A stretch of DNA of 64,000 nucleotides, from positions 1-64,000 of the forward strand of contig NZ_JNIO01000007.1 in assembly GCF_000702545.1 (NCBI RefSeq). The letters are read 5' to 3'. This document shows, one piece after another, positions 1-64,000 of the stretch. The notes below the pieces were generated by a model. That model did not search any database. It saw nothing but the letters and a program-made list of their open reading frames with translations, and had not been told where the DNA came from. The position numbers were made by a program, and so were the translations under genes. This DNA comes from Selenomonas sp. AB3002. GTDB taxonomy: Bacteria > Bacillota > Negativicutes > Selenomonadales > Selenomonadaceae. The stretch's first letter is position 1. Each line of letters starts with the position of its first letter.

Positions 1-2
1 TC

Positions 3-923
3 AGCAAGGTCAGCATCTTCAGCGACCTGAACCAGCTCAATGATATCTCCCTATATCAAAAATATGCAGGAATCTGCGGCATCACGGAAGCAGAGCTTGC
101 CAAAGCCTTTGCACCGGAAATCGAGGAACTGGCGCATCAGCTTGGTCTTTCCCGGGACAGCTGCCTGGCAAAACTGAAGAAGATGTATGACGGCTACCAT
201 TTTCATCCTCAGGGAGAAGGCATCTACAATCCCTTCAGCCTGCTGAAGGCTTTCGATGAAAGGAATCTGGGCGCATATTGGTTCGCCACCGGCACCCCCA
301 CCTTCCTGGTGCGGCGGCTGAAAACCATGCACTTCGATGTGCGGCAGTTCACCCAAAAAACCTTGGAAACCAACGACAGGATTCTCTCCGATTACAGGAC
401 AGACAACCCCAATCCCCTGCCGCTTCTGTACCAGACGGGATACCTCACCATTGTGGACTATGACCCCCAGGCACGGCTCTACACCCTGGGCTTCCCCAAC
501 GAGGAGGTCAAATACGGCTTTTTGGAAAGCCTCCTGCCCGAGTACACTCCCGAAGCGGGCTCCGGCAACGGCAAGGACATCTTCGCCCTGCGGCGCCGCC
601 TCCTGGCTGGTGACACGGACGGTATGAGGGAAATCCTCACCGCCCTCTTTGCCAGCATTCCTTACACTTCAAACGACGCCCCCTTCGAGCATTATTTCCA
701 GTCGGTGCTATACATGGTCTTCACCCTGCTGGACCAGTTCGTGCAATGCGAGGTACACAGCAGCCGGGGACGGGCCGACTGCATAGTTGAGACTGAGCAG
801 TTTGTCTACATCTTCGAGTTCAAGGTGGACAAACCCGCCCAGGAAGCCCTGCAGCAGATTGAGGACAAAGGCTACGCCGCGCCCTTCCGCGCGACCCACG
901 GCAGGTATTCAAGATTGGCGTGA
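3..923 (+). CDS. AAA-ATPase-like / PD-(D/E)XK nuclease family protein, 5' partial, frameshifted end
   Basis: The reading frame is open from the left edge, so the N-terminal ATPase part lies outside the window. Visible motifs such as KKMYDGYHF and YNPFSLL are typical of the AAA-ATPase-like (DUF1703) family. A C-terminal nuclease-like segment carries GRADCIVET followed by YIFEFK, the D...ExK pattern of PD-(D/E)XK proteins. The frame stops at 923. One base appears to be missing near 890: another frame continues as DPRQVFKIGVSFDS to a stop at 971-973, which is the expected family C-terminus. This is either a sequence error or a recent frameshift affecting only the last ~27 residues. The substrate is unknown. 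Confidence 0.8.
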   Translation, partial: SKVSIFSDLNQLNDISLYQKYAGICGITEAELAKAFAPEIEELAHQLGLSRDSCLAKLKKMYDGYHFHPQGEGIYNPFSLLKAFDERNLGAYWFATGTPTFLVRRLKTMHFDVRQFTQKTLETNDRILSDYRTDNPNPLPLLYQTGYLTIVDYDPQARLYTLGFPNEEVKYGFLESLLPEYTPEAGSGNGKDIFALRRRLLAGDTDGMREILTALFASIPYTSNDAPFEHYFQSVLYMVFTLLDQFVQCEVHSSRGRADCIVETEQFVYIFEFKVDKPAQEALQQIEDKGYAAPFRATHGRYSRLA

Positions 924-986
924 GCTTCGACTCCGAAAAGAGAAGCCTGGCCGAATGGCTGGTAAATATTTGATATCGGCACACAA

Positions 987-1026
987 AAAGCCGCCGGGAA
1001 GATATCACTCTCTTCCGGCGACTTTT
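987..1026. terminator. Bidirectional intrinsic terminator
   Basis: A GC-rich hairpin (AAAGCCGCCGGGAAG paired with CTTCCGGCGACTTTT) is flanked by A and T runs. It lies between two convergent genes, the nuclease-family gene and the TolC-like gene, and probably serves both. Confidence 0.75.
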
Positions 1027-1036
1027 TGCGCCTCAC

Positions 1037-2509
1037 TTATTCTTCCTCTCCCAGCCAGGCTGCCGCCAGGGCCTCGTCGGCAGATGCGCCTTCCTGCTCG
1101 GCTTCGGTATACACCGAGGCATCAAAGGCCACGGGCACTCCCATGGCTTTTTCCAGGGCGGCCCGGGAAAGGTTGTACTGGTAAAGGGCCGTCATGTAGT
1201 TTGACCTGGCCTGGGTCAGCTTTTCCTGGGCATTCGTCACGGAAAGAAGGATATCCACGCCCTCCCTCGTAACGCACCTGGGCAATGGTATAGCTGTCCT
1301 CAGCCTGCTTCACGGCCACAGCTGTCTCCTGGATATTCTGCTCCGCCGCCTTCATATTGAGATAGGCAGTGCGGGTCTCCAGCTGGATGGTCTTGCGGGT
1401 CTTGCGTGCCCCGGCTTCGTACTGGTCCACCAGGGAGGCTGCCTGGCGCACATTCTCCGAGGTCACGCCGTTGTCGAAGATATTCCAGTTGACGGAAAGC
1501 CCTGCCTGCCAGTTGTTGCTGCGCTCACTGGCAAAGGGGGCGTTGCCGGCAATGCTCTGGGTGCCCACTCCCGTAACCCTGGGACGCCAGCCAGCCTTGG
1601 CGGCTTCCTTCCGGGCCTGGGCGGCCTTGATGTCATAGTCGGCAGCAATGCCGTCAGGCCGGTGCTCCAAGGCGTATGCCTCGCAGTCAGGCAGGTCCTT
1701 GTCATAGGGTTCGTAGGAAAAGTGATCCAGGGGCTCCACATTCGTGTCCTGGGGCAGGCCCACGATGCTGGCCAGGGTGGACTTGGCCACCTCCACGGCC
1801 TTCTCGGCATTCACCAGATTCTGCTTGTAGTTGGCAATGCTGACACTCATGGCGAGCATGTCTGCCTCGGCCACCGCCCCTTCCTCGAACTGGGCCCGGA
1901 TGAGCTCCAGCTGGGTGTGCCCCATGTCCACGGCATCTTTGGCCACCTGGGCCAGGTTCTCGTAGTGAAGGAGATTGGCATAGGCTTCAGCTGCCTGGTA
2001 GCGCACAGTCTGGCGGGTGTTTTCCACCGTCCAGGTCCGCCCTATTCAACTGGTATCGCCCCGATTTGATTTGATTTTCCAGCTGGCCCCCCGGTGTAGA
2101 TTGGCACGGAAAGGCTCCAACTGTTGGAAAAGGTGTTGTCATAGGCATAGGAGCCCACGGTCTGATTAGCATAGACAGCAGCGCACCCAGGACATCGCCT
2201 ACCTTGACCTGAGCCGGATGAGGGTCCCCATAAAGCGAATGTGCCTTCTTGGCAGACCTATAATCCCGCCCCCCGATGCGCAGGGCCTGGGCGTTCCAGC
2301 TGACGGTGGGCCCTTTGCTCCTGCGGCAGCCTTCCAGGCATGCAGGCCGCCTCCCGGCCTGCCTCAGCCCCTTCTATGGACTCATCAGTGAGGAGAGCCA
2401 TTTCGATGCTGTCCGTGAGGGTCAGTCCTATGGCCTCAGCTGCGGCTGTGTGATAAGGAAATGATATTGCACTGCATATTGCTGCGATTATAAATGCGAA
2501 TTTATTCAT
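1037..2509 (-). pseudogene. TolC-family outer membrane efflux protein, broken by several frameshifts
   Basis: The product would be the outer membrane channel of a type I secretion or efflux system. It starts at an ATG (2507-2509) with a signal peptide (MNKFAFIIAAICSAIS) and the typical LTLTDSIEMALL. Reading through to the end at 1037 needs frame changes at about 2350, 2170, 2085, 2045 and 1275. Between these, long collinear TolC-like segments with heptad character persist (for example RQTVRYQAAEAYANLLHYEN and NWQAGLSVNWNIFDNG). It is the last gene of the minus-strand exporter operon and would be its outer membrane exit. Clustered one-base indels here and near 890 suggest poor sequence quality, but genuine decay cannot be excluded. 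Confidence 0.8.
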
Positions 2510-2579
2510 AATATGTTCACCTTCCTGAGGTGTAGAGGATTGTATGTATAGAATGCAAACTGCGATGCAGACCCTACCT

Positions 2580-2753
2580 GCCCCGTGAAACGGGGAAGGG
2601 GGACCGGCGTAGCCGGTGGAAGGGGCGAGGAGGGCAACTGGCTTAGAATATCATTGTTCAGGATTTATTCCCCCCTTCCACCACCTTCGGTGGTCCCCTG
2701 CCAGGGAGCCCACTGGGCTCCCGCGCTAACGCGCCCCCGCAAGCGGGCAGGTA
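2580..2753. repeat. GC-rich palindromic intergenic repeat block
   Basis: Several nested palindromes occur here. GGGGGACCGGCGTAGCCGG at 2597-2624 is matched by an inverted relative at 2670-2697 (CCACCTTCGGTGG core), followed by GGGAGCCCACTGGGCTCCC and CCCCCGCAAGCGGGC. There is no open reading frame. It resembles the interspersed extragenic palindromes seen in this group. It lies between the TolC-like gene and the ABC gene and could also attenuate transcription. Confidence 0.6.
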
Positions 2754-2793
2754 AAACCTGCTAGTTCATTGCTTATACTAAGAAAAGCTACGT

Positions 2794-5589
2794 CTAACCT
2801 TTCATTGCCACTGACCGATTCCCTCTGCCAGTCACTTGCCGCTTCACAAGGTCTGCAAACAGCCCGCCCTTTGCCACTAATTCGTCGAAGCTCCCCATCT
2901 CTGCCACCCTTCCTTCGTCCATGACGATGATGCGGTCGCACTTCCTGATGGTGGACAGCCGGTGGGCCACTACGATGCGGGTGGATTTCAGCTTGTCCAG
3001 GCTGCGGGTGACTATGGCCTGGGAGCGGTTGTCCAGAGCGCTGGTGGCTTCATCGAAGATGAGGATAGCGGGCCTGCCCACTAAGGCCCGGGCAATGAGG
3101 ATTCTCTGCCGCTGGCCCCCGGAGATATTGCTGCTGCCCTCGCTGATGACGGTCTGCATGCCCATGGGCATGGCGGCGATATCCTCGGCAATGCCTGCTG
3201 CCTCTGCCGCCGCCCAGGCATCGTCCTGTGTCAGCATCCTGGTGCCCACAATATTGGTGTAGATATCCCCTGTCATCAGCTGCCCATTCTGCAGCACCAC
3301 TCCCATCTGGGAGCGCACGGAGGGCAGGGCCAGCTCCGAAAGGTCCTGTCCGTCAAAGGTGATGCTGCCCCGCTTGGGGGTCTCGAAGCCCAGGAGCAGC
3401 CGCACCAGTGTGCTCTTGCCGCTGCCGGACTTGCCCACGATAGCCACATTTTCCCCGGCGGTGATGGAAAAGCTCACATCCTTCAGCACCTCGTCCCCCT
3501 CCGTCTCCACTGCCTCCCCCTTCGGACCAGGGGTCACATGGGTGTAGGCAAAGGAGAGATGGCTGACCTCCACGGAGCCGCTGAGTTTCCCCGCCTCCTG
3601 CTTTTCCTCCGTAGTCTCAGGCACCGCCTCCAGAATGGGACGCAGGTTCTCCAGTTGGGGCTGGATGGCAAAATACTGGCTGATAAGCCCCAAGGCCCCG
3701 CCAATGACTCCGTTGAAGCTGGAGTAGGCGGCATTGAAGGCGATGAACTGGGCATAGCCTATGCCAGTCTGCACCGTTTTTCCATCCGGCCCCACTTCAT
3801 TCATGCCGTAGACGGCAATCCAGTAGAGGATCATGGTGAGGATGAAGGGCTGGATGCTGGCAATGATGGAAGTATAGTTGTCCTGCCACCGCAGCTTCAG
3901 GCTCCAGTTCCAGTGCTCACCGAAGGCCTGGGTCCAGAGGCTGAAAGCCTGTTCCTCCGCCCCCTGTACCCGGAACTTGGCCAGCCCTGCGAAAATCTGC
4001 TGCACAGTGCCCGCCGATTTGTTCCCCGCCTCGATGATCTTGCGCTGGAAGAACAGCACCCGCCTGAGCACCAGGGCCACGAAGACGGAGTACACAGCCC
4101 AGACGGCAATGGCCGCCGCTGTAAGCTTGAAGCTGTAGTAGCACATGAGGAAGATGCTCCAAAAGGAGAAGATAAAACTGAGGATCGAAGTGGCAAACTC
4201 ACCTGAAGCAAGATTCTTGGCAATGCCGATGCCCCCCATGCGGCTGGCCAGTTCCCCCACAGTGAAGCGCCGGAAGAACTTGGTGGGCAGGCTCATGAGC
4301 CGCCCCCACATGGCAGCCTCCGCCGCCGCTTCGATGCGGGTGGATATGCGCATCACCGCAAAGGAGCGCACGATGGACAGGGCCGCCGTGGTAAAGCTGG
4401 TGACCATCAGGGCCTGGGTGACAGTAGCAAGGCCCTGCCTGTCCAGGATGGGAATGATATCCTGGAAGATGGTCTCGGTGATGATGGGGGTTGCCAGAGG
4501 AATAAGCCCCGCAAAGAGGCTGCACACCAAAATGGTGCGGTAATCCGCCAGCCAGCACTGGCGGAACATGAACTTGATAAGGTCCCAGAGCTTCAAGGCC
4601 CGGGCAGGGAAGCCCGCATAGCATTGGAAAGCATCTTTGGCAATGTATTTGACGGTCTCCCCCGTGACCTCCAGCCCCTCTGGTCTTTCCGCAGAAACCA
4701 GGCGGTAATGCTCTGGGTCAACAGGCAGGAGAGCCGCTATTTCCTTATCATTGCTGCCAGGGGGAGTGTAGAAGCCCAGCATGACCCCTGAATCTTTCTG
4801 CCACCAGTCCTCAGGCAGGGTCACCAGGCGCATCTGCATATTCCCCTTCTGCATGAGGCGGCGCAACAGAGCCACATCATCAAGCCCTCTGGCGCTTTCC
4901 GCCTCAAGGGCAATGGCCTCCGTGGGCATCCTGAGCTTCTCGGCCACCTGCCGCACGGCGAAGGTGGCATCCATAGTGAGCTTGCTGCCGCTTGCTATCT
5001 CGCTTTGGCCGGAGAAAAGCTGCTCCTCCCCCAACAGGCTCCTGATGCCGTTTTCCACCAGCACGGCCTTGGCCATTTCCCTTTTGCGGATATGGTAGGC
5101 CAGCCGCTTGTCACTGGCGCCGAAGCGCACTCCCAGCAGCATGGAGAGAATTTCCTCATGCGCGCGGAAGGCTTCCATGAGCTCATCATGGCTGCCCGCC
5201 TCACCAAACAGTTTTTTCCTGCGCCAGCACTGGAGCACATCGTCCCCCTTGTCAGCCAGGAGCCGCAGCCAGTTGATGCGAATCAGGGAGGCAAACCAGC
5301 CTTCCATCAGCAGGCGCAGTTCTCCCAGCTCCGGCTGCTGCCAGGGCACGAACTCCAGCTCTGCATCCTCCAGGGCATAAATCTGCATGCGGATTTCCCT
5401 GAATTCGTCCAAAGCAGGAAAGACCGCCTCCCCCGGTGCCCTGTCGATAAGGTAGCACTGGTGAAAGGAAATGTCCTCACCTGTCCTGGTGGTGGCATAG
5501 ATCTCCACCCGCCCGGAGACAACGCGCCAGAAGCCAGTATCATCGGTAAGCAAGAAGCGCTCACCGGCGAATAGTTTCTTCGATTCCAT
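2794..5589 (-). CDS. NHLM-type bacteriocin/peptide exporter, ABC permease-ATPase without peptidase domain
   Basis: This 931-residue protein matches the architecture of the NHLM system ATP-binding protein (TIGR03797 type). A long N-terminal region begins with a cNMP-binding-like segment (FWRVVSGRVEIYATT). A six-helix ABC transmembrane domain follows at about residues 340-640. The C-terminal nucleotide-binding domain has Walker A GKSGSGKST, signature NISGGQRQR and Walker B AILIFDEATSALD. There is no C39 protease. The start lies 3 nt after the stop of the C39-containing ABC gene, so the two are translationally linked and probably form a heterodimer. In this family the pair exports peptides with Gly-Gly-type leaders. 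The actual substrate is inferred from the leader-peptide genes in this window. Confidence 0.9.
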   Translation of the reverse strand: MESKKLFAGERFLLTDDTGFWRVVSGRVEIYATTRTGEDISFHQCYLIDRAPGEAVFPALDEFREIRMQIYALEDAELEFVPWQQPELGELRLLMEGWFASLIRINWLRLLADKGDDVLQCWRRKKLFGEAGSHDELMEAFRAHEEILSMLLGVRFGASDKRLAYHIRKREMAKAVLVENGIRSLLGEEQLFSGQSEIASGSKLTMDATFAVRQVAEKLRMPTEAIALEAESARGLDDVALLRRLMQKGNMQMRLVTLPEDWWQKDSGVMLGFYTPPGSNDKEIAALLPVDPEHYRLVSAERPEGLEVTGETVKYIAKDAFQCYAGFPARALKLWDLIKFMFRQCWLADYRTILVCSLFAGLIPLATPIITETIFQDIIPILDRQGLATVTQALMVTSFTTAALSIVRSFAVMRISTRIEAAAEAAMWGRLMSLPTKFFRRFTVGELASRMGGIGIAKNLASGEFATSILSFIFSFWSIFLMCYYSFKLTAAAIAVWAVYSVFVALVLRRVLFFQRKIIEAGNKSAGTVQQIFAGLAKFRVQGAEEQAFSLWTQAFGEHWNWSLKLRWQDNYTSIIASIQPFILTMILYWIAVYGMNEVGPDGKTVQTGIGYAQFIAFNAAYSSFNGVIGGALGLISQYFAIQPQLENLRPILEAVPETTEEKQEAGKLSGSVEVSHLSFAYTHVTPGPKGEAVETEGDEVLKDVSFSITAGENVAIVGKSGSGKSTLVRLLLGFETPKRGSITFDGQDLSELALPSVRSQMGVVLQNGQLMTGDIYTNIVGTRMLTQDDAWAAAEAAGIAEDIAAMPMGMQTVISEGSSNISGGQRQRILIARALVGRPAILIFDEATSALDNRSQAIVTRSLDKLKSTRIVVAHRLSTIRKCDRIIVMDEGRVAEMGSFDELVAKGGLFADLVKRQVTGRGNRSVAMKG

Positions 5590-5592
5590 AGA

Positions 5593-7827
5593 CTACTCCA
5601 TCTGCTCCATCTCTTCATTTTCCCGTTCTTCAATAAGACGGCTATAGGGGCCGTCCTGCTCTATCATCTGGCGGTGGGTGCCGCGCTCCACGATCTTGCC
5701 TTGGGACAGCACGATGATCTCATCGCAATCCCTGATGGTGGAGAGACGGTGGGCCACTATCAGGCAGGTGCAGCCGCGGTGGCGGATATTGTCCAGCACC
5801 TGTTTTTCCGTGATGGGGTCCAGGGCGGAGGTGGCTTCGTCCAGCACCAGGATGGAGGGATTCACTGCCAGGGCTCTGGCGATTTCCAGCCTTTGGCGCT
5901 GCCCCCCGGAGAAGTTCACGCCGCCTTCCTGAATATTGGCCTCGTAGCCGCCGTTGAGCTTCAGGATATCCTCGTGTATGCAGGCATCCTTGGCCGCCTC
6001 CACGATATCGCTGCGGCGGGCAGTCTTGTCAAACAGGGCTATGTTCTCTGCCACGGTGCCGGAAATCAGGAAGATATCCTGATCCACGGCGGCCAGGGAA
6101 GCTGTCACCACCTTGCGGGGAATCTGCCTGCGGGGGCTGCCGTCAAAGAGCACCTGCCCGTCCCATTCCTCATAGAGGCCTGTGACAATCTTGGCCAGAG
6201 TCGATTTGCCGCTGCCGGAGGCTCCTACCACGGCCACCCATTGTCCCGGGCGGGCGTGAAGGTCAAAATGCTCCAGCAGAGGTGCTTCCAGTGGGCTGTA
6301 GCCGAAGCTCACATCCTTCAGTTCCAAATCCCCGGCCAGCCTGTCCAGAGGCATCGCCCTCTGCCCCTCCTTCTCAGGGAAGTTCAGGCTGTCCACCTCA
6401 TAGCAGCGCACATCGTTGAGCCTCTGCATCTGCATTTCTGTGGTCTGCAGGGTAGAACCCAGCCCCACCAGCGCATTCACGGGAGCCTGGAAGCTGCCCA
6501 TAAGGCTCTGGAAAGCCATGAACATACCTGCGGTCATGGCCCCTTCCATGATGGAGAAGCCGCCGATGGTCATGATGAGGGCACCGTTGACCCCGGCCAA
6601 AAGAGTGGGCAGGAGCTTCACGGACATGGACCAGAGAGCTGTTTCCTGGGAGGCCATGAGCACCTTGGTCTGATAGCCTGACCACTTAGTGAAGAAATCC
6701 GCCTCGTCACCGCTGGCCTTGATGGTCTCTATCATGCGGAGGCCGTTCATGGCCACGCCGTAGGCCTTGCCAGCATCCTGCTGGATGCGCATATTCAGGT
6801 CTGTCAGGTGACGCCGCATAGCGAAGAACAAGGCTATCTCCACAGAGCTGAAGGCCACGCCGATAAGGGTCAGGGTCACGTTGTATTGAAGCAATAACAG
6901 CAAATAAAAGACTGCCACAAAGAAATCCAGCACCGCCGTAGCCGCAGGTCCTGACAGCACCCCGGCAATGGACTGGTTGAAGCCCACGCGCCCTGCCACC
7001 TCAGCGGCATAGCGCTGGTGGAAGAACTGCATGGGCAGCTTTAAGAGGTGCCAGAAATAGCTGGAGGAATCCGCCAGGGTCAGCTTCCGCTGCCACTGGG
7101 TCAGCACTACCGCCCGCAGCCAGGTCATGATGCCTGACAGCACGAAGGACACCGTCATGGCCAGGCAGAAGTTGGTCATCCAGTCCGGATGCTTCTTGGT
7201 AAGGATATCGTCCAGGAAGATCTGGCTCATGACCGGCCCCGCCAAGCCGGGAATAATGGCGCATAATTCCAGTATGAGTATGAAGGTCATGGCCCAGCGG
7301 TCCTGCAGGAGTTTTTTCGCCATGTCCTTGAAGACATTGTAGCGGGCCCCTGCCTTTTGGAAATCCGGCCCCGGCAATATCTGCAGGGCCACCCCCGTGT
7401 AAGAGGTACGGAATTCCTCCCAGGGCACGGTGCGCCGCCCCATGGCAGGGTCATTGAGATAGGCGCGGCCCTTGTCTATGCCCTCCAGCACCACGAAATG
7501 GTTGAATTCCCAATGGATGATCAGGGGAAAGATATCCTCTTCTTCCTCCGACACCTCCAGCAGTTCAGCAGCTGTCCAGCGATATCCGTCTGCCTCGCAG
7601 CCCCGGTTCCGAGCGGCGCGGATGACGCAACTGGCCTTGGAACCGTCACGGTTCACGCCGCACTCGGCCCTGAGCTTCTCCAGGGGCACCCAAAGGCCCA
7701 GGTTAGCCAGCACCATGCCCAGAGCCGCCGCCCCGCATTCCGTGGCTTCCATCTGCAGCACCGTGGGCACCTTCACCCGCTTCTTGCTGGAGCCGAAGGT
7801 GTTTTTCAATTTTTCCAGCCAATCCAT
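5593..7827 (-). CDS. NHLM-type exporter: C39 peptidase / ABC permease-ATPase
   Basis: This 744-residue protein is the peptidase-containing exporter of NHLM systems (TIGR03796 type). The N-terminal C39 domain shows the catalytic set: Cys31 in LQMEATECGAAALG, His110 in HWEFNHFVVLEG and Asp126 in YLNDP. It would cut leader peptides after a Gly-Gly-type site during export. A transmembrane domain follows, then the ATPase with GASGSGKST, NFSGGQRQRLEIARAL and SILVLDEATSALD. It starts 4 nt after the HlyD stop and ends 3 nt before the next ABC gene, so it lies in the middle of a compact operon. All catalytic residues are present, so it is probably active. It is the strongest evidence that the operon processes peptides. 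Confidence 0.93.
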   Translation of the reverse strand: MDWLEKLKNTFGSSKKRVKVPTVLQMEATECGAAALGMVLANLGLWVPLEKLRAECGVNRDGSKASCVIRAARNRGCEADGYRWTAAELLEVSEEEEDIFPLIIHWEFNHFVVLEGIDKGRAYLNDPAMGRRTVPWEEFRTSYTGVALQILPGPDFQKAGARYNVFKDMAKKLLQDRWAMTFILILELCAIIPGLAGPVMSQIFLDDILTKKHPDWMTNFCLAMTVSFVLSGIMTWLRAVVLTQWQRKLTLADSSSYFWHLLKLPMQFFHQRYAAEVAGRVGFNQSIAGVLSGPAATAVLDFFVAVFYLLLLLQYNVTLTLIGVAFSSVEIALFFAMRRHLTDLNMRIQQDAGKAYGVAMNGLRMIETIKASGDEADFFTKWSGYQTKVLMASQETALWSMSVKLLPTLLAGVNGALIMTIGGFSIMEGAMTAGMFMAFQSLMGSFQAPVNALVGLGSTLQTTEMQMQRLNDVRCYEVDSLNFPEKEGQRAMPLDRLAGDLELKDVSFGYSPLEAPLLEHFDLHARPGQWVAVVGASGSGKSTLAKIVTGLYEEWDGQVLFDGSPRRQIPRKVVTASLAAVDQDIFLISGTVAENIALFDKTARRSDIVEAAKDACIHEDILKLNGGYEANIQEGGVNFSGGQRQRLEIARALAVNPSILVLDEATSALDPITEKQVLDNIRHRGCTCLIVAHRLSTIRDCDEIIVLSQGKIVERGTHRQMIEQDGPYSRLIEERENEEMEQME

Positions 7828-7831
7828 GACC

Positions 7832-8833
7832 TCACCTGCCCCTCAGCCACTGGCTCAGCTTGTAGAAAACCTTCTCAATGGGAGGCCGACGCTCTATGAT
7901 GATGGAGCCGGTGACGAAGCTGCCGGCGGTAATTGGCTTGTGCTCCCCCACCTGGGAAGTCCAGAGGTAGCCGGATTTGTCAGAGGGGTCTTTCACCAGG
8001 TCAAAACTTACCTCCATCAGGGAGCTCTGCTGGGAGGAGAGAATCCACTGGGCCAGCTGCTCATTGCCCAGGGTCTTCTGCATATTCTGCACAGAGACAG
8101 GGTACTGGGACACAGACCGCACGGTGCCCAGGAGGCTGCCCGTCTGGGACACGTCCACCCCATTGGGAGCCAGCTGGATGGTCTGCCCCTTCTCCACCCG
8201 CTTCCCCTTGGCCACGGGAATGTAGAGCACCCCCTTCAGGTGGCTCCTGCCCCCGTCAATGCGCACAGTGGCAACGGGGGTGCCGCTGCTTACCACGCTG
8301 CCTTCCTCCACCATGACTTCATCCACGGTACCATTATAGGGGGAGTAGACATACTCCGTGGCTTCCTTCTGGTAGCGGCGGGAATCGAATTCCCGGACCC
8401 GGGAAGCGGCATCACGCATAGAAGCGGCCAGCTCCGGACCCAGCTGGGCCATGCGGGTGGCAGCCTCCTCCTGCACCATGCTCACATGGGCAATGAGCTC
8501 CCCCTTCTCCACCGTGTCCCCGGGATGCACATACAATTCGTCCAGGGTGCCCCCGGAAAGGGTGGAGATCTTCGCCACCCCGGAGGGGTCCATGATAAGC
8601 CCCATGCCGTCAGCCTTCACGGTGAAGGAACCGAAGACAGACCAGATCACCACCGCCAGCAGCATCACCGCCACGGCGATAAGCCCCATCCAGCCGATGG
8701 GGGTGGTGATGGTCATGGTGGTGTCCAGCTTCTCCGGGGAGCGCATCTTGTCCAGAGCTTCCTTGCTGAAGATCTGGTCACCTTTGCGGTCCCAGCGGGC
8801 TGCCGCCCCCTCGTTTTTCTTTTCCTCAGCCAT
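7832..8833 (-). CDS. NHLM-type HlyD family secretion protein
   Basis: This 333-residue membrane fusion protein matches NHLM HlyD proteins (TIGR03794 type). It has a short cytoplasmic N-terminus, one membrane span (about residues 48-72, GWMGLIAVAVMLLAVVIW) and lipoyl-like halves around a short coiled-coil hairpin (SGGTLDELYVHPGDTVEKG and VYSPYNGTVDEVMVEEGS). It would bridge the inner-membrane ABC pair to an outer membrane channel. Its ATG overlaps the stop of the upstream adaptor gene (TGATG), which suggests translational coupling. Confidence 0.9.
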   Translation of the reverse strand: MAEEKKNEGAAARWDRKGDQIFSKEALDKMRSPEKLDTTMTITTPIGWMGLIAVAVMLLAVVIWSVFGSFTVKADGMGLIMDPSGVAKISTLSGGTLDELYVHPGDTVEKGELIAHVSMVQEEAATRMAQLGPELAASMRDAASRVREFDSRRYQKEATEYVYSPYNGTVDEVMVEEGSVVSSGTPVATVRIDGGRSHLKGVLYIPVAKGKRVEKGQTIQLAPNGVDVSQTGSLLGTVRSVSQYPVSVQNMQKTLGNEQLAQWILSSQQSSLMEVSFDLVKDPSDKSGYLWTSQVGEHKPITAGSFVTGSIIIERRPPIEKVFYKLSQWLRGR

Positions 8834-10002
8834 CAGCTCTCATCCCCTTCCACATCAGCCTCCACCTTCATGCCATCTTCCAGGCCTTCAAAACTGCCTA
8901 CCACTACCAGCTCGCCCGGCTCCAGGCCGGAGTAAATCTCAATGTATTTGTTGTCATCGGCCCCGGCTGTCACCTTCCGCCGGTGGATGATGCCCTCGCT
9001 GTCCACCACATACACTGCGTCATGGTCCTTGTCAGCCATGGCCGCCAGCGGCACCGTAAGTGCCTTGTAGGTACTGCCCATGCGCATGGTGATGCCCGTG
9101 TAGACCATGGCTTCCAAGAGCCCCGTGCGGTTGTCCACCTCCCACTCCGTGCGGCGCATATCCGCCGGCTCCGACAGGGGGGGCACGATGTCTTTCAGGA
9201 CAGCCTTGATTTCCGTGCCCTGTCCCTTGTTCCCAGCGCCATAATCCGTATCGTAGACCTTGCCAGCCAGCTTGCTGTTGGGGAATTTCAGATACCCTGC
9301 CTCCCCCAGCTCCAGATGGTTGGCCTCAATGTCCTTCATGCTCAGGGAAAAGCGCAGCCAGTCAAAATTGCCCACCAAAGCCACAGGAGTGCCTGGCTGC
9401 ACATAGGAGCCCTCCCGCTGGTAGATGATCAGCACCTGCCCGTCCACAGGCGAAACCACATTGAGCCAGTCCTGCTGCACCAGGCACTGGTCGCGCTGGG
9501 CCTGGGCCTCCCGCAGGGAACCCTGGGCCGCCATGTACTGGGCCTCGGCCTCCTCGTACTTCTCCTTGGAAGTAGCCCGGCGGGCCAGCAGCCGCCCCTG
9601 GCGCTGATAGGCATTGTTGGCCTGGGCCAAGGCGGCTTCAGCCCGGCTGATGGCGCTTTCTGCCTGCTGGATGCGCAGGGGGATATTCTCATTCATCATG
9701 GATACCAGCAGCTGCCCCTTGGCCACAGTGTCGTTCTTGGCTGCATGCCACTGCACAATGCGCCCCTCCGTAAGGGCCACTGCATCCGCGATGCTGTCGC
9801 TGGAAAAGCGCAAGGCATCCAGCTCAACCGTAGGCGCAAAATCCCGCACCTCCGCCCGTGCCGCCGTCAGCTCCACGGCACGGCTGTCCATGCGCTTCGC
9901 TATCTGATTCTCATCACTGTAGTTGAGCCACGCCCCCCAGATGACAATGGCAGCTGCCAGCAGGAGGATAATGACAATACCCAGGCTGAAGATTTTTTTC
10001 AT
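8833..10002 (-). CDS. Efflux/secretion periplasmic adaptor (HlyD/RND-adaptor-like)
   Basis: This 389-residue protein starts at the ATG (10000-10002), which has AAGGAG upstream. Longer readings to 10161 lack such support. The N-terminal signal anchor is MKKIFSLGIVIILLLAAAIV. The body has paired lipoyl-like segments (ALTEGRIVQWHAAKNDTVAK and VVSPVDGQVLIIYQREGSYV) around an Ala/Gln-rich alpha-hairpin, then a beta-barrel and membrane-proximal domain ending in GLEPGELVVVGSFEGLEDGM. It is a second adaptor beside the NHLM HlyD protein, so the exporter has two. Whether they work together or in separate complexes cannot be told from sequence. Confidence 0.85.
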   Translation of the reverse strand: MKKIFSLGIVIILLLAAAIVIWGAWLNYSDENQIAKRMDSRAVELTAARAEVRDFAPTVELDALRFSSDSIADAVALTEGRIVQWHAAKNDTVAKGQLLVSMMNENIPLRIQQAESAISRAEAALAQANNAYQRQGRLLARRATSKEKYEEAEAQYMAAQGSLREAQAQRDQCLVQQDWLNVVSPVDGQVLIIYQREGSYVQPGTPVALVGNFDWLRFSLSMKDIEANHLELGEAGYLKFPNSKLAGKVYDTDYGAGNKGQGTEIKAVLKDIVPPLSEPADMRRTEWEVDNRTGLLEAMVYTGITMRMGSTYKALTVPLAAMADKDHDAVYVVDSEGIIHRRKVTAGADDNKYIEIYSGLEPGELVVVGSFEGLEDGMKVEADVEGDES

Positions 10003-10107
10003 ATCAAGGCTCCTTAAAGTTCTGCATACCAACTGATTCACTTGCAATATATTCGACAGAAATTTTTCATTTTCCCCTATCTTACAGCAACATTCACCCA
10101 AGGAAAA

Positions 10108-10159
10108 GGGGCGTGACAGACAAAGTCTCCTCCTGCAGGGAAAACTTTGCTCACGCCCC
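10108..10159 (-). terminator. Intrinsic terminator after the SpoIIE phosphatase gene
   Basis: On the minus strand GGGGCGTGA pairs with TCACGCCCC. An inner CAAAGT/ACTTTG stem and a following TTTT run complete the structure. It lies between the phosphatase stop and the adaptor gene, so it may lower read-through from the phosphatase into the exporter genes. Confidence 0.6.
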
Positions 10160-10166
10160 AAAGCAC

Positions 10167-12338
10167 TTACCTGTATTTCAGCGCCAGCATGGTGATATCA
10201 TCCGACTGCTCAGCCACTCCCACATGGCGTGCCAGGTCCTGCCCCACTGCTTCCAGCAGCGCCTGAGGTTTCACCAGGCCTGTTTTGTTCAGCAGGTCCT
10301 GCAGTCCATTTTCGCTGTAGAACGCCCTGCTTTCGCTTTGCGCTTCTGTCACGCCGTCGGTGTAGAGGAAAAGCATATCGCCAGAAGCCAGGACCTCTTC
10401 CTGCTGGACGAAAACCATTTCCTCTACGCCCCCCAGCACGCAGTTGCGCTTCACAGGCAGGAACTGGAAGCCTCTGCCAGCCCTTCCCACCAGCACTGGA
10501 TTGTGGCCTGCATTGACGTAGCTGAGGCGGCCGTCCCTGAGATCCAGCATGGCCACAAAAGCTGTGACGAACATCATAGCCTCATTGCTGGCGCAGAGTT
10601 CATCATTGGCCCGGGCAACGATCCTGGCCAGGGGTTCGCCCTTCAGTCCCTGCACCAGGCTTCGCAGCACCGTCATGGCTCTGGCCATGAACAAGGCTGC
10701 AGGCACACCCTTGCCTGACACATCGGCAATGGTGACCACCAGATGGTCGTCATCCACCAGATAATAGTCGTAGAAATCTCCGCCTACATCCCTGGCCGCC
10801 TTCATGGCCGCCTTCAGGGAGAATTCCTGGCGCTCAGGCAAAGCGCCCGGCAGCATGCTCTGCTGGATGGAGTGGGCCGTGTGCAATTCTGCCTGAGCCC
10901 TCTCCTTATCCTCTGCCGCCTGGGTGACCTTTTTCATATACTCTGTCAGATCATCTGTCATGGTGTTGAAGGAATCCGCCAGTTCCTGCAGTTCATCCCC
11001 GGTCTCCAGCTTCACCTTTTCCTGCAGGTTGCCGGCAGCTATTTCCCTGACCCCTTCCCGGAGCCTGTAGAGGGGCTCAGTGATGCGGGCAGCCATCTTG
11101 CGGGAAATGTAAATGACCAGCAGCAGCATGAGCACTGCCAGCACCGTGGCTTTCCCAGCCGAGGCGGCAAAGATGCTTCCCAGCCTTTCCCGGAAGCTTT
11201 CCATGGCTACTTCCGTATTTGCCACGATTTCTCTGGTAGGTGCCGTGACTTCCTCCCGGGCAATGAGACTGCCAAAGCTCCAGCCCGTGCTCTCCATGGG
11301 CGCGTAGGCCAGGAAGTACTCCTGGCCGTAGAGGCTCACGGAAGTGACTCCCCTGCCCCCTGCAGTCATGTGGGCGACCGCCGCAGCCAGGCTTTTATTG
11401 TCGACCTCTCTGAGATCCTGGCTGCCGCCGGCAGCCAGCAGCCCCTGAGTGAGCCCGGAAAAGATCACCCTGCCCTCCCGGTCCAGGGCAAAGTTCACCC
11501 CTGTGCGCCCGATGGCGGCATCTGCCACCTGATGATACATATCCTCGATGGAGTAGCTGATGCCAGCCACTCCTGCCAGCCCCAACTTGTCATAATATGG
11601 CATGACACAAGTGACATTGAGATAGCCATCTGCACCGATGTAGACATCCGTATAGACAGGCTTGTCCACCCCTGCCCCCAGCTTGTACCAGGAACGCTCT
11701 ACAGGGTCATATGTACTTATAAAGCTTTCCTTGTACTCCTGCGAAGGATAAATACTGCCCCCATCCGGCACGATATCCAAACAAACGAGGTACCCATGCC
11801 CGGAGCCCACGTAAAGGGAAGTGCGGTTCCTGCCATATGACTTGCTCATGGAGCGCAGCAGGTCTGCTATATTGCCAGCCAGCCCTATTTCTCCCGCCAA
11901 GCCTCCCGCCCCCTGCTTGAAGAGCTTGGGGCTGTAGTGGACGTAAGGCACCTCGGATTTGATGTCATCCTGCTCCCTGGTATTGGGCAGGCTCCGCGGG
12001 CTGTAGTTCTCCGGGTGCTGCAGGATAAGGCTCATGGTGTCCGCCAGAATTCCCACGTTCCTGGCGGTGGCAGTGAGCTCCTTGTCGATGGCCAGCGCCT
12101 TCATCTCCGCCGATTCCTTCAGGCGGCTCTTGATATTCCCCTCAGAAAACTCCTCTACCTTCTCAGAGAGCCTGGCCCCCATACTTTGCTCCTGCTCCAA
12201 CACCGAATTCTCCACATGCCAAAGGGTGTGAAGCGACAGAGCCCCTAGTCCCAAAAACGCAATCAAAGAACACACCAGAAGCATGAGGAGGACGCGCTCC
12301 CGAATATTTATTTTTCTTAGCTTCAACTTTTCCAGCAC
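10167..12338 (-). CDS. SpoIIE-family PP2C phosphatase with extracytoplasmic sensor and HAMP
   Basis: This 723-residue membrane sensor has a first membrane span at about residues 16-38 and a large extracytoplasmic Cache-like region (for example YDPVERSWYKLGAGVDKP). A second span lies near 395-415, followed by HAMP (RITEPLYRLREGVREIAAGN), a short coiled coil and a SpoIIE/RsbU phosphatase domain. The metal-binding signatures are DVGGDFYDYY, IADVSGKGVPAALF and YTDGVTEAQ. Such enzymes dephosphorylate anti-anti-sigma factors in partner-switching pathways, but no STAS or anti-sigma kinase gene is adjacent. Its position between the exporter and the ECF sigma gene suggests that it senses an envelope or external signal for this locus. 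The start is a GTG with a weak ribosome binding site. Confidence 0.88.
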   Translation of the reverse strand: MLEKLKLRKINIRERVLLMLLVCSLIAFLGLGALSLHTLWHVENSVLEQEQSMGARLSEKVEEFSEGNIKSRLKESAEMKALAIDKELTATARNVGILADTMSLILQHPENYSPRSLPNTREQDDIKSEVPYVHYSPKLFKQGAGGLAGEIGLAGNIADLLRSMSKSYGRNRTSLYVGSGHGYLVCLDIVPDGGSIYPSQEYKESFISTYDPVERSWYKLGAGVDKPVYTDVYIGADGYLNVTCVMPYYDKLGLAGVAGISYSIEDMYHQVADAAIGRTGVNFALDREGRVIFSGLTQGLLAAGGSQDLREVDNKSLAAAVAHMTAGGRGVTSVSLYGQEYFLAYAPMESTGWSFGSLIAREEVTAPTREIVANTEVAMESFRERLGSIFAASAGKATVLAVLMLLLVIYISRKMAARITEPLYRLREGVREIAAGNLQEKVKLETGDELQELADSFNTMTDDLTEYMKKVTQAAEDKERAQAELHTAHSIQQSMLPGALPERQEFSLKAAMKAARDVGGDFYDYYLVDDDHLVVTIADVSGKGVPAALFMARAMTVLRSLVQGLKGEPLARIVARANDELCASNEAMMFVTAFVAMLDLRDGRLSYVNAGHNPVLVGRAGRGFQFLPVKRNCVLGGVEEMVFVQQEEVLASGDMLFLYTDGVTEAQSESRAFYSENGLQDLLNKTGLVKPQALLEAVGQDLARHVGVAEQSDDITMLALKYR

Positions 12339-12465
12339 CTGTCCTGCCCCCTCTGCGTAATTTTTACAGAATAACTACATATTATTATTCGTCGTCCAAA
12401 GCCAGCATCCTGCCCCCAGGGGAAAAAAGCTGACTCCTGACAGCCAAAAGGCGGCTGTTGCCACA

Positions 12466-12546
12466 CTATACCTGATGCGAAATCTGCTCTGCTTTTCCCA
12501 AACACTCGGCTGATGCCCAGGCATCCGGTCCTGTGGCTGACTTCAT
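12466..12546 (-). CDS. Possible 26-residue small protein upstream of the SpoIIE gene
   Basis: A short frame begins MKSATGPDAWASAECLG and ends with TAG. A good AGGAG lies about 10 nt before its ATG. A hairpin with a T run (about 12420-12462) follows. I recognise no family. It could be a leader peptide or a small translated RNA between the sigma and phosphatase genes. Only the ribosome binding site and terminator support it. Confidence 0.3.
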   Translation of the reverse strand: MKSATGPDAWASAECLGKAEQISHQV

Positions 12547-12901
12547 GGAATTTTCACTCCTTTTGGGTGTTCCTGAAGGACATAACGCCGCCTGCATGCT
12601 GACATTCCCCCTTGGCCCAAGCTGCATCGCTATGCGACTTTAGTCCTGTTTATCGTAAATAATGTCATAACAAGCCAGTCAGGACATCGTGGCTGCGGGA
12701 AAAGCGACAGCGATGTTGGAGCCGGGACAGGTTATATGGAGGTCGGAAATAGTGCCGGATGTGTTGTTAATGAGGTTGATTATATCACTCATTTGTAATA
12801 AATACCAGGCAGGACGCATATAATGTGATAAGCCGGTATAAGGTTTGCAATAAAAATCTCCCTGCCGCAAAATCTGCAGCAGGGCGGTAATGTCAGTTGA
12901 T

Positions 12902-13111
12902 TCAAGCTGCCTTGGCGGCCTCGTCCACCTGGAACTCCACGCCTTCGGTGAGTACAGGTTCATTATGGGTAGCCTTGAGACGGAAGTAAGATAGTGCTTC
13001 TTGCCATTCAGCAGGATAGTAGAGCCGAAGATATAGTAATCCGGATAAGACTCATCCAGATACATGGGTATCACATGACCGCACAGCCGGGGCCACTCAC
13101 CCTGGAATTCA
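12902..13111 (-). pseudogene. Degenerate gene fragment downstream of the ECF sigma gene
   Basis: Frame segments read FYDEFQGEWPRLCGHVIPMY...DYYIFGSTILLNGKKHY. After a frame change near 12987 they continue RLKATHNEPVLTEGVEFQVD to a TGA at 12902-12904. There is no independent start codon with a ribosome binding site: the frame runs up into the end of the sigma gene. I do not recognise the family. The acidic C-terminus and interrupted frame suggest a decayed coding sequence. The region from 12547 to 12900 otherwise shows no gene. Confidence 0.4.
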
Positions 13112-13684
13112 TCATAGAAGACGCCTTTCTCCCAGTATCTTCTTCAGCTGTCCCATGGCCCTATGGAGCACCACGCCTACATTTGAGGGGGTCATATCCA
13201 TGGTCTCAGCTATTTCCTTGTTGGACATCTCCCCCCAGAACTTCAGGTGGATGATATGCTGTTCTCGTTCGGAGAGCTTGTCCAAGGCCAGCAGCAGCTC
13301 GCTCCTGCCCTCCTTTTCCAAAAGGTGCCCCTCAGGCCTGTCCTTTTCCTCCACCGCGGGAGAGAATACATCATCCCACTCCACATTCTGCCTGTGGCTC
13401 TGCCAGCGGTAATAGTCAGTCAGGGTCCGCATGGCAATGCGGGAGAGCCAAGTGGCAAAGGAAGCCTTTTCCGGGTCAAAGGAGCCCAGGCTCTGGGTCA
13501 TCTTCATGAAGGTGTCGCCCACAATATCGTCAGCTACAGCACTGTTCTTCACTCTGACATAGATAACATTGTAAATGATGGGAAAGAAATGGTCATAAAG
13601 CTCGTCGAAGGCAGCCTCGTCATACAGAGCCTCCTTAGCCAAGTTATTCCATCGGCTTGCCGGTACCAATCCAATAGTTTCCAT
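13112..13684 (-). CDS. ECF-type RNA polymerase sigma factor (sigma-70 family)
   Basis: This 190-residue protein has region 2 (FDELYDHFFPIIYNVIYVRV...ADDIVGDTFMKM...FATWLSRIAMRTLTDYYR) and region 4.2 (LSEREQHIIHLKFWGEMS...NKEIAETMDMTPSNVGVVLHRA), with no region 1 or 3. The linker is acidic. No anti-sigma factor is recognisable nearby. It is divergent from the small leader-peptide gene at 13792. The shared intergenic region carries one copy of a promoter motif that also precedes the other leader-peptide genes, so it is the obvious candidate for the factor that reads that motif. The match to ECF structure is seen. The regulon is inferred. Confidence 0.9.
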   Translation of the reverse strand: METIGLVPASRWNNLAKEALYDEAAFDELYDHFFPIIYNVIYVRVKNSAVADDIVGDTFMKMTQSLGSFDPEKASFATWLSRIAMRTLTDYYRWQSHRQNVEWDDVFSPAVEEKDRPEGHLLEKEGRSELLLALDKLSEREQHIIHLKFWGEMSNKEIAETMDMTPSNVGVVLHRAMGQLKKILGERRLL

Positions 13685-13716
13685 AATAAATTTTCCTTCC
13701 AGATTCTCATTTTCTT

Positions 13717-13749
13717 GTAATATCCGGGATTTACAATCGTATGTATAAG
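13717..13749 (+). promoter_or_regulatory. Candidate ECF promoter: GTAAT-N16-CGTATGTATAAG
   Basis: The -35-like GTAAT (13717-13721) and -10-like CGTATGTATAAG (13738-13749) are separated by exactly 16 bp. They lie 43 nt before the ATG of the 73-residue leader-peptide gene. The same layout with the same spacer precedes three other leader-peptide genes. An inverted repeat (TTGTAA...TTACAA) also spans the element. Confidence 0.65.
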
Positions 13750-13791
13750 CGATAAGATAATTATACCTATTAATATAAAGGAGAAATCAAC

Positions 13792-14013
13792 ATGAGTATT
13801 GAGCGAGAATACAGAGACTTAGATTTTTCCCGATTCAGCAAAATAAAAGAAAGCCTCCGTACCAAGCTGCACGATATCCGCTGCCAGGCTCCCACACACA
13901 GGGACAGCAGGAAACTTTCCCTGGAAGACCTTGATTACGTAGCTGCCGCCGGCACGCCTATGCCGCCCCGGGACAGGGATTCTCTGACGGAAAAGCCTGA
14001 AATCAAAGTCTGA
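13792..14013 (+). CDS. Small leader-peptide-like protein (73 aa) divergent from the ECF sigma gene
   Basis: The start is supported by AAGGAG 8 nt upstream. Residues 41-54 read KLSLEDLDYVAAAG, resembling the end of a Gly-Gly-type export leader (L-x-x-x-ELD-x-VAGG in the other proteins of this window), with AG instead of GG. Cleavage there would release a 19-residue proline- and charge-rich peptide, TPMPPRDRDSLTEKPEIKV. The leader is unusually long (54 residues). There is no modification enzyme nearby. Its position beside the sigma gene and near a C39 exporter suggests a secreted signal or effector. It could instead be a regulator of the sigma factor. Confidence 0.65.
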   Translation: MSIEREYRDLDFSRFSKIKESLRTKLHDIRCQAPTHRDSRKLSLEDLDYVAAAGTPMPPRDRDSLTEKPEIKV

Positions 14014-14037
14014 CACTATATGTATATTCGCCATAAA

Positions 14038-14072
14038 AGCAAAAAATCCCCCCAAAACGGGGGGATTTTGCT
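14038..14072. terminator. Bidirectional intrinsic terminator
   Basis: A near-perfect hairpin (AAAATCCCCCC and GGGGGGATTTT around AAAAC) has A and T runs on both sides. It separates the convergent leader-peptide gene and the M23 peptidase gene. Confidence 0.85.
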
Positions 14073-14076
14073 TTTA

Positions 14077-15006
14077 TCAGAGATATGTTGCCGGGTTCAC
14101 CACCTGGCCGTTCACATGCACCTCATAGTGGCAATGCGGGCCCGTGGAGAAGCCCGTGCTGCCCATGTAGGCGATGATCTGGCCGCGCTTCACATGCTGG
14201 CCGGCGGTGACCACCACCTGGGAGGCATGGCCGTAGCGGGTCATGAGGCCGTTGCCGTGGTCGATGTCCACCATGTTGCCGTAGCCGCCGGAGTTCCAGC
14301 CGGCCACTTCTACCACGCCATCAGCGGTGGCTACAATGGGGGTGCCCATGTCGTTGGCGATGTCGATGCCCGGGTGGAAGTCAGAGCCGCCCCAGCGCAG
14401 GCCGTAGGGTGAGCTCACATCACCCTTGCAGGGCCAGATGGAAGGCACAGTGATGGACTGGATGGTAAAGCCACCTGCCACCACTGTGCCCATGGCCTCC
14501 TGACGGGCCTTGATTTCCTTCTGCAGGGACTGCAGGGATTCCTTCCGCACAGCGATTTTGCGCTCCACCTGGGAAAGAGCCTCTCGCACATTGCCTAAAT
14601 CCGGCTCTGTATAAGGGCCGCCCTGGCCATCGTGGGTGCCATCCCCGCCGCTGCCCTCATCACTGGCAGGTGCCATGCCGGACTGGCGGCGCAGGTCTGC
14701 CTCCAGGGAAGTAAGCTGATCCATCTCATCCTGCAGGGCATTGGCCTTTTTGGAGAGCTGCAGCAGCTGTTCCTGCTGGATGCTGTTCACAGAACGCAGG
14801 TCATTTATCTCTGCCGAGCCGCTTTTGGCCGTGAAGCTGGCGTAGACCGCAAAACTCAGGGCTCCCACAAAGAGCAATCCCAACACCGCCAGAGAGCCCA
14901 AACCGTACTTGAGCAGCGTCACAGGCAGCCTCACAGACTTGACCTTCCCCTCCCCGGAGGGGATTACTTTGATCGTATAGGAATTAGATTCCTTATTAGT
15001 GTCCAA
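14077..15006 (-). CDS. M23 family metallopeptidase with membrane anchor and coiled coil
   Basis: This is a peptidoglycan endopeptidase or regulator of the LytM type. I place the start at a TTG (15004-15006) because GGAGG lies 9 nt upstream; a longer frame begins at 15042. The N-terminal cytoplasmic stretch is followed by one span (LGSLAVLGLLFVGALSFAVY), a coiled coil (about residues 65-165) and the peptidase domain. Zn ligands are visible in DFHPGIDIAND and GPHCHYEVH, so the enzyme looks active. It is downstream of DUF4446 and parB on the same strand and may be cotranscribed with them. Confidence 0.88.
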   Translation of the reverse strand: MDTNKESNSYTIKVIPSGEGKVKSVRLPVTLLKYGLGSLAVLGLLFVGALSFAVYASFTAKSGSAEINDLRSVNSIQQEQLLQLSKKANALQDEMDQLTSLEADLRRQSGMAPASDEGSGGDGTHDGQGGPYTEPDLGNVREALSQVERKIAVRKESLQSLQKEIKARQEAMGTVVAGGFTIQSITVPSIWPCKGDVSSPYGLRWGGSDFHPGIDIANDMGTPIVATADGVVEVAGWNSGGYGNMVDIDHGNGLMTRYGHASQVVVTAGQHVKRGQIIAYMGSTGFSTGPHCHYEVHVNGQVVNPATYL

Positions 15007-15070
15007 GGAAACAAACCTCCATAGTGCAACTTTCAAAACCAAGCAGCCTTCCCCAGAGGGGAAGTCTTTT

Positions 15071-15577
15071 TCATGCGTGTGCCATGGCCTCCCGCAGAGC
15101 CTGCTGTTCTTCTTCCGTCAGCTTGTAGCTGGAGCTGCCGTTCTCGATGGGTTTGGCGTAAGCCTGGGAACCCTCCCGGCCAAACACGCTGGAGAGGATC
15201 ACACCGTTATTGTGGGCATCCAGCATGGCTACGGCGTAACTGAGGTCGCCTCCCATATCCTCGAAGGCACGATAGCGCACCATGCCCACCCGGGTCAGAG
15301 CCTGCTGCAGGAGGTTGTCCAGCTTCTGGTTTTCCACCTCCAAAGCCGTGTTCTGCTCCTTCACCCGCTGCACTTCGTCGATATGGCCGATGAGCATGCG
15401 TTCCAGATTGCCGCTCTCCACACCTGTCATCATCTTCTTATAACGCTTCTTCATGCGGCGCAGGTCGAAGTACAGGTTCAAGATGACCACATACATGAGA
15501 ATTACCAGTATCCCCAGCCCTGCCACAATGAACATGAGATTATTTAGCACAAAGTTGCTTATTACCTGAATATCCAT
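15071..15577 (-). CDS. DUF4446 family membrane protein
   Basis: This 168-residue protein has one N-terminal span (NNLMFIVAGLGILVILMYVV), a basic coiled-coil stretch (RRMKKRYKKMM, then a Leu/Gln heptad region) and the conserved C-terminal core RVGMVRYRAFEDMGGDLSYA...LLDAHNNGVILSS-like. DUF4446 genes commonly sit next to parB in Firmicutes, as here. The function is not known. A small hairpin (about 15050-15066) follows the stop. Confidence 0.88.
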   Translation of the reverse strand: MDIQVISNFVLNNLMFIVAGLGILVILMYVVILNLYFDLRRMKKRYKKMMTGVESGNLERMLIGHIDEVQRVKEQNTALEVENQKLDNLLQQALTRVGMVRYRAFEDMGGDLSYAVAMLDAHNNGVILSSVFGREGSQAYAKPIENGSSSYKLTEEEQQALREAMAHA

Positions 15578-15639
15578 CGAAACTTACTTCTCTCTCTTTC
15601 TCTCATTTTAGCCTTCCCTTAGGAAAAGTCTCCCCTTCC

Positions 15640-16629
15640 TTACACAGTGAATCTTCCCGTCTGGGAGAACTGCCGGAGCTTCTCGATCTTGTCCTGATTG
15701 CTGGCTGCCCTGTGCTGCCCGATCAGGCCCAGGATGCGCTCCAGATCCTCTTCCGAGTAGAATTCTATTTCCACCTTGCTCTTTTTCCTGCCAGTCTTGA
15801 TCTGCACCTGGGTGCCCAACAAGGTCTTCAGCTTTTCTGCCGCCTCCTGGAGGAAGATGTCCGGCTCAGGCTTTGCTGGCTTTGATTCAGCTTCCTCCTG
15901 AATCTCTCCGGGCTCTTCTGCCAGCCTTTTCGCCAGTTCCTCGCACTGGCGGGCCGAAAGCTCGTGCTCCTGGATGTAGTCTGCAGCCTTCATCTGCAGC
16001 TCCTGGTCGCCAATGGCCAGCAGGGGCCTGGCCTGTCCGGCAGTGAGCACGCCGCTCATGAGGAGTGCCTGGACCTCACCGGGCAGATTCAGCAGGCGCA
16101 TGGTGTTGGCGATATGAGAGCGGCTGCGGCCCAGACGGGAGGAAAGTTCCTCCTGCTTCAGCCCGAAATCCTTGATGAGCCGCTGATAGGCCCTGGCCTC
16201 TTCCATGACAGAAAGGTCTTCCCGCTGCAGGTTCTCAATCAGGGCTATCTCACTGACCTCGGCGTCGCCGAACTCCCGCACCAGGGCGGGAATTTTCTCA
16301 AGGCCTGCCGCCTTGGCTGCCCGCAGGCGGCGCTCCCCGGCAATCAACTCATAGCCTGCATCCGGCAGCTTCCTCAAGAGCACTGGCTGCAGGACGCCGT
16401 AGCGGTTCACAGACTCAGTAAGCTCGGAGAGAGCCGCCTCATCAAATTCCTCGCGGGGCTGATAGCGGTTGGGAACAATCTCCTCCACGGCTATTTCCTG
16501 CACCTTGTCACGCACATTCTCCGGGGCAGGAGCTGTCACGCCGGTATTGCCGAACAGGGCGCCAAGGCCCTGGCCGCCCATGGCCTTCATGCTGGTACCC
16601 AAACCACCTTTAGGCTTGCTGCTTGTCAC
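15640..16629 (-). CDS. parB: Chromosome partitioning protein ParB
   Basis: ParB binds parS and, as a CTP-dependent clamp, spreads on origin-proximal DNA. The preferred start is a GTG (16627-16629) with AAGGAGGT 8 nt upstream; it overlaps the parA stop by about 20 nt. The ~329-residue protein shows the nuclease/CTPase-like N-domain motifs (PNRYQPREEFDEAALSELTE, LIAGERRLRAAKAAG, LIENLQREDLSVMEEA), a helix-turn-helix (KQEELSSRLGRSRSHIANTM) and a C-terminal dimerisation domain. Its cognate sites are unusually abundant in this window. Confidence 0.96.
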   Translation of the reverse strand: MTSSKPKGGLGTSMKAMGGQGLGALFGNTGVTAPAPENVRDKVQEIAVEEIVPNRYQPREEFDEAALSELTESVNRYGVLQPVLLRKLPDAGYELIAGERRLRAAKAAGLEKIPALVREFGDAEVSEIALIENLQREDLSVMEEARAYQRLIKDFGLKQEELSSRLGRSRSHIANTMRLLNLPGEVQALLMSGVLTAGQARPLLAIGDQELQMKAADYIQEHELSARQCEELAKRLAEEPGEIQEEAESKPAKPEPDIFLQEAAEKLKTLLGTQVQIKTGRKKSKVEIEFYSEEDLERILGLIGQHRAASNQDKIEKLRQFSQTGRFTV

Positions 16630-17380
16630 GGGCAATGACCTCCTTTGCCAGATCCATATAGACTTCCGAACCTCTGGATTTCTTGTCGTAGGCGATAATG
16701 GGCTGCCCATAGGAGGGAGCCTCAGACAGTCTCACCGTACGGGGAATGATGGTCTTATACATCTTGTCCCCGAAGTTCTCCCTGACCTCTGCCACCACCT
16801 GCTCCGAAAGGCGGGTGCGGGAATCGTACATGGTCATGAGCACGCCCTCTACCTCCAGATTGGCGTTGAGGTTGTTCTTCACCAGTCCGATGGTATTCAG
16901 CAGCTGCACCACACCCTCCAGGGCGTAGAACTCGCACTGGATAGGCATCAGCACAGAGTCAGCCGCCGCCAGTGCATTCAGGGTCAGAAGCCCCAAGGAG
17001 GGAGGGCAGTCCAGGATGATGTAGTCATAATCATCCCGCACTGCATCCAGTGCCTTTTTCAAGCGTGTTTCACGTGAAATAGCCGCTACCAGCTCCACCT
17101 CTGCCCCTGCCAGATTGATATTGGCAGGCAGCACATCAACCTTGAACTCCGTCTGCACCAGAGCATCCTTCGCATCCACCCCGCCCATAAGTACATGGTA
17201 GATGGTTTTCTCCAAGGCAGATTTATCTATGCCCAGACCGCTGGAAGCATTCCCCTGAGGGTCGCAGTCCACCAGCATGGTCTTCTTTTTCTTAGCCGCC
17301 AAACAAGCCGCCAGATCAACCGCCGTGGTAGTCTTGCCCACGCCGCCTTTCTGATTGGCTATCGCGATAATCTTGGCCAC
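16610..17380 (-). CDS. parA: Chromosome partitioning ATPase ParA (Soj)
   Basis: This Walker-type ATPase has the deviant Walker A KGGVGKTT close to its N-terminus, DCDPQGNASSG and the Walker B-like YDYIILDCPPSLG. There is no N-terminal DNA-binding extension, so it is the chromosomal Soj type. The start is probably the GTG at 17378-17380, with an AAGGG-like site before it; a GTG at 17389 is also in frame. It forms an operon with parB (overlapping ends). The neighbourhood lacks the usual rsmG/mnmG genes, so parAB seems to have moved from its common context. Confidence 0.95.
   Translation of the reverse strand: MAKIIAIANQKGGVGKTTTAVDLAACLAAKKKKTMLVDCDPQGNASSGLGIDKSALEKTIYHVLMGGVDAKDALVQTEFKVDVLPANINLAGAEVELVAAISRETRLKKALDAVRDDYDYIILDCPPSLGLLTLNALAAADSVLMPIQCEFYALEGVVQLLNTIGLVKNNLNANLEVEGVLMTMYDSRTRLSEQVVAEVRENFGDKMYKTIIPRTVRLSEAPSYGQPIIAYDKKSRGSEVYMDLAKEVIARDKQQA
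17066..17081. other. parS-like site inside parA (one mismatch)
   Basis: The site reads TGTTTCACGTGAAATA, 15 of 16 positions of the palindrome found elsewhere in the window. It lies in the parA coding sequence. Intragenic parS near parAB is known in other bacteria. Confidence 0.7.
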
Positions 17381-17453
17381 AGCCGTCACCCTTTCTCAAA
17401 AACTATCCTATATTATACAGCGGAAAATGAATTTTTCCTAGAAAAAAATGGAA

Positions 17454-17469
17454 TGTTTCACGTGAAACA
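17454..17469. other. parS site upstream of parA within a hairpin
   Basis: A perfect TGTTTCACGTGAAACA is the centre of an inverted repeat at 17446-17477 (AAATGGAA arms). It lies between the leader-peptide gene at 17512 and parA. Confidence 0.9.
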
Positions 17470-17511
17470 TTCCATTTCTTTGCAAAAAGCTTTTTGATTT
17501 TGTGTCACTGA

Positions 17512-17811
17512 TTATCTGATGACTTTAGTGCCGTTTTCCTTGTCGAAGTTTTTCCAGAACTGTTCACGGGAGATGGCATTGCCCTGCTTGTCCGTGTAGA
17601 CATTCTCATTCAACAGGCCGCCCTTGTCCTGATAGCCGGAATACCCCATGCCGTGCAGCTTGTCGCGGACAGCGGCGCAGCTTTCGTATTCCTTGTCCAG
17701 CAGGCCACGCTTATAGAGCTGTGCGCTATCAGAAATAGTTTCTATTATAGTGCCGCCTGCTACTCCGTCCAGTTCCTCAAGATTCAATTTCTTGTTCTTG
17801 TCCACAGCCAT
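17512..17811 (-). CDS. Double-glycine-leader secreted protein (99 aa)
   Basis: The start ATG (17809-17811) has a purine-rich AAAGGACGG before it; an upstream ATG gives 8 extra residues without support. The leader MAVDKNKKLNLEELDGVAGG ends in a Gly-Gly site. Cleavage would release about 79 residues, rich in Lys, Gly and Asn, containing YSGYQDKGGLLNEN and no clear hydrophobic helix. The leader matches the (E/D)LD-x-VAGG type handled by C39 exporters and resembles the two 122-residue proteins at 52.9 and 59.1 kb. The mature part is not similar to theirs. A shared promoter motif lies upstream. No modification enzyme or immunity gene is recognisable nearby. The function is unknown. Confidence 0.75.
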   Translation of the reverse strand: MAVDKNKKLNLEELDGVAGGTIIETISDSAQLYKRGLLDKEYESCAAVRDKLHGMGYSGYQDKGGLLNENVYTDKQGNAISREQFWKNFDKENGTKVIR

Positions 17812-17934
17812 GATAATCCGTCCTTTCCTTAACAATCAAGTCTTCACTTTGCTGATTCGACAAAATGATGGATTCTCCTCTTTTCCTGGTGCATCGTCTG
17901 GAATTATAGTGTGCAATGTGTTTTTCAGCTTACA

Positions 17935-17967
17935 TCTATACTTACGGCTGACTTCCGGTTTCATTAC
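17935..17967 (-). promoter_or_regulatory. Candidate ECF promoter: GTAAT-N16-CGTAAGTATAGA
   Basis: Read on the minus strand, GTAAT (17963-17967) and CGTAAGTATAGA (17935-17946) are exactly 16 bp apart. The element is about 123 bp before the leader-peptide ATG at 17811, so a long 5' untranslated region is implied. One base differs from the CGTATGTATA form of the other copies. Confidence 0.6.
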
Positions 17968-18002
17968 AATATTTTTTATCTTTTTTCCAAAAAGATAAGG
18001 GA

Positions 18003-18018
18003 TGTTTCACATGAAACA
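18003..18018. other. parS-like site (CACATG variant) in a terminator hairpin
   Basis: TGTTTCACATGAAACA differs by one base from the consensus. It is the apex of a hairpin at 17998-18023 (AGGGA/TCCCT arms), followed on the minus strand by a T-rich tail. It terminates the gene at 18037. Confidence 0.7.
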
Positions 18019-18036
18019 TCCCTGTGCACTTCCTTA

Positions 18037-18534
18037 TCAAAGCCCTCCGCCCAGTGGTGAGCGCAGTGGCACATACAAGACATCATCGGCCTTGTGGTCC
18101 TGATCGTCGAACCACTTAACCCGCTTAGGCCCTTCCATGACCACTGTCCCGCTACCATTTTCATACAGGATTTCTTCCCGTTCCACCACTGTGCCGTTGA
18201 AGGTCAGAAGGTAATGTATGCAGTCCGTATAGCGCAGCACGTGCTCCCCTGCCGGATAGGCAGACATAGTCCAGAACTCCACCTGATTGGCGCCATGAGG
18301 CCAGCTTGCCTCTATACCATACCAGTCCCCATCCCCCTTGGTAACGGTAAAACGCGCTTCGCCCTCTACATTTTCCTCCCAGAATCCAAGAAACTCATCC
18401 CAGGAACTGGTCTGGGCCTTGCCCGCTTCCGCCACTGACGCATAAAACTCCTGCCCAACTCCTCCAAAGCCTCCCCAGGAACCAGCCAGCACCACAGCCA
18501 AGCATACCGACAAGGCTATTTTCCCACGTTTCAT
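18037..18534 (-). CDS. Secreted protein of unknown function
   Basis: The start ATG (18532-18534) overlaps the stop of the PreA-like gene (ATGA), so the two are coupled. The 165-residue product has a signal peptide (MKRGKIALSVCLAVVLAGSW) and a mature region with ARFTVTKGDGDWYGIEASWP and several aromatic residues that suggest a beta-rich fold. I do not recognise the family. Its coupling with a PreA-like gene may simply reflect co-expression. Confidence 0.75.
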   Translation of the reverse strand: MKRGKIALSVCLAVVLAGSWGGFGGVGQEFYASVAEAGKAQTSSWDEFLGFWEENVEGEARFTVTKGDGDWYGIEASWPHGANQVEFWTMSAYPAGEHVLRYTDCIHYLLTFNGTVVEREEILYENGSGTVVMEGPKRVKWFDDQDHKADDVLYVPLRSPLGGGL

Positions 18535-20045
18535 TTTATACCCCCATCCAATTTGATCCTCTTCCCCGTGCCCCAGATGGCCCCTTCGGGGCATACAAGC
18601 ACGCAAAGGTGGCATCCTACACACCTCTTGCCATCCAGCACAGGCTGTCGCATTGCATTCAGATGGATAGCCTGGTGGCCGCCATCGGCGCAGGATATTT
18701 CGCAGCGACCGCAACCCATGCATTTCTTGCGGTCAAACTTGGGATAAACTATGCTATCCCGCTCCAGGCTGTCAGTAGTATAGCTTACGTTGGCCAGCGC
18801 CCGGCCCCTGATATCTTCCACGTGCTGGCAGCCCTTTTCCGTCAGGAAGCAGGCCAACCCAGACTTCAGATCCTCTATGATGCGATAGCCATACTGCATG
18901 ACTGAGGTGGTCACCTGGACAGAGCCAGCCCCCAGCAGCATGAATTCCAAAGCATCTCGCCATGTCTCTATCCCCCCCATACCGCTGATGTGCATGCCGG
19001 AGAGCTTCGGATTCTGAGCTAGTTCTGCGATGAAACGCAGGGCGATGGGCTTTACTGCCCTGCCACTATAGCCGCCTACAGCGGACTTGCCATGGACATT
19101 GGGACTGGAAACGTAGGTGTCAAGATCTATCTCCATGACGCTCTTGATGGTATTGATGGCCGCCAGACCATCTGCTCCTCCCCTTTTGGCTGCCTCCGCT
19201 GCAGGGCTCATCTCGGCCACGTTGGGAGTGAGCTTAGCCAGTATGGGAAGTTTTGTACCTTTTCTGGCAGCGGCGGTGAATCTTTCTACCAAATCCGGCA
19301 CTTGACCAATATCCGAGCCCAGCCCCCCTTCCATCATATTGGGACAGGAGAAATTCAGCTCAATGGCATCAGCACCATTCTCCTCACAGGTACGGGAGAG
19401 CTCCTCCCACTCCTTCTCATTCTGCCCCATTATGGAAGCCAGGATGAATTTCGTGGGATATTCCTTCTTCAGGCGGCGGAACACTTCCATATTCTCTGGC
19501 ACACTGTGGTCAGAGAGCTGTTCTATGTTCTTGAAGCCCATAAAGGTTCCCCCTGCCCCTTTAATGGCAGAAAAGCGGGGAGAGGCTTCGTGAATGTCCA
19601 GGGTACAGATTGTCTTGAAGGCGGCCCCTGCCCAGCCCGCTTCAAATGCCCTGGCGCACATATCATAGTTGCTGGCTACCACCGAGGATGACAACAGAAA
19701 AGGATTTTCCAAAGGCACACCGCAAAGTTCTGTGCATAGAATGTTTTCCTCAGGCATCCGCTCCAGGGGGAGCTTAGGAAACACCTCCATAGTCAGCCGT
19801 GATAACAACTTTTTGATGGGCACCAAACCAGATCGCAGACAGGCGTCCTCGCAGGGAGCCAGACATTCTGCACAACTGCATTCTGCCGCCAAACGCAGAG
19901 CCGCTCCCCCATCATTGGCAAACCAAATAGAGCGCAGCTGTCTGGACGGCTCAAGCTTCAGTGGACAGGCTTTGTCACAAGGAGCATCATTGCACAGGAC
20001 GCAATTTAACATTTCTCTGCGTCCCAGTATATTTTTAAACTTCAT
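18531..20045 (-). CDS. PreA-like dihydropyrimidine dehydrogenase / dihydroorotate dehydrogenase-fold Fe-S protein
   Basis: This 504-residue protein has three parts. A Cys-rich N-terminal segment (CVLCNDAPCDKACP, then CSCAECLAPCEDAC) resembles the Fe-S domain of dihydropyrimidine dehydrogenase and its PreT partner. A FMN-binding TIM barrel follows (ASIMGQNEKEWEEL, IELNFSCPNMMEGG, GADGLAAINTI, GMGGIETWRDALEF). Two C-terminal 4Fe-4S clusters complete it (CMGCGRCEISC and CVGCHLCVLVCP). This matches PreA with an added PreT-like Fe-S domain. It would reduce pyrimidines or a related substrate with an external electron donor. No preT gene is seen here, so the physiological substrate is uncertain. Confidence 0.85.
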   Translation of the reverse strand: MKFKNILGRREMLNCVLCNDAPCDKACPLKLEPSRQLRSIWFANDGGAALRLAAECSCAECLAPCEDACLRSGLVPIKKLLSRLTMEVFPKLPLERMPEENILCTELCGVPLENPFLLSSSVVASNYDMCARAFEAGWAGAAFKTICTLDIHEASPRFSAIKGAGGTFMGFKNIEQLSDHSVPENMEVFRRLKKEYPTKFILASIMGQNEKEWEELSRTCEENGADAIELNFSCPNMMEGGLGSDIGQVPDLVERFTAAARKGTKLPILAKLTPNVAEMSPAAEAAKRGGADGLAAINTIKSVMEIDLDTYVSSPNVHGKSAVGGYSGRAVKPIALRFIAELAQNPKLSGMHISGMGGIETWRDALEFMLLGAGSVQVTTSVMQYGYRIIEDLKSGLACFLTEKGCQHVEDIRGRALANVSYTTDSLERDSIVYPKFDRKKCMGCGRCEISCADGGHQAIHLNAMRQPVLDGKRCVGCHLCVLVCPEGAIWGTGKRIKLDGGIK

Positions 20046-20162
20046 GATACTGATCCCTCTCCCAAATCACACAATTATATAAAATGGTTATTCCAGAAAG
20101 GCAGCTATGAGGCCGCCCGCAAGGGCGTTTTTCCAGTTTGCTTATCAACTGATTACAAAATT

Positions 20163-20996
20163 TTATTTATTCATATCTGACTGTGTGTCCTGCTCGGCAC
20201 TTCTTATGTCTTTGCTCATATCCTTGGCCAAATTCATTTCATGGAACTCTTTATCATCATGGAGTATCATGGTGAATTTATCCGTCTTGTCAAATTCTAC
20301 GATTCCCTGCTTCAGGGAAAGCTCCAGAATATGTCCCCCCTGCTTCCTGTCGTCGGAAATGAAATGGAAATGCCAACCGGTACTGTTCAGCCCGCCCATA
20401 TAATTGGGACAGTAAAGGCCTACAAGAGTCCCCTTGATATTTTTAGCAGTGAACTCCGTCTGCTTTCCCTTGAGAGCTTCCACCAGAGTAGGATAGGGCT
20501 TCTGGCTGCCGTACTCGCTGCGGAAGAGCACATAGGAAAATTCCGTGTGGAGCTTTATCATGTAGAAGCTGTTTTCCCCGCACTTCTTCACCTCGTCGTT
20601 CAGGATTTTTTCGAAAGCCGCCTTGTCCTTCACCTCTGACAGCCGGACAGAAATATCATTGTCAAAATATGTCACGGTAGCATAGGGAACAGCTTCTTTG
20701 TCGTCAGCCACTACCACCCGGCCATCTCCCAGGGCCTGATAGACCGTGCCGTCCAGCATGATCATTTCCCCATTCAGCCCTTCAAAGGTGCCGATGCCGA
20801 CATCACCCAGAGAGCGCATATCCCGCACCTTGACCGTGCCGCCAAAGTATCCCTGTGCCAAAGACTGCAAAAGCGCCACCTGATTCAGGCTCTCACGCTC
20901 TGCCACAGCCGGTGAGGCATAACCAACGCTGCCGAACATAAGGCCAGCCATCATAGCCAGAGCAAGCTTCTTTTTAAGTTCTGTCTTCATAAACAC
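20163..20996 (-). CDS. Alpha-acetolactate decarboxylase with signal peptide
   Basis: This enzyme converts acetolactate to acetoin. The 277-residue protein contains the family signatures NQVALLQSLAQGYFGGTVKV, GDVGIGTFEGLNGEM and the Zn-ligand region STGWHFHFISDDRKQGGHIL. It carries a clear signal peptide (KKKLALAMMAGLMFGSVGYA, then SPAVAE). Most characterised enzymes are cytoplasmic, though secreted ones are known. Periplasmic activity on leaked acetolactate is therefore likely. No acetolactate synthase gene is adjacent, and the gene seems to be monocistronic. Confidence 0.85.
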   Translation of the reverse strand: MFMKTELKKKLALAMMAGLMFGSVGYASPAVAERESLNQVALLQSLAQGYFGGTVKVRDMRSLGDVGIGTFEGLNGEMIMLDGTVYQALGDGRVVVADDKEAVPYATVTYFDNDISVRLSEVKDKAAFEKILNDEVKKCGENSFYMIKLHTEFSYVLFRSEYGSQKPYPTLVEALKGKQTEFTAKNIKGTLVGLYCPNYMGGLNSTGWHFHFISDDRKQGGHILELSLKQGIVEFDKTDKFTMILHDDKEFHEMNLAKDMSKDIRSAEQDTQSDMNK

Positions 20997-21196
20997 TTTC
21001 CTTTCCGCATACTATCTCCGTGCATAATCTATAGGAATGTATTCGTCAAAAACAGTTTTTTCCCCTTCTAAAATCCCTGCCGCTGGCGCAAAAACAGGAG
21101 CATTTTTTCTGATACTTCTAATAGCATCTTAATGCTTATATGGTACCATAAACCAGTCGTATTTTATCTTTGATTTCAGAAAATGAGGTGTTATTT

Positions 21197-21439
21197 ATGC
21201 AGAACAACCGCGATGCAGAAATCCGCAGCGACTGGTCAGCAGCCCTGGCCTCTGTGGAGGAAGGTGAGGAACTGTCCATGGACATCGGCTGGGGCTTCAC
21301 TGATGAGGATATCAAGGAGCTGGCCAGGCTGCACAAGGCCAGGCAGTACCAGGAGAAGATTGAGTGTCTGCTGGTAGACTGCAACTTCATCACCGCTGCC
21401 TGTGACTTCGGCGAAGGAAGATATGAAGAGTATCTCTAA
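21197..21439 (+). CDS. Small acidic cytoplasmic protein of unknown function
   Basis: The 80-residue product starts at an ATG with GAGGTG 6 nt upstream and reads MQNNRDAEIRSDWSAALASV. It is rich in Glu/Asp and predicted helical (DEDIKELARLHKARQYQEKI). There is no signal peptide and no recognised domain. A parS-containing terminator follows at once. The ribosome binding site and codon usage support it as a real gene. Confidence 0.65.
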   Translation: MQNNRDAEIRSDWSAALASVEEGEELSMDIGWGFTDEDIKELARLHKARQYQEKIECLLVDCNFITAACDFGEGRYEEYL

Positions 21440-21471
21440 GACAACCATTCGCCCAGAAACAGCGGAAGGAC

Positions 21472-21503
<32 letters not shown>

Positions 21504-21530
21504 GCTGTATCTTTGTCCTTGTCTTTTAGT

Positions 21531-22652
21531 TTATTTATCTGCCCGCTTTACGTTATCCCCGTAGATGGTCTTGAAGTCATCCTTCATGGACACGGGAATC
21601 CAGCCGTATTTCTCACAGTCAGCCCGCATCTTGTCAGCCTTGGACTGGCTGCCCAGCTCACGGTCAAGATCATCACAGCAAAGGGCGAAGGCCAGGGACT
21701 TGTATTTGTTCCCCGTGATGGTGTAATTGAACATGCTGGAGTCACCAGAGGAATTGCCGAAAGCCAGCACTGGCTGCTGACCGATGTCACGGGCGATGTT
21801 GTCCACCTTGTTCATCTTGATATTCTTCAGAATGAACTCACCTCGCAACACTTCATCATTTTTCTGATAGACATATTCAAGGCCGTCTTTCCCCTGCTGA
21901 TGGGAGGCCAGCCAGGTGATATCCGTGCCGACGATACGATCCTTGGGAATCGGCAGCACCCCATCTGACAGTATGCGCAGAATCTGACGGTCAGTGCCGG
22001 AGACGATAAATACTTTGAAATCATTGGCGGTGAGGTAGGATATCACCTCCACCATTGGCAGATAAAAGGCCTCCCCCCACTTAAGATTCGTCAATCCCTC
22101 CGTGGGAGTCTCCATGAATTTCTTCACGTAAGCCTCATACTCCGGCTGGGTCATGCCGGCAAATACCGAATTCTGGGAAACAGCCTGCTGCCTGTCCATG
22201 CCGCTAGGCATCTTGCTCTTGGCATCAGGCTTGGGATTTGGGATGCCGACGGTTTCAATAGCCTTCTTCACTTCCTCTGCATAAGCCTTATCCTCGGCTT
22301 TAGGCTTGAAGGTGGAATCATTCAGGGCCCTGTCCAGATACATCATCCACTCAAAATAAGAAGGAGCAGTCTCGCAGATCAGCGTCCCATCCAGATCAAA
22401 GACGGCAATGCGGTCTTTCTGGGGAATAAAATTCTTGCTCTTGGGATTGGTAACATCCTTCACGAAGCTGGTAAGCTGCTGGTATGGTACACCCTCTTTG
22501 TTCCAATATTTGAAGTTCGTTCCCTTCTTGTTCACAGAAATCTGGGCCAGCTCCGCCCGGGTGGCTGCCTGAGAAACAGGCAGCTCCGCCATGAAACCGA
22601 AACCAAGGGCAGCCGCCAGGACACAGGCAGCGATTTTTTTCTTATACATCAT
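21531..22652 (-). CDS. Exported HAD-superfamily phosphatase
   Basis: This 373-residue protein has a signal peptide (KKKIAACVLAAALGFGFMAE). HAD motif I is VFDLDGTL, with the nucleophile and acid Asp. Motif II is FIVSGTD. A Lys lies in the middle region, and motif IV is FGNSSGDSSM. The layout resembles phosphoserine-phosphatase-like HAD enzymes with a helical cap (about residues 105-190). It probably acts as a periplasmic phosphatase, but the substrate cannot be inferred. The gene converges with the small acidic protein gene across the parS terminator. Confidence 0.85.
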   Translation of the reverse strand: MMYKKKIAACVLAAALGFGFMAELPVSQAATRAELAQISVNKKGTNFKYWNKEGVPYQQLTSFVKDVTNPKSKNFIPQKDRIAVFDLDGTLICETAPSYFEWMMYLDRALNDSTFKPKAEDKAYAEEVKKAIETVGIPNPKPDAKSKMPSGMDRQQAVSQNSVFAGMTQPEYEAYVKKFMETPTEGLTNLKWGEAFYLPMVEVISYLTANDFKVFIVSGTDRQILRILSDGVLPIPKDRIVGTDITWLASHQQGKDGLEYVYQKNDEVLRGEFILKNIKMNKVDNIARDIGQQPVLAFGNSSGDSSMFNYTITGNKYKSLAFALCCDDLDRELGSQSKADKMRADCEKYGWIPVSMKDDFKTIYGDNVKRADK

Positions 22653-22688
22653 TAAAACCTTCTTCTTTCCATATCAAACATCAAACTC

Positions 22689-23624
22689 TTAATTTTGTGC
22701 TTCCAGCGCCGCATACCAGTCTTTCATGACGCCCAGGGCCTCAGCATGCTCCTCCACGGGGATAGCCTTGTAGGTGGCTATCTCTGTGCCGTCCCTTTTC
22801 TCAAGCACATACGTCTCGCCCTTGCGCTGGAAGAAAAATAATTCCACCTTCTCATCTGGCAGGCTCAGCTTCACAGAATCTCCCCTGTGCTTCACCTTTT
22901 CTTGTACCATCTCAAAGGTATTGCCGTACAGCAGCTTTTCGGCAAAGGGCTGTGCTGCCACTCCCGCGCCAGGCAAAGGCGCCGTCTCCCTTTTGGCCAG
23001 GGAATACTTCACTGGGCGGTAGCTGAGATTGGCCAGATAGATGCCAATGTTGCTGTTGTCAGCCGTAATAGCCGTAAGGCCGGGATTATCCTTCAGGAAA
23101 TCCGGACGCACAGAGTAGGTGGACCAGGCGCAAAGGGTGTGCCACTGGTTCTGGTCCCGCTCCATGGCTGCCGGCGTCTCGCGCATATAGCGTACATCCG
23201 TAGGGTGATAATAGATGTAGTAATTGCCCCTGCCATCCTGGGCAAAAAGCTCCCTGCCGGACATCTCCCCGCAGAGGATATCGTGAAGCTCTGCTTCGCT
23301 GACCTTGCCTATGGCAAAGAGCCAGCCTGGCCCGTAACTGCCATACCCCATCTTTTGGGCGGCCTCCACAGAGGCCTTCTCCGACACGGAAAATATCCTG
23401 CCAGCCTCCTCAGGGGTGGTGCTCGTCATGACCAGCTGGTCATAAACCTTGGGGATTCTCAGACGCAGGCCGTCATTTTCATAAAAGACTGCCCCCTGCT
23501 GCACCTCCTGATGGGACGCCTCCACCAGGTCCAGCTCTGCTGCCTCGCAGCCGCTCCAGGAAAAGCTCAACGCACAAGCTGCAAAAACAGCAGCTGTCAG
23601 CTTCCTGTATTTCATCCTCCTCAT
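22689..23624 (-). CDS. Exported protein of unknown function (311 aa)
   Basis: The start ATG has GAGGG upstream. The signal peptide is followed by a Cys near the cleavage region (SFSWSGCEAAE), so a lipoprotein is possible but not certain. The mature part contains ENDGLRLRIPKVYDQLVM, YYIYYHPTDVRY and a beta-rich C-terminus (ELFFFQRKGETYVLEKRDG). I recognise no domain. It lies 36 nt upstream of the HAD phosphatase gene on the same strand, so both are probably cotranscribed. Confidence 0.75.
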   Translation of the reverse strand: MRRMKYRKLTAAVFAACALSFSWSGCEAAELDLVEASHQEVQQGAVFYENDGLRLRIPKVYDQLVMTSTTPEEAGRIFSVSEKASVEAAQKMGYGSYGPGWLFAIGKVSEAELHDILCGEMSGRELFAQDGRGNYYIYYHPTDVRYMRETPAAMERDQNQWHTLCAWSTYSVRPDFLKDNPGLTAITADNSNIGIYLANLSYRPVKYSLAKRETAPLPGAGVAAQPFAEKLLYGNTFEMVQEKVKHRGDSVKLSLPDEKVELFFFQRKGETYVLEKRDGTEIATYKAIPVEEHAEALGVMKDWYAALEAQN

Positions 23625-23815
23625 CCTTTCCCTCTAATCCACGCTCATATATGTGAGATATTCTACAAAGGAAAATTTTCTCCTTCAAAATCAATGAATC
23701 TCCACCTCACCTCTAAGCGCTTTCTAATGATGCGGTGGTATGATGCTCATGTCGCTGGCAGCCAGTGCCAGCACGAACCGCAGTCATATATACAGCAGCA
23801 AACGGAGGTTAAACT

Positions 23816-24505
23816 ATGAACGAAGAAACGAGTTTCATGACATCAATCTATTTCTACGTCTATATGGCCCTGATGATGGGGCTGATCTTCCTGCAGCCGC
23901 CCTTCACCCCTGAGCTTTTGATTCTCGGCTTTGGCGCAGGCTTCTATCTGGAAGGCCGCAGGAAAAATGGCTGGCGCAGTGCTGCCATCGAATGGCCTGA
24001 GGAGTTTTCCTTCCTTTCCACCTGCTATTACAACTGCCTGCTGATTCTCAAGCTGGGCACTATCCTCTGCATCGCCGCAGCCCTCTATCTGGTGCAGGGA
24101 GGTGTGTTCAACATCCTTCAGGATTTCCCTCTGATGACGAAATTATTCATGCTCATGAGTTTCTGGCTGCCTTCTACGGCAGGTGTGCTGTCCCTCTGCT
24201 GGATGCTCCATGACAGATGGGCTAAAAGAGCAGGCAGCACCACCATCGCTTCCCTGCATCCCCCCTTCACCCAGGCAGGTCTCAGAAGCAGCTTCCGCAC
24301 CTGGAGCTGGGTGATTGTCGTCCTCTATGCCATTCTTTCCTGCTGCACCCTCTGGCTTTATCAGACCTTCTTCCACATCATTGATATCCCCCTGGCTGTG
24401 ACAGCCTACACCATCTTCTACGCCCTCTATATTCTCACCCTGCTTTATATGTTCTTCCATTACAAGAATATGCTTCCCGCCATGGCACCCTCTGCCGAAG
24501 CATAA
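23816..24505 (+). CDS. Polytopic membrane protein of unknown function
   Basis: The start is supported by GGAGG 7 nt upstream. The 229-residue protein has about five hydrophobic spans (for example YFYVYMALMMGLIFLQPPF, ILKLGTILCIAAALYLV, VIVVLYAILSCCTLWLY). No domain is recognised. It is divergent from the secreted-protein gene and followed by a parS-containing terminator. Confidence 0.75.
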   Translation: MNEETSFMTSIYFYVYMALMMGLIFLQPPFTPELLILGFGAGFYLEGRRKNGWRSAAIEWPEEFSFLSTCYYNCLLILKLGTILCIAAALYLVQGGVFNILQDFPLMTKLFMLMSFWLPSTAGVLSLCWMLHDRWAKRAGSTTIASLHPPFTQAGLRSSFRTWSWVIVVLYAILSCCTLWLYQTFFHIIDIPLAVTAYTIFYALYILTLLYMFFHYKNMLPAMAPSAEA

Positions 24506-24528
24506 GATCATACGCACCATCAAGGGGA

Positions 24529-24544
24529 TGTTTCACGTGAAACA
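24529..24544. other. parS site in a terminator hairpin
   Basis: A perfect TGTTTCACGTGAAACA sits in a hairpin at 24522-24551 with AAGGGGA/TCCCCTT arms and a short T run, just after the membrane protein gene. Confidence 0.9.
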
Positions 24545-24831
24545 TCCCCTTTAACTATGCAAGTGCAAGATGCCTGCTACTTCAGGAGCTCTCCCTTATC
24601 ATTTAATTACAGTTACGGAGGCTGCCGGAACAATGTTCCTAAATTCTTTTCCCTCTTGCCTGCCCCTGCTGTATGGGAAGAGACCTTAAGCTGCAGCCTG
24701 CCGTCTCCAGTGGAAGAGCCTGCACATACTTAGCGAAGATAGCAGGAAAACGCCGGGAATCTGGTACGACAAGGACTTCTTCAATAAAAAAAGCTATGGC
24801 AAAACAAAGGCCATAGTAGTATAATACATGT

Positions 24832-24925
24832 AAAGAGAGCACCGCCTAGCGGTCGCCCCAAGACGAGTTAACTACATAAAAGAGCAACCGCCCAGAAGTT
24901 GTCAGCTAGAGGCGGTTATTTCTTT
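24832..24925 (+). ncRNA. Candidate antisense antitoxin RNA of a type I toxin-antitoxin locus
   Basis: A TATAAT at 24820-24825 precedes a short RNA that contains ACCGCCTAGCGGT and ends in a terminator, AACCGCC...GGCGGTT followed by ATTTCTTT. The RNA is convergent with the 20-residue toxin gene and overlaps its 3' end, sharing the hairpin as a bidirectional terminator, as in Fst-type loci. The -35 box is weak. The ends are estimates. Confidence 0.45.
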
Positions 24926-24978
24926 GCAACGACAAGAATCAATAGTACCAGTAAGAGTATAATGATTGAGTCATTCAT
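24916..24978 (-). CDS. Candidate type I toxin: 20-residue hydrophobic peptide
   Basis: The peptide MNDSIIILLLVLLILVVAKK is one membrane span with a Lys-Lys tail, similar in style to Ibs/Fst small toxins. Its ATG (24976-24978) has AAGGGG about 10 nt upstream, and a good promoter lies before that. The stop lies at the edge of a hairpin that can terminate transcription from both sides. It is too short for homology to prove function. The genetic layout is the main evidence. Confidence 0.5.
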   Translation of the reverse strand: MNDSIIILLLVLLILVVAKK

Positions 24979-25003
24979 ATTGCAACGCCCCTTTCCGGAG
25001 CGA

Positions 25004-25033
25004 ATTTTACCGCCAAACGATGCTCGTCAGCAA
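25004..25033 (-). promoter_or_regulatory. Promoter of the small hydrophobic peptide gene
   Basis: On the minus strand TTGCTG (25028-25033) and TAAAAT (25004-25009) are 18 bp apart, with the expected start point about 20 nt before the peptide ATG. This fits a sigma-A-type promoter. Confidence 0.5.
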
Positions 25034-25065
25034 GCATATCACAAGAGGGATCAAACAAAAGGATT

Positions 25066-25458
25066 ATGAGCAATTATTTTTTCGTCTTTATCGGCGGCGG
25101 CCTTGGTGCCGTCTGCCGCTACATAGTCACCACCGCCGTAGGCATGCGCTTCGGCGTTCACTTCCCCATCTGCACCCTGGCAGTGAACGCCGTGAGCTGC
25201 TTCCTGATGGGCTTCATCATGGGCCTCTTGCTGCCCCTGGCCCAACGCCTCCACCTGTTGCCGGAGCAGCTGCGCCTGCTCCTGACGGTAGGCTTTCTGG
25301 GTGGATTCTCCACTCTCTCCTCCTTCGGCATGGAAACCCTGACCCTCTTCCGCGGCGGCAGCCACCTGCTGGCCGGGCTGAATATCATAGCCACCATGGC
25401 CGTGGCCCTGGGGACAGTATACCTTGGCTGGCAGGCAGCCGCACTTATGCAGAAATAA
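25066..25458 (+). CDS. fluC: Fluoride channel FluC/CrcB
   Basis: This 130-residue, four-span protein exports fluoride as a dual-topology dimer. It shows FIGGGLGAVCRYIV near the N-terminus, FPICTLAVNAVSCFLMG with the conserved Asn, and GFLGGFSTLSSFGMET, the channel signature. It stands alone. I looked for a fluoride riboswitch upstream and did not see its consensus. Confidence 0.93.
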   Translation: MSNYFFVFIGGGLGAVCRYIVTTAVGMRFGVHFPICTLAVNAVSCFLMGFIMGLLLPLAQRLHLLPEQLRLLLTVGFLGGFSTLSSFGMETLTLFRGGSHLLAGLNIIATMAVALGTVYLGWQAAALMQK

Positions 25459-25484
25459 GGAACTGTATATTGCACAAAGGGGAA

Positions 25485-25500
25485 TGTTTCACGTGAAACA
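25485..25500. other. parS site in a terminator hairpin
   Basis: A perfect TGTTTCACGTGAAACA forms the apex of a hairpin at 25475-25510 with CAAAGGGGAA/TTCCCCTTTG arms, after fluC. Confidence 0.9.
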
Positions 25501-25519
25501 TTCCCCTTTGGTATTTGCT

Positions 25520-25670
25520 AAAAAAAGCGCCTGCATCTTCGCAAGCGCTTTCCTCAACTGTAGAGATTTCTTGGCAGGCGTGGCGTACTCCTGCATCTCT
25601 CGGGTTTCCCCTGTCTAACCATCGGCGTGTGGATGCCACGAAATTGTCCACCTCAAAGAATCTCTACCCT
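25520..25670 (-). ncRNA. Candidate structured small RNA
   Basis: On the minus strand a long closing helix forms between GTAGAGATTCTTTG (25654-25667) and CAAGAAATCTCTAC (25560-25573). Inside are CGTGGC/GCCACG and GCATC/GATGC helices and a GGGGAAACCC hairpin. A strong intrinsic terminator (AAAGCGC...GCGCTTTTTTT, 25524-25551) follows. A TATAAT at 25678-25683 is placed to start it, but the -35 box is poor. There is no gene downstream on this strand, so it is a stand-alone RNA rather than a leader. I do not recognise the class. The plus strand of 25675-25770 could encode a short gene tail (ADAQLEAFYEKFMSKLPESM) without a start. Confidence 0.5.
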
Positions 25671-25818
25671 TGCCTATATTATATTGCTGATGCCCAGTTA
25701 GAAGCTTTCTATGAGAAGTTTATGTCCAAGTTGCCGGAGTCCATGCAGCGCCTATTGCAAGCGGTCTGAGGATTTTATCTCTTGAGATATACGGTTTTCA
25801 AGGAGCCGTTAGTATTTT

Positions 25819-26397
25819 CTATGTGGGAAGTTTGAGAACATCATTTTCCAAATCACGGACTTTTTTGGCTGGTACTCCAGCCACCAATGAATTATCCGGC
25901 ACATCTTTAGTAACGACAGCACCAGCCGCAATAACCACGTTATTCCCAATAGTAAGCCCTGGCATAATCGTCACATTACCGCCAATCCACACATCATTTC
26001 CAATGATGATAGGCTTTGCTATGGCACAATGCGCACGACGCTTTGCCGGGGACAACGGGTGCCCCACTGTAGCAATAAGCGTATGCGGTCCTATCATCAC
26101 ATTATCTCCGATTCGTACTTCTCTATTGTCGAGAATGGTCACATTATAATTGGCAAAGAAATTATCTCCGACATGGATGTTCCCTCCATTGTCGCAATGA
26201 AAGGTGGGAAGAACCACCGGGCTTTTTCCCGCACTTCCGAAAAGTTCCCGAATTGCAGCCTCCCTTACCGCCGTTTCTGTCATGTCTATGCCATTGAGCT
26301 TCTGGCACCCCTTTACAGCACGGAACTTTCGTCCGCGCACTTCCGGCTCCGTGAAATCGTATTCAAGCCCCGCATCCAGTTTTTCCGCTTCTGTCAC
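25819..26397 (-). CDS. Sugar O-acetyltransferase (maltose/galactoside acetyltransferase type)
   Basis: I choose the GTG at 26395-26397, which has AGGAGGG directly before it; a longer frame to 26493 has no such support. The 192-residue product has an N-terminal helical Mac-like segment and a left-handed beta-helix built of hexapeptide repeats (VRIGDNVMIGP, IIIGNDVWIGGNVTIMPG). It ends with VVIAAGAVVTKDVPDNSLVAGVPAK, typical of acetyl-CoA-dependent sugar acetyltransferases. The catalytic His is in TVGHPLSP. The acceptor sugar is unknown. Confidence 0.9.
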   Translation of the reverse strand: MTEAEKLDAGLEYDFTEPEVRGRKFRAVKGCQKLNGIDMTETAVREAAIRELFGSAGKSPVVLPTFHCDNGGNIHVGDNFFANYNVTILDNREVRIGDNVMIGPHTLIATVGHPLSPAKRRAHCAIAKPIIIGNDVWIGGNVTIMPGLTIGNNVVIAAGAVVTKDVPDNSLVAGVPAKKVRDLENDVLKLPT

Positions 26398-26562
26398 AAA
26401 AATCCCTCCTAATCCATTGATTCCAGTAAAAAAATAGCACATCGAAGGTGTCCATGGTTTTGGACAACGGCATGATGGTGGCCACAGTTCCAAAGCTCTT
26501 TGAAAGTTGCACTTATACCATCATCCATTTCCTGCTTCAGCAAATCCAAGCAACAGGAAAGA

Positions 26563-27516
26563 TTATTGCTTCATATATGTTCCCAAAAAGGCAAATACCC
26601 GCTCAAAATACTTCTGGGGATCTGTCTTTTTGGAATCAGCATGTCCTGCTCCGGCCACAATGTATTTCTCCTTGGCAGGCGCTGATGAGGCTTCGTATAG
26701 TTTCTCCATCATTTCGCAGGGTACCAGTTTATCGGCATCGCCATGTATAAACAGCATGGGCACCTCGGTATGGACAATACTGCGCAAGGGTGCTGCATCC
26801 GAAATAGCTGCCCCCGTCTTCATGGGACTGACAATATCCACACAGTTCATCACGGGAAATTCCGGCAGGCCAAACAGTTTGTCCAGCTGCACCGTAAACA
26901 TATCATAGGCGCTGGTGTAGCCACAGTCTTCAACGGCTGCCACTACATTTTGCGGATGTTTGGCCGTAGTCATCATCACTGTAGCTGCCCCCATGGAAAT
27001 CCCATGCAGGGCAATCTGCGCGGTTTCATCCTTCTGGGCAATCTCTTTTGCCCAAAGGGCGATATCATCGCTCTCCTTTACCCCCATGGTAAGATATTTT
27101 CCCTCACTCAAGCCGGCAGCGCGCAAATCCGGCGTCAGCACATGGTAGCCGCGCTTTATGTACTCGGCAGCGTAATCCCAGACAAAGCGCTGATTGCGCC
27201 CATAACCATGCACCAGGATGGCCCAACGCCTGCTGGGTTCCTCTGGTGCGAAATGAGTTGCCACCAGTTTTAAGCCATCCTGGGAGGTTATCATCCATTG
27301 TTCATTCTCAGCTTGCGGTTTAGCCGGAGCATCCAAGCCCGGCTCCACAATTGCTGCTGCCGCTTCTGGTATAGCCGTGGGATCTTCAGGATTGCCCCGC
27401 AGCAGGGCATAGTCTACAAAGCCACTGCCTATAAAATAGCCTGTTCCTCCCAACAATAACAGAAGTATGATGCACAGGCTCCCCAAGATTTTTTTGCTCC
27501 TGTTAATATTTCTCAC
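26563..27516 (-). CDS. Membrane-anchored alpha/beta hydrolase, copy A
   Basis: This 317-residue protein starts at a GTG (27514-27516). It has an N-terminal membrane anchor (LGSLCIILLLLLGGTGYFIG) and an alpha/beta hydrolase fold: oxyanion region VHGYGRNQ, nucleophile elbow GISMGA, acid in HGDADKLVP and His in GAGHADS. It is probably an exported esterase or peptidase-like enzyme. A second copy at 34612-35565 is nearly identical throughout, so they are recent paralogues. The 26398-26562 interval shows no convincing gene. Confidence 0.85.
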   Translation of the reverse strand: MRNINRSKKILGSLCIILLLLLGGTGYFIGSGFVDYALLRGNPEDPTAIPEAAAAIVEPGLDAPAKPQAENEQWMITSQDGLKLVATHFAPEEPSRRWAILVHGYGRNQRFVWDYAAEYIKRGYHVLTPDLRAAGLSEGKYLTMGVKESDDIALWAKEIAQKDETAQIALHGISMGAATVMMTTAKHPQNVVAAVEDCGYTSAYDMFTVQLDKLFGLPEFPVMNCVDIVSPMKTGAAISDAAPLRSIVHTEVPMLFIHGDADKLVPCEMMEKLYEASSAPAKEKYIVAGAGHADSKKTDPQKYFERVFAFLGTYMKQ

Positions 27517-27579
27517 TCCTCAGGACTAGCAGAAAGGGGCTGTGATAGCGCAGCCCCTATTTTGCATGATATGAATTCT

Positions 27580-27781
27580 TTACATCAGCTTCTGAATTGG
27601 GAAGGTGAAATAAGTGTCAGGATATGGCTCATTCTTCAAGGTAAAATGCCACCATTCCGTGTCCAGGGGCTAAAAACCATGCCTGAGCATTGCCTCACGC
27701 AGAATCATGCGGTTCTTGAACTGCACCGACCAAAGAGGCTACAATAAGTTTCTTTTTGATGTCAAATTTCATTTCTGTCAT
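27580..27781 (-). pseudogene. Internally deleted VanX-like D-Ala-D-Ala dipeptidase gene
   Basis: An ATG at 27779-27781 opens a signal-peptide-like start (MTEMKFDIKKKLIVASLVGA). In another frame this joins a segment reading LRHGF, a stop, then DTEWWHFTLKNEPYPDTYFT. The latter matches the catalytic WWHFT region of the VanX-YkuD fusion gene at 43779-45182, also at nucleotide level. Most of the gene is missing. Together with the small upstream block this is the only content of 27517-27952. Confidence 0.7.
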
Positions 27782-27952
27782 CCTCCATCACACCACATCC
27801 ATACACAGGCGTTATTCTATCTACACTTTCCTTTTTCCTGCAACCCCTTCTTTACAATACAACCGAGCAGGAAATTCAAGCCATTCGTTGAATTCTTTAA
27901 ACAGAACATACAACTGTAAATTTAAGCAGCAAAAATTACGGGGAGACCAACC

Positions 27953-28414
27953 ATGAATACTGAACAATCTATTCGTGCCCAACAGGCTAAAGACAACTTC
28001 AATTCCGGCTACAACTGTTCACAGTCTGTGCTGCTGGCTTATGAAGACTATCTGCAGGAAAAGGGATTGGACCCCAAGACTGTATTGCGTATGGCATCGC
28101 CAATGGGAGGAGGAATCAGCCGCCTCCGCGAAGTATGCGGTGCCGTCTCAGCACTTTGCTTATTGATTGGTTTAACAGACGGCTATTACACGCCTGACGA
28201 TGAAAAGAAAAAGGCTCTGTACAGCAAAGTACAAGAGCTCGTCCTTCAATTTCAAGAATCCCATGGCTCTATAATCTGCCGGGAGCTATTGGGCTTAGAA
28301 CAGAAGCATGACCATCCCACACCATCTAAGCGTACAAAGGAATATTACGCAGAACGCCCTTGCGCAGATTTTTGTGCAACAGCAGCTGCGATTTTTGAAA
28401 AGAATTATCTGTAG
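27953..28414 (+). CDS. C_GCAxxG_C_C family protein
   Basis: This 153-residue protein belongs to the putative redox-active C-GCAxxG-C-C family (TIGR01909 type). The Cys pattern is visible: NCSQSVLLAYE, REVCGAVSALCLLIG, SIICRELLG and ADFCATAAAI. The central Cys-Gly motif reads CGAVSA, slightly different from GCAxxG. Its function is unknown; a metal or redox role is assumed for the family. A second member lies at 43238-43621. Confidence 0.85.
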   Translation: MNTEQSIRAQQAKDNFNSGYNCSQSVLLAYEDYLQEKGLDPKTVLRMASPMGGGISRLREVCGAVSALCLLIGLTDGYYTPDDEKKKALYSKVQELVLQFQESHGSIICRELLGLEQKHDHPTPSKRTKEYYAERPCADFCATAAAIFEKNYL

Positions 28415-28469
28415 AAATAAGCTATACTGAGCATAAAATACATCTGAGCGGTCTTCAAGGAGGAGCGTT

Positions 28470-29861
28470 ATGAAAAAGAAACTTTTTCACACCATGGCTT
28501 TGACAGGACTTATGATTACGGCCAGCATGACCCAGACTATGGCTGCGCCCATTCCCCTTCGCGGTATTGTCGAGGGCTTTTACGGCACTCCCTGGTCACA
28601 GGCAGATAGGCTGGACATGATGAGATTCTGCCATCAGGAAGGGTTGAACGCCTACATCTATGCTCCTAAGGATGACCCATACCACAGGGCCAAATGGCGG
28701 GAATCATATCCCCAGGAAAAGCTGGCAGAGCTCAAGGCCCTCATAGACGAAGCACATAAACAGCAGGTAAAGTTCATCTTTGCCGTTTCCCCCGGATTGG
28801 ATATAAGATTTTGGGGAGAAGCTGGCAACAAAGACCGTCTTGCCATGCAGGAAAAGCTCACCGCCATTTATGATCTGGGGGTACGGGACTTCGCCATTTT
28901 CTTTGACGATATAGAAAACAAGGACGCCAAAGGCCAGGCAGCTTTCCTGAACTGGCTGGAAGATAATTTCGTCAAAAAACATGCGGATATAGCTCCTCTC
29001 ATCACCGTCCCCACCGAATATTTCCGGGAGGATATGACAGAAAAAGGTCAGACCAAGCCCTATACCCATGATTTTTCCACAGAGCTTGACAAAGACATCC
29101 TGGTGCTCTACACAGGTGAAAAAGTGGTGCCTGACGGCCTGAAGGACGAGGATTACCAAAAGGCCAATGCCCTCTACGGACGCAAGCTGGGCCTTTGGTG
29201 GAATTATCCCGTCAGCGATTATCTGGAGGCCAAGCTGGCCCTAGGGCCCATTGAAAAACTGCCCCATAGGAAAACCCTGCCGGCCATCTTTTTCAATCCC
29301 ATGAAATATGCAGAGCTCTCGAAAATCAGCCTCACCACGGGAGCCAAGTATGCCAGACATCCCCACAGCTACAGGTCACAAAGAGCCTGGAAGCAGTCCA
29401 TCAAAAAGGGATATGGCACTCTTGCCCCTGACATGACCAGATTCGCCGACCACTCCCAGCACATGAAAGTCAGCTGGGCTGAAATAGGCCCGGAAGATGG
29501 GAAAAAACTGCGCACCCTTGCTGATGCCTACTGGCAGGCCCGTCAGAATGGGAATCAACGCAAAATAGCCAAGGCCCAGAAGAAGCTAAGCAAGGAGCTG
29601 CAACAGCTGGATGTCTCTTTGGAAAATCTTCTGGCCTCTCTGCCGCCGGAAAAACTTGACCAGTGCCGCCCGCAACTTGAGCAGCTGCGACGCATCGTCC
29701 GGGCAGACCTGCTGGGGCTCTCCCTCCTGGCAGGAGAACAGGAGAAAGCCGAAAAATTCTCTCAGACCCTGGCAGAAGTAAAAAGCCACGAACAGGAAGC
29801 TATCATCTCAGAGAAAAGTGCCCGTGCCCTACTGACAGAAATAGAAGCAGCCCTGCACTGA
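28470..29861 (+). CDS. Exported GH84-type beta-N-acetylglucosaminidase domain protein
   Basis: The start is preceded by AAGGAGG. The 463-residue product has a signal peptide ending near MTQTMAA. A GH84 catalytic domain follows, beginning RGIVEGFYGTPWSQADR with YIYAPKDDPYHRAKWRE and the adjacent acidic pair FFDDIE used in substrate-assisted catalysis. The C-terminal ~100 residues form a charged helical region (about 355-463). It would trim N-acetylglucosaminides in the periplasm. Part of a second gene of this type survives at 35665. Confidence 0.88.
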   Translation: MKKKLFHTMALTGLMITASMTQTMAAPIPLRGIVEGFYGTPWSQADRLDMMRFCHQEGLNAYIYAPKDDPYHRAKWRESYPQEKLAELKALIDEAHKQQVKFIFAVSPGLDIRFWGEAGNKDRLAMQEKLTAIYDLGVRDFAIFFDDIENKDAKGQAAFLNWLEDNFVKKHADIAPLITVPTEYFREDMTEKGQTKPYTHDFSTELDKDILVLYTGEKVVPDGLKDEDYQKANALYGRKLGLWWNYPVSDYLEAKLALGPIEKLPHRKTLPAIFFNPMKYAELSKISLTTGAKYARHPHSYRSQRAWKQSIKKGYGTLAPDMTRFADHSQHMKVSWAEIGPEDGKKLRTLADAYWQARQNGNQRKIAKAQKKLSKELQQLDVSLENLLASLPPEKLDQCRPQLEQLRRIVRADLLGLSLLAGEQEKAEKFSQTLAEVKSHEQEAIISEKSARALLTEIEAALH

Positions 29862-29877
29862 CGAAAGACACTCAAAA

Positions 29878-29916
29878 AACTCGTCCCAGCCAAATTTTCA
29901 TGGCTGAGACGAGTTC
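29878..29916 (+). terminator. Intrinsic terminator after the GH84 gene
   Basis: AACTCGTC...CAGCCA pairs with TGGCTG...GACGAGTT, followed by CTTTTGTTTTG. It lies directly after the stop of the GH84 gene. Confidence 0.8.
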
Positions 29917-29957
29917 TTTTGTTTTGTTCAGGCATCTCAATCCCCGTTGAAACTGCT

Positions 29958-30254
29958 TTACAAAATTAGGGTAGACATAGTCTTCAGACGATGGTCGTTG
30001 GGGCTGAAGGGCTCAGCTGGGGCATATAAATAACCCCCAGGATGTTTCTCAAAAGAATATTTAAGGCATTTCCAAACCTCCTCTGATAGCGTTGGGTATT
30101 GTTTTTTCAACTCTGCCCGGGATACCAGGCGAAAGCCCTTATAAGGCCATTGTTCCAGTTTTGCCGTAGGCAAAACCTCCTCTTGGCCTTTCAACGAGGC
30201 GGGAGATATTATTTTTATCCTGCTATCACTTGCGAGTTCTTCTTTTTTTCTCAA
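29958..30254 (-). CDS. Conserved small protein of unknown function (98 aa)
   Basis: The basic, helical-looking product begins MRKKEELASDSRIKIISPAS. It overlaps the end of the formate/nitrite-type transporter gene by 29 nt in the same direction, so it is probably translationally coupled. No domain is recognised. A 72-bp piece of its coding sequence recurs at 47754-47825, which shows that the sequence has been copied within the region. Confidence 0.6.
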   Translation of the reverse strand: MRKKEELASDSRIKIISPASLKGQEEVLPTAKLEQWPYKGFRLVSRAELKKQYPTLSEEVWKCLKYSFEKHPGGYLYAPAEPFSPNDHRLKTMSTLIL

Positions 30255-31077
30255 CCTTCAGTTCCTTGGCTACCTGATAGTAAACCAACAACGTAAAAAT
30301 ACCTGTGCCGCCAATAATATTGCCAAAACCGCAGGGAATAAGGAAGCGGAATAAGTAATCGAAGAACTCCGCTTCCTCTGCCATAACTACATAGGCCATT
30401 TCGCAGGAACCCACCACTACATGGGCAAAATCTCCCAATGCGATAAAGTAGACCAGGAACATAATCATGACAAACCTAAAATATTTCGTCTGGGGAGAAA
30501 TCCACACTATGGCAGCAATAAGAATCCCTGCCGGAATACCGCGCAAAATATTTTCTATGGGGTTCAGTTTCATCACATTCACGGCTACATCATGCATTGC
30601 TGCTTCGATTTCAGGTGACAGGGTATAGGGACTGGAATAAAAGGCAGCAGCTATGGCCGTACCTACAATGTTGAAGAAAAATACTGTGGCCCATAAGCGG
30701 ACTACCTCACCAAAGCGTGTCCATGACCATTCGCTTAAAAGCGGAATTATGGTAGTAATGGGATTTTCCGTAAACAGCTGCATACGTCCCAGAATGACGA
30801 TGATGAATCCTACGGTATATCCCAAACAGGACACCAGCGGTTCCATGGGAGAGGCTCCCATGTGCATATGAAAAATGGAGCGAAACAAAAAGGAAAAAGA
30901 AACCAAAATGCCGGCAGCCAATCCCGAAAAAGCCAAGGCCTGAAGAGGACGAGCCAGTTCTGCCTCCCCTTCTTCCCTGATGATATTATAAATCAAACGC
31001 GGCGGCAGTGGCGCATGTTCGTGAAGCACCACCTGTTCATTTCTTGGCAATTCACTGACAAAGTCTTTCTTTTCCAT
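30226..31077 (-). CDS. Formate/nitrite transporter (FNT) family channel
   Basis: This 283-residue protein has about six spans and an amphipathic N-terminus. FNT features include the region GRMQLFTENPITTIIPLL and the C-terminal FGNIIGGTGIFTLLVYYQV. The re-entrant Asn-rich loop pattern suggests the YfdC-like branch more than FocA itself. AAGGAG precedes the ATG. It would pass small monovalent anions. It is upstream of, and overlaps, the 98-residue gene. Confidence 0.85.
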   Translation of the reverse strand: MEKKDFVSELPRNEQVVLHEHAPLPPRLIYNIIREEGEAELARPLQALAFSGLAAGILVSFSFLFRSIFHMHMGASPMEPLVSCLGYTVGFIIVILGRMQLFTENPITTIIPLLSEWSWTRFGEVVRLWATVFFFNIVGTAIAAAFYSSPYTLSPEIEAAMHDVAVNVMKLNPIENILRGIPAGILIAAIVWISPQTKYFRFVMIMFLVYFIALGDFAHVVVGSCEMAYVVMAEEAEFFDYLFRFLIPCGFGNIIGGTGIFTLLVYYQVAKELKVEKKRRTRK

Positions 31078-31095
31078 CTATATGCTCCTTCCATT

Positions 31096-31136
31096 GTAAC
31101 TGTTCAGTCCCCCCTCTTGGAAGACTGAACAGTTAC
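31096..31136. promoter_or_regulatory. Perfect 14-bp inverted repeat between hydrolase and FNT genes
   Basis: GTAACTGTTCAGTC (31096-31109) is repeated inverted at 31123-31136 with a 13-nt loop. There is no U-run, so it may be an operator or an RNA structure in the short region upstream of the FNT gene. Confidence 0.4.
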
Positions 31137-31157
31137 CACCACGTCTAAAGTTCATAA

Positions 31158-31904
31158 TCAAAGCGTATCTAAGAAATTGCTTATTTTCTCAAAAACAGCC
31201 TCCCGACCTTCCATCAATGGAAGCAGATGCTCTGCTCCATCAAGTAAAGCCACTTCCTTCCGGCTGCTGCCAATATGCTCGCCGATATAGGGGGCACTTT
31301 CAACTGATGCCATGGTATCGGCTTTCCCATGAATGATTAAGGACGGAGCTGTAATTTTGGGCAGGCAATTTTTGCTGCGCTCTATAACTTCAAGAAGATC
31401 ATAAACAGAAAGAAGGGGAATTTTATCATAAATCAAATTGGCGGCCGGGGGAACATTCACCAGGTTCCGTTTATTCTCAGGGGTGAAATCTGAAGATGTC
31501 AGCATTTCCTTGGGGGGCAGGGCAGAAATGCCCTGTTCCTGGGCAATGAAAATAGGAGCCGCTAATGTGACCACCCCTTTTACCTGTTTTTCCGCTGCCA
31601 AAATAAGCCCCAGGCTTCCTCCCATGGAGGCGCCGATTACTACAATATCTCTATCCAGGCCACACAGGACATTATAACCATCCCGTACAGCATTCAGCCA
31701 ATCATCAGCATTGGTGCGGAGAAGGTCTTCTACCTTTGTGCCATGCCCGGGAAGTCTTGGCGCAAGCACTGCATATCCTTTGGCTGCCAGAAATTTCCCC
31801 ATTGGCCAAAGCTCGGCGGTATTGCCAGCAAACCCCTGCACCAAAAGCACGGCTTTCTTTTTGCCATCTCCGGGGAGAAAGAATGATTCTGCTCCTTTAA
31901 TCAT
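31158..31904 (-). CDS. Alpha/beta hydrolase (carboxylesterase-like)
   Basis: I choose the ATG at 31902-31904 (GGAGG about 10 nt upstream), which overlaps the stop of a truncated hydrolase remnant (TGATG). The 248-residue protein has no signal peptide. Motifs are LLVQGFAGNTAE (oxyanion loop), VIGASMGGSLGL (nucleophile Ser), IIHGKADTMA (acid) and LLDGAEHLLP (His), as in Est30-like carboxylesterases. The substrate is unknown. Confidence 0.88.
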   Translation of the reverse strand: MIKGAESFFLPGDGKKKAVLLVQGFAGNTAELWPMGKFLAAKGYAVLAPRLPGHGTKVEDLLRTNADDWLNAVRDGYNVLCGLDRDIVVIGASMGGSLGLILAAEKQVKGVVTLAAPIFIAQEQGISALPPKEMLTSSDFTPENKRNLVNVPPAANLIYDKIPLLSVYDLLEVIERSKNCLPKITAPSLIIHGKADTMASVESAPYIGEHIGSSRKEVALLDGAEHLLPLMEGREAVFEKISNFLDTL

Positions 31905-32045
31905 CAAGTTACTACCTCCATATTCATTTCTTCCCCTACCAAAAACTCCGTAACTTTCTCACGAAACAGCTTATAGTACGGGAGCTCCATAAGCATGGCA
32001 TGAGCTGCCCCGGGTATAATCTCCAGCCGCGAGTCTTTAGTATGA
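31904..32045 (-). pseudogene. C-terminal remnant of another alpha/beta hydrolase
   Basis: A frame of about 46 codons reads TKDSRLEIIPGAAHAMLMEL and ends MNMEVVT at a TGA overlapping the next ATG. The GAAHAM block is the catalytic-His region of an alpha/beta hydrolase, but no upstream body remains. 32046-32185 holds only a short hairpin (GAACCCCCATTT with its complement, 32124-32148). Confidence 0.65.
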
Positions 32046-32185
32046 TGCACAGTTTAGGTACGGCATGGGAATATCTAGGGCGGGATGCTGTAGATTTTGT
32101 CATCGCGACCAGTAAAAGTCAACGAACCCCCATTTCAAATGGGGGTTCAATGATTTAGATACCATGTCTTTGGAATCGTCGAACG

Positions 32186-32857
32186 TTACGACAACTGCTT
32201 CATCAGCCAATCGTGAATGGCTTTGTTATCTGCCTGACCATCTGCTGTATTCTCGTCAAGGTAAGTTGCCTTGAAATAGCTGGGCAGTTCTTCGTCAATG
32301 AGCTGGACAGCCCAGGCGCCTTTATTCTCGCCTATGCCGTAAATGGCATCCTTGTTGACGCCATAGTTATTGCGGACATCCTTCAAGAGTCCCCGAAGGA
32401 CCTCCATGCCAGTCGGACTGGACAGGCGCCCAATCTGTGCCTCGCTATCTTTCGTGGACTGAATAGTCAGCACGATTACATACTGCTGGTTTTTCTCCAG
32501 TTCGTCCACCCAGGCGCTGACACCGTCCGGCTGCTTCAGCAGGGCCTTGCCATCCGTCTCGCCGTTCACATCATTGATTACCACAATCAGGGGGTAAGAC
32601 TTGCTGGAATCATACCAGCGCGGCAGACAAAGCTGATATGACAGTTTCGACTGAATGGCTTCCGAGCTTACAAAACGCTGGGAAGCAGGCAGCTTATCCT
32701 CTGCCGAATCCTGGCCAGGCCCCACCGGCGTACCGGTATGGGTCTCCAGGGCCTCTGGGCTGGCAGGACGGAACTCCGCATGGGCCATGGAACCAAAGCC
32801 AAAGCCGAAGCTGAATGCAGCAATGGCAAAAGCCGTCACGATTTTTTTCTTTTGCAT
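32186..32857 (-). CDS. Exported esterase-like protein, probable loss of the catalytic Ser
   Basis: The signal peptide MQKKKIVTAFAIAAFSFGF is preceded by GGGAGGT. The mature region resembles exported alpha/beta-hydrolase-fold esterases (QLCLPRWYDSSKSYPLIVVI). Where these have G-x-S-x-G, this protein reads IYGIGENKGAWAVQL, so the nucleophile position is Glu. No strong acid/His block is evident in the shortened C-terminus. It is 223 residues long. It may be an inactive binding protein or a different fold. Confidence 0.65.
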   Translation of the reverse strand: MQKKKIVTAFAIAAFSFGFGFGSMAHAEFRPASPEALETHTGTPVGPGQDSAEDKLPASQRFVSSEAIQSKLSYQLCLPRWYDSSKSYPLIVVINDVNGETDGKALLKQPDGVSAWVDELEKNQQYVIVLTIQSTKDSEAQIGRLSSPTGMEVLRGLLKDVRNNYGVNKDAIYGIGENKGAWAVQLIDEELPSYFKATYLDENTADGQADNKAIHDWLMKQLS

Positions 32858-32884
32858 GATAATGACCTCCCTAGTCTTTTCCTT

Positions 32885-34417
32885 TTATTTGCTCACATAA
32901 CTGCGCATTTCCTCGGGCATCTCTTCCCACTTGATTTCACTCACCGGAATCCCTTTGGAAAGCCCCCAGGCGGCAGCAATGCCTGCTGCCTCGCCCATGC
33001 TCATGCAGGTGGGCTGGATGCGGAAGGAAGCCTGGGCAGCGAAGCTGCCGCTGGCACAGCGCCCCACCACCAGCAGGTTGGAGATTTCGTTGGTCACCAA
33101 GGCACGGTAGGGGATTTCGTAATACTGTCCCTTTTCCAGCTTCTTGAAGAGATCCAGCTTCACATCATGGATATCAATGGGATATGCCGTACGGCAGACA
33201 GCATCGGGGAAATGATGTGCCTTCAAGTAATCCTCAGCATCCATATAGTATTTACCATGAATACGCCAGGACTCCCGTACACCCACCATGCTTGCTTCGC
33301 GGCTGATATAGGCTTTCTCAAAGCCGGGGATGTTCTTGATGAAGAATCCGGCCAGGCGGCGCATCATCTTCCGGCCGAAGGTCACAGACTTGCTGTAGGA
33401 TATTGCATCTGTAGAGCTGAAGCTCAGCGGTGGCATCTCCGGGCAGTTCATGGACATTACAGTGGGCTTGCCCGGAATCGCAAAAGCCTGGATGTACAGG
33501 ATATCATCATCTGTCAACTCGCCCCGGGCCACACCATCCTTGAAGAATGTCTCATTCTTTTTCCACTTCGCAAACTCAAAGAATGGTGCTCTTTTCTCCT
33601 TCAAGGCCTTATCGAAAATCTCCTTCAGATCCTTTGAATAGTCATCCTTCAAAGCTTTAGTAAAGAATTTGTGAACCTTGTCCACATCAATACCGCCCAT
33701 TTCAAAACGCAGGCTCATTGGCTGATTCCGTCCCGTCGTTTCTGAGCCTTTTTCCGCAGGAACCCCCGCGAACCGTGAAAGCAAGGCATCTCCCGTGCCA
33801 TCTATGAATGTCCTTGCCTGTATGCTGGCCAGCCCCTCCGGGGTCTGGACTACACAAGAGACAATCTTCCCCCCGCTGGTCACGGTGCCTGCCAAGGAAG
33901 CATTGTAGAGGATCTCTACCCCAGCCTCTTCGCACATTTCATCGTAGACATAGGAAAGATATTCCGGCACATATTGTGACCTGCCGCCGCCATAATAGGT
34001 ATTAGTAGTTATGCCAAGGGAGGTCGAGGCCCCCTGTTTTTCCATGCGCTGGTTCAAATCCGTGATATAGGGCGTATCACTGCCATCCACAAAGGTAGGC
34101 ATGCAAGGGAAGACACAGCCCTGGGTGGCCAGTCCGCCCAAGGAAATGCCACGCTCCACCAGGACAACTTTCACCCCTTTGCGGGCGGCGCTGACAGCAG
34201 CCGCCGTGCCAGCCGCACCGCCGCCGACTACGCAGACATCCGCATTGAAAAGCACGGGAAGCTCTGCATTGCTGAAATCCATCGTCTGTATCATGGAAGA
34301 AGCAGCCGCTGCTTTTGCCCCATTATCATTGAGCCCCAGCACCGTTCCAGCTGCGGCCAGGCCCATCAGCTTCATGAAATTGCGCCTGGATATTGGGATT
34401 GCAAATGATTTCTCCAT
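32885..34417 (-). CDS. Tat-exported FAD-dependent oxidoreductase, copy A
   Basis: This 510-residue protein has a twin-arginine signal (ISRRNFMKLMGLAAAG). An N-terminal Rossmann FAD-binding motif follows (VCVVGGGAAGTAAAVSAARK, then VLVERGISLGGLAT), and the C-terminal FAD motif is VVGRCASGSFAAQASFRIQP. It belongs to the FAD-dependent oxidoreductase (PF12831-like) group of unknown substrate. GGAGG precedes the ATG. A close paralogue lies at 36030-37559. No electron-transfer partner is encoded nearby. Confidence 0.88.
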   Translation of the reverse strand: MEKSFAIPISRRNFMKLMGLAAAGTVLGLNDNGAKAAAASSMIQTMDFSNAELPVLFNADVCVVGGGAAGTAAAVSAARKGVKVVLVERGISLGGLATQGCVFPCMPTFVDGSDTPYITDLNQRMEKQGASTSLGITTNTYYGGGRSQYVPEYLSYVYDEMCEEAGVEILYNASLAGTVTSGGKIVSCVVQTPEGLASIQARTFIDGTGDALLSRFAGVPAEKGSETTGRNQPMSLRFEMGGIDVDKVHKFFTKALKDDYSKDLKEIFDKALKEKRAPFFEFAKWKKNETFFKDGVARGELTDDDILYIQAFAIPGKPTVMSMNCPEMPPLSFSSTDAISYSKSVTFGRKMMRRLAGFFIKNIPGFEKAYISREASMVGVRESWRIHGKYYMDAEDYLKAHHFPDAVCRTAYPIDIHDVKLDLFKKLEKGQYYEIPYRALVTNEISNLLVVGRCASGSFAAQASFRIQPTCMSMGEAAGIAAAWGLSKGIPVSEIKWEEMPEEMRSYVSK

Positions 34418-34559
34418 AAACCTACCTCCGCTGCACCTCTATCACACTACATCAATACGCAGATAATATTCTATCTACATGTTCATTTTTCCTGCCTGCC
34501 CTTGTTTTACTATGCAGCTTTTTTCTCTCCATTTTTCTGCTGTCGTAAATCAAAACAAC

Positions 34560-34603
34560 AGGGCGATAACTTCATCGTCCACTTGCGATGAAGTTATCGC
34601 CCT
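34560..34603 (-). terminator. Intrinsic terminator after hydrolase copy B
   Basis: AGGGCGATAACTTCATCG at 34560-34577 pairs perfectly with 34586-34603. On the minus strand a GTTGTTTTG tail follows. Confidence 0.8.
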
Positions 34604-34611
34604 CTCTGTGG

Positions 34612-35565
34612 CTATGGCCTCATATATGTTTCCAAAAAGTCAAATACCCTTTGGAAATACTCCTGGGGTACAGTCTTTTTGGCATCGGCATGTCCTGCTC
34701 CAGCCACGATGAATTTCTCCTTGGCAGGGGCTGATGAGGCGGCGTATAGCTTCTCCATCATTTCACAGGGCACCAGTTTATCGGCATCGCCATGTATGAA
34801 CAGCATGGGCACCTCGGTATGGACAACACTGCGCAAAGGCGCTGCATCCGAAATGGCGGCCCCTGTCTTCATGCGGCTGACTATATCCACACAGTTCATC
34901 ACGGGAAACTCCGGCAGACCAAACAGTTTGTCAAGCTGCACCGTAAACATATCATAGGCACTGGTATAGCCGCAGTCTTCAACGGCTACCACTACATTTT
35001 GCGGATGTTTGGCCGTAGTCATCATCACCGTGGCTGCACCCATGGAAATCCCATGCAGGGCAATCTGCGCATTTTCATCCTTCTGGACAATCTCTTTTGC
35101 CCAAAGGACGATATCATTGCTCTCTTTTACCCCCATGGTAAGATATTTCCCTTCACTTAATCCGGCAGCACGCAAATCCGGCGTCAGTACATGGTAGCCT
35201 CGCTTTATGTACTCAGCTGCATAATCCCAGACATAGCTCTGATTGCGTCCATATCCGTGCACCAGGATGGCCCAAAGCCTGCTGGGCTTATCTGGTGAAA
35301 AATGGGTTGCCACAAGCTTTAGGCCATCCTGGGAGGTTATCGTCCATTGTTCATTTTCTGCCTGTGGTTTAGCTGGAGCCTCCAAACCCGGCTCCACAAT
35401 CGCTGCTGCCGCTTCAGGTATAGCCGTGGGATCCCCTGGATTGTCACGTAGCAGAGCATAGTCCACGAAACCGCTGCCTATAAAATAACCTGCTCCCACC
35501 AACAATAGCAGAAGTATGATACACAGACTCCAAAAGATTTTTTTGCTCCTGTTAATTTTTCTCAC
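34612..35565 (-). CDS. Membrane-anchored alpha/beta hydrolase, copy B
   Basis: This is a near-identical paralogue of the protein at 26563-27516 (same 317-residue length; differences scattered, for example WMITSQDG versus WTITSQDG). The anchor, GISMGA nucleophile, HGDADKLVP acid and GAGHAD His are all kept, so both copies may be active. It lies between the two FAD oxidoreductase paralogues, as expected if a segment was duplicated. The start is a GTG. Confidence 0.85.
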   Translation of the reverse strand: MRKINRSKKIFWSLCIILLLLLVGAGYFIGSGFVDYALLRDNPGDPTAIPEAAAAIVEPGLEAPAKPQAENEQWTITSQDGLKLVATHFSPDKPSRLWAILVHGYGRNQSYVWDYAAEYIKRGYHVLTPDLRAAGLSEGKYLTMGVKESNDIVLWAKEIVQKDENAQIALHGISMGAATVMMTTAKHPQNVVVAVEDCGYTSAYDMFTVQLDKLFGLPEFPVMNCVDIVSRMKTGAAISDAAPLRSVVHTEVPMLFIHGDADKLVPCEMMEKLYAASSAPAKEKFIVAGAGHADAKKTVPQEYFQRVFDFLETYMRP

Positions 35566-35664
35566 TCCTCTAAAAACGCAGCTTCTATCCCGTCTCGTTG
35601 TGGCAAAAAAACCTGATATCCATTATGTTCAAGCACTTTTGTTATCTGTAGATTATTTTGTGGG

Positions 35665-35960
35665 GACCAGGGCCTCAATGCCTATATCTACGCCCCTAAA
35701 AATGACCCTTATCACAAGGACCGCTGGCGGGAACCCTACCCCAAAAACCAGCAGAAAAAAATGGCAGAACTGGCACGAACGGCAGACAAACACCACGTGG
35801 AGCTAATCTTTGCGATATCCCCTGGAATTCACTGCCCATCAAAAGACCGCCCGCATTTCCGACGGCACCGCCAGGGATTTTCTGGTGGAAGCTATAGGCT
35901 ATGTGGAAACCGGCACACGCAAGACAAATGGCAGGTAGGACGTATTGAAAAAGGGCAGGT
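35665..35960 (+). pseudogene. GH84-type glycosidase remnant
   Basis: The frame reads GLNAYIYAPKNDPYHKDRWR, then a stretch ending LIFAISPGI. This matches residues ~50-110 of the GH84 protein at 28470 and is then lost. A following segment (ARISDGTARDFLVEAIGYVE) is in another frame. The signal peptide, first strand and catalytic Asp pair are missing. It is upstream of hydrolase copy B, mirroring the intact GH84 gene near copy A. Confidence 0.7.
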
Positions 35961-36029
35961 ATTCCATCCTTATGCAAGGAATGGGACACCTGCTTTTTTC
36001 ACCAAGTTGCAGCTGTTCAAGTTTAGCGA

Positions 36030-37559
36030 TTATTTACTTACATAACTGCGCGTTTCCTCAGGAATCTCTTCCCATTTGACTTCATTCACCGGGATTCCCC
36101 TGGAAAGTCCCCAAGCCGCTGCAATGCCTGCGGCTTCGCCCATGCTCATGCAGGTAGGCTGGATACGGAAGGAAGCCTGAGCGGCGAAGCTGCCACTTGC
36201 ACAGCGTCCCACCACAAGCAGATTGGAAATCTCGTTGGTCACCAAGGCACGATAGGGAATCTCATAATACTCGCCCTTTTTCAGCTTTTTGCTGAGGTCC
36301 AGATTCACATCATGGATATCGATGGGATACGCCGTCCGAGCCACTGCATCGTGGAAATGCCTGGCATCGATATATTCCTTATCTGTCATGTAATACTTAC
36401 CACGGATGCGCCATGATTCCCGAACTCCCACCATACTTGCTTCGCGGCTGATATAGGCCTTCTCAAAACCGGGGACGTTCTTGATGAAGAATCCTGCCAG
36501 ACGGTGCATCATCTTCCGGCCGAAGGTCACAGCCCTGCTGTATGAGACGGTATCCGTGGCACTGAAGTTCAGTGCCGGCATCTCAGGACAGTTCATGGAT
36601 AATACGGTGGGTTTGCCGGTAATCGTAAACGCCTGAATATACACAATATCATCCTCGGTCAGTTCACCCCGGGCAACACCGTCCTGAAAGAATTTCTCGT
36701 TCTGTTTCCACTTCCAGAACTGAAGGAATGGCCGGCCTTTCTTCCTCAGAGTGTCTTCTGCCAGTTTGTCGAAAGGACCTCTCTCTTTTACCCCCTTTAT
36801 AATGAACTGATGATAGAGCTTGCCCATATCAATGCCGCCCATTTCAAAACGCAGGCTCATGGGCTGGTTGCGTCCTGTCTTTTCTGAGCCTTTTTCCACA
36901 GGAATACCCGCAAACCGTGAAAGCAATGCGTCTCCCGTGCCATCGACAAAGGTCTTTGCCTGTATCTTTGCCAATCCCTCAATGGTCTGGACAACACAGG
37001 AGACAATCTTTCCTCCATCAGTCACCGCCCCCACCAATGAAGTGTTGTAAAGGATATCTACCCCCGCCTCTTCACACATTTCATCATAGACAAAAGAAAG
37101 ATATTCAGGCACATATTGTCCTCTGCCACCACCGAAATAGGAGTCAGTATCCACTCCAAGGAGCGGCGGCACCCCCTGTTTTTCCATGCGTTTGTTCAGA
37201 TCCGTGATGTAGGGCGTATCGCTGTCATAGCAATAAGTAGCCATACATGGGAAAACACAGCCCAAGGTGGCCAGCCCCCCCAGGGAAATGCCTCGCTCCA
37301 CAAGAACAACCTTCGCTCCTTTTCGCGCAGCGGTAACAGCAGCCGCAGTCCCCGCTACGCCACCACCAACCACGCAGACATCGGCATCAAAGAGTACGGG
37401 AAGCTCCGCATTATCGAAATCCATCGTAGATATCGTTGGCGAAGCAGCCTCTGCTTTTGCGGCATCCCCCTTGACTCCCAGAACAGTCCCGGCCGCTGCC
37501 AGACCCATCAGTTTCATAAAACTGCGTCTGGACATCGGGATTGCAAATGAGTTACCCAT
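36030..37559 (-). CDS. Tat-exported FAD-dependent oxidoreductase, copy B
   Basis: This 509-residue paralogue of copy A has the same twin-arginine signal (MSRRSFMKLMGLAAAG), FAD motif VVGGGVAGTAAAVTAARK and C-terminal FAD site. Divergence is concentrated around residues 240-300. GGAGG precedes the ATG. Region 37560-37833 upstream holds no gene I can recognise, only short frames. Confidence 0.88.
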   Translation of the reverse strand: MGNSFAIPMSRRSFMKLMGLAAAGTVLGVKGDAAKAEAASPTISTMDFDNAELPVLFDADVCVVGGGVAGTAAAVTAARKGAKVVLVERGISLGGLATLGCVFPCMATYCYDSDTPYITDLNKRMEKQGVPPLLGVDTDSYFGGGRGQYVPEYLSFVYDEMCEEAGVDILYNTSLVGAVTDGGKIVSCVVQTIEGLAKIQAKTFVDGTGDALLSRFAGIPVEKGSEKTGRNQPMSLRFEMGGIDMGKLYHQFIIKGVKERGPFDKLAEDTLRKKGRPFLQFWKWKQNEKFFQDGVARGELTEDDIVYIQAFTITGKPTVLSMNCPEMPALNFSATDTVSYSRAVTFGRKMMHRLAGFFIKNVPGFEKAYISREASMVGVRESWRIRGKYYMTDKEYIDARHFHDAVARTAYPIDIHDVNLDLSKKLKKGEYYEIPYRALVTNEISNLLVVGRCASGSFAAQASFRIQPTCMSMGEAAGIAAAWGLSRGIPVNEVKWEEIPEETRSYVSK

Positions 37560-37833
37560 AATACACTACCTCCAGTTCTTGGATGGACGGATGGGTGTAC
37601 ATTCCTGCCCATCAACTATTCCCTTTTGGCCTCGAACGATGATGAAAAGGTTCTTGGCCCCTGCAACAAGATTGACAGGCGGACCATTGCCGGAAAGCGC
37701 AGGCTCATGGCCCGCCAAAAGGCTACTTCGAAGTTTTTTTCAAGACTTGCAAAAGCAGCCTGCTGCTTCGTAAGGAGTATTATCATTCGCAGTAAATTTC
37801 ATCAACTATACATTACTTTCAATTGCGCATGTT

Positions 37834-39006
37834 TCACTTCCCCATGTGCAGAGTCTCCTCTATCTCCTTCTGCAACACCGCCATGGATGCCTTTATCTCC
37901 AACGTACGTCCAGCGGTAAGGCGTCCTAGTTCCTGGCGGTAGACTGAGGTCATCTCATGGAGCAGGCCGGCAATGCTGCTTTGGGTGTCCTGGGCATCCT
38001 GGGAGGAATTGCCGGAGAGCAGCAAGTAGTTTTCCAGCAGGGAAAGGGTTTCTTCGTTCCAGTAGGTCACTACTTTTCTGGCACCTATGACCTGGGAATC
38101 CGATGCCCCAAGGGAAACGGCGCACTGTATCTCCTTCAGAACCTTCAATATATCCTCCACATAGCGCCTCACGCTCCTGTCGGAGATTTTCGACCTCTGC
38201 TCCTCTATGGCCTTGAGCTGTTCTTTCAGCCTGGTCCTGATTTCACGGCAGTAATCCCGGTAGTCAGGCTCTGACTGTACTGGTACAGGCTCCGGCTCAG
38301 CGGCCTCCTCTTCTACTGCCCCGCGCAGCTGCCCCCGCTTCCACAGCAGGTAATAGGGCAGGGCTCTGGCGTGGCGCTCCTTCAGGTCTTCCCACTCACC
38401 CAGCATCTGCCCGTAGACTCCTTCGGAAAATTTATCTTTGGGAGGATGAGCCCATAAGTCCAGTGTTCGGCGGGGTATTTCCTCCCCGTAGGACCTCATG
38501 AAGAGGTGCTCCAGATTGCTGCAGAGCAGGATGAAGATGATCAGCAGGACATTTTCCTTCAGGAACTCATATACAAAGGGAATAAACCCCAGCATGAGGA
38601 CGAACAGCCCCCAGCCCAGCACATTGATGAAGATGCCTTCCATTTCCATGGCCAGGAAGCGCCGGGGAATAGGCTTCAGCAAGTTTTTCGCCGTCTGCTG
38701 CATCTTCCTGTTCCAGAGCTCAAGGGCTTCTTCATAGGTGGCGGCGCTGCAGGCAAAGACATTCTTGTACAAGCCCTGGGGCGCAATCTTGTAAAGCTTC
38801 TCCCCCTTGGAGGAGCCCAGCTTCACATCCTTCATGGCGCAGATAAGATACTGCTCTTCCTTCCGCGCTGCTTCCAGATTCTCAAACAAGCCTATATCCG
38901 AGCCCGTCAGCAGGTCATAGGGACAGATAAAGCGGTCATGCTCCCTGGCATACGCCCGCAGGAAGTCCCCGTCCCCCAGCAGCTTGAACTGATTCCACTT
39001 CTTCAC
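37834..39006 (-). CDS. Membrane protein with XpaC-like C-terminal domain
   Basis: The start is a GTG (39004-39006) with GGAGG 7 nt upstream. The 390-residue protein has a soluble N-terminus, two spans (FINVLGWGLFVLMLGFIPFV and LLIIFILL), a charged linker and a helical C-terminus. The segment YVEDILKVLKEIQCAVSLGA...TYWNEETLSLLENYLLLS resembles XpaC (5-bromo-4-chloroindolyl phosphate hydrolysis) proteins. In other bacteria these often pair with TelA-like proteins, but none is adjacent here. Confidence 0.65.
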   Translation of the reverse strand: MKKWNQFKLLGDGDFLRAYAREHDRFICPYDLLTGSDIGLFENLEAARKEEQYLICAMKDVKLGSSKGEKLYKIAPQGLYKNVFACSAATYEEALELWNRKMQQTAKNLLKPIPRRFLAMEMEGIFINVLGWGLFVLMLGFIPFVYEFLKENVLLIIFILLCSNLEHLFMRSYGEEIPRRTLDLWAHPPKDKFSEGVYGQMLGEWEDLKERHARALPYYLLWKRGQLRGAVEEEAAEPEPVPVQSEPDYRDYCREIRTRLKEQLKAIEEQRSKISDRSVRRYVEDILKVLKEIQCAVSLGASDSQVIGARKVVTYWNEETLSLLENYLLLSGNSSQDAQDTQSSIAGLLHEMTSVYRQELGRLTAGRTLEIKASMAVLQKEIEETLHMGK

Positions 39007-39101
39007 GTCCTCACCTCCCCTGCAATTCATCCTGCTAGAGATATTCTCCGAAGGGTTGTTTTTTCCTTCTATATAGGTGGGCACAAGAAAAGTCCTGCAG
39101 A

Positions 39102-39117
39102 TGTTTCACGTGAAACA
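39102..39117. other. parS site in an intergenic hairpin
   Basis: A perfect TGTTTCACGTGAAACA lies inside AGTCCTGCA/TGCAGGACT-type arms (hairpin 39091-39128) with a T-rich tail. Confidence 0.9.
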
Positions 39118-39146
39118 TTTGCAGGACTTCCTTTTATAGCAGCTCC

Positions 39147-39587
39147 TTAGCAGCTTTGCGCCATCTTCCCCATGATTTCCTCCATCCTGCCCATGTGGCG
39201 GGCGGTGTAGAGAATGGTCTTCAGGAGGGTCAGTCCCAGGACAGCACCTATGCCTTCTCCCAAAGCCAGGCCAGCCTGCAGGGGGACATCCTCTGCCTTG
39301 AGGCCTCCCAGTTCCAGCGCATATTTCATGCCTGGTTCCCGGGAGAGGTGGGAGGAGAGGGCCACCTGGCTGACCTGGGGATTGTTCTTCGCCGCACAGG
39401 CAAAGGGCACTGCCGCCATGACCCCGTCCCAGCCGTTGGGCAGCATGGGACCGGCCATGACCCGGGCCATTTCAAAATGCGGCGCAGCCAGCGCCCATAG
39501 ATGAATTGGTTTCAGCACCCGTGTCAGATTTTCTTCCCGGGCTTCCGGCGCCTTCGCCGTAATTGCCCCTGCATGATTCGCACTCAT
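39147..39587 (-). CDS. CobT-like C-terminal domain protein (short)
   Basis: The start ATG (39585-39587) has GGGAGG 7 nt upstream. The 146-residue product matches only the last third of nicotinate-nucleotide:dimethylbenzimidazole phosphoribosyltransferase: ALSSHLSREPGMKYALELGG and LALGEGIGAVLGLTLLKT. The latter corresponds to the GEGTGA motif with the catalytic Glu. Full-length CobT is about 350 residues. Because it has its own ribosome binding site and an intact frame, it may be a stand-alone family rather than a broken gene. Confidence 0.6.
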   Translation of the reverse strand: MSANHAGAITAKAPEAREENLTRVLKPIHLWALAAPHFEMARVMAGPMLPNGWDGVMAAVPFACAAKNNPQVSQVALSSHLSREPGMKYALELGGLKAEDVPLQAGLALGEGIGAVLGLTLLKTILYTARHMGRMEEIMGKMAQSC

Positions 39588-39627
39588 AATAACCCCTCCC
39601 ATTTCATTCAGTCATCCAGTCATTTAG

Positions 39628-39678
39628 GCAAAAGGAGCCGACAGGCAGGGAATCTCCCCTGTCCGTCGGCTCCTTTGC
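39628..39678 (-). terminator. Intrinsic hairpin(s) between the DUF4127 and CobT-like genes
   Basis: GGAGCCGACAGG pairs with CCTGTCCGTCGGCTCC with a T run on the minus side. A second hairpin (GCGCTGAC...GTCAAGCGC) lies at about 39711-39752. The rest of 39588-39875 shows no gene. Confidence 0.65.
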
Positions 39679-39875
39679 CGCGTCTATATGTATATCACGG
39701 CCCAAAAAAGGCGCTGACAGAGAGCCTCCTTTGGCTCCCCGTCAAGCGCCTTTGCTTGTGCCGGAAATTATGTTGCTATGATACTATACAAAAACAGTCT
39801 AAGTCAAGCCGTTTTTAATGAAATACTGTATACTTTCCTGAACATCTGCTTCAGCTGAGGAACACGCTTGCCTTC

Positions 39876-41504
39876 TCAGCGCTTATCCTCATCCTTCAGC
39901 ACCACTTTGGCATCGCACTCGAACATGCGGTTCCAGGGGAAATCCACCTGCACTTCCTGCACCTTCAGCCCCCAGGGGAAGCAGAGGTTTCTCTGCAGGA
40001 AATCCTTCAGCAGGGCAGCAGTCTTTTCCCGGGCAGGTTCCAGTTTCGCATCCAGCTTGCCATAGCCCCCTTCACCCGGCCAGCCGCCCAGCATATTGGC
40101 CACCTGCTGGCGGACATTAGCCTGGTAAGCCCAGTCATCCACATAACGGGTAAAGAGCAGGTCAGCTATATCTTCCTTGCTCATCTTATTCGCCAGGGAG
40201 GCAGCTCCCAGAAGGAAGCCGCTGCTGTTGGTGGCGGTGTTCCAGCCGCCATAGCCCTGCAGCCGGAACTGCAGGCCGTCCTTCCTGAGGCCTTCCAGCA
40301 GGGCATTATCAGCGCCATTGCCATAGGCAATATCTGCCACGGCCACGGGATACCCCTTCTGCACATAGTCATTTACCTTTTTGACAAAGTCTTTGGTCCC
40401 CTTGCGGAATTTCGTCGTATTCACAGGAAAGTTTGCCTCTGAGGTCTTGCCGTCTGGATTGGTGCTGACCAGCAGTACCAGGTCGGCCCGTTTGGGATCA
40501 TTTACGGGTATGCCCCCCAGGGCCGCAATGGCCTTTTCCACAGAATCGCCGATTTTCTCATTGGTGTAGGTAGGGATAGTCTCAGCCCCCTTGCCCTTGG
40601 CATACTCCGCATAGACAAAGGGCACATCCCGGAGATTATCATGGATAGCCCGGGATACCATCAGCATGCCCAGCTCATCTGCCCCAGAGGTGACCACGGA
40701 GCGTGTCTTGCCCAAGGTCTCCCCCAATTCTTCCAGATGACGACTCTCACGATGGGTTTGGGAGGGCACGGCGCTGTCATCGCAGCCCAGCAGGAAATAG
40801 TTGAACACACCAGCCTCAGCCATGGTCATGAAGCGCTCATTGGCATCGTAATTCTTGGCCCGGCGCTGGAGCCAGTCATCCAGGTACTCAGCGGGAATCT
40901 CAGCCTTGAGCTGCGCCAGCTGCTTCTTTTCCTGACGTGAAAGTCCCTGCATTTCCTCCTTGTCCAACAGGCCGGTGTATGCATAAATCTGCCTGCCATA
41001 GGTCTGGTAATAAGCCGGGTCCTCGCTGGAATAACCGTCTCCCCGGGGAGTTCTCATAATGGTGCCGAAGGCATAGAGGGGCAGGCGCTTGTGGCTCTCA
41101 TGAAAGGCCTTCAAGGCCTCCGCCCGCTCCATGATTTTCTCTGCGGTGAGGTCATGCTTGCGGGAGCCAACCAGGCTGCCATAGAGCATGGCATCAGTAG
41201 AAACCACCGCCGCCTGCGCCCCCGGAGAGTTTTCCTCCAGCCATTTCAGCAACTCTTCCGGGTGCCCGTAATCCTTGATACCCCCCAGCATCTCCTTGGG
41301 CGGCACCAGCACCTTATACCCAAGTTTTTCCGCCACCTCCACCGTCTGGCTGTCATTCACGGGACGGTTGTCGATGGGAATGTAGACAATCTTCTTCCCA
41401 GCCCCCGGCCCCTTGACGTTCACCTCAGCCGCCGAAGCCGCCGGCATCATGGTCATAGCCCCCAGGCAAAAAGCCGTCAACGCTCCTAATAATCTTTTAT
41501 TCAA
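39876..41504 (-). CDS. DUF4127 family exported protein
   Basis: I choose a TTG start (41502-41504) giving a signal peptide LNKRLLGALTAFCLGAMTMM. The longer frame to 41543 begins MFHVKH, which is only the translation of a parS site. The ~542-residue protein has the DUF4127 opening KIVYIPIDNRPVNDSQTVEV and internal blocks AVVSTDAMLYGSLVGSRKHD, GADELGMLMVSRAI and VAVADIAYGNGADNALLEGL. The biochemical role is unknown; the family looks like an exported enzyme with conserved Asp residues. Confidence 0.88.
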   Translation of the reverse strand: MNKRLLGALTAFCLGAMTMMPAASAAEVNVKGPGAGKKIVYIPIDNRPVNDSQTVEVAEKLGYKVLVPPKEMLGGIKDYGHPEELLKWLEENSPGAQAAVVSTDAMLYGSLVGSRKHDLTAEKIMERAEALKAFHESHKRLPLYAFGTIMRTPRGDGYSSEDPAYYQTYGRQIYAYTGLLDKEEMQGLSRQEKKQLAQLKAEIPAEYLDDWLQRRAKNYDANERFMTMAEAGVFNYFLLGCDDSAVPSQTHRESRHLEELGETLGKTRSVVTSGADELGMLMVSRAIHDNLRDVPFVYAEYAKGKGAETIPTYTNEKIGDSVEKAIAALGGIPVNDPKRADLVLLVSTNPDGKTSEANFPVNTTKFRKGTKDFVKKVNDYVQKGYPVAVADIAYGNGADNALLEGLRKDGLQFRLQGYGGWNTATNSSGFLLGAASLANKMSKEDIADLLFTRYVDDWAYQANVRQQVANMLGGWPGEGGYGKLDAKLEPAREKTAALLKDFLQRNLCFPWGLKVQEVQVDFPWNRMFECDAKVVLKDEDKR

Positions 41505-41526
41505 ATCAATACCCCATTTCCATAAA

Positions 41527-41542
41527 TGTTTCACGTGAAACA
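41527..41542. other. parS site just upstream of the DUF4127 gene
   Basis: A perfect TGTTTCACGTGAAACA is placed in the 5' untranslated region of the DUF4127 gene and has no flanking terminator arms. It is the only perfect copy in a likely promoter/leader position. 41544-41816 upstream is AT-rich with a poly-C run and no gene. Confidence 0.9.
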
Positions 41543-41816
41543 AAATTTATCCAACACACCTTTAATACTATAACATAATTATCTGAAAGAATGTTTCTTT
41601 TTGCAGAGGAACTACGGTAAAACTTATATATTTGAGCTAAAATCAAACGAAGAGGCACATATAGAACAGACATAATATATATATGCGCTCCCCCCCCTCC
41701 TTTACAGTTGACAAACTCTAAGAAAAATAATTTTACAAATCCAGAAAAAATGTCTTGCGGGGGGGTAGATGTAGTACAATGGTCCCATCTTAAACATGAA
41801 GCATTGAATTTTACTA

Positions 41817-41867
41817 AAAGCTGCTACTTAGATACCAGAGGTATACACAAGTGGCAGCTTTTTTTTT
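41817..41867 (+). terminator. Intrinsic terminator with nine T
   Basis: AAAGCTGCTACTT (41817-41829) pairs with AAGTGGCAGCTTT (41849-41861), followed directly by a run of T. The gene it once served is not visible upstream. Confidence 0.75.
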
Positions 41868-42240
41868 GCAGAAAATGTCATCGCCGCACCAACAGCTACT
41901 CCCGTAGCCCATGCCAAAATAAAATGGGGTGCAGCTGCAGGTGCTATTTTAGGAGGTATCATCAATAATAGCACCGGCCACTCCAGCTCCGGGAACAACG
42001 GTGGACTTTTCGGCGGGCTGTCCAACCAGAAGCACACACATAAGAACCTTTCCAGCGAAGAAAAGCTGTTCATGTTGGCTGTGGAGGAAAATGACTTTGG
42101 GACAGTTCAGCAAATGCTTGATGCCGGAGTGGATATTAATCGTGCTTATTCGCTATCAGCTCAACCGAAAAGGTAGCACCTTTGCTTATCAGGACGTTTA
42201 CGAAGAATCTCCTATGAAACTTCTGCCTGACCTTCAGTGA
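41868..42240 (+). pseudogene. Ankyrin-repeat protein remnant
   Basis: Without a start codon, the frame reads AENVIAAPTATPVAHAKIKW, a Gly-rich stretch (AAAGAILGGIINN) and one ankyrin-like repeat (EEKLFMLAVEENDFGTVQQM, LDAGVDINRAY). It then shifts frame and ends STFAYQDVYEESPMKLL. The 5' end is lost against the terminator. Confidence 0.6.
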
Positions 42241-42441
42241 GAAACCACCTAACAACAAGATCACTACCACAATGCAAAACCCGCTCTTGCACAAACGCCA
42301 GGAGCGGGTTTATTTTTTCACTGTTTTTACATGTTATCGCCAAATCTCGGTTCAATGGCAATACGTTCATAGAAATTACCTTTGATGCTCGACAGGAACA
42401 ACCACTCAGCGATATATTTTATCTTATTTCCCCACTCAGCA

Positions 42442-42786
42442 TCATGCCTGAACCTGGCTGATATACTTAGCAGCGGCCTCTTCCACCACCGCATTCAGGG
42501 ATTTGCCTGCCTTATGAGCGTAGGCAGCCAGCTGGCGATGAATCTGCGGGTCAATCCGCACATTGAATCGTCCCTTATATTCCTTATCCGGCACCTTGCC
42601 TAGCTCCTGGCAAAATGCCAGGTAATCATCAACGGCCTGATGGAATTCATTCACAACTCCCTTGGCATCATCACATTGGAAGTCAACATAGTCATTTATT
42701 CCAGCTACTATGCCATGAAGGACTTCTGAATCTGCATCATACTCGATTTTAGCATGATAGCCCTTATACTCCAGCACCTGCATCAT
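42442..42786 (-). CDS. hicB: HicB family antitoxin
   Basis: This 114-residue protein has a partial RNase-H-like HicB fold (YKGYHAKIEYDADSEVLHGI, FHQAVDDYLAFCQELG) and a C-terminal ribbon-helix-helix-like segment (FNVRIDPQIHRQLAAYAHKA, GKSLNAVVEEAA). It neutralises the HicA RNase and probably represses the operon. It lies 12 nt after the HicA gene. Confidence 0.9.
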   Translation of the reverse strand: MMQVLEYKGYHAKIEYDADSEVLHGIVAGINDYVDFQCDDAKGVVNEFHQAVDDYLAFCQELGKVPDKEYKGRFNVRIDPQIHRQLAAYAHKAGKSLNAVVEEAAAKYISQVQA

Positions 42787-42798
42787 ACGTCCTCCTCT

Positions 42799-43059
42799 TC
42801 AGATATCTCCTGACCTCTGCAAAGAGAGCATCAATCCCTTCACAGCTGCTACACACATAACTGGTGACGGATGTGGCTTATGCAGCAATATCACCTTGCC
42901 ATCCGACTGTCTGGCAAAACAGACACGAGAACCGGAGGTCTTTCCTTTGTTATACTCCACATACCCCAGCTTCTGCAACAAGCCTCTGGCTTCATCGTAA
43001 GTATAATCCTTAGGAATCCCCCGCAAACGTGCCTTGGCCTTCTCTAAACTACTCACCAT
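42799..43059 (-). CDS. hicA: HicA family toxin
   Basis: This 86-residue mRNA interferase-like protein has the dsRBD-like fold. The usual GSHH motif is replaced by SGSRVCFARQSDGKVILLHK, with the conserved His in LHKPHP, a known variant form. GGAGG is close to the ATG. It is first in the operon with hicB. Confidence 0.85.
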   Translation of the reverse strand: MVSSLEKAKARLRGIPKDYTYDEARGLLQKLGYVEYNKGKTSGSRVCFARQSDGKVILLHKPHPSPVMCVAAVKGLMLSLQRSGDI

Positions 43060-43237
43060 CCAGCCTCCCCTAGTGCCTTCCTTGTAACTATTTTAGGACA
43101 ATCTAGTGTTAATTGCAAGAATTCCTGTTGAAAACCCTCACAAAGTACCGCCTGCCTGACCATGTTTGATTAGTCCAGGAGAAGCGCAAAAGGGCCTGGT
43201 CTTAGAAAAGGCAGGTGGAGCTGTCGGTCATGGCGGT

Positions 43238-43621
43238 TTATATCCGCTTCTCCACCGCCATAGTGGCAATCCTCACGCAATCATCGCAGGAGCAGAGCAC
43301 CTTGCCTGTGCCCACGCCCTTGAGCTCTTTGCAGATGGTGGCGCCGGCCTGTTCCTTGAACTCTGTGAGCATTTCCCTGGTCAGCATCTTGGTGGGCTGG
43401 CCGCTCTTGTTCAGCCAGCCAATGGTCATGGCAGCACCGCAGAGAGCTCCGCAGGTGGCCTCCATGCCTCCCATTCCGCTGCCGAAGCCGGAGCCCAGGG
43501 ACAGCAGGTCCTCCTCGCTCATGCCGATCTCATCCTTGAAGGCCATCATCACTGCCTGAGCGCAGTTGTGTTTTTTCTTTAATTCCGCTGCCAGTTCGGC
43601 TCTCTTGGTTGTATTTTCCAT
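43238..43621 (-). CDS. C_GCAxxG_C_C family protein
   Basis: This 127-residue protein shows the full family Cys pattern: KHNCAQAVMMAF, GMGGMEATCGALCGAAMTIG, GATICKELKG and a C-terminal CSCDDCVRIA. A putative redox or metal-binding protein, it starts after AAGGAG. It is diverged from the member at 27953 and seems monocistronic. The 43060-43237 gap has no gene. Confidence 0.87.
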   Translation of the reverse strand: MENTTKRAELAAELKKKHNCAQAVMMAFKDEIGMSEEDLLSLGSGFGSGMGGMEATCGALCGAAMTIGWLNKSGQPTKMLTREMLTEFKEQAGATICKELKGVGTGKVLCSCDDCVRIATMAVEKRI

Positions 43622-43723
43622 GATAAACGCTCCTTCATAATATACACAATATAGCTAAATACAATTTTACTACCTATTCCCATCTGCAACAACCAGCAGT
43701 AAAATGCACAGCAGCCCTGCAAA

Positions 43724-43739
43724 TGTTTCACGTGAAACA
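43724..43739. other. parS site in a terminator hairpin
   Basis: A perfect TGTTTCACGTGAAACA is the apex of a hairpin with CAGCCCTGCAAA/TTTGCAGGGCTG arms (43712-43751), with T-rich flanks on both sides. Confidence 0.9.
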
Positions 43740-43778
43740 TTTGCAGGGCTGTTTTCTTTTTGCTCGTCAGTAAAAGCC

Positions 43779-45182
43779 TTAGAGCTTCCCACCCAGATTC
43801 TCAAGGGTGTCGATTACTACCGCGCAGCCAGGTTCTACCCTCTGCATAAGGGCCCGCATCTTGTCTACCGGCAGAGATACACAGCCGCCTGTGTAGGGCT
43901 TGTTCACGCCGAAGCAGTGCATGAAGATGGCAGAGCCTGCACCAGGCTTTCCTTCCTCATTGTAGCTGATATTCAGGCAATAGAGGTAGTGGGGATTGTA
44001 GTCCACAATATGCTCGCTGTCTTCTTTGTTCAGATTGGGCAGCTTGCGGATGTCCACCATCTCGTTGTAGTGCATGCCAGGGCGGCTGTCCCCTGACCAG
44101 TAGATATTATCATCCACCTGGGTATAGGGCAGCTTGCATCCCGGGTCTTTCTCAATGCCAAAAGCCTTGGTGAAGTGGTAAGTGCCAACGGGTGTCTTGC
44201 CATCCCCCTCTTTGGTCTTGCCCAGGCCCTCCCTGCCAATGAAACCGGGAGTGGAAAGCACCTGCACCCAGTTGCCGTCACTGTCTTTCTCGTGCATGGA
44301 AATCCAGGCAGACTGATGGGCTACGCCTCCCACTACTACCATCTGTTTGGCAGTGGAGGCGGCAGGCAGCTTCGTCACCCAGACAGGGCTGTAGACAGCT
44401 TCCACAGCCCCCTGCACAGAGGCCTTGCCGCTGGGGAAGGTGAAATAGGTGTCAGGATATGGTTCATTGCGCAGGGTGAAATGCCACCATTTCGTATCAA
44501 GGCCTTTGAAACCATGACGGAACATAGCCTGCTGCAGGATGCGGCGGTTCTTCAGCTGCTCGGGAGTCAGGTCCCCCTTGAAGTCCGGGTGGGATCGCTC
44601 GCCGAAGTAGTCGAAGGTACCGCCCATATCCACTTCTTTTTCGGTATTCATATCGAAAAGGGTCAGGTCCACCGTGCTGCCCCGGCTATGGCCGGAGTAG
44701 GCAGCGATATAGCCCTGCTCAAAGAGCACATCCTTATTGAGGTCAGGATAAAAATACTCCTTCATGCGGGTATCTTTCAGGTTTTCCGCCCAGGCTTTGA
44801 AATGGTCCACGGCCATCTGGGGACGGTAAGCGTCGAAGATCTTCAAGCGATATCCTTTTTCCCTAAGCTCATCTGCCACATCCTTCAGGGCAAAGGCCGC
44901 TTCTTTGGTCATCAGGGCCACCGGCTCCTCATAGCCACGAATCCTGTCCCCTACGAAATTATAGGTGGAGTAGTAGCGGATTTCCTGTATCACATCCGGC
45001 ACCACGTCTGCCAGCACCACAAAACCAGAAGCATCCGCCGGATTCACCGCCGCAGCCTCTGCCACCGCCACACAGCTGACAGGCAGAGGCATAACTCCCT
45101 GGGGCAGGAATCCACCGCCGCCTACCAGCAGGCTGGCAGCCAAAGCAGCTCCCGTCATTTTTTTTATATATCTGTTGTTCAT
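43779..45182 (-). CDS. Exported VanX-like D-Ala-D-Ala dipeptidase fused to an L,D-transpeptidase (YkuD) domain
   Basis: The start ATG (45180-45182) has GGAAGGAGG upstream. The 467-residue product has a signal peptide. Its first domain (about 50-270) is of M15D/VanX type, with KIFDAYRPQMAVDHFK, the Zn-binding SGHSRGSTVDLTLFD and the WWHFTLRNEPYPDTYF block. Its second domain (about 300-467) is YkuD type, with ISMHEKDSDGNWVQVL and the catalytic HCFGVNKPYTGGCVSLP. It could trim D-Ala-D-Ala and also act on tetrapeptide stems or anchor proteins to peptidoglycan. Both active sites look intact. A decayed relative of the first domain lies at 27580. Confidence 0.88.
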   Translation of the reverse strand: MNNRYIKKMTGAALAASLLVGGGGFLPQGVMPLPVSCVAVAEAAAVNPADASGFVVLADVVPDVIQEIRYYSTYNFVGDRIRGYEEPVALMTKEAAFALKDVADELREKGYRLKIFDAYRPQMAVDHFKAWAENLKDTRMKEYFYPDLNKDVLFEQGYIAAYSGHSRGSTVDLTLFDMNTEKEVDMGGTFDYFGERSHPDFKGDLTPEQLKNRRILQQAMFRHGFKGLDTKWWHFTLRNEPYPDTYFTFPSGKASVQGAVEAVYSPVWVTKLPAASTAKQMVVVGGVAHQSAWISMHEKDSDGNWVQVLSTPGFIGREGLGKTKEGDGKTPVGTYHFTKAFGIEKDPGCKLPYTQVDDNIYWSGDSRPGMHYNEMVDIRKLPNLNKEDSEHIVDYNPHYLYCLNISYNEEGKPGAGSAIFMHCFGVNKPYTGGCVSLPVDKMRALMQRVEPGCAVVIDTLENLGGKL

Positions 45183-45353
45183 GAAAAAACCTCCTTCCAG
45201 AATTGTGTCACACTTCTCTATTCTACATAAAACCCTCCATTCCTCCCCCGGTCTCACTTGCCAGGCAGGAATCCCCAAAACTTTGACGAAGTGAGTTCAA
45301 GAGAAAACCTGCCGAAAAGTTTCTGTATTTTTCTGTAAGGAAGTGATGGAAGC

Positions 45354-46952
45354 ATGCATAAAAACAACCATCCCTTAGCCATTTACTGCACCTCCTGCGG
45401 GGCGCCTGCCGTCTACGACATTGTGAAGCAGGACTACCACTGCAAATATTGCGGGGCCCGGACAGATATCAGGGAACCGGTACAAAAGCTGGGACAGTGG
45501 CGGGATGCCCATCGGAAGAGCTTTTTCGCGGAAGAAAACTCTGCCGAGGGCTTGCACGTTTGCTCCAACTGCGGGGCAGAGGTCATGATACCCGCCGGGG
45601 AGGCCACTGGGAACTGCGAGTTCTGCGGCGGCAAATTTGTACGCCGGGAGTTTGCCCAGTCAGATGAGCTGCCGGAAGTCATCATTCCTTTCGTGCTGAC
45701 AGAGGAAGAGGCCAGGGAAAGGCTGCAGGAATGGGCCAATGCCAATCAGAAGGAAAAAGAAGCACGGACAGTGCTCAGTGCCATTGATAAACTCAGGGGC
45801 TACTACCTCCCCTACGAGCTGATCCGCGGACCGGTCACTGCCGAAGTAGAGCGCATGGAGACCTTCTCCGACAGGAAGTACCACTGCGGAGGCTTCCTGA
45901 ACGGCATCGCCGTGAATACTTCTAAACAGCTGAACAATCTGGTGCTTGATGCCATGGAGCCCTTTGAATGGACCGCCTCCCGCCCCTTTGAATTTTCCTT
46001 CCTGGCTGGCCAAAGGGTGAAGCTCTCGGATATCGGTGCCAAAGCCCTGGAGAAGAGGGTACTGGAGGAAGTGGAGGCAGGCTTCCGTCCCGAAGCAGAG
46101 AAAGAGCTGCAGACCACAGGCATCATCATGCGTATGCAGGCAGGCAATATCCTGCGGCTGCCTGCCCTGCTGCCTGTCTATGTCCTCTCTTTAGGCCCTG
46201 TACTGGCAGTGGTGAATGGCCAGACAGGACGGGTGGCTGTCTCCAGGGAGAAGGAGGAAAAAGTCCTGTCCTGGCTCATTGAGCCCACCTTGCTGACCCT
46301 GCTGGTAGGAGGCCTGCTGGCCCTTTGGGAGCCATACGTGGGACTCATGTCCATGGTGGTCTTCGGCCTAATCTTCTTCACTGCCTTCAGCGATGGACGG
46401 GGCGAAGAATGGCGGCGGGTGATCTTCAAGACAAAAAAGAGCCGGGCCGAGCGCGTCCAGAGCAAGCTCACAGTGACAGAAGGAGAAAACACCATAGAAG
46501 ATACCACCACCCAGGCCGTCTTCACCGAGCCAGTGAACGGCGAGACAGTGCCGGTGAAGATTGCCTTCTACCCCCCGGGGCGCATCTTCAAGACTTTGCT
46601 CCTGCTGCTGGTCTTCAACTTCCTGCCTGCCATCCTGGCCTTTCCGCTGGACATTGAGGGGACGGCAGACTACAGCTACCTCGCCGTCTGGCTGGTTCTC
46701 TCCGTGCCCGCCAGCCTGATTTTCTGGGTGGCTGTAGGCCGCATCAGGGTCTACAACCACCCCATCCTCCACCGCGTCTTCCCGGACGGCAGGCTGGAAC
46801 GGGTAAAATCAGACCAGGACAGGAACGTCTCCTTCTTCACCCGCCTCAAGGAATTCAAGGAACTGGCAGCCTGTGGCCCCATCCTCTTCATCCTCGGGGT
46901 CTCCTTCTTCATGTTGGTGGGAACCATAGCAGCCATCCTGATACCAGAGTAA
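45354..46952 (+). CDS. Zinc-ribbon membrane protein
   Basis: This 532-residue protein has two N-terminal zinc ribbons (CTSCGAPAVYD...CKYCGA and CSNCGAEVMIP...CEFCGG). A large soluble region (about 110-310) follows, then about five membrane spans with a loop between them. No enzymatic motif is visible. It is a conserved type of unknown function, perhaps a membrane stress or quality-control protein. Confidence 0.75.
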   Translation: MHKNNHPLAIYCTSCGAPAVYDIVKQDYHCKYCGARTDIREPVQKLGQWRDAHRKSFFAEENSAEGLHVCSNCGAEVMIPAGEATGNCEFCGGKFVRREFAQSDELPEVIIPFVLTEEEARERLQEWANANQKEKEARTVLSAIDKLRGYYLPYELIRGPVTAEVERMETFSDRKYHCGGFLNGIAVNTSKQLNNLVLDAMEPFEWTASRPFEFSFLAGQRVKLSDIGAKALEKRVLEEVEAGFRPEAEKELQTTGIIMRMQAGNILRLPALLPVYVLSLGPVLAVVNGQTGRVAVSREKEEKVLSWLIEPTLLTLLVGGLLALWEPYVGLMSMVVFGLIFFTAFSDGRGEEWRRVIFKTKKSRAERVQSKLTVTEGENTIEDTTTQAVFTEPVNGETVPVKIAFYPPGRIFKTLLLLLVFNFLPAILAFPLDIEGTADYSYLAVWLVLSVPASLIFWVAVGRIRVYNHPILHRVFPDGRLERVKSDQDRNVSFFTRLKEFKELAACGPILFILGVSFFMLVGTIAAILIPE

Positions 46953-46964
46953 AAAACGGGGGAA

Positions 46965-46980
46965 TGTTTCACGTGAAACA
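46965..46980. other. parS site in a terminator hairpin
   Basis: A perfect TGTTTCACGTGAAACA sits inside AAACGGGGGAA/TTCCCCCGTTT arms (46954-46993), between convergent genes. Confidence 0.9.
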
Positions 46981-47000
46981 TTCCCCCGTTTAATCATTTT

Positions 47001-47567
47001 TCAAATAATCCCTGGGCGTATTTTGACGGTGTGTCCCTCTTGCAGGGTGACTTTTTCCACCAGGCAGGTCTTGGTGCCCACTGTGAAAAACTCAAATTCA
47101 GTCACATTTGGCAGTTTTGCCCACAACTCTTCCCGGTTGCTTCTCTCGGCCAGTGTCTGTGAAGCTTCTTTCCCTTTGGGATCAAGAATCAGGACATAAT
47201 AGACAGCCGGGGGGATATTCTCAAAGGCGAAATGACCTTTTTCATCGGCCTTAGTGTAGTAGAGGGGTTGGTTTTCAGGAATGATTCCTTCCTGATACCA
47301 TCTCTGAACGGCAGCATAGGGAATGGCGTCAAAATTTATGTCGCTCCGAATCAGCCAAATCTCTGGCGCGGCAGATTTCTTGCCGTGCTTGGGGGCGCTG
47401 ACATCCCACATCAGACCACCGCTGCCTTCCCCCCTGGCCACGCGCAACTGACTGCCATCCTCAAAGCGCGCAGGATAGACACTGCCTATGATATTGGCTG
47501 AGGCAGATGCAATAACGGTACCCAGACACCAGGTCAAAAGAGTCAGCAGGATAATAAGGCGTTTCAT
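47001..47567 (-). CDS. Exported protein with carboxypeptidase-regulatory-like domain
   Basis: The signal peptide is KRLIILLTLLTWCLGTVIAS, preceded by AAGGAAGGGG. The 188-residue protein contains ADEKGHFAFENIPPAVYYVL, typical of transthyretin-like/CarboxypepD-regulatory folds. Thus it is probably a periplasmic beta-sandwich protein. The function is unknown. Confidence 0.7.
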   Translation of the reverse strand: MKRLIILLTLLTWCLGTVIASASANIIGSVYPARFEDGSQLRVARGEGSGGLMWDVSAPKHGKKSAAPEIWLIRSDINFDAIPYAAVQRWYQEGIIPENQPLYYTKADEKGHFAFENIPPAVYYVLILDPKGKEASQTLAERSNREELWAKLPNVTEFEFFTVGTKTCLVEKVTLQEGHTVKIRPGII

Positions 47568-47704
47568 AGCAATCCCCTTCCTTTCCAGAATGATTTATTC
47601 TTCAGTTATCTTCGCCTTGCAGTGTGTTTTTTCCTGCCAAGAAGATAATGAGGCCTGACTTAGGAAAGGAGCGGGTAATAAAATCTATAACGAGTACAAG
47701 ATGT

Positions 47705-47726
47705 CCCCCACTTCTATAAGTGGGGG
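47705..47726. repeat. CCCCCACTT hairpin resembling IS200/IS605-type ends
   Basis: CCCCCACTT and AAGTGGGGG surround CTAT. Such hairpins are typical near IS605-like ends, but no transposase gene is present. A comparable hairpin is at 32124-32148. It lies in the gene-free 47568-47932. Confidence 0.35.
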
Positions 47727-47753
47727 CGGTAACTTACTAACAGGCGGCGAGTT

Positions 47754-47825
47754 AATATCTCCCGCCTCGTTGAAAGGCCAAGAGGAAGTTTTGCCTTCGG
47801 CAAAACTGGAACAATGGCCTTATAA
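47754..47825 (+). repeat. 72-bp copy of part of the 98-residue gene at 29958-30254
   Basis: It matches the reverse complement of 30139-30210 with only two mismatches. It encodes the fragment SPASLKGQEEVLPSAKLEQW without start or stop context. This shows recent copying within the region. Confidence 0.85.
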
Positions 47826-47932
47826 CGGCGGGCGGCTCACCTAAGCTTGCCTAAAAAGAACGATATCATCAACTGGCAGAAGTGGTATACTAAGAGACAT
47901 AACCTGCCACAGAATTGCAAAGGAGGATGCCT

Positions 47933-48601
47933 ATGCCCATCTACAATGCCAGCCTGAAAGAACTGGACCTGTCCGAAGTGCGCCGCTATGCAGGTCTTGC
48001 CAGGGCGGATTTCGATGAGAAGATGATAGAGGAAGCAGCCCAGGAAGCCCTGCTGCTCATCTCCCCCAGAAGTGCCTATGCCGTCTATGACTACGACTGC
48101 CAGCGAGGCGTTATCAAGGCAGATGATGAACTTGCCCTCACGGGCAAGTCCATCAAGAAACATCTGGCCGGCTGCGAAAAAGTGCTGGCCATCTCTGCCA
48201 CCATCGGTCCCGATATAGTAGAAGCCATCACCCAGCACTTCGACGAAGGACGCTACGCCCACTCCGTGCTGCTGGATGCCGCCGCCACGGAGGCAGTGGA
48301 GGAAGCAGCCAATGCCCTGGAGAAAATGCTCTCCCCCAAGATCAAAGCCCAAGGCTTTGCCAGCCGCTGGCGGTTCTCACCCGGCTATGGTGACTGGCCC
48401 CTGGAAGCCCAGCAGGAGTTCATGCCCCTGACCTGTGCGGCAGAAATAGGCATCACCCTCACGGAAAGCATGATGCTCTCCCCCCGCAAAAGCGTCACCG
48501 CCATCATTGGCCTCTACCGGCCGGAAAAAGTCGCCGATACTACAGGAAAGCCTGGCTGCCAAAGTTGCGGCCAAAAGGACTGCCCCAGCAGGAAACGGTA
48601 A
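47933..48601 (+). CDS. Methionine synthase activation (B12-dependent MetH reactivation) domain protein
   Basis: The start ATG has AGGAGG 6 nt upstream. The 222-residue protein corresponds to the C-terminal activation domain of MetH as a separate polypeptide: FASRWRFSPGYGDWPLEAQQ and EIGITLTESMMLSPRKSV are its AdoMet-binding signatures. The C-terminal CQSCGQKDCPSRKR tail is Cys-rich. It would reactivate oxidised cob(II)alamin on the MetH encoded at 49565, which lacks this domain. Confidence 0.88.
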   Translation: MPIYNASLKELDLSEVRRYAGLARADFDEKMIEEAAQEALLLISPRSAYAVYDYDCQRGVIKADDELALTGKSIKKHLAGCEKVLAISATIGPDIVEAITQHFDEGRYAHSVLLDAAATEAVEEAANALEKMLSPKIKAQGFASRWRFSPGYGDWPLEAQQEFMPLTCAAEIGITLTESMMLSPRKSVTAIIGLYRPEKVADTTGKPGCQSCGQKDCPSRKR

Positions 48602-48617
48602 TGTTTCACGTGAAACA
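48602..48617. other. parS site next to a terminator
   Basis: A perfect TGTTTCACGTGAAACA directly follows the stop of the activation-domain gene. A separate hairpin (CGGGATCAGCAAGAG with its complement, 48621-48662, then TTTTT) provides the terminator. Confidence 0.9.
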
Positions 48618-48780
48618 AAACGGGATCAGCAAGAGGTTATGCACAAGCTCTTGCTGATCCCGCTTTTTCATGCCTCTACCCCTGCCATCAAATCCATGCA
48701 CGACTAAACGTCCCTGCCACAGCAAAACATTTCCAATAGAAAAGCCCCCTCTCGCTGTGGGCTTCCTGCTGTGCATTTTC

Positions 48781-49386
48781 TCACTCCAGATAATATTTAT
48801 GGCCGCAGCGCATGCAGATATACAGGTGCTGCCAATAAGCATATTGTTCCTGATAGTCTGCCATTTCCTCCTGATACTTTGCCATAGCCTTGGCAAATCT
48901 TCGATTCTTGCCGGATATGGAATCCCAGACCGGGTCGATCATGATGCAGAACAGTACAAATGCCAGGCACCAGGTCAGGACAACATAGCACACGGTCTCA
49001 AAGTCGTGGCCCCAATCAAAGCAATTAGCCACGAAGCGGGCCACCTCCACGGCCACCCCCAGACCAGTCACTATCCCCACACCCACCATGAAACAGCCCG
49101 TCTGCTCCCGCTCCGGTTCCTTCGGCTCCTCAGGGGGCGCTATCTCCTTGGCCAGGTCCGTTTCCGTATAAGTATCGCGGGTCACATTGCCATAGCACGG
49201 CGAACGCGATTCCTCTGTATAGGTGCTGCCATCGCTGCGGGTATGAGTAGTGGTGGTCACATCATATCCTACCACTTCCGTATGCACTGCCGTCCCTGTA
49301 GCATGTCCCCTCCTGTATACCAATGACATGGAAGCCGTGTTGTCGCTGCCGCAATGGGGACAATTGAATTTGCTGAAATCCTGCAT
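48781..49386 (-). CDS. Small zinc-ribbon membrane protein
   Basis: The 201-residue protein has half zinc ribbons at both ends (FNCPHCGSDNT and YICMRCGHKYYLE), which may form one site. There are one or two spans in the middle (MVGVGIVTGLGVAVEVARFV; VLTWCLAFVLFCIMI). GGGAG precedes the ATG. The function is unknown. Confidence 0.7.
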   Translation of the reverse strand: MQDFSKFNCPHCGSDNTASMSLVYRRGHATGTAVHTEVVGYDVTTTTHTRSDGSTYTEESRSPCYGNVTRDTYTETDLAKEIAPPEEPKEPEREQTGCFMVGVGIVTGLGVAVEVARFVANCFDWGHDFETVCYVVLTWCLAFVLFCIMIDPVWDSISGKNRRFAKAMAKYQEEMADYQEQYAYWQHLYICMRCGHKYYLE

Positions 49387-49564
49387 GAACCATTTCTCCC
49401 TTTAAAAGATTTACCTAGTGCAAATAAATATTAAAAATACTTCCTCATGATATCACTAGCAAATGAGAAATCTCTTAGAGCAGAGATAAATTTGTGTACT
49501 TTTTCCCTTCAATGAAGTACAATAATTACACCTTTACATTTATTGACAGAGGAAGTGACGATTT

Positions 49565-51946
49565 ATGATACATATCTTTGACGGGGCCATGGGCACCATG
49601 CTGCAGGCAGGGGGACTGAAGCCGGGAGCAGCACCGGAGCTAATGAACGTGGAGGCCCCTGATGTTGTGAAAGGCGTGCATCTGGCTTACCTGAAGGCCG
49701 GGTCTGATCATATCGAGACAAATACCTTCGGCGCCAGCCCTTTGAAGCTGGCCCACTATGGGCTCACGGACCGCATGGCTGAGCTGAACAAGGCTGCCGT
49801 GGCGGTGGCCAAAGAGGCCATTGCAGAAGCTGGCGTGCAGGCTAAAGTAGTTGGCTCCATGGGACCCATTGGCCGCTTTATCGCCCCTCTGGGAGATCTG
49901 GACTTCGAAGAAGCATATCAGAACTATCTTGCTCAGGCCAAAGCTCTGGCCGAGGGTGGCGCAGATGCCCTGATTATCGAGACCTGCATCGACTTGCAGG
50001 AAATGCGGGCAGCTCTTTTGGCTGCCCATGAAGCGGCCCCTGCCCTGACTAAAATCTGCCAGTTCTCCTACAGCGAGGACGGGCGCACCGTGACAGGCAC
50101 CGACCCTCAGAGCGCCGCCATCTTGCTGGAAGCGCTGGGAGCGGATGTCATCGGTGTCAACTGCTCCCTGGGCCCTGAGCAGCTCCTGCCTGTGGTTAAA
50201 ACTCTGGCAGCCAACTGCCGGGTGCCCATCAGCGTCCAGCCCAACGCAGGCATGCCCTATCTGGAAAACGGGGAGACCAAGTTCCCCATGGGGCCCAAGG
50301 ACTTCGGCACCTGGGGACCGAAGCTCTTAGCAGCGGGCGCCACTTATCTCGGGGGCTGCTGCGGCACCACCCCGGAGCATATCAGAGCGCTGGCTGAGGC
50401 TGTGAAGGATAAGGAAGAACCTGCCAGGGACACCTCCCCCAGAAAACTCTGGCTCACCAGCCGCAGCAAGGCAGTCTGCATCGACAGCAGCCTGCCTACG
50501 GTGCTCATTGGCGAGCGCATCAACCCCACAGGCCGCAAGAAGCTGGCGGCAGAGATCAAGGAAGGCTCCTTCCTGTCCGTGAAGAAAGAAGCTCTGTGTC
50601 AGGTTAAAGCCGGGGCCCAGGTGCTGGATGTGAACATGGGGGTGGGCGGCATAGACCAGACCGCCGCCATGAAGAAAGCCGTGACGGAAATCGCCCAACT
50701 CACCGATGCCCCCCTGGCCATCGACACCAGCGACCCGGAGGCTCTTGAGGCAGGGCTGCGCGCCTACCCGGGCAGAGCCCTGATCAACTCTGTTTCCGCA
50801 GAGAAAGAACGACTGGAGAAATTCCTGCCCCTGGCGAAGAAATACGGCGCCGCCATCCTCTGCCTGCCCCTCACCGACGGAGGCCTGCCCAAGAGTGTGG
50901 AGGAAAGGCTGGCCCACGTCCATACCATCATCACCAAGGCAAAAGAGGCTGGCCTGACGGAGGGAGACTTCCTGGTTGATGCCCTGGTCATGACTCTTTC
51001 CGCTGACGAAAAGGCCGCCCGCTCCGTCTTTGAAACCCTGCGTCAGGTGACGGCCCAGGGACTGCCCACCACCATGGGCCTTTCCAATATTTCCTTCGGC
51101 CTGCCCAACCGGCCCCTTATCAACGCCACTTTCTTCTCCATGTGCCTGGCCGCCGGCCTTACGGCCCCCATCATGAATCCCTATGATGAGAAGATGCAGG
51201 AGGCCCTCTCTGCCGCCGCAGCCCTCCTGGGCAAAGACCCCTGCGGCCTGAAGTACAGCCAGAACGAGGCAAATCTGGCCGTGCCCAAGGCGGCAGCTGC
51301 CATGAAAACCACCGACCTGCCTGTACTGGAAGCTCTGAAGCAGACGGTTATTTCCGGTGAGAAGGACGAAGTGGTGCCCCTCATCGACAAGGCACTGGCC
51401 GAAGGACATGACCCCAACACCATCACGGAAAAAGCCCTCACCGCTGCCATGACGGACATCGGCGAGGACTTCGGCGCAGGCCGCATGTTCCTGCCCCAGG
51501 TGCTGCTCTCTGCAGAGACCATGAGGGAAGCCTTCAACCATTTGCAGGAAGCCGCCCCGGAGACAGAAACCGTGAAGAAGGGTACCGTGGTGCTTGCCAC
51601 CGTCAAAGGCGACGTCCACGACCTGGGCAAGAATATCGTGGGAGCACTCCTCAAGAACTCCGGCTTCGAGCTCATCGACCTGGGCCGTGATGTAGACAGC
51701 GAGGAGATTGTGAAGGCCGCCATTGAAAAACAAGCTGATATCGTAGGCCTCTGCGCCCTCATGACCACCACCATGGTGCAGATTGACAAGGTCATCGCCG
51801 ACCTCAGGGAGGCCGGCTCCAAGGCCAAGGTCATGGTAGGCGGCGCCTGCCTCACCCAGGACTACGCCGACAGCGCCGGAGCCGATGCCTATGCCAAAGA
51901 TGGCGTGGCAGCGGTTAAGCTGGCAGAAAAACTCATAGAGAAATAA
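49565..51946 (+). CDS. metH: Cobalamin-dependent methionine synthase (homocysteine, folate and B12 domains)
   Basis: This 793-residue enzyme transfers a methyl group from methyltetrahydrofolate to homocysteine. The Hcy domain (about 1-285) has Zn ligands GVNCSLGPEQ and GGCCGTTPEHI. The pterin-binding domain (about 310-570) has LIGERINPTGRKKLA and VLDVNMGVGG. The B12 domain (about 580-793) has the cobalamin-ligating DVHDLGKNIV. The usual activation domain is absent and is encoded separately at 47933. GAGGAAG precedes the ATG. A long open frame on the opposite strand is a coding shadow. Confidence 0.95.
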   Translation: MIHIFDGAMGTMLQAGGLKPGAAPELMNVEAPDVVKGVHLAYLKAGSDHIETNTFGASPLKLAHYGLTDRMAELNKAAVAVAKEAIAEAGVQAKVVGSMGPIGRFIAPLGDLDFEEAYQNYLAQAKALAEGGADALIIETCIDLQEMRAALLAAHEAAPALTKICQFSYSEDGRTVTGTDPQSAAILLEALGADVIGVNCSLGPEQLLPVVKTLAANCRVPISVQPNAGMPYLENGETKFPMGPKDFGTWGPKLLAAGATYLGGCCGTTPEHIRALAEAVKDKEEPARDTSPRKLWLTSRSKAVCIDSSLPTVLIGERINPTGRKKLAAEIKEGSFLSVKKEALCQVKAGAQVLDVNMGVGGIDQTAAMKKAVTEIAQLTDAPLAIDTSDPEALEAGLRAYPGRALINSVSAEKERLEKFLPLAKKYGAAILCLPLTDGGLPKSVEERLAHVHTIITKAKEAGLTEGDFLVDALVMTLSADEKAARSVFETLRQVTAQGLPTTMGLSNISFGLPNRPLINATFFSMCLAAGLTAPIMNPYDEKMQEALSAAAALLGKDPCGLKYSQNEANLAVPKAAAAMKTTDLPVLEALKQTVISGEKDEVVPLIDKALAEGHDPNTITEKALTAAMTDIGEDFGAGRMFLPQVLLSAETMREAFNHLQEAAPETETVKKGTVVLATVKGDVHDLGKNIVGALLKNSGFELIDLGRDVDSEEIVKAAIEKQADIVGLCALMTTTMVQIDKVIADLREAGSKAKVMVGGACLTQDYADSAGADAYAKDGVAAVKLAEKLIEK

Positions 51947-51988
51947 AAGACAGCAAAAGTTGCCTGACGAATCGAAAACGGCGGTAAA

Positions 51989-52004
51989 TGTTTCACGTGA
52001 AACA
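51989..52004. other. parS site in a terminator hairpin after metH
   Basis: A perfect TGTTTCACGTGAAACA is the apex of a long hairpin (51975-52019) with AAAACGGCGGTA and matching arms plus a T run. Near-identical hairpins follow the three leader-peptide copies. Confidence 0.92.
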
Positions 52005-52043
52005 TCTACCGCCGTTTTTATAATGCAATATATCGCAGCCACC

Positions 52044-52448
52044 TTACTGCGGCAATGTACCTAGCAAAGCCGGATTTACGGACAGCAACCGTAAAAGGTT
52101 TGATATCGCCCTACTGGGCAGCACATCGCCGTTCTCGTATTTCTGAAAAGCCCTCTTGCCACCACCCAGGATAATTCCAGCTTGAACCTGGGTCAGTTTC
52201 AAGCGCTTGCGGATAGAACGAATTTCCTCCGGCAGAAGCAAATGCTCCGCCTCAGCTTTGAGCACCTTGATTTCTTTGTCGTAGACCTTCAAATCCTCCT
52301 GCGTAAAAGTAGCCTCACACTCTTCCCCTGCAGGATACCAGCCTGGCATATTGAAAGTCCTGCTCCTCCCCTGGTAGGTTATGGTAAAGGGACGAATATC
52401 CCTCCTAAGTTCTGCTCCTGTCTCAACGTCATACATCACATCTTCCAT
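52044..52448 (-). CDS. mqsA: MqsA-like antitoxin (HTH)
   Basis: This 134-residue protein has a C-terminal helix-turn-helix typical of MqsA (RKRLKLTQVQAGIILGGGKR, AFQKYENGDVLPSRAISNLL). Its N-terminus (FTITYQGRSRTFNMPGW) lacks the CxxC zinc pairs of classical MqsA. It lies 9 nt downstream of the MqsR-like toxin and would repress the operon. Confidence 0.8.
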   Translation of the reverse strand: MEDVMYDVETGAELRRDIRPFTITYQGRSRTFNMPGWYPAGEECEATFTQEDLKVYDKEIKVLKAEAEHLLLPEEIRSIRKRLKLTQVQAGIILGGGKRAFQKYENGDVLPSRAISNLLRLLSVNPALLGTLPQ

Positions 52449-52457
52449 GACAGCACC

Positions 52458-52760
52458 TCATTTCTCCTTAAAGGACAACAAGTCAAACTCGGTAAGTATT
52501 CCCTGAGTAAACTTTATATACACCATGTATCCTTTATATGGAACATGATAAACATCCTGCCATATCCTATGATTGTTATAGGAAGTCTTCGACTTATAGA
52601 AATGCTTCGGCTACATGGATTCTACCGCCTGCAAGATATCCCTGCGTTCAAAGCCCATAGCAGCAGCCCCAGACAAGGCAGACTGCTTTATGCCGTAATC
52701 AGAATGCTTGAAAGAATTCAGATCATATGTAGGCTTGTATTTATCCAAGACATTTGGCAT
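52458..52760 (-). pseudogene. mqsR: MqsR-like toxin interrupted by an in-frame amber codon
   Basis: The frame begins MPNVLDKYKPTYDLNSFKH. After AMGFERRDILQAVESM it meets TAG (52611-52613), then continues in the same frame PKHFYKSKTSYNNHRIWQDV...VYIKFT...DLLSFKEK to a TGA. The second part matches the MqsR core (FYKS...IWQDVY...SFKEK), which contains catalytic residues. Without suppression the toxin is inactive, while the antitoxin is intact. Confidence 0.8.
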
Positions 52761-52867
52761 ACTCTCCACCTCACCCCTATTATAAACCATAATGGTGTAT
52801 TGTTTCAATAACAAGAATGCTGATGCCTACCTATCGGAAACATTTCAAAAAACTTTTAAGATATTCT

Positions 52868-52900
52868 GTAATACTTTCCCCGCCGGTGCGTATGTATAGA
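52868..52900 (+). promoter_or_regulatory. Candidate ECF promoter: GTAAT-N16-CGTATGTATAGA
   Basis: GTAAT (52868-52872) and CGTATGTATAGA (52889-52900) are 16 bp apart, about 50 bp upstream of the leader-peptide gene. The element is shared with the copies at 13717, 17935 and 59059. Confidence 0.65.
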
Positions 52901-52945
52901 CAGAAAACAAAAAACAACAAACAAGACAACCACCGAAGGGAGTAG

Positions 52946-53314
52946 ATGAAAATGAAGAACGCAATGATCAACAAGAAGCTGAATGATTTTGAACTGGATT
53001 TCGTAGCCGGTGGGACTCTTACAGAAGTCAATCAGCTGGCAGACGCTTTCGCCAAGAAGGGCGGCACCTTCGGAGAAGTCGTGGCAGAGATCCACAGCGC
53101 CTTGAGCAGCAAGAGCGGCGTGGCCGGTCCGGTCAACATCCTGCTGCGGGAGGCTGTAGGCAAGGGCCTGAGCCAGCTTGGCATCTCCCATGACCTGAGC
53201 GTAGGCGTGCTTGGCACCGGCTTCATGTCCAAGGACAACAAGTATTCTTACAATGGCAAGAGCATCTCCCATGCAGATGTCCTCAAGATGATTGAAGCTG
53301 CAAAAGTTGCTTGA
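52946..53314 (+). CDS. Double-glycine-leader secreted protein, copy 1 (122 aa)
   Basis: The leader ends KKLNDFELDFVAGG at residue 23. A mature chain of 99 residues follows (TLTEVNQLADAFAKKGGTFG...VGVLGTGFMSKDNKYS...). The second ATG (52952) has better spacing from AAGGGAG and may be the true start. The mature part is amphipathic, without Cys. C39-type processing by the NHLM exporter is inferred. It is almost identical to the gene at 59130. The function (bacteriocin, signal or surface protein) is unknown, and no immunity gene is recognised. Confidence 0.8.
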   Translation: MKMKNAMINKKLNDFELDFVAGGTLTEVNQLADAFAKKGGTFGEVVAEIHSALSSKSGVAGPVNILLREAVGKGLSQLGISHDLSVGVLGTGFMSKDNKYSYNGKSISHADVLKMIEAAKVA

Positions 53315-53367
53315 GATTTTTACATATAAGATGCGTCTTTGATACATGACTGAGAAACGGCAGTAAA

Positions 53368-53383
53368 TGTTTCACGTGAAACA
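53368..53383. other. parS site in the leader-peptide gene terminator
   Basis: A perfect TGTTTCACGTGAAACA lies in a hairpin at 53355-53398 with AAACGGCAGTAAA and matching arms followed by TTTTT. Confidence 0.92.
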
Positions 53384-53696
53384 TTTACCGCCGTTTTTAG
53401 CATGGAAAACAGCTCAGAGGAGCTTTTGCAGGTAAAACACCTATGACAAGCGAATATAACATATTACTAACTCTCTGCCACGAGCAGAATACATAAAAGC
53501 GATACCGGAGAAAGATGGTGTGATACTCATGGACAGACCGGAAAAAAATGAAGCCAGCAGGCTTGCGCTGCTGGAGCAGGATAAATTCAATCAAACCGAA
53601 AATGACTTTCCCTTTGTCTCTGTTTCCCAGCGGATTCAGGCACAGGCATAAAAGCATCCCCATAAGACAGCTGTAATTTATGCCCCCAACCAGGAA

Positions 53697-56654
53697 ATGA
53701 CTTACAGTGAGTTAGATGCCCAGAGCAACATCGTGGCCAATTTCCTGCAAAGGAAACTGGCTGCCGGGAAGGAGCAGCATGGTGGCAACCCTTGCCGTGA
53801 TATCGTCATAGGGGTATTGCTGGAGCGCACAGTTTGGGCTTATGTTGCCGAGCAGGGCATCCTGAAGGCCGGGGCAGCTTTTCTGCCCTTCGTCACTTCC
53901 TACCCTGACGAAAGGATATCTTTCTGCCTGGAAGATGCCGGGGCGCCTTTGCTCATCACCTCTGCCAGGATAAAAGCTGCCCGCACTGACCTAAAGGGGA
54001 AGTTTGAACTCCTCACCATAGAGGAAATCCTGGCCTCTGCCGATACCACGCCGCTGTCTACAGAGATTGGCCCCCATGATCTGGCTTATGTGATCTATAC
54101 CTCCGGCTCCACCGGCAAGCCCAAGGGGGTTATGATTGAGCAGCACAGTTTTGCCAACTACATGGAACGGGATGAAAAATCCATAGAAATCATGCACTTC
54201 GTCCAAGAGGGACGGGTATCCCTGGCCATGGCCGCCTTTTCCTTTGACGTTTCCATTGTGGAAGAATTTGTCCCTCTCTCCAATGGCTGCACTGTATGCA
54301 TAGCCACTGAAGATGAGATACACGACCCATTTCTCCTGTCAAAGCTCATACAGTCCGCAGGGGTCAATGGCATAACCTGCACCCCCACTTTCCTTCTCAG
54401 CATCCTGAACATACCTGAATGCCGGGAAGCTTTGAAACAGGTGACCTTTTACGATGTGGGAGCAGAGGCCTTCCCTGCCGGGCTTTTCAGCAGGCTGCGG
54501 GCGCTGTGCCCTGACAGTGTCATCATGAATGTCTACGGCCCCACTGAATGTACCATGGGCTGCTCCTCTGCCCTCATGGAAGCAGAGGGAGAAATCGTCG
54601 TAGGCGGCCCCATGGTGAATACGAAGTTTTATGTGGTGGACCAGCAGGGAGACTTCCTGCCCCTGGAGGAAAAAGGCGAGCTCATTATCTGCGGGGCTTG
54701 TGTGGGCCGGGGCTATATCAATATGCCTGAACGCACCGCCAAGGCCTTTTTCACCTGCAACGGGCACAGGGCATATCACAGCGGTGATCTGGCCTCCTGG
54801 ACCAGGGATGGCAAGATAAGGATCCATGGGCGCATCGACAATCAAATCAAACTGCGCGGGTTCCGCATAGAGCTGGATGAAATAGAAAAAGTCATGGGTG
54901 AACACCCTGCCATAGACTCCTGCGCGGTGAAGGTCCTGCAGCGGGCAGGCAAGTCTGATTATCTGGCAGGCTACTTCACAGCCTCTGCCGAAGGAGCTCC
55001 TGTCACAGAGGAACTCCTTGCCTTCATGAAGACGCGACTGCCTGATTACATGATTCCCACCGCCATGCTGCAGCTGGAAACGATGCCCCAAACTGTGAAC
55101 GGCAAAATCGACCGCAAGCAGCTGCCCCAGATTGAACCTGCCCATGGTGAGAGCAAATATGTCCCTCCCCGCAATGACACCGAGCGCTATATCTGCCACA
55201 CCTTCGCAGAGGTACTGCATCTGGCCCCGGAGGCCGTGAGCATCGAGGATGATTTCTTCCAGCTGGGAGGCGACTCTCTCTCCAGCATGGTGCTGGTCTC
55301 AAAGCTGATGGACAAGGGCATTTCCAGCGCTGATGTATTTTCGCTGCGCACAGTAGAACGCCTGGCAGCCCTTTTGGCAGAACGAGGTTATGATGAATCC
55401 CTGGACGAGCGTGAGGACAAGGAGCGGAAAAAGCCCCATAGATTATCTCCCATGCAGATAGAGATGGTGGACAATCAATTTGCCAAGCTCCAATCCACCA
55501 TGTTCAACAATATGTCCTACTTCTTCCGCTTTTCCAGGAAAACAGACCCGGATAAATTGCAAAAAGCCGTCAATGAGGCCCTTCGCAATCACCCGGCCCT
55601 GGCTATGAAGATAAGCTTCAATGATGCAGGGGAACTGGTGCAGACTTATACCCCGGAACTTCTCCAGGAAATCAGCTATGAATATATGAGCGACCTGGAA
55701 ATCATCAGACTCTCAAGGGATCTGATCCGCCCCTTCAATATCTTCAAAGAACCTCTGGTCAGAGTGAGGCTTTTCAAATCACCCCGCTATATTTACATGT
55801 TCTTTGATGTGCATCACCTGGCCATGGATGGCTCCTCCCTGGGCCTCCTCATGTCGGACATCATCAGAGCTTATCGCGGGGAGCCCCTGCCCCGTGATTA
55901 CTACTGCACTTATCTGGCCAAGGAAGAAAAGCTGCGCGCATCCCCTCAGTATGAGGAAGACAAATCATATTTCCTCTCAACCTACGGCGGCTATGACTGG
56001 TGCAGCATCCCCGAGCCTGACAAGGGCAACACGTCTGACCTGAACCTGGAAGCAGATTCGCGGCAGATCAAGCTGCCCTTTGACGAGACTGACCTGGCCG
56101 AGGCAGAAGAGCGCCTGCACGCTTCCAGAAGTGTCATAGCCATAGCCTCAGCCATTCAGGCCCTCTACGAATTTTCCGGCCAAAAGCACATCATGACCAA
56201 CTGGATTTTCAACAATCGTCTGGGAGGATATGCAGCCAATTCCGTAGGCATGCTGATAAAGAATCTGCCTGTGGGGGTACACATGGAGCAGATAGACAGC
56301 ATGGAAGCCCTGCTGGCCGAAGTAAAGCAACAGGTAACAGAGGGAATCACCCATTCCAGCTACGACTACTTCTTTGCCAATTACAAAGCCTACCAGGTTG
56401 CCCCCATGGAGGTGAACTATCAGCTCAACATCAACGCCGATGAGCTTGATGAGCTGCAGCCCTTCTATCTGCCGCTGCCCAACGAATACCGTGCTCCGGG
56501 AACACTGCTGGAGCTGGAATTCCTGGAGAACAATGACAACTCAGGCTACCTTGAATCAGAATTTGAGTGGGCAGGCAATATCTTCTCCCGGAACCGCATG
56601 GTAAGATTCCACAATCTGTATATGGAAACTTTTGTGAAATTTATCTTGGGGTGA
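53697..56654 (+). CDS. Non-ribosomal peptide synthetase, adenylation-thiolation-condensation
   Basis: Core motifs seen: A3 YTSGSTGKPKGV, A5 NVYGPTECT, A7 YHSGDLASW, A8 GRIDNQIKLRGFRIELDE, A10 NGKIDRKQL. The carrier domain is DDFFQLGGDSLSS (about 525-540), and a C-terminal condensation domain has HHLAMDGSS. There is no thioesterase or reductase. By eye-alignment to GrsA the specificity residues read about D-V-V-T-Y-V-V-M-G-K; I assign no substrate. The gene originally began near 53520/53529 (MDRPEKNEASRLALLEQD), but a TAA at 53649-53651 interrupts the start of the A domain (RIQAQA, stop, KHPHKTAVIY). Translation from the ATG at 53697 would lose A1. The MATE gene follows 4 nt downstream. Confidence 0.88.
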   Translation: MTYSELDAQSNIVANFLQRKLAAGKEQHGGNPCRDIVIGVLLERTVWAYVAEQGILKAGAAFLPFVTSYPDERISFCLEDAGAPLLITSARIKAARTDLKGKFELLTIEEILASADTTPLSTEIGPHDLAYVIYTSGSTGKPKGVMIEQHSFANYMERDEKSIEIMHFVQEGRVSLAMAAFSFDVSIVEEFVPLSNGCTVCIATEDEIHDPFLLSKLIQSAGVNGITCTPTFLLSILNIPECREALKQVTFYDVGAEAFPAGLFSRLRALCPDSVIMNVYGPTECTMGCSSALMEAEGEIVVGGPMVNTKFYVVDQQGDFLPLEEKGELIICGACVGRGYINMPERTAKAFFTCNGHRAYHSGDLASWTRDGKIRIHGRIDNQIKLRGFRIELDEIEKVMGEHPAIDSCAVKVLQRAGKSDYLAGYFTASAEGAPVTEELLAFMKTRLPDYMIPTAMLQLETMPQTVNGKIDRKQLPQIEPAHGESKYVPPRNDTERYICHTFAEVLHLAPEAVSIEDDFFQLGGDSLSSMVLVSKLMDKGISSADVFSLRTVERLAALLAERGYDESLDEREDKERKKPHRLSPMQIEMVDNQFAKLQSTMFNNMSYFFRFSRKTDPDKLQKAVNEALRNHPALAMKISFNDAGELVQTYTPELLQEISYEYMSDLEIIRLSRDLIRPFNIFKEPLVRVRLFKSPRYIYMFFDVHHLAMDGSSLGLLMSDIIRAYRGEPLPRDYYCTYLAKEEKLRASPQYEEDKSYFLSTYGGYDWCSIPEPDKGNTSDLNLEADSRQIKLPFDETDLAEAEERLHASRSVIAIASAIQALYEFSGQKHIMTNWIFNNRLGGYAANSVGMLIKNLPVGVHMEQIDSMEALLAEVKQQVTEGITHSSYDYFFANYKAYQVAPMEVNYQLNINADELDELQPFYLPLPNEYRAPGTLLELEFLENNDNSGYLESEFEWAGNIFSRNRMVRFHNLYMETFVKFILG

Positions 56655-56658
56655 GAAA

Positions 56659-57996
56659 ATGGATATAAAATTATCTGATCACTTTACCTACAAAAAAATG
56701 CTGCTTTTTGCCGCTCCTACCATTGGCACTGTACTGATTGCCATAACCTACGATATTATCGATGGCTTCTTCGTGTCAAACTATATCGGCAAGACAGCTT
56801 TCGCAGCAGTCAATATCATCTACCCCTTCCAGCTCATGCTTTCCGTCATCGGCTATATGTTTGGCACAGGCGGCAGCGCTCTCATAGCTTCGGAGCTGGG
56901 ACGCGGCAAAGAGGAACGGGCCCGGCAGATTTTCACCATGCTCATCAAGACAGCTTTCACCATCGGTGTCGCTTTGGCAGTTTTGGGTTTCATCTTCCTG
57001 CCGGAGATAGGCGAGCTGATCGGTGCTACCCCCAGCATCATGGAATATGGCCTGCCCTACGGGCGAACCCTTTTCCTCTTCCTGCCCGTTATGATTGTAG
57101 GCTATGCTTTCCAAAGCATACTGATAACTGCCGAGAAACCCCAATTGGGATTTTATCTTTCCATTGCCAACATGTTCAGCAACATCATCTTTGACTATCT
57201 CTTCATCGTGGTATTTCAATGGGAAATGGTGGGCGCTGCAGTTGCTACGGGCATCGGTGCCTGCATCAACGGGCTCATCCCCCTCTACTACTTCTCCCGC
57301 CCCAACAGCAGCTGCCTGCACTTCACCTCCTACAAGTTCGATGGCAAAGCCCTGTTTGCTACCTGCTCCAACGGTTTGTCGGAAATGGTGGATGACATGG
57401 CCATCTCCGTCGTTTTCGTCTTTTACAACATACAGCTGCTGCGCTTCATGGGCGAAGACGGAGTGGCCGCCTTTGGTGTGGTGGTGTTCGTCGAGGGTAT
57501 CTTCACTGCCATATTCGCCGCCTTATGCCTGGAAGCTAATTCCATTGTAGGCTACCACTTCGGCGCACAAAACCACCTGGAATTGAGAAGCCTGCTAAAA
57601 AAGGGCATCGTCCTCAATTTAGGCTTTGGCATACTGATGTTTGTCCTGGCACAGATAACTGCCGGCTGGATAGCAGAAGTTTATGTGGGCTATGATCCGT
57701 CAGTCTGTGCCTTGGCCGAGGAAGCTCTGAAAGCCTTTTCTCTGGCCTTTATCCTGCAGGGCTTCAATATCTATGCTGCGGCATATTTCACCGGGCTGAA
57801 CAACGGTAAGATCTCGGCCGTCATTGCCATTTGCCGTACCTTTCTCTTTCAGACCCTGGCAATTTTTGGCCTGCCGCTGATCTTTGGCGCCAAGAGCTTA
57901 TGGGTATGCCAGGCGGTAGCGGAGGTCGTTTCAGCAGGAGTGTCTATTGCCCTGCTGTATATCTATAGGCAGGACTACCTCGGTGAGAAAAACTGA
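56659..57996 (+). CDS. MATE family efflux transporter
   Basis: This 445-residue, 12-span protein has the MATE two-bundle layout. It begins FTYKKMLLFAAPTIGTVLIA, with FGTGGSALIASELGRGKEER in the first half and CLEANSIVGYHFGAQNHLEL in the second. It starts 4 nt after the NRPS stop, so it probably exports the NRPS product or gives self-resistance. It is intact, unlike the NRPS frame. Confidence 0.92.
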   Translation: MDIKLSDHFTYKKMLLFAAPTIGTVLIAITYDIIDGFFVSNYIGKTAFAAVNIIYPFQLMLSVIGYMFGTGGSALIASELGRGKEERARQIFTMLIKTAFTIGVALAVLGFIFLPEIGELIGATPSIMEYGLPYGRTLFLFLPVMIVGYAFQSILITAEKPQLGFYLSIANMFSNIIFDYLFIVVFQWEMVGAAVATGIGACINGLIPLYYFSRPNSSCLHFTSYKFDGKALFATCSNGLSEMVDDMAISVVFVFYNIQLLRFMGEDGVAAFGVVVFVEGIFTAIFAALCLEANSIVGYHFGAQNHLELRSLLKKGIVLNLGFGILMFVLAQITAGWIAEVYVGYDPSVCALAEEALKAFSLAFILQGFNIYAAAYFTGLNNGKISAVIAICRTFLFQTLAIFGLPLIFGAKSLWVCQAVAEVVSAGVSIALLYIYRQDYLGEKN

Positions 57997-58106
57997 TGTT
58001 TTCCCGGCCAACCAGGGTTCTGCTTACTTGGCTGTTGATTGGCCTGTTGGTCTTGGAGGGCATGCCCTCCATACGCTGGCTGTAAAGTTCGGCAAAGCTA
58101 GGGCGA

Positions 58107-58227
58107 TTTGAGCGTGAGGGTTCTTGGCACCGGCTTCATGTCCAAGGACAACAAGTATTCCTACAAGGGCAAGAGCATCTCCCATGCAGATGTGCTCAAG
58201 ATGATTGATGCAGCCAAAGTGGCATGA
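58107..58227 (+). pseudogene. Truncated third copy of the 122-residue leader protein
   Basis: It encodes only the last 39 residues, from DLSVRVLGTGFMSKDNKYSY to KMIDAAKVA, and is followed by the same parS terminator as the full copy at 59130, to which it is closest. It has no leader or start. The 57997-58106 gap has no gene. Confidence 0.9.
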
Positions 58228-58249
58228 CTGACATAGAAACGGCGGTAAA

Positions 58250-58265
58250 TGTTTCACGTGAAACA
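58250..58265. other. parS site in the terminator of the truncated copy
   Basis: A perfect TGTTTCACGTGAAACA lies in a hairpin at 58237-58282 (GAAACGGCGGTAAA arms, T run), duplicated with the coding fragment. Confidence 0.92.
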
Positions 58266-58339
58266 TTTACCGCCGTTTTTTTATCTGCGCCCCAAGGAAC
58301 TGCTCTCCTGGGTTTCATTGTAAAAGATAGTACGGACAA

Positions 58340-58708
58340 TTAACTCTTTTGCCCCAAGGTAAAAGCCAGGGCATTTGTCACATACTGATTCAGGCTTACA
58401 CCTTCCCGTTTGGAAACCTGCGCCAGTGCCCTGTGGAGGGTCTTGGGCAGCCTAATTATGAATTTGCCACTATATTCTTCCTGCTCGACAGGCTCGGGAA
58501 TCTTCATGCCCCTCTCCAGCATACTGGAAAGCCATTCTTCCTTGGCCTCCTGAATATTGGCATAAGCCTCGTCCAAACTTTCTCCGTCGCTCATGCAGCC
58601 AGGCAGAAGAGGGATTGATACAAAAAATCCTCCTCCCTCTTCTTCCTTTATTCTCTTCACTTCCACAGGGTAATCAAGGTCCATGTAATATGCCAGTTCC
58701 TTTGCCAT
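58340..58708 (-). CDS. hicB: HicB family antitoxin
   Basis: The ATG at 58706-58708 opens a 122-residue protein with the HicB fold (GGFFVSIPLLPGCMSDGESL, DEAYANIQEAKEEWLSSMLE) and a ribbon-helix-helix C-terminus (FIIRLPKTLHRALAQVSKRE, GVSLNQYVTNALA). It follows hicA after 10 nt. It lies inside the segment bracketed by the leader-protein repeats. Confidence 0.92.
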   Translation of the reverse strand: MAKELAYYMDLDYPVEVKRIKEEEGGGFFVSIPLLPGCMSDGESLDEAYANIQEAKEEWLSSMLERGMKIPEPVEQEEYSGKFIIRLPKTLHRALAQVSKREGVSLNQYVTNALAFTLGQKS

Positions 58709-58718
58709 GTCTTTCACC

Positions 58719-58958
58719 TCATTTATCCAAATCCTGCAACAGCTCCGCAATCTTGCGGGCATAAATCTTCTTTACCCTGCCATCGTGGACAGGTACTATG
58801 ATGGTATCATAGCCAGGACAGATCAGTTTATGATGACTGCCCCCTCCCCGGGGAGGCCTAACCTCTACCCCATAACCAGCCAACAGGGAAACTATTTTAT
58901 TCCACGGCAAATCCTTCCCCTGGGCAAGAGCAAGCAATTTCTTCTCCAATGTAGACAT
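58719..58958 (-). CDS. hicA: HicA family toxin
   Basis: This 79-residue mRNA interferase has the classical GGGSHHKLICPGYDTIIVPV motif with the catalytic His. It is intact and paired with hicB. It is a different subtype from the HicA at 42799. Confidence 0.92.
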   Translation of the reverse strand: MSTLEKKLLALAQGKDLPWNKIVSLLAGYGVEVRPPRGGGSHHKLICPGYDTIIVPVHDGRVKKIYARKIAELLQDLDK

Positions 58959-59058
58959 ACCACACCTCCCTCGAAATTATGATATCATATCTAGTATCAC
59001 TATTTCAACAGCCAAGATGCAGACTGCCACCCATATCAAAAAACTTTTAAGGTAATGT

Positions 59059-59091
59059 GTAATACTTCACCCCTCGGTGCGTATGTATAGA
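59059..59091 (+). promoter_or_regulatory. Candidate ECF promoter: GTAAT-N16-CGTATGTATAGA
   Basis: GTAAT (59059-59063) and CGTATGTATAGA (59080-59091) are 16 bp apart. The flanks are partly different from the copy at 52868, but both boxes are identical. Confidence 0.65.
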
Positions 59092-59129
59092 CAGAAAAAC
59101 AAAACACAGACAACCACCGAAGGGAGTAG

Positions 59130-59498
59130 ATGAAAATGAAGAACGCAATGACCAACAAGAAGCTGAACGATTTTGAACTGGATTTCGTAGCCGGTGGGAC
59201 TCTTACAGAAGTCAATCAGCTGGCAGACGCTTTCGCCAAGAAGGGCGGCACCTTCGGAGAAGTCGTGGCAGAGATCCACAGCGCCTTGAGCAGCAAGAGT
59301 GGCGTGGCCGGTCCGGTCAACATCCTGCTGCGGGAGGCTGTAGGCAAGGGCCTGAACCAGCTTGGCATCTCCCATGACCTGAGCGTAGGCGTGCTCGGCA
59401 CCGGCTTCATGTCCAAGGACAACAAGTATTCCTACAAGGGCAAGAGCATCTCCCATGCAGATGTGCTCAAGATGATTGATGCAGCCAAAGTGGCATGA
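59130..59498 (+). CDS. Double-glycine-leader secreted protein, copy 2 (122 aa)
   Basis: It differs from copy 1 at only a few residues (I8T, S to N in GLNQLG, YNG to YKG, E to D near the end). It keeps the leader KKLNDFELDFVAGG, the ribosome binding site and the promoter. An ATG at 59136 may be the true start. Near-identity suggests recent duplication or gene conversion. The function is unknown; C39-dependent export is inferred. Confidence 0.8.
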   Translation: MKMKNAMTNKKLNDFELDFVAGGTLTEVNQLADAFAKKGGTFGEVVAEIHSALSSKSGVAGPVNILLREAVGKGLNQLGISHDLSVGVLGTGFMSKDNKYSYKGKSISHADVLKMIDAAKVA

Positions 59499-59520
59499 CT
59501 GACATAGAAACGGCGGTAAA

Positions 59521-59536
59521 TGTTTCACGTGAAACA
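59521..59536. other. parS site in the leader-protein terminator
   Basis: A perfect TGTTTCACGTGAAACA is in a hairpin at 59508-59551 with AAACGGCGGTAAA and matching arms, then TTTTT. Confidence 0.92.
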
Positions 59537-59653
59537 TTTACCGCCGTTTTTAGCATAAAAAACAACGCTGGGAATATTTTGCATACATAAAAAGGCACCA
59601 CAGAAGAAACATTTCTCCTGCAGTACCTTTTTTCATGGCTCCTGTCTGAAATT

Positions 59654-62600
59654 TTATTTCATTTCCTGCCAGCTGCCCGTCTTCCTGTCGTAGCTGAATG
59701 TTCCATCTGCCAGCTGGAAGGTGGTGGCGCCGTGGCTGTCGTAGTTCTGGAGGGTGAGGGTTGAGCCGTCTTTCAGGGCGATGACCATGCTTCCGTCTTT
59801 CAGGCCGGTGGCCTGTGGGTTCAGGTCTTCCAGCTTTACGTTGTAAAGCATGACTTTGTCACCGTCGTTGGATTTGGTGATAAGGTCGGTGCCCTCGCCT
59901 TTGCCGAAGTATAACTCGTTGTAGCCGCTTCCTCCTTCGAGGACATCGTTGCCGCCTGCGCCGCCCCAGAGGGAGGTGCTGCCCTTGCCGCCTTTGATGG
60001 TTTCGGCTTCGCGGCCTCCTGCCAGGATGTTGTCTCCTGTCGAACCGGAGGCGTCTATGATCTCGATGCTGCTGCCCAGGTTTTCCAGCCAGACGCTGTG
60101 GTCTTCGCCGGATACTTTGAGGGTGTCCGTCTTGTCGCCGCCGAAGTAGTTGGTCACTTCCTCGTCGTAGGTGAAGGTGTTGGCCTGGCTGCCGGAGCCT
60201 ATCTTGGCTACGCCCTTGGCTTCACCGCTTACCCACTGGATTTTGTCGTTGGGCTTCAGTCCCTGGAGCAGCACCCTGGAGTTCTCCGTGGTGGATATTT
60301 CTACACCATTATTGGTGCCCCTTATATCCGTGATGGCGGAGCCAAAGAGGTTCAGCACGTCGCTATTGTCTTCGGTACCTGCGGCAAAGCCTGCTATGGT
60401 GTCCCTGCCGCTTTCGCCGAAGAAGAAGAATTCATCTCTGGCGTCTTTGGCACCGACTAGCAGGGCGTTGCCTGTGCCGCCCCAGAGGCTGGTGTCGCCA
60501 CCGCCTGAGACCAGGGTGGTCTTGCCGCTGCCGCCCATGAGGATGGTGTTGCCGGCTCCCCCGGTGACGCTGGCTATGTTTCTGAACTTGAAGGTATCCG
60601 AGAGGTCAACGATGAGGTCGTCCCCTACTTCCTTGAAGTTCAGCCCTGCGGAGCCTGTGCCGTAGTATACGTCTGCATAGTCTGCTTCTTTGATGTTGGC
60701 AGTCTGCCCCTTTTCGATGGCCGCTACTTTCGCTTCTCCGATAAGGAGCTCTGCCGCGTTGGTATTGTTGTTCTTTGCTATGGAGCCCAGGGTCATCCTG
60801 CTGCCTCCACTCTTCAGCACTGCCTCCTTTCCGTCATAGCTTAGGGTCAGATTTTCTGCCACTGCAGTATCCATCAGGAGGATGCTGTCAGCTTCGCTTT
60901 CGTCAAAGCCTGCCTTGAAGCCTGTGACTTCGTCCCTGGCTCCTGCGGTGCCGAAGCCCACGGCGATGCTGCTGCCGCTGAGGTGAAGCTCATTCTGGCC
61001 GGCACCGCCTGTCACGCTGTCCCCTTCTCCTGCGAAAATGACATCCCTGCCCGCTCCTCCCATGAGGAGGTCTTTCGCGTCGCCGTTCTGGCTGCCGATG
61101 AGGACCAGGGGCTTTGTCTCCGAGGAGGCGTCCAGGGTGCCGCCGTCTTCGCCTGTCCAGCCCACGTTGGTTTTCTTGCCCTTGCTGTCCAGGATGGTCA
61201 CGGCGTATGCGCTGCCTGTGCCTGTGCCGGAGGATACGTCCACTTCGCCGCCGGAGTCTTTGCCGCCGTAATTTATGGTGCCTTCGCCCACGTGGAAGTC
61301 GGAGTAGTCGGTGACGGCGGCACCGATAGCTACTTCGTCCTTGCCGTAGGTGAAGCCTTCTACTTTATTGGTGAAGCCTGCCGTGGTCTTGAAAGTGTTC
61401 TTGCCTGTACCTGCCACCAGCTTGCCATTTTCGTTGCTGGACTCAAAGGTGTTCTTGCCAGAGCCGCCTGTGAGGACGTTCTCTCCTGTGCCGAAGTCTT
61501 TGAGCTCGTTTTTGCTGCCGGAGCCTGCGGTGACGTGGTGGTCGCCGCTGCCGCCCACGGTGGCGGTGAGGTTGCCGTCGCCTCCTGTGATGCGGGAGTC
61601 GGCATTGCTGTAGACGGCCACTTCACTGCTGCCGGAGCCTGCGGTGACGTTCACAGCATTATTCACAGGAGTCTCAGAGGTTCCCGTGCCTACCTGGGTG
61701 CGCCCTCTTGCCTCGCTGGTGTCGATGTTCCAGTCCACGCCGTTGGTGTCGGCAATGTCCAGTTCATGCCTGCCGGAGTCGGACTTTGCCCTGTAGGTCA
61801 GGGAACTGTCGGTGGTCTCGATGGTGGCCACGGCCTTGCCAGCATCGGTGGTGACGTTGCCGTGTGAGTCAAGCTGCGTGCCGTCCACCACGGAGTTCAG
61901 GTCTGTGCCGCCTACGGTGGCACTGCCGGGCTCCAGGCTCACGCCTGCATCGCCTGTGCTGACAGGAGCGTTGGCAGCGCTTCCGTCCCAGGTGGCAGTG
62001 AAGCTTTTCTCACTGCCCAGGGTGTAGGATTTGGTGGTGGCCTTGGCATCGCCGTCGGTATAGCCGATGACCAGCTTTCCGTCTTCTGCAGTGTAGGTAG
62101 TGGTGAGGTCGCCCTTGGTGACCGTCACCTTGTCGCCGTTCCGGAGGCCTGCCACCTGGCTGCCCTGGGCGTCTTTATAGACGGTGAGGCCACTATGGGA
62201 AGTGCTTGCCACGGCGAAGGTGAAGCCGTCCACAGTCACAGTCTCGCCCTTTTGGTCGAGGCTGACTTCGACGGCGCCGTCCTGATTCCGGAAGGTGATG
62301 CCGTTCCTGGAGGTGATGGCGGTGAATTCTGTGCCATCCACGGTAACTTCGCTGCCTGTGAAGGTGGATTCGAAGGTCACGGCTTCGCCGGATTCCAGTC
62401 CCGTGATGGTTGAGATTTTGTTGGGGCTGGTGTCGTCTGCCGTGTAGGTCACGCCGTTTCCGCTGCCGGTGAGGGTGACTTTCGCCCCGTTGAGGGTGAG
62501 GGTGCCATTGCCGGTGGTGGTGACAGAGCTTCCTGCGGCTGTGCTGAAGTTGCCGTTGCTATCCGAGGTGGTGACACTGCCTTCCAAGACCTTCAGCAAG

Positions 62601-64000
62601 TTCCCTGTTTCCGTGACAATATTGTCCTGCACGGAGAAAGCCTTGCCCGAAAAGCTGCTTTCATTCAAGGTAAAGACTGCTGTCCCCGTTGTGTCCGTGA
62701 TGGTTGCTTCGGCCTCCGTCAGGTCGATGCTGATGTCCGGCTCCACTTCACCCGTTACGGTTACTTTTTTGGGTGTTGCGCTGCCGTCGATGGTGATGAC
62801 CGCCCGGTCAGCTTCGACCCGCCGGCCTTCCCCGTCATAGTATTCCTTTTCTTGGATGTCCTTGACAGGATCTATTTCGCTGGAGGTAAAACCCTTTACG
62901 CCGCTGAGTTCTGCGCCGCTTGCCGGGCTTTCCGATTCGTCTGCCGGGTCAAAGCCTCCCGCAGCCGGCTGCATCGTGACGCTGATGGGGGTGTCCCCGT
63001 CACGTTTGTAGATGCGTTTGGTTGTCGCTCCATCCTGAGTCTGGATGACTGTGATCTTGGCTGCATCGGAGCTGAGTTTGTATGTCACAGTGCAGGTATT
63101 GTCACCGGTGGTGAAGGATGCCCCTGCCGGCAGAGCGCTTCCGTCTGCCGCGAGGATGCTGCCCTCCTCCCCGACGGAGATGGGTATGCTGCCGTTGTTG
63201 GTGAGCGTACCAAGGCCGCTTACCTCAATGGCTTCATTCCGGTCAAGGATGACTGCTCCGGCGGTGAGTTTTGCTTTGCCATTATTGTGGTCTACTACAG
63301 TGGCATTTGCCGCTGCCGTATAGGTTGTTCCTCCTACCGTAACTGTTTCACCAGTATCAAGGGTGACTGCTCCTCCCACAAATCCGCTTGTGGCATCGAT
63401 TGTGGCTCCACCTACTGCCGCTTTGTAGGTTGCATTTCCCGCTGCAATAGCCTCTCCCTGGTCGAGAAGAACTGTTCCTGTGATGAGTTTTGCATTGCCA
63501 CTGTTGTAGTCCAGGGTGGCTCCGTTGCTTCCTGCCGTGTAGGTTGTTTCCCCTACCTTCAGAGTTTTGCCCAAATTGAAGGAGACTTCTCCTGCGGTCA
63601 GGTTTGCATTGCCACTGTTATAGTCCAAGGTGGCTCCACTCTCTGTTGCTGTGTAAGTTGCATCTCCTACTTCAACAGCTTCTCCACGGTCAAGGATTAC
63701 TTCTCCGGCGGTGAGTTTTGCCTTGCCACTGTTATAGTCCAGGGTGGCTCCGTTGCTTCCTGCCGTGTAGGTTGTTTCCCCTACCTTCAGAGTTTTGCCC
63801 GAAGTGAAGGAGACCTCTCCTGCGGTCATGTTTGCGTTGCCGCTGTTATAGTCCAGAGTGGCTCCACTCTCTGTTGCTGTGTAAGTTGCATCTCCTACTT
63901 CAACAGCTTCTCCACGGTCAAGGATGACTGCTCCGGCGGTGAGTTTTGCCTTGCCACTGTTGTAGTCCAGGGTGGCTCCGTTGCTTCCTGCCGTGTAGGT
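59654..64000 (-). CDS. Very large repetitive RTX-like exported protein, N-terminus outside the window
   Basis: The frame is open through the right edge (over 1440 codons seen). The N-terminal visible part is made of 38-residue repeats. The middle is Thr/Ser/Gly-rich beta structure (residues like GNGTLTLNGAKVTLTGSGNG). The C-terminal ~550 residues contain RTX/hemolysin-like Gly-rich turns (LMGGAGRDVIFAGEGDSVTG, ILMGGSGKTTLVSGGGDTSL, GGNDVLEGGSGYNELYFGKG) and a C-terminal cap (DGTFSYDRKTGSWQEMK). Cys residues are lacking. This suggests a surface or secreted adhesin using a type I-like pathway with a C-terminal signal. The exporter at 2.8-10 kb is a possible partner but not proven. Confidence 0.85.
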   Translation of the reverse strand, partial: TYTAGSNGATLDYNSGKAKLTAGAVILDRGEAVEVGDATYTATESGATLDYNSGNANMTAGEVSFTSGKTLKVGETTYTAGSNGATLDYNSGKAKLTAGEVILDRGEAVEVGDATYTATESGATLDYNSGNANLTAGEVSFNLGKTLKVGETTYTAGSNGATLDYNSGNAKLITGTVLLDQGEAIAAGNATYKAAVGGATIDATSGFVGGAVTLDTGETVTVGGTTYTAAANATVVDHNNGKAKLTAGAVILDRNEAIEVSGLGTLTNNGSIPISVGEEGSILAADGSALPAGASFTTGDNTCTVTYKLSSDAAKITVIQTQDGATTKRIYKRDGDTPISVTMQPAAGGFDPADESESPASGAELSGVKGFTSSEIDPVKDIQEKEYYDGEGRRVEADRAVITIDGSATPKKVTVTGEVEPDISIDLTEAEATITDTTGTAVFTLNESSFSGKAFSVQDNIVTETGNLLKVLEGSVTTSDSNGNFSTAAGSSVTTTGNGTLTLNGAKVTLTGSGNGVTYTADDTSPNKISTITGLESGEAVTFESTFTGSEVTVDGTEFTAITSRNGITFRNQDGAVEVSLDQKGETVTVDGFTFAVASTSHSGLTVYKDAQGSQVAGLRNGDKVTVTKGDLTTTYTAEDGKLVIGYTDGDAKATTKSYTLGSEKSFTATWDGSAANAPVSTGDAGVSLEPGSATVGGTDLNSVVDGTQLDSHGNVTTDAGKAVATIETTDSSLTYRAKSDSGRHELDIADTNGVDWNIDTSEARGRTQVGTGTSETPVNNAVNVTAGSGSSEVAVYSNADSRITGGDGNLTATVGGSGDHHVTAGSGSKNELKDFGTGENVLTGGSGKNTFESSNENGKLVAGTGKNTFKTTAGFTNKVEGFTYGKDEVAIGAAVTDYSDFHVGEGTINYGGKDSGGEVDVSSGTGTGSAYAVTILDSKGKKTNVGWTGEDGGTLDASSETKPLVLIGSQNGDAKDLLMGGAGRDVIFAGEGDSVTGGAGQNELHLSGSSIAVGFGTAGARDEVTGFKAGFDESEADSILLMDTAVAENLTLSYDGKEAVLKSGGSRMTLGSIAKNNNTNAAELLIGEAKVAAIEKGQTANIKEADYADVYYGTGSAGLNFKEVGDDLIVDLSDTFKFRNIASVTGGAGNTILMGGSGKTTLVSGGGDTSLWGGTGNALLVGAKDARDEFFFFGESGRDTIAGFAAGTEDNSDVLNLFGSAITDIRGTNNGVEISTTENSRVLLQGLKPNDKIQWVSGEAKGVAKIGSGSQANTFTYDEEVTNYFGGDKTDTLKVSGEDHSVWLENLGSSIEIIDASGSTGDNILAGGREAETIKGGKGSTSLWGGAGGNDVLEGGSGYNELYFGKGEGTDLITKSNDGDKVMLYNVKLEDLNPQATGLKDGSMVIALKDGSTLTLQNYDSHGATTFQLADGTFSYDRKTGSWQEMK
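63220..64000 (-). repeat. Tandem 114-bp (38-aa) repeats in two alternating types
   Basis: Units alternate between type A (VILDRGEAVEVGDATYTATE) and type B (VSF..GKTLKVGETTYTAGSN), each ending GATLDYNSG. The higher-order period is therefore 228 bp. At least five clear units plus degenerate ones are seen, continuing past the window edge. Near-identity at DNA level implies recent expansion and possible assembly collapse. Confidence 0.9.

Follow-up and report, generated by a model that had tools for sequence, protein, structure and literature searches.

The cassette that is repeated on both sides of an NRPS-MATE-HicAB segment is interpreted here, with a probability of roughly 60%, as a self-contained unit of a dispersed family whose copies recombine and erode while their hairpins are kept, and not as the two ends of a gene block. 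The window, i.e. the whole stretch of 64,000 nucleotides under analysis, contains two complete cassettes, A (52840-53399) and B (59031-59551), which lie in direct orientation about 6.18 kb apart and have in common a gene for a 122-aa double-glycine-leader protein and a terminal hairpin tipped by parS. The earlier note had described complete cassettes at both sites, a truncated copy (58102-58280 in the present analysis), the parS hairpins and an intervening NRPS-MATE-HicAB segment; all of these features were confirmed, the four genes of the segment by domain matches of their proteins. A fourth trace of the cassette near metH (51951-52018), comprising tail codons and a hairpin, was absent from that note. 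The region contains the following features:

51951-51967, plus strand: metH-side relic of a cassette gene, comprising the stop codon, the four codons in front of it and two bases of one more codon (15-nt identity to the G004 gene)
51975-52018, plus strand: relic hairpin behind metH, tipped by parS (51989-52004)
52044-52448, minus strand: MqsA-type antitoxin gene (PF15731 69 bits, TIGR03830 99.8 bits, above cut-off)
52611-52814, minus strand: mqsR-like toxin gene (PF15723 weak, E 0.08, below cut-off)
52840-52945, plus strand: putative promoter and 5' UTR region of cassette A, with TGTAATACT and CGTATGTAT as found among aligned complete copies
52946-53314, plus strand: cassette A gene, 122-aa double-glycine-leader protein
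53355-53399, plus strand: terminator-like hairpin of cassette A, tipped by parS (53368-53383)
53520-56654, plus strand: NRPS gene, A-PCP-C (PF00501 AMP-binding, PF00550 PP-binding, PF00668 Condensation)
56659-57996, plus strand: MATE exporter gene (PF01554, TIGR00797, above cut-off)
58102-58227, plus strand: cassette gene without its 5' part, 41 terminal codons and the stop codon remaining
58234-58280, plus strand: terminator-like hairpin at the end of the fragment, the next one after MATE, tipped by parS (58250-58265)
58340-58762, minus strand: HicB antitoxin gene (PF15919 48.6 bits, PF05534 45.7 bits)
58719-58958, minus strand: HicA toxin gene (PF07927 30.6 bits, cut-off 27)
59031-59129, plus strand: putative promoter and 5' UTR region of cassette B
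59130-59498, plus strand: cassette B gene, 122-aa double-glycine-leader protein
59505-59551, plus strand: hairpin of cassette B, tipped by parS (59521-59536)

For comparison, five other genomes of the genus were used (G001 to G005, all of other species, one genome per species), G000 being the source of the window. With A as query, the matches to B (E 1.4e-213) and to the 58.1-kb fragment (E 5.4e-45) were far beyond chance, and a perfect TGTTTCACGTGAAACA lies in the terminal hairpin of A, B and the fragment alike. Upstream of the gene, TGTAATACT was found in all eight aligned complete copies and CGTATGTAT in seven of them, and this stretch presumably acts as the promoter; the predictions of a sigma-70 scan did not include the promoter region of A. 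The description of A and B as almost identical holds for the coding sequences, which agree in 353 of 366 nt (96.4%; nine codons changed synonymously, four nonsynonymously), but not for their surroundings, since the promoter stretch shows 86% identity over 73 nt and the distance from stop codon to parS amounts to 53 nt in A versus 22 nt in B. Across the entire cassette, the identity is 88%.

The longest identical run of A and B comprises 131 nt inside the coding sequence, where differences were found at offsets 22, 38, 170 and 226 and at nine positions from 266 onward. This corresponds to four differences in the first 265 nt versus nine in the last 101 nt (Fisher p 0.0018, with the split at position 265 picked post hoc, once the differences were known). 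A permutation test with 61 polymorphic sites gave p 0.019 for the longest run shared by A and B, the only one of 21 pairs below 0.05, where about one such value is expected by chance; all copies but that of G002 were included. The fragment and B form a patchwork, too: they match without a single difference over 155 nt (58126-58280 in the fragment, 59397-59551 in B), but 5 of the 17 fragment positions that start at 58109 deviate from B, i.e. the left edge of the fragment has diverged. Exchange between copies is our reading of this patchwork; alternatively, the fragment may have arisen when part of B's tail was duplicated recently. Altogether, the alignments suggest that cassette copies probably swap sequence with one another, and the length and similarity of the copies suffice for homologous recombination. 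Short-tract recombination of this kind may keep the copies similar in part.

Two further full copies were found on another contig (C8:432351 and C8:1131389), which identifies the cassette as a dispersed family. Both end in strong hairpins without parS, the terminal stretches folding at -33.9 and -32.0 kcal/mol (z -5.0 and -6.4). In total, G000 contains four full copies and the 58.1-kb fragment, not counting the relic behind metH. G004 has three copies, G002 one and a weak partial match, and G001 one, which is split across two contig ends that overlap exactly; a search of G003 and G005 found none. One copy of G004 (C79) lies behind metH, as does the relic in G000, a second (C99) has the same neighbours as C8:432, and the third (C96) shows 99.7% identity to the C8:1131 locus over 692 nt (L036 1979-2670, L039 9229-9920). 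The metH regions of the same species pair are 87% identical, and G000 is about 7.4 kb longer directly behind the shared 692-nt stretch. Relatives of the protein occur in 18 of 151 examined genomes of the family, 4 of these 18 belonging to the genus, and form tandem groups in several of them.

Behind metH of the window, CAGCAAAAGTTGCCTGA begins 4 nt past the stop codon (51944-51946) and is followed by the CGGCGGTA-parS hairpin. The first 15 nt of CAGCAAAAGTTGCCTGA are the 3' end of the metH-side cassette gene of G004, and the outer arm CGGCGGTA is the same in the metH-side hairpin, in B and in the fragment. The 17-mer of the relic occurs exactly once in the window, and with up to three mismatches five places were found versus 0.33 expected. 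A GGGAGAGC...GCTCTCCC hairpin stands behind metH in G001, G003 and G004, but not behind metH of the window. The simplest reading of this arrangement would be a deletion from just past metH into the final codons of a cassette. An nhmmer search over 19 sequences with a profile of nine rows (the eight complete copies plus that portion of the G001 copy which lies on C9) did not detect the relic, which is short. It matched the eight complete copies, the 58.1-kb fragment and the G001 copy in both its halves, and apart from these known copies only one match was below E 0.05 (E 0.005), to another GG gene at 17.8 kb. The gene called metH here matched NCBIfam TIGR02082 with 526 bits, which is below the cut-off of this model, and the metH-activation-domain gene mentioned below matched PF02965 with 23.3 bits at a cut-off of 25.

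The 58.1-kb fragment, too, is read by us as an eroded cassette, the hairpin of which now stands behind the upstream gene, MATE. Judged from the two truncated copies, decay would proceed by deletions that begin directly after an upstream gene and extend into the cassette, so that the promoter and most of the gene are deleted and the hairpin stays, now trailing the upstream gene. Such erosion would have left tail codons and a hairpin after metH, and 41 codons and a hairpin after MATE. The starting unit would comprise its own promoter, the 122-aa double-glycine-leader gene and its own terminator, with several copies dispersed in the genus; new copies would arise by duplication, and selection may retain the hairpin as a terminator, as a ParB site, or as both.

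The earlier note had proposed a different reading, in which A and B bracket a block, recombination between these repeats could delete or amplify the NRPS-MATE-HicAB genes, the fragment looks like the scar of such an event and HicAB could stabilise the block. The direct orientation, the 6.18-kb spacing, the 131-nt identical run and the signs of exchange between copies would suit such an event, and an exchange between A and B leaving one full hybrid copy is possible in principle. For the same reason the fragment is not explained by it: two full copies that exchange leave a full hybrid copy and no fragment. Cassette copies on another contig and the interruption of the NRPS gene also speak against a block of this kind. 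The frame of the NRPS from 53520 contains an in-frame TAA at 53649-53651 and is open only from 53697, while the homologue in G001, 87% identical, is an uninterrupted ORF of 1045 aa.

On contig C38 of G001, other NRPS-like matches (32-34%) and another MATE (44%) come first; then follow the NRPS (87%), a MATE of which only the first 44 codons are present, a parS hairpin whose stem is different, the metH-activation-domain gene, further genes, a 281-aa ORF and, at the contig end, the 5' part of the cassette; the remainder of the cassette, parS and metH are found on C9. The NRPS of G001 is thus located upstream of the metH-activation-domain gene, and the sole cassette found on C38 lies at its far downstream end. 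G003 comprises a full MATE (84%) upstream of metH without an NRPS before it; behind this MATE stands a hairpin of the cassette type that lacks a gene, preceded by about a dozen bases that match, and a homologous 281-aa ORF adjoins metH with no cassette between them. The NRPS homologues found elsewhere are one at 50% on another contig of G003 and three at 30-35% in G005. Accordingly, in both G001 and G003, NRPS or MATE stands outside a cassette bracket.

G002 and G004 carry a cassette at or close to the same locus, and neither has an NRPS match at E 1e-100. G002 also lacks a metH match at E 1e-50, and in G004 metH is followed by the cassette, with the contig stopping at the last codon of the cassette. 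Since their flanks cannot reveal an excision, these two genomes fit both views, including a state with one remaining cassette, and a hybrid junction of A and B was not seen at the flanks of the relatives. The comparison of relatives, all of other species, for presence or absence of the block gave a divided result: the content of the region varies among them, but in G001 and G003 it does not appear to vary as one cassette-bounded block that was gained or lost. Loss or amplification by recombination remains compatible with the length and similarity of the repeats and the signs of exchange, while the cassettes as limits of the block are not supported by G001 and G003, and we consider the excision of a cassette-bounded block unlikely. 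The gene orders are best explained if NRPS-MATE is an older neighbour of metH, which would have been shuffled and partly lost, the flanking cassettes not being its boundaries. In general, similar direct repeats that flank a gene block need not mark its boundaries.

It could also be assumed that the cassettes are plain paralogues, conserved by selection on the protein and its dosage and multiplied by local duplication, with recombination playing no special part. The tree of the eight copies is indeed star-like, with only A and B (91/96) as well as C8_1131 and G004_C96 (99/97) grouped, and the codon changes between the copies of G000 and G004 are mostly synonymous. The 155-nt identical run of fragment and B next to a diverged left edge, and the greater divergence between A and B at the 3' end than in the central part, speak against paralogy alone, and this explanation of the whole pattern is doubtful.

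For the dispersed and eroding family preferred here, the hairpins are of particular importance. The 16-bp palindrome is the consensus of ParB/Spo0J-type parS, and G000 contains 14 perfect sites, compared to none for a reversed-pattern control. All 14 lie at C7:17454-75173 (dnaA at C7:146085), 13 of them in the window, and four of the 14 stem from hairpins of the cassette type. With their perfect palindromes, their clustering on the dnaA contig and a ParB-family gene nearby, they resemble chromosomal parS of the ParB/Spo0J type:

15640-16710, minus strand: ParB-family gene (PF02195, PF17762, TIGR00180, above cut-off)

As a raw count, 11 of the 13 window sites are located 0-53 nt past the stop codon of ORFs taken as genes. 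The four cassette hairpins, with folding energies of -25.9 to -33.1 kcal/mol (z -8.5 to -9.3; relic behind metH -28.4 kcal/mol, z -8.9), show a G+C-rich stem and a T run behind a gene and are thus predicted intrinsic terminators. A terminator pattern scan detected two of these four, and its total of 12 hits does not exceed the range of shuffled sequences (9.2, sd 3.3).

Unlike usual chromosomal parS, many sites of the genus stand at the tip of a terminator-like hairpin, and the outer stems of these hairpins vary. The genomes G000 to G005 contain 14, 6, 0, 7, 6 and 2 perfect sites, and at least five of six outer pairs next to parS are formed at 22 of these 35, a count that includes related sites whose outer stems are not independent, versus 17.6% in a control with flanks swapped between different sites. 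The mean folding energy of the genus sites was -23.0 kcal/mol versus -13.8 kcal/mol for the control, and 17 of the 35 lay below the 5th percentile of the control. Four more sites (C7:75158, one on C66 of G003 and two on C63 of G004) fold at -22.6 to -30.7 and are read by us as stems with a bulge; nine of the 35 are not hairpin-like, pairing poorly even with bulges allowed, and neither of the two sites of G005 reaches five of six pairs. In the genomes sampled outside the genus but within the family, parS-tipped hairpins are less common, as 7 of 39 sites reach this pairing versus 4.2% in the control (30 loci, one per genome, from 30 of 40 non-genus genomes with sites, after dropping sites at locus ends and identical stretches). 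Since the outer stems differ (CGGCGG, GGCTCGA, CCTGCA, GGGG and others), the parS hairpins are not one repeat copied everywhere.

Based on these sequences, we tentatively propose that in this genus parS and intrinsic terminator may have merged into one element, of which the gene for an exported protein would be one carrier; when the gene erodes, its hairpin could be kept for the end of the operon and for ParB loading, and a centromere-like zone could grow or be reshaped by the decay of cassettes. As the perfect parS at the hairpin tip lies within the parS zone of the dnaA contig, duplication of the cassette would multiply ParB-loading sites and offer a simple route to more of them on this contig. 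Should parS sites also serve as terminators, ParB loading and the termination of transcription would coincide at the same palindromes, which raises the question whether ParB loading affects termination or vice versa. In Neisseria and Haemophilus, DNA uptake sequences serve as terminators, two of them forming the stem. The hairpins described here are similar in that the stem of a predicted terminator incorporates a short sequence which has a second function. They differ in that this sequence is a single self-complementary parS at the tip, with a role in chromosome partition. The titles and abstract beginnings of the literature searched contained no description of parS within a terminator or hairpin.

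The parS sites of the genus, often but not always hairpin tips, lie at 17454-59536 of the window, at C7:75158 and in the loci L033, L034 and L076-L083. G002, the single genome of the genus without a perfect parS, carries on the minus strand (L038 13320-13355) a cassette hairpin whose outer arms are kept but whose parS core is degenerate (TGTTTCAAATGAAGCA). Among the other genomes, G033 and G010 contain 40 and 52 perfect sites, those of G033 in closely spaced groups on several contigs (e.g. C31:8-481).

The unit of promoter, gene and hairpin, together with a cassette between the same 281-aa ORF and metH in G001 and none found there in G003, could also point to an integron-like mobile gene cassette with the hairpin as recombination site. 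This is highly improbable: the scan of ten window proteins around the cassette gave no match to an integrase or transposase, and parS and terminator already account for the hairpin. An integron-type cassette was rejected because the C8 copies end in other hairpins, i.e. there is no shared recombination site. That repeats were collapsed or duplicated during assembly, as a draft of eight contigs and the breaks of G001 and G004 contigs inside a cassette might suggest, is practically negligible, given that many positions distinguish the copies and that each has flanks of its own within a single 348-kb contig.

Concerning the cassette protein, ten aligned sequences, including A and B, have L17, G22, G23 and T24 and a C-terminal G/N/Y/G pattern in common. 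L17, G22 and G23 are invariant and V20 nearly so, which corresponds to a GG cleavage motif; substrates of C39/PCAT transporters carry conserved hydrophobic residues at set positions before this motif. The leader end ELDFVAGG, with hydrophobic residues preceding GG, is like that of double-glycine leader peptides exported by C39 transporters, and the same genome contains an exporter of the C39 and NHLP type, as is known for NHLP/Nif11-type precursors:

2794-5589, minus strand: NHLP-type export ABC permease/ATPase (TIGR03797 734.2 bits, cut-off 709.4)
5593-7827, minus strand: exporter with C39 peptidase domain (TIGR03796 972.8 bits, cut-off 853.3; PF03412 99 bits)
7832-8833, minus strand: NHLP-type secretion (HlyD-like) protein (TIGR03794 226.2 bits, cut-off 156.2)

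Since the motif is shared by the ten aligned sequences and this system is encoded at 2794-8833, the cassette proteins are probably exported. The exporter at 5593-7827 is the likely processor of GG-leader proteins, and most likely the 122-aa product would be cut behind GG and exported via this NHLP-type C39 transporter at 2.8-8.8 kb. With low confidence, a bacteriocin-type activity outside the cell is favoured. Unlike NHLP/Nif11-type precursors, the cassette protein matches no curated precursor family above cut-off: neither TIGR03793 nor TIGR03798 (the Nif11 precursor model) gave an NCBIfam match at E<=0.1 for A or B, and in the Pfam scan no NHLP/Nif11 precursor model was matched by them. A CTB bacteriocin model reached E 0.089 with 13 of 32 bits. 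PMC2887384 gives TIGR03793 as the NHLP precursor model and states that precursors of the NHLP/Nif11 type may sit far away from export genes.

In contrast to the short and variable core of double-glycine precursors, a conserved domain of about 99 aa follows GG in the cassette protein. AlphaFold2 with seven close sequences gave a mean pLDDT of 61.9, which is too low for a fold search, and a PDB sequence search returned three matches, all with E 0.23. The literature searched contained no description of double-glycine bacteriocins of Selenomonas.

Two toxin-antitoxin pairs lie next to the cassettes. HicA and HicB domains in adjacent genes identify a HicAB pair, for which only one HicB homologue (50%, in G004) was found in the relatives at E <=1e-10, and a second pair, MqsRA (52044-52814), directly precedes cassette A. 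Compared to known HicAB and MqsRA modules, HicA, HicB and MqsA match Pfam above cut-off, while mqsR is interrupted here, with codon 67 followed by a TAG in frame; no such interruption affects mqsA, which has an open frame. A layout of truncated-cassette hairpin, minus-strand toxin-antitoxin pair and full cassette is repeated in the window (relic, MqsRA and A, around 52021-52845; fragment, HicBA and B, around 58281-59031). The metH-side cassette of G004 starts about 55 nt past metH with no such pair in between, and an AbiEii-type gene (PF08843; L039 8374-8763) lies upstream of the C8:1131 copy as well as of its G004 counterpart. A neighbour gene, putatively ykgJ, had no match in the Pfam scan, and the RTX-like neighbour (59654-63829) belongs to a repeated family and is uninformative for synteny.

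A profile search of G000 gave nine matches, including a weak one to the gene at 17512-17835 (E 0.006) and a group at C7:246.8-248.7 kb. In this part of the genome (L142 6458-8849, i.e. C7:246.4-248.8 kb, and L143), six small ORFs with GG-leader-like starts stand in a row, two of which are nearly identical and three of which have counterparts in G001.
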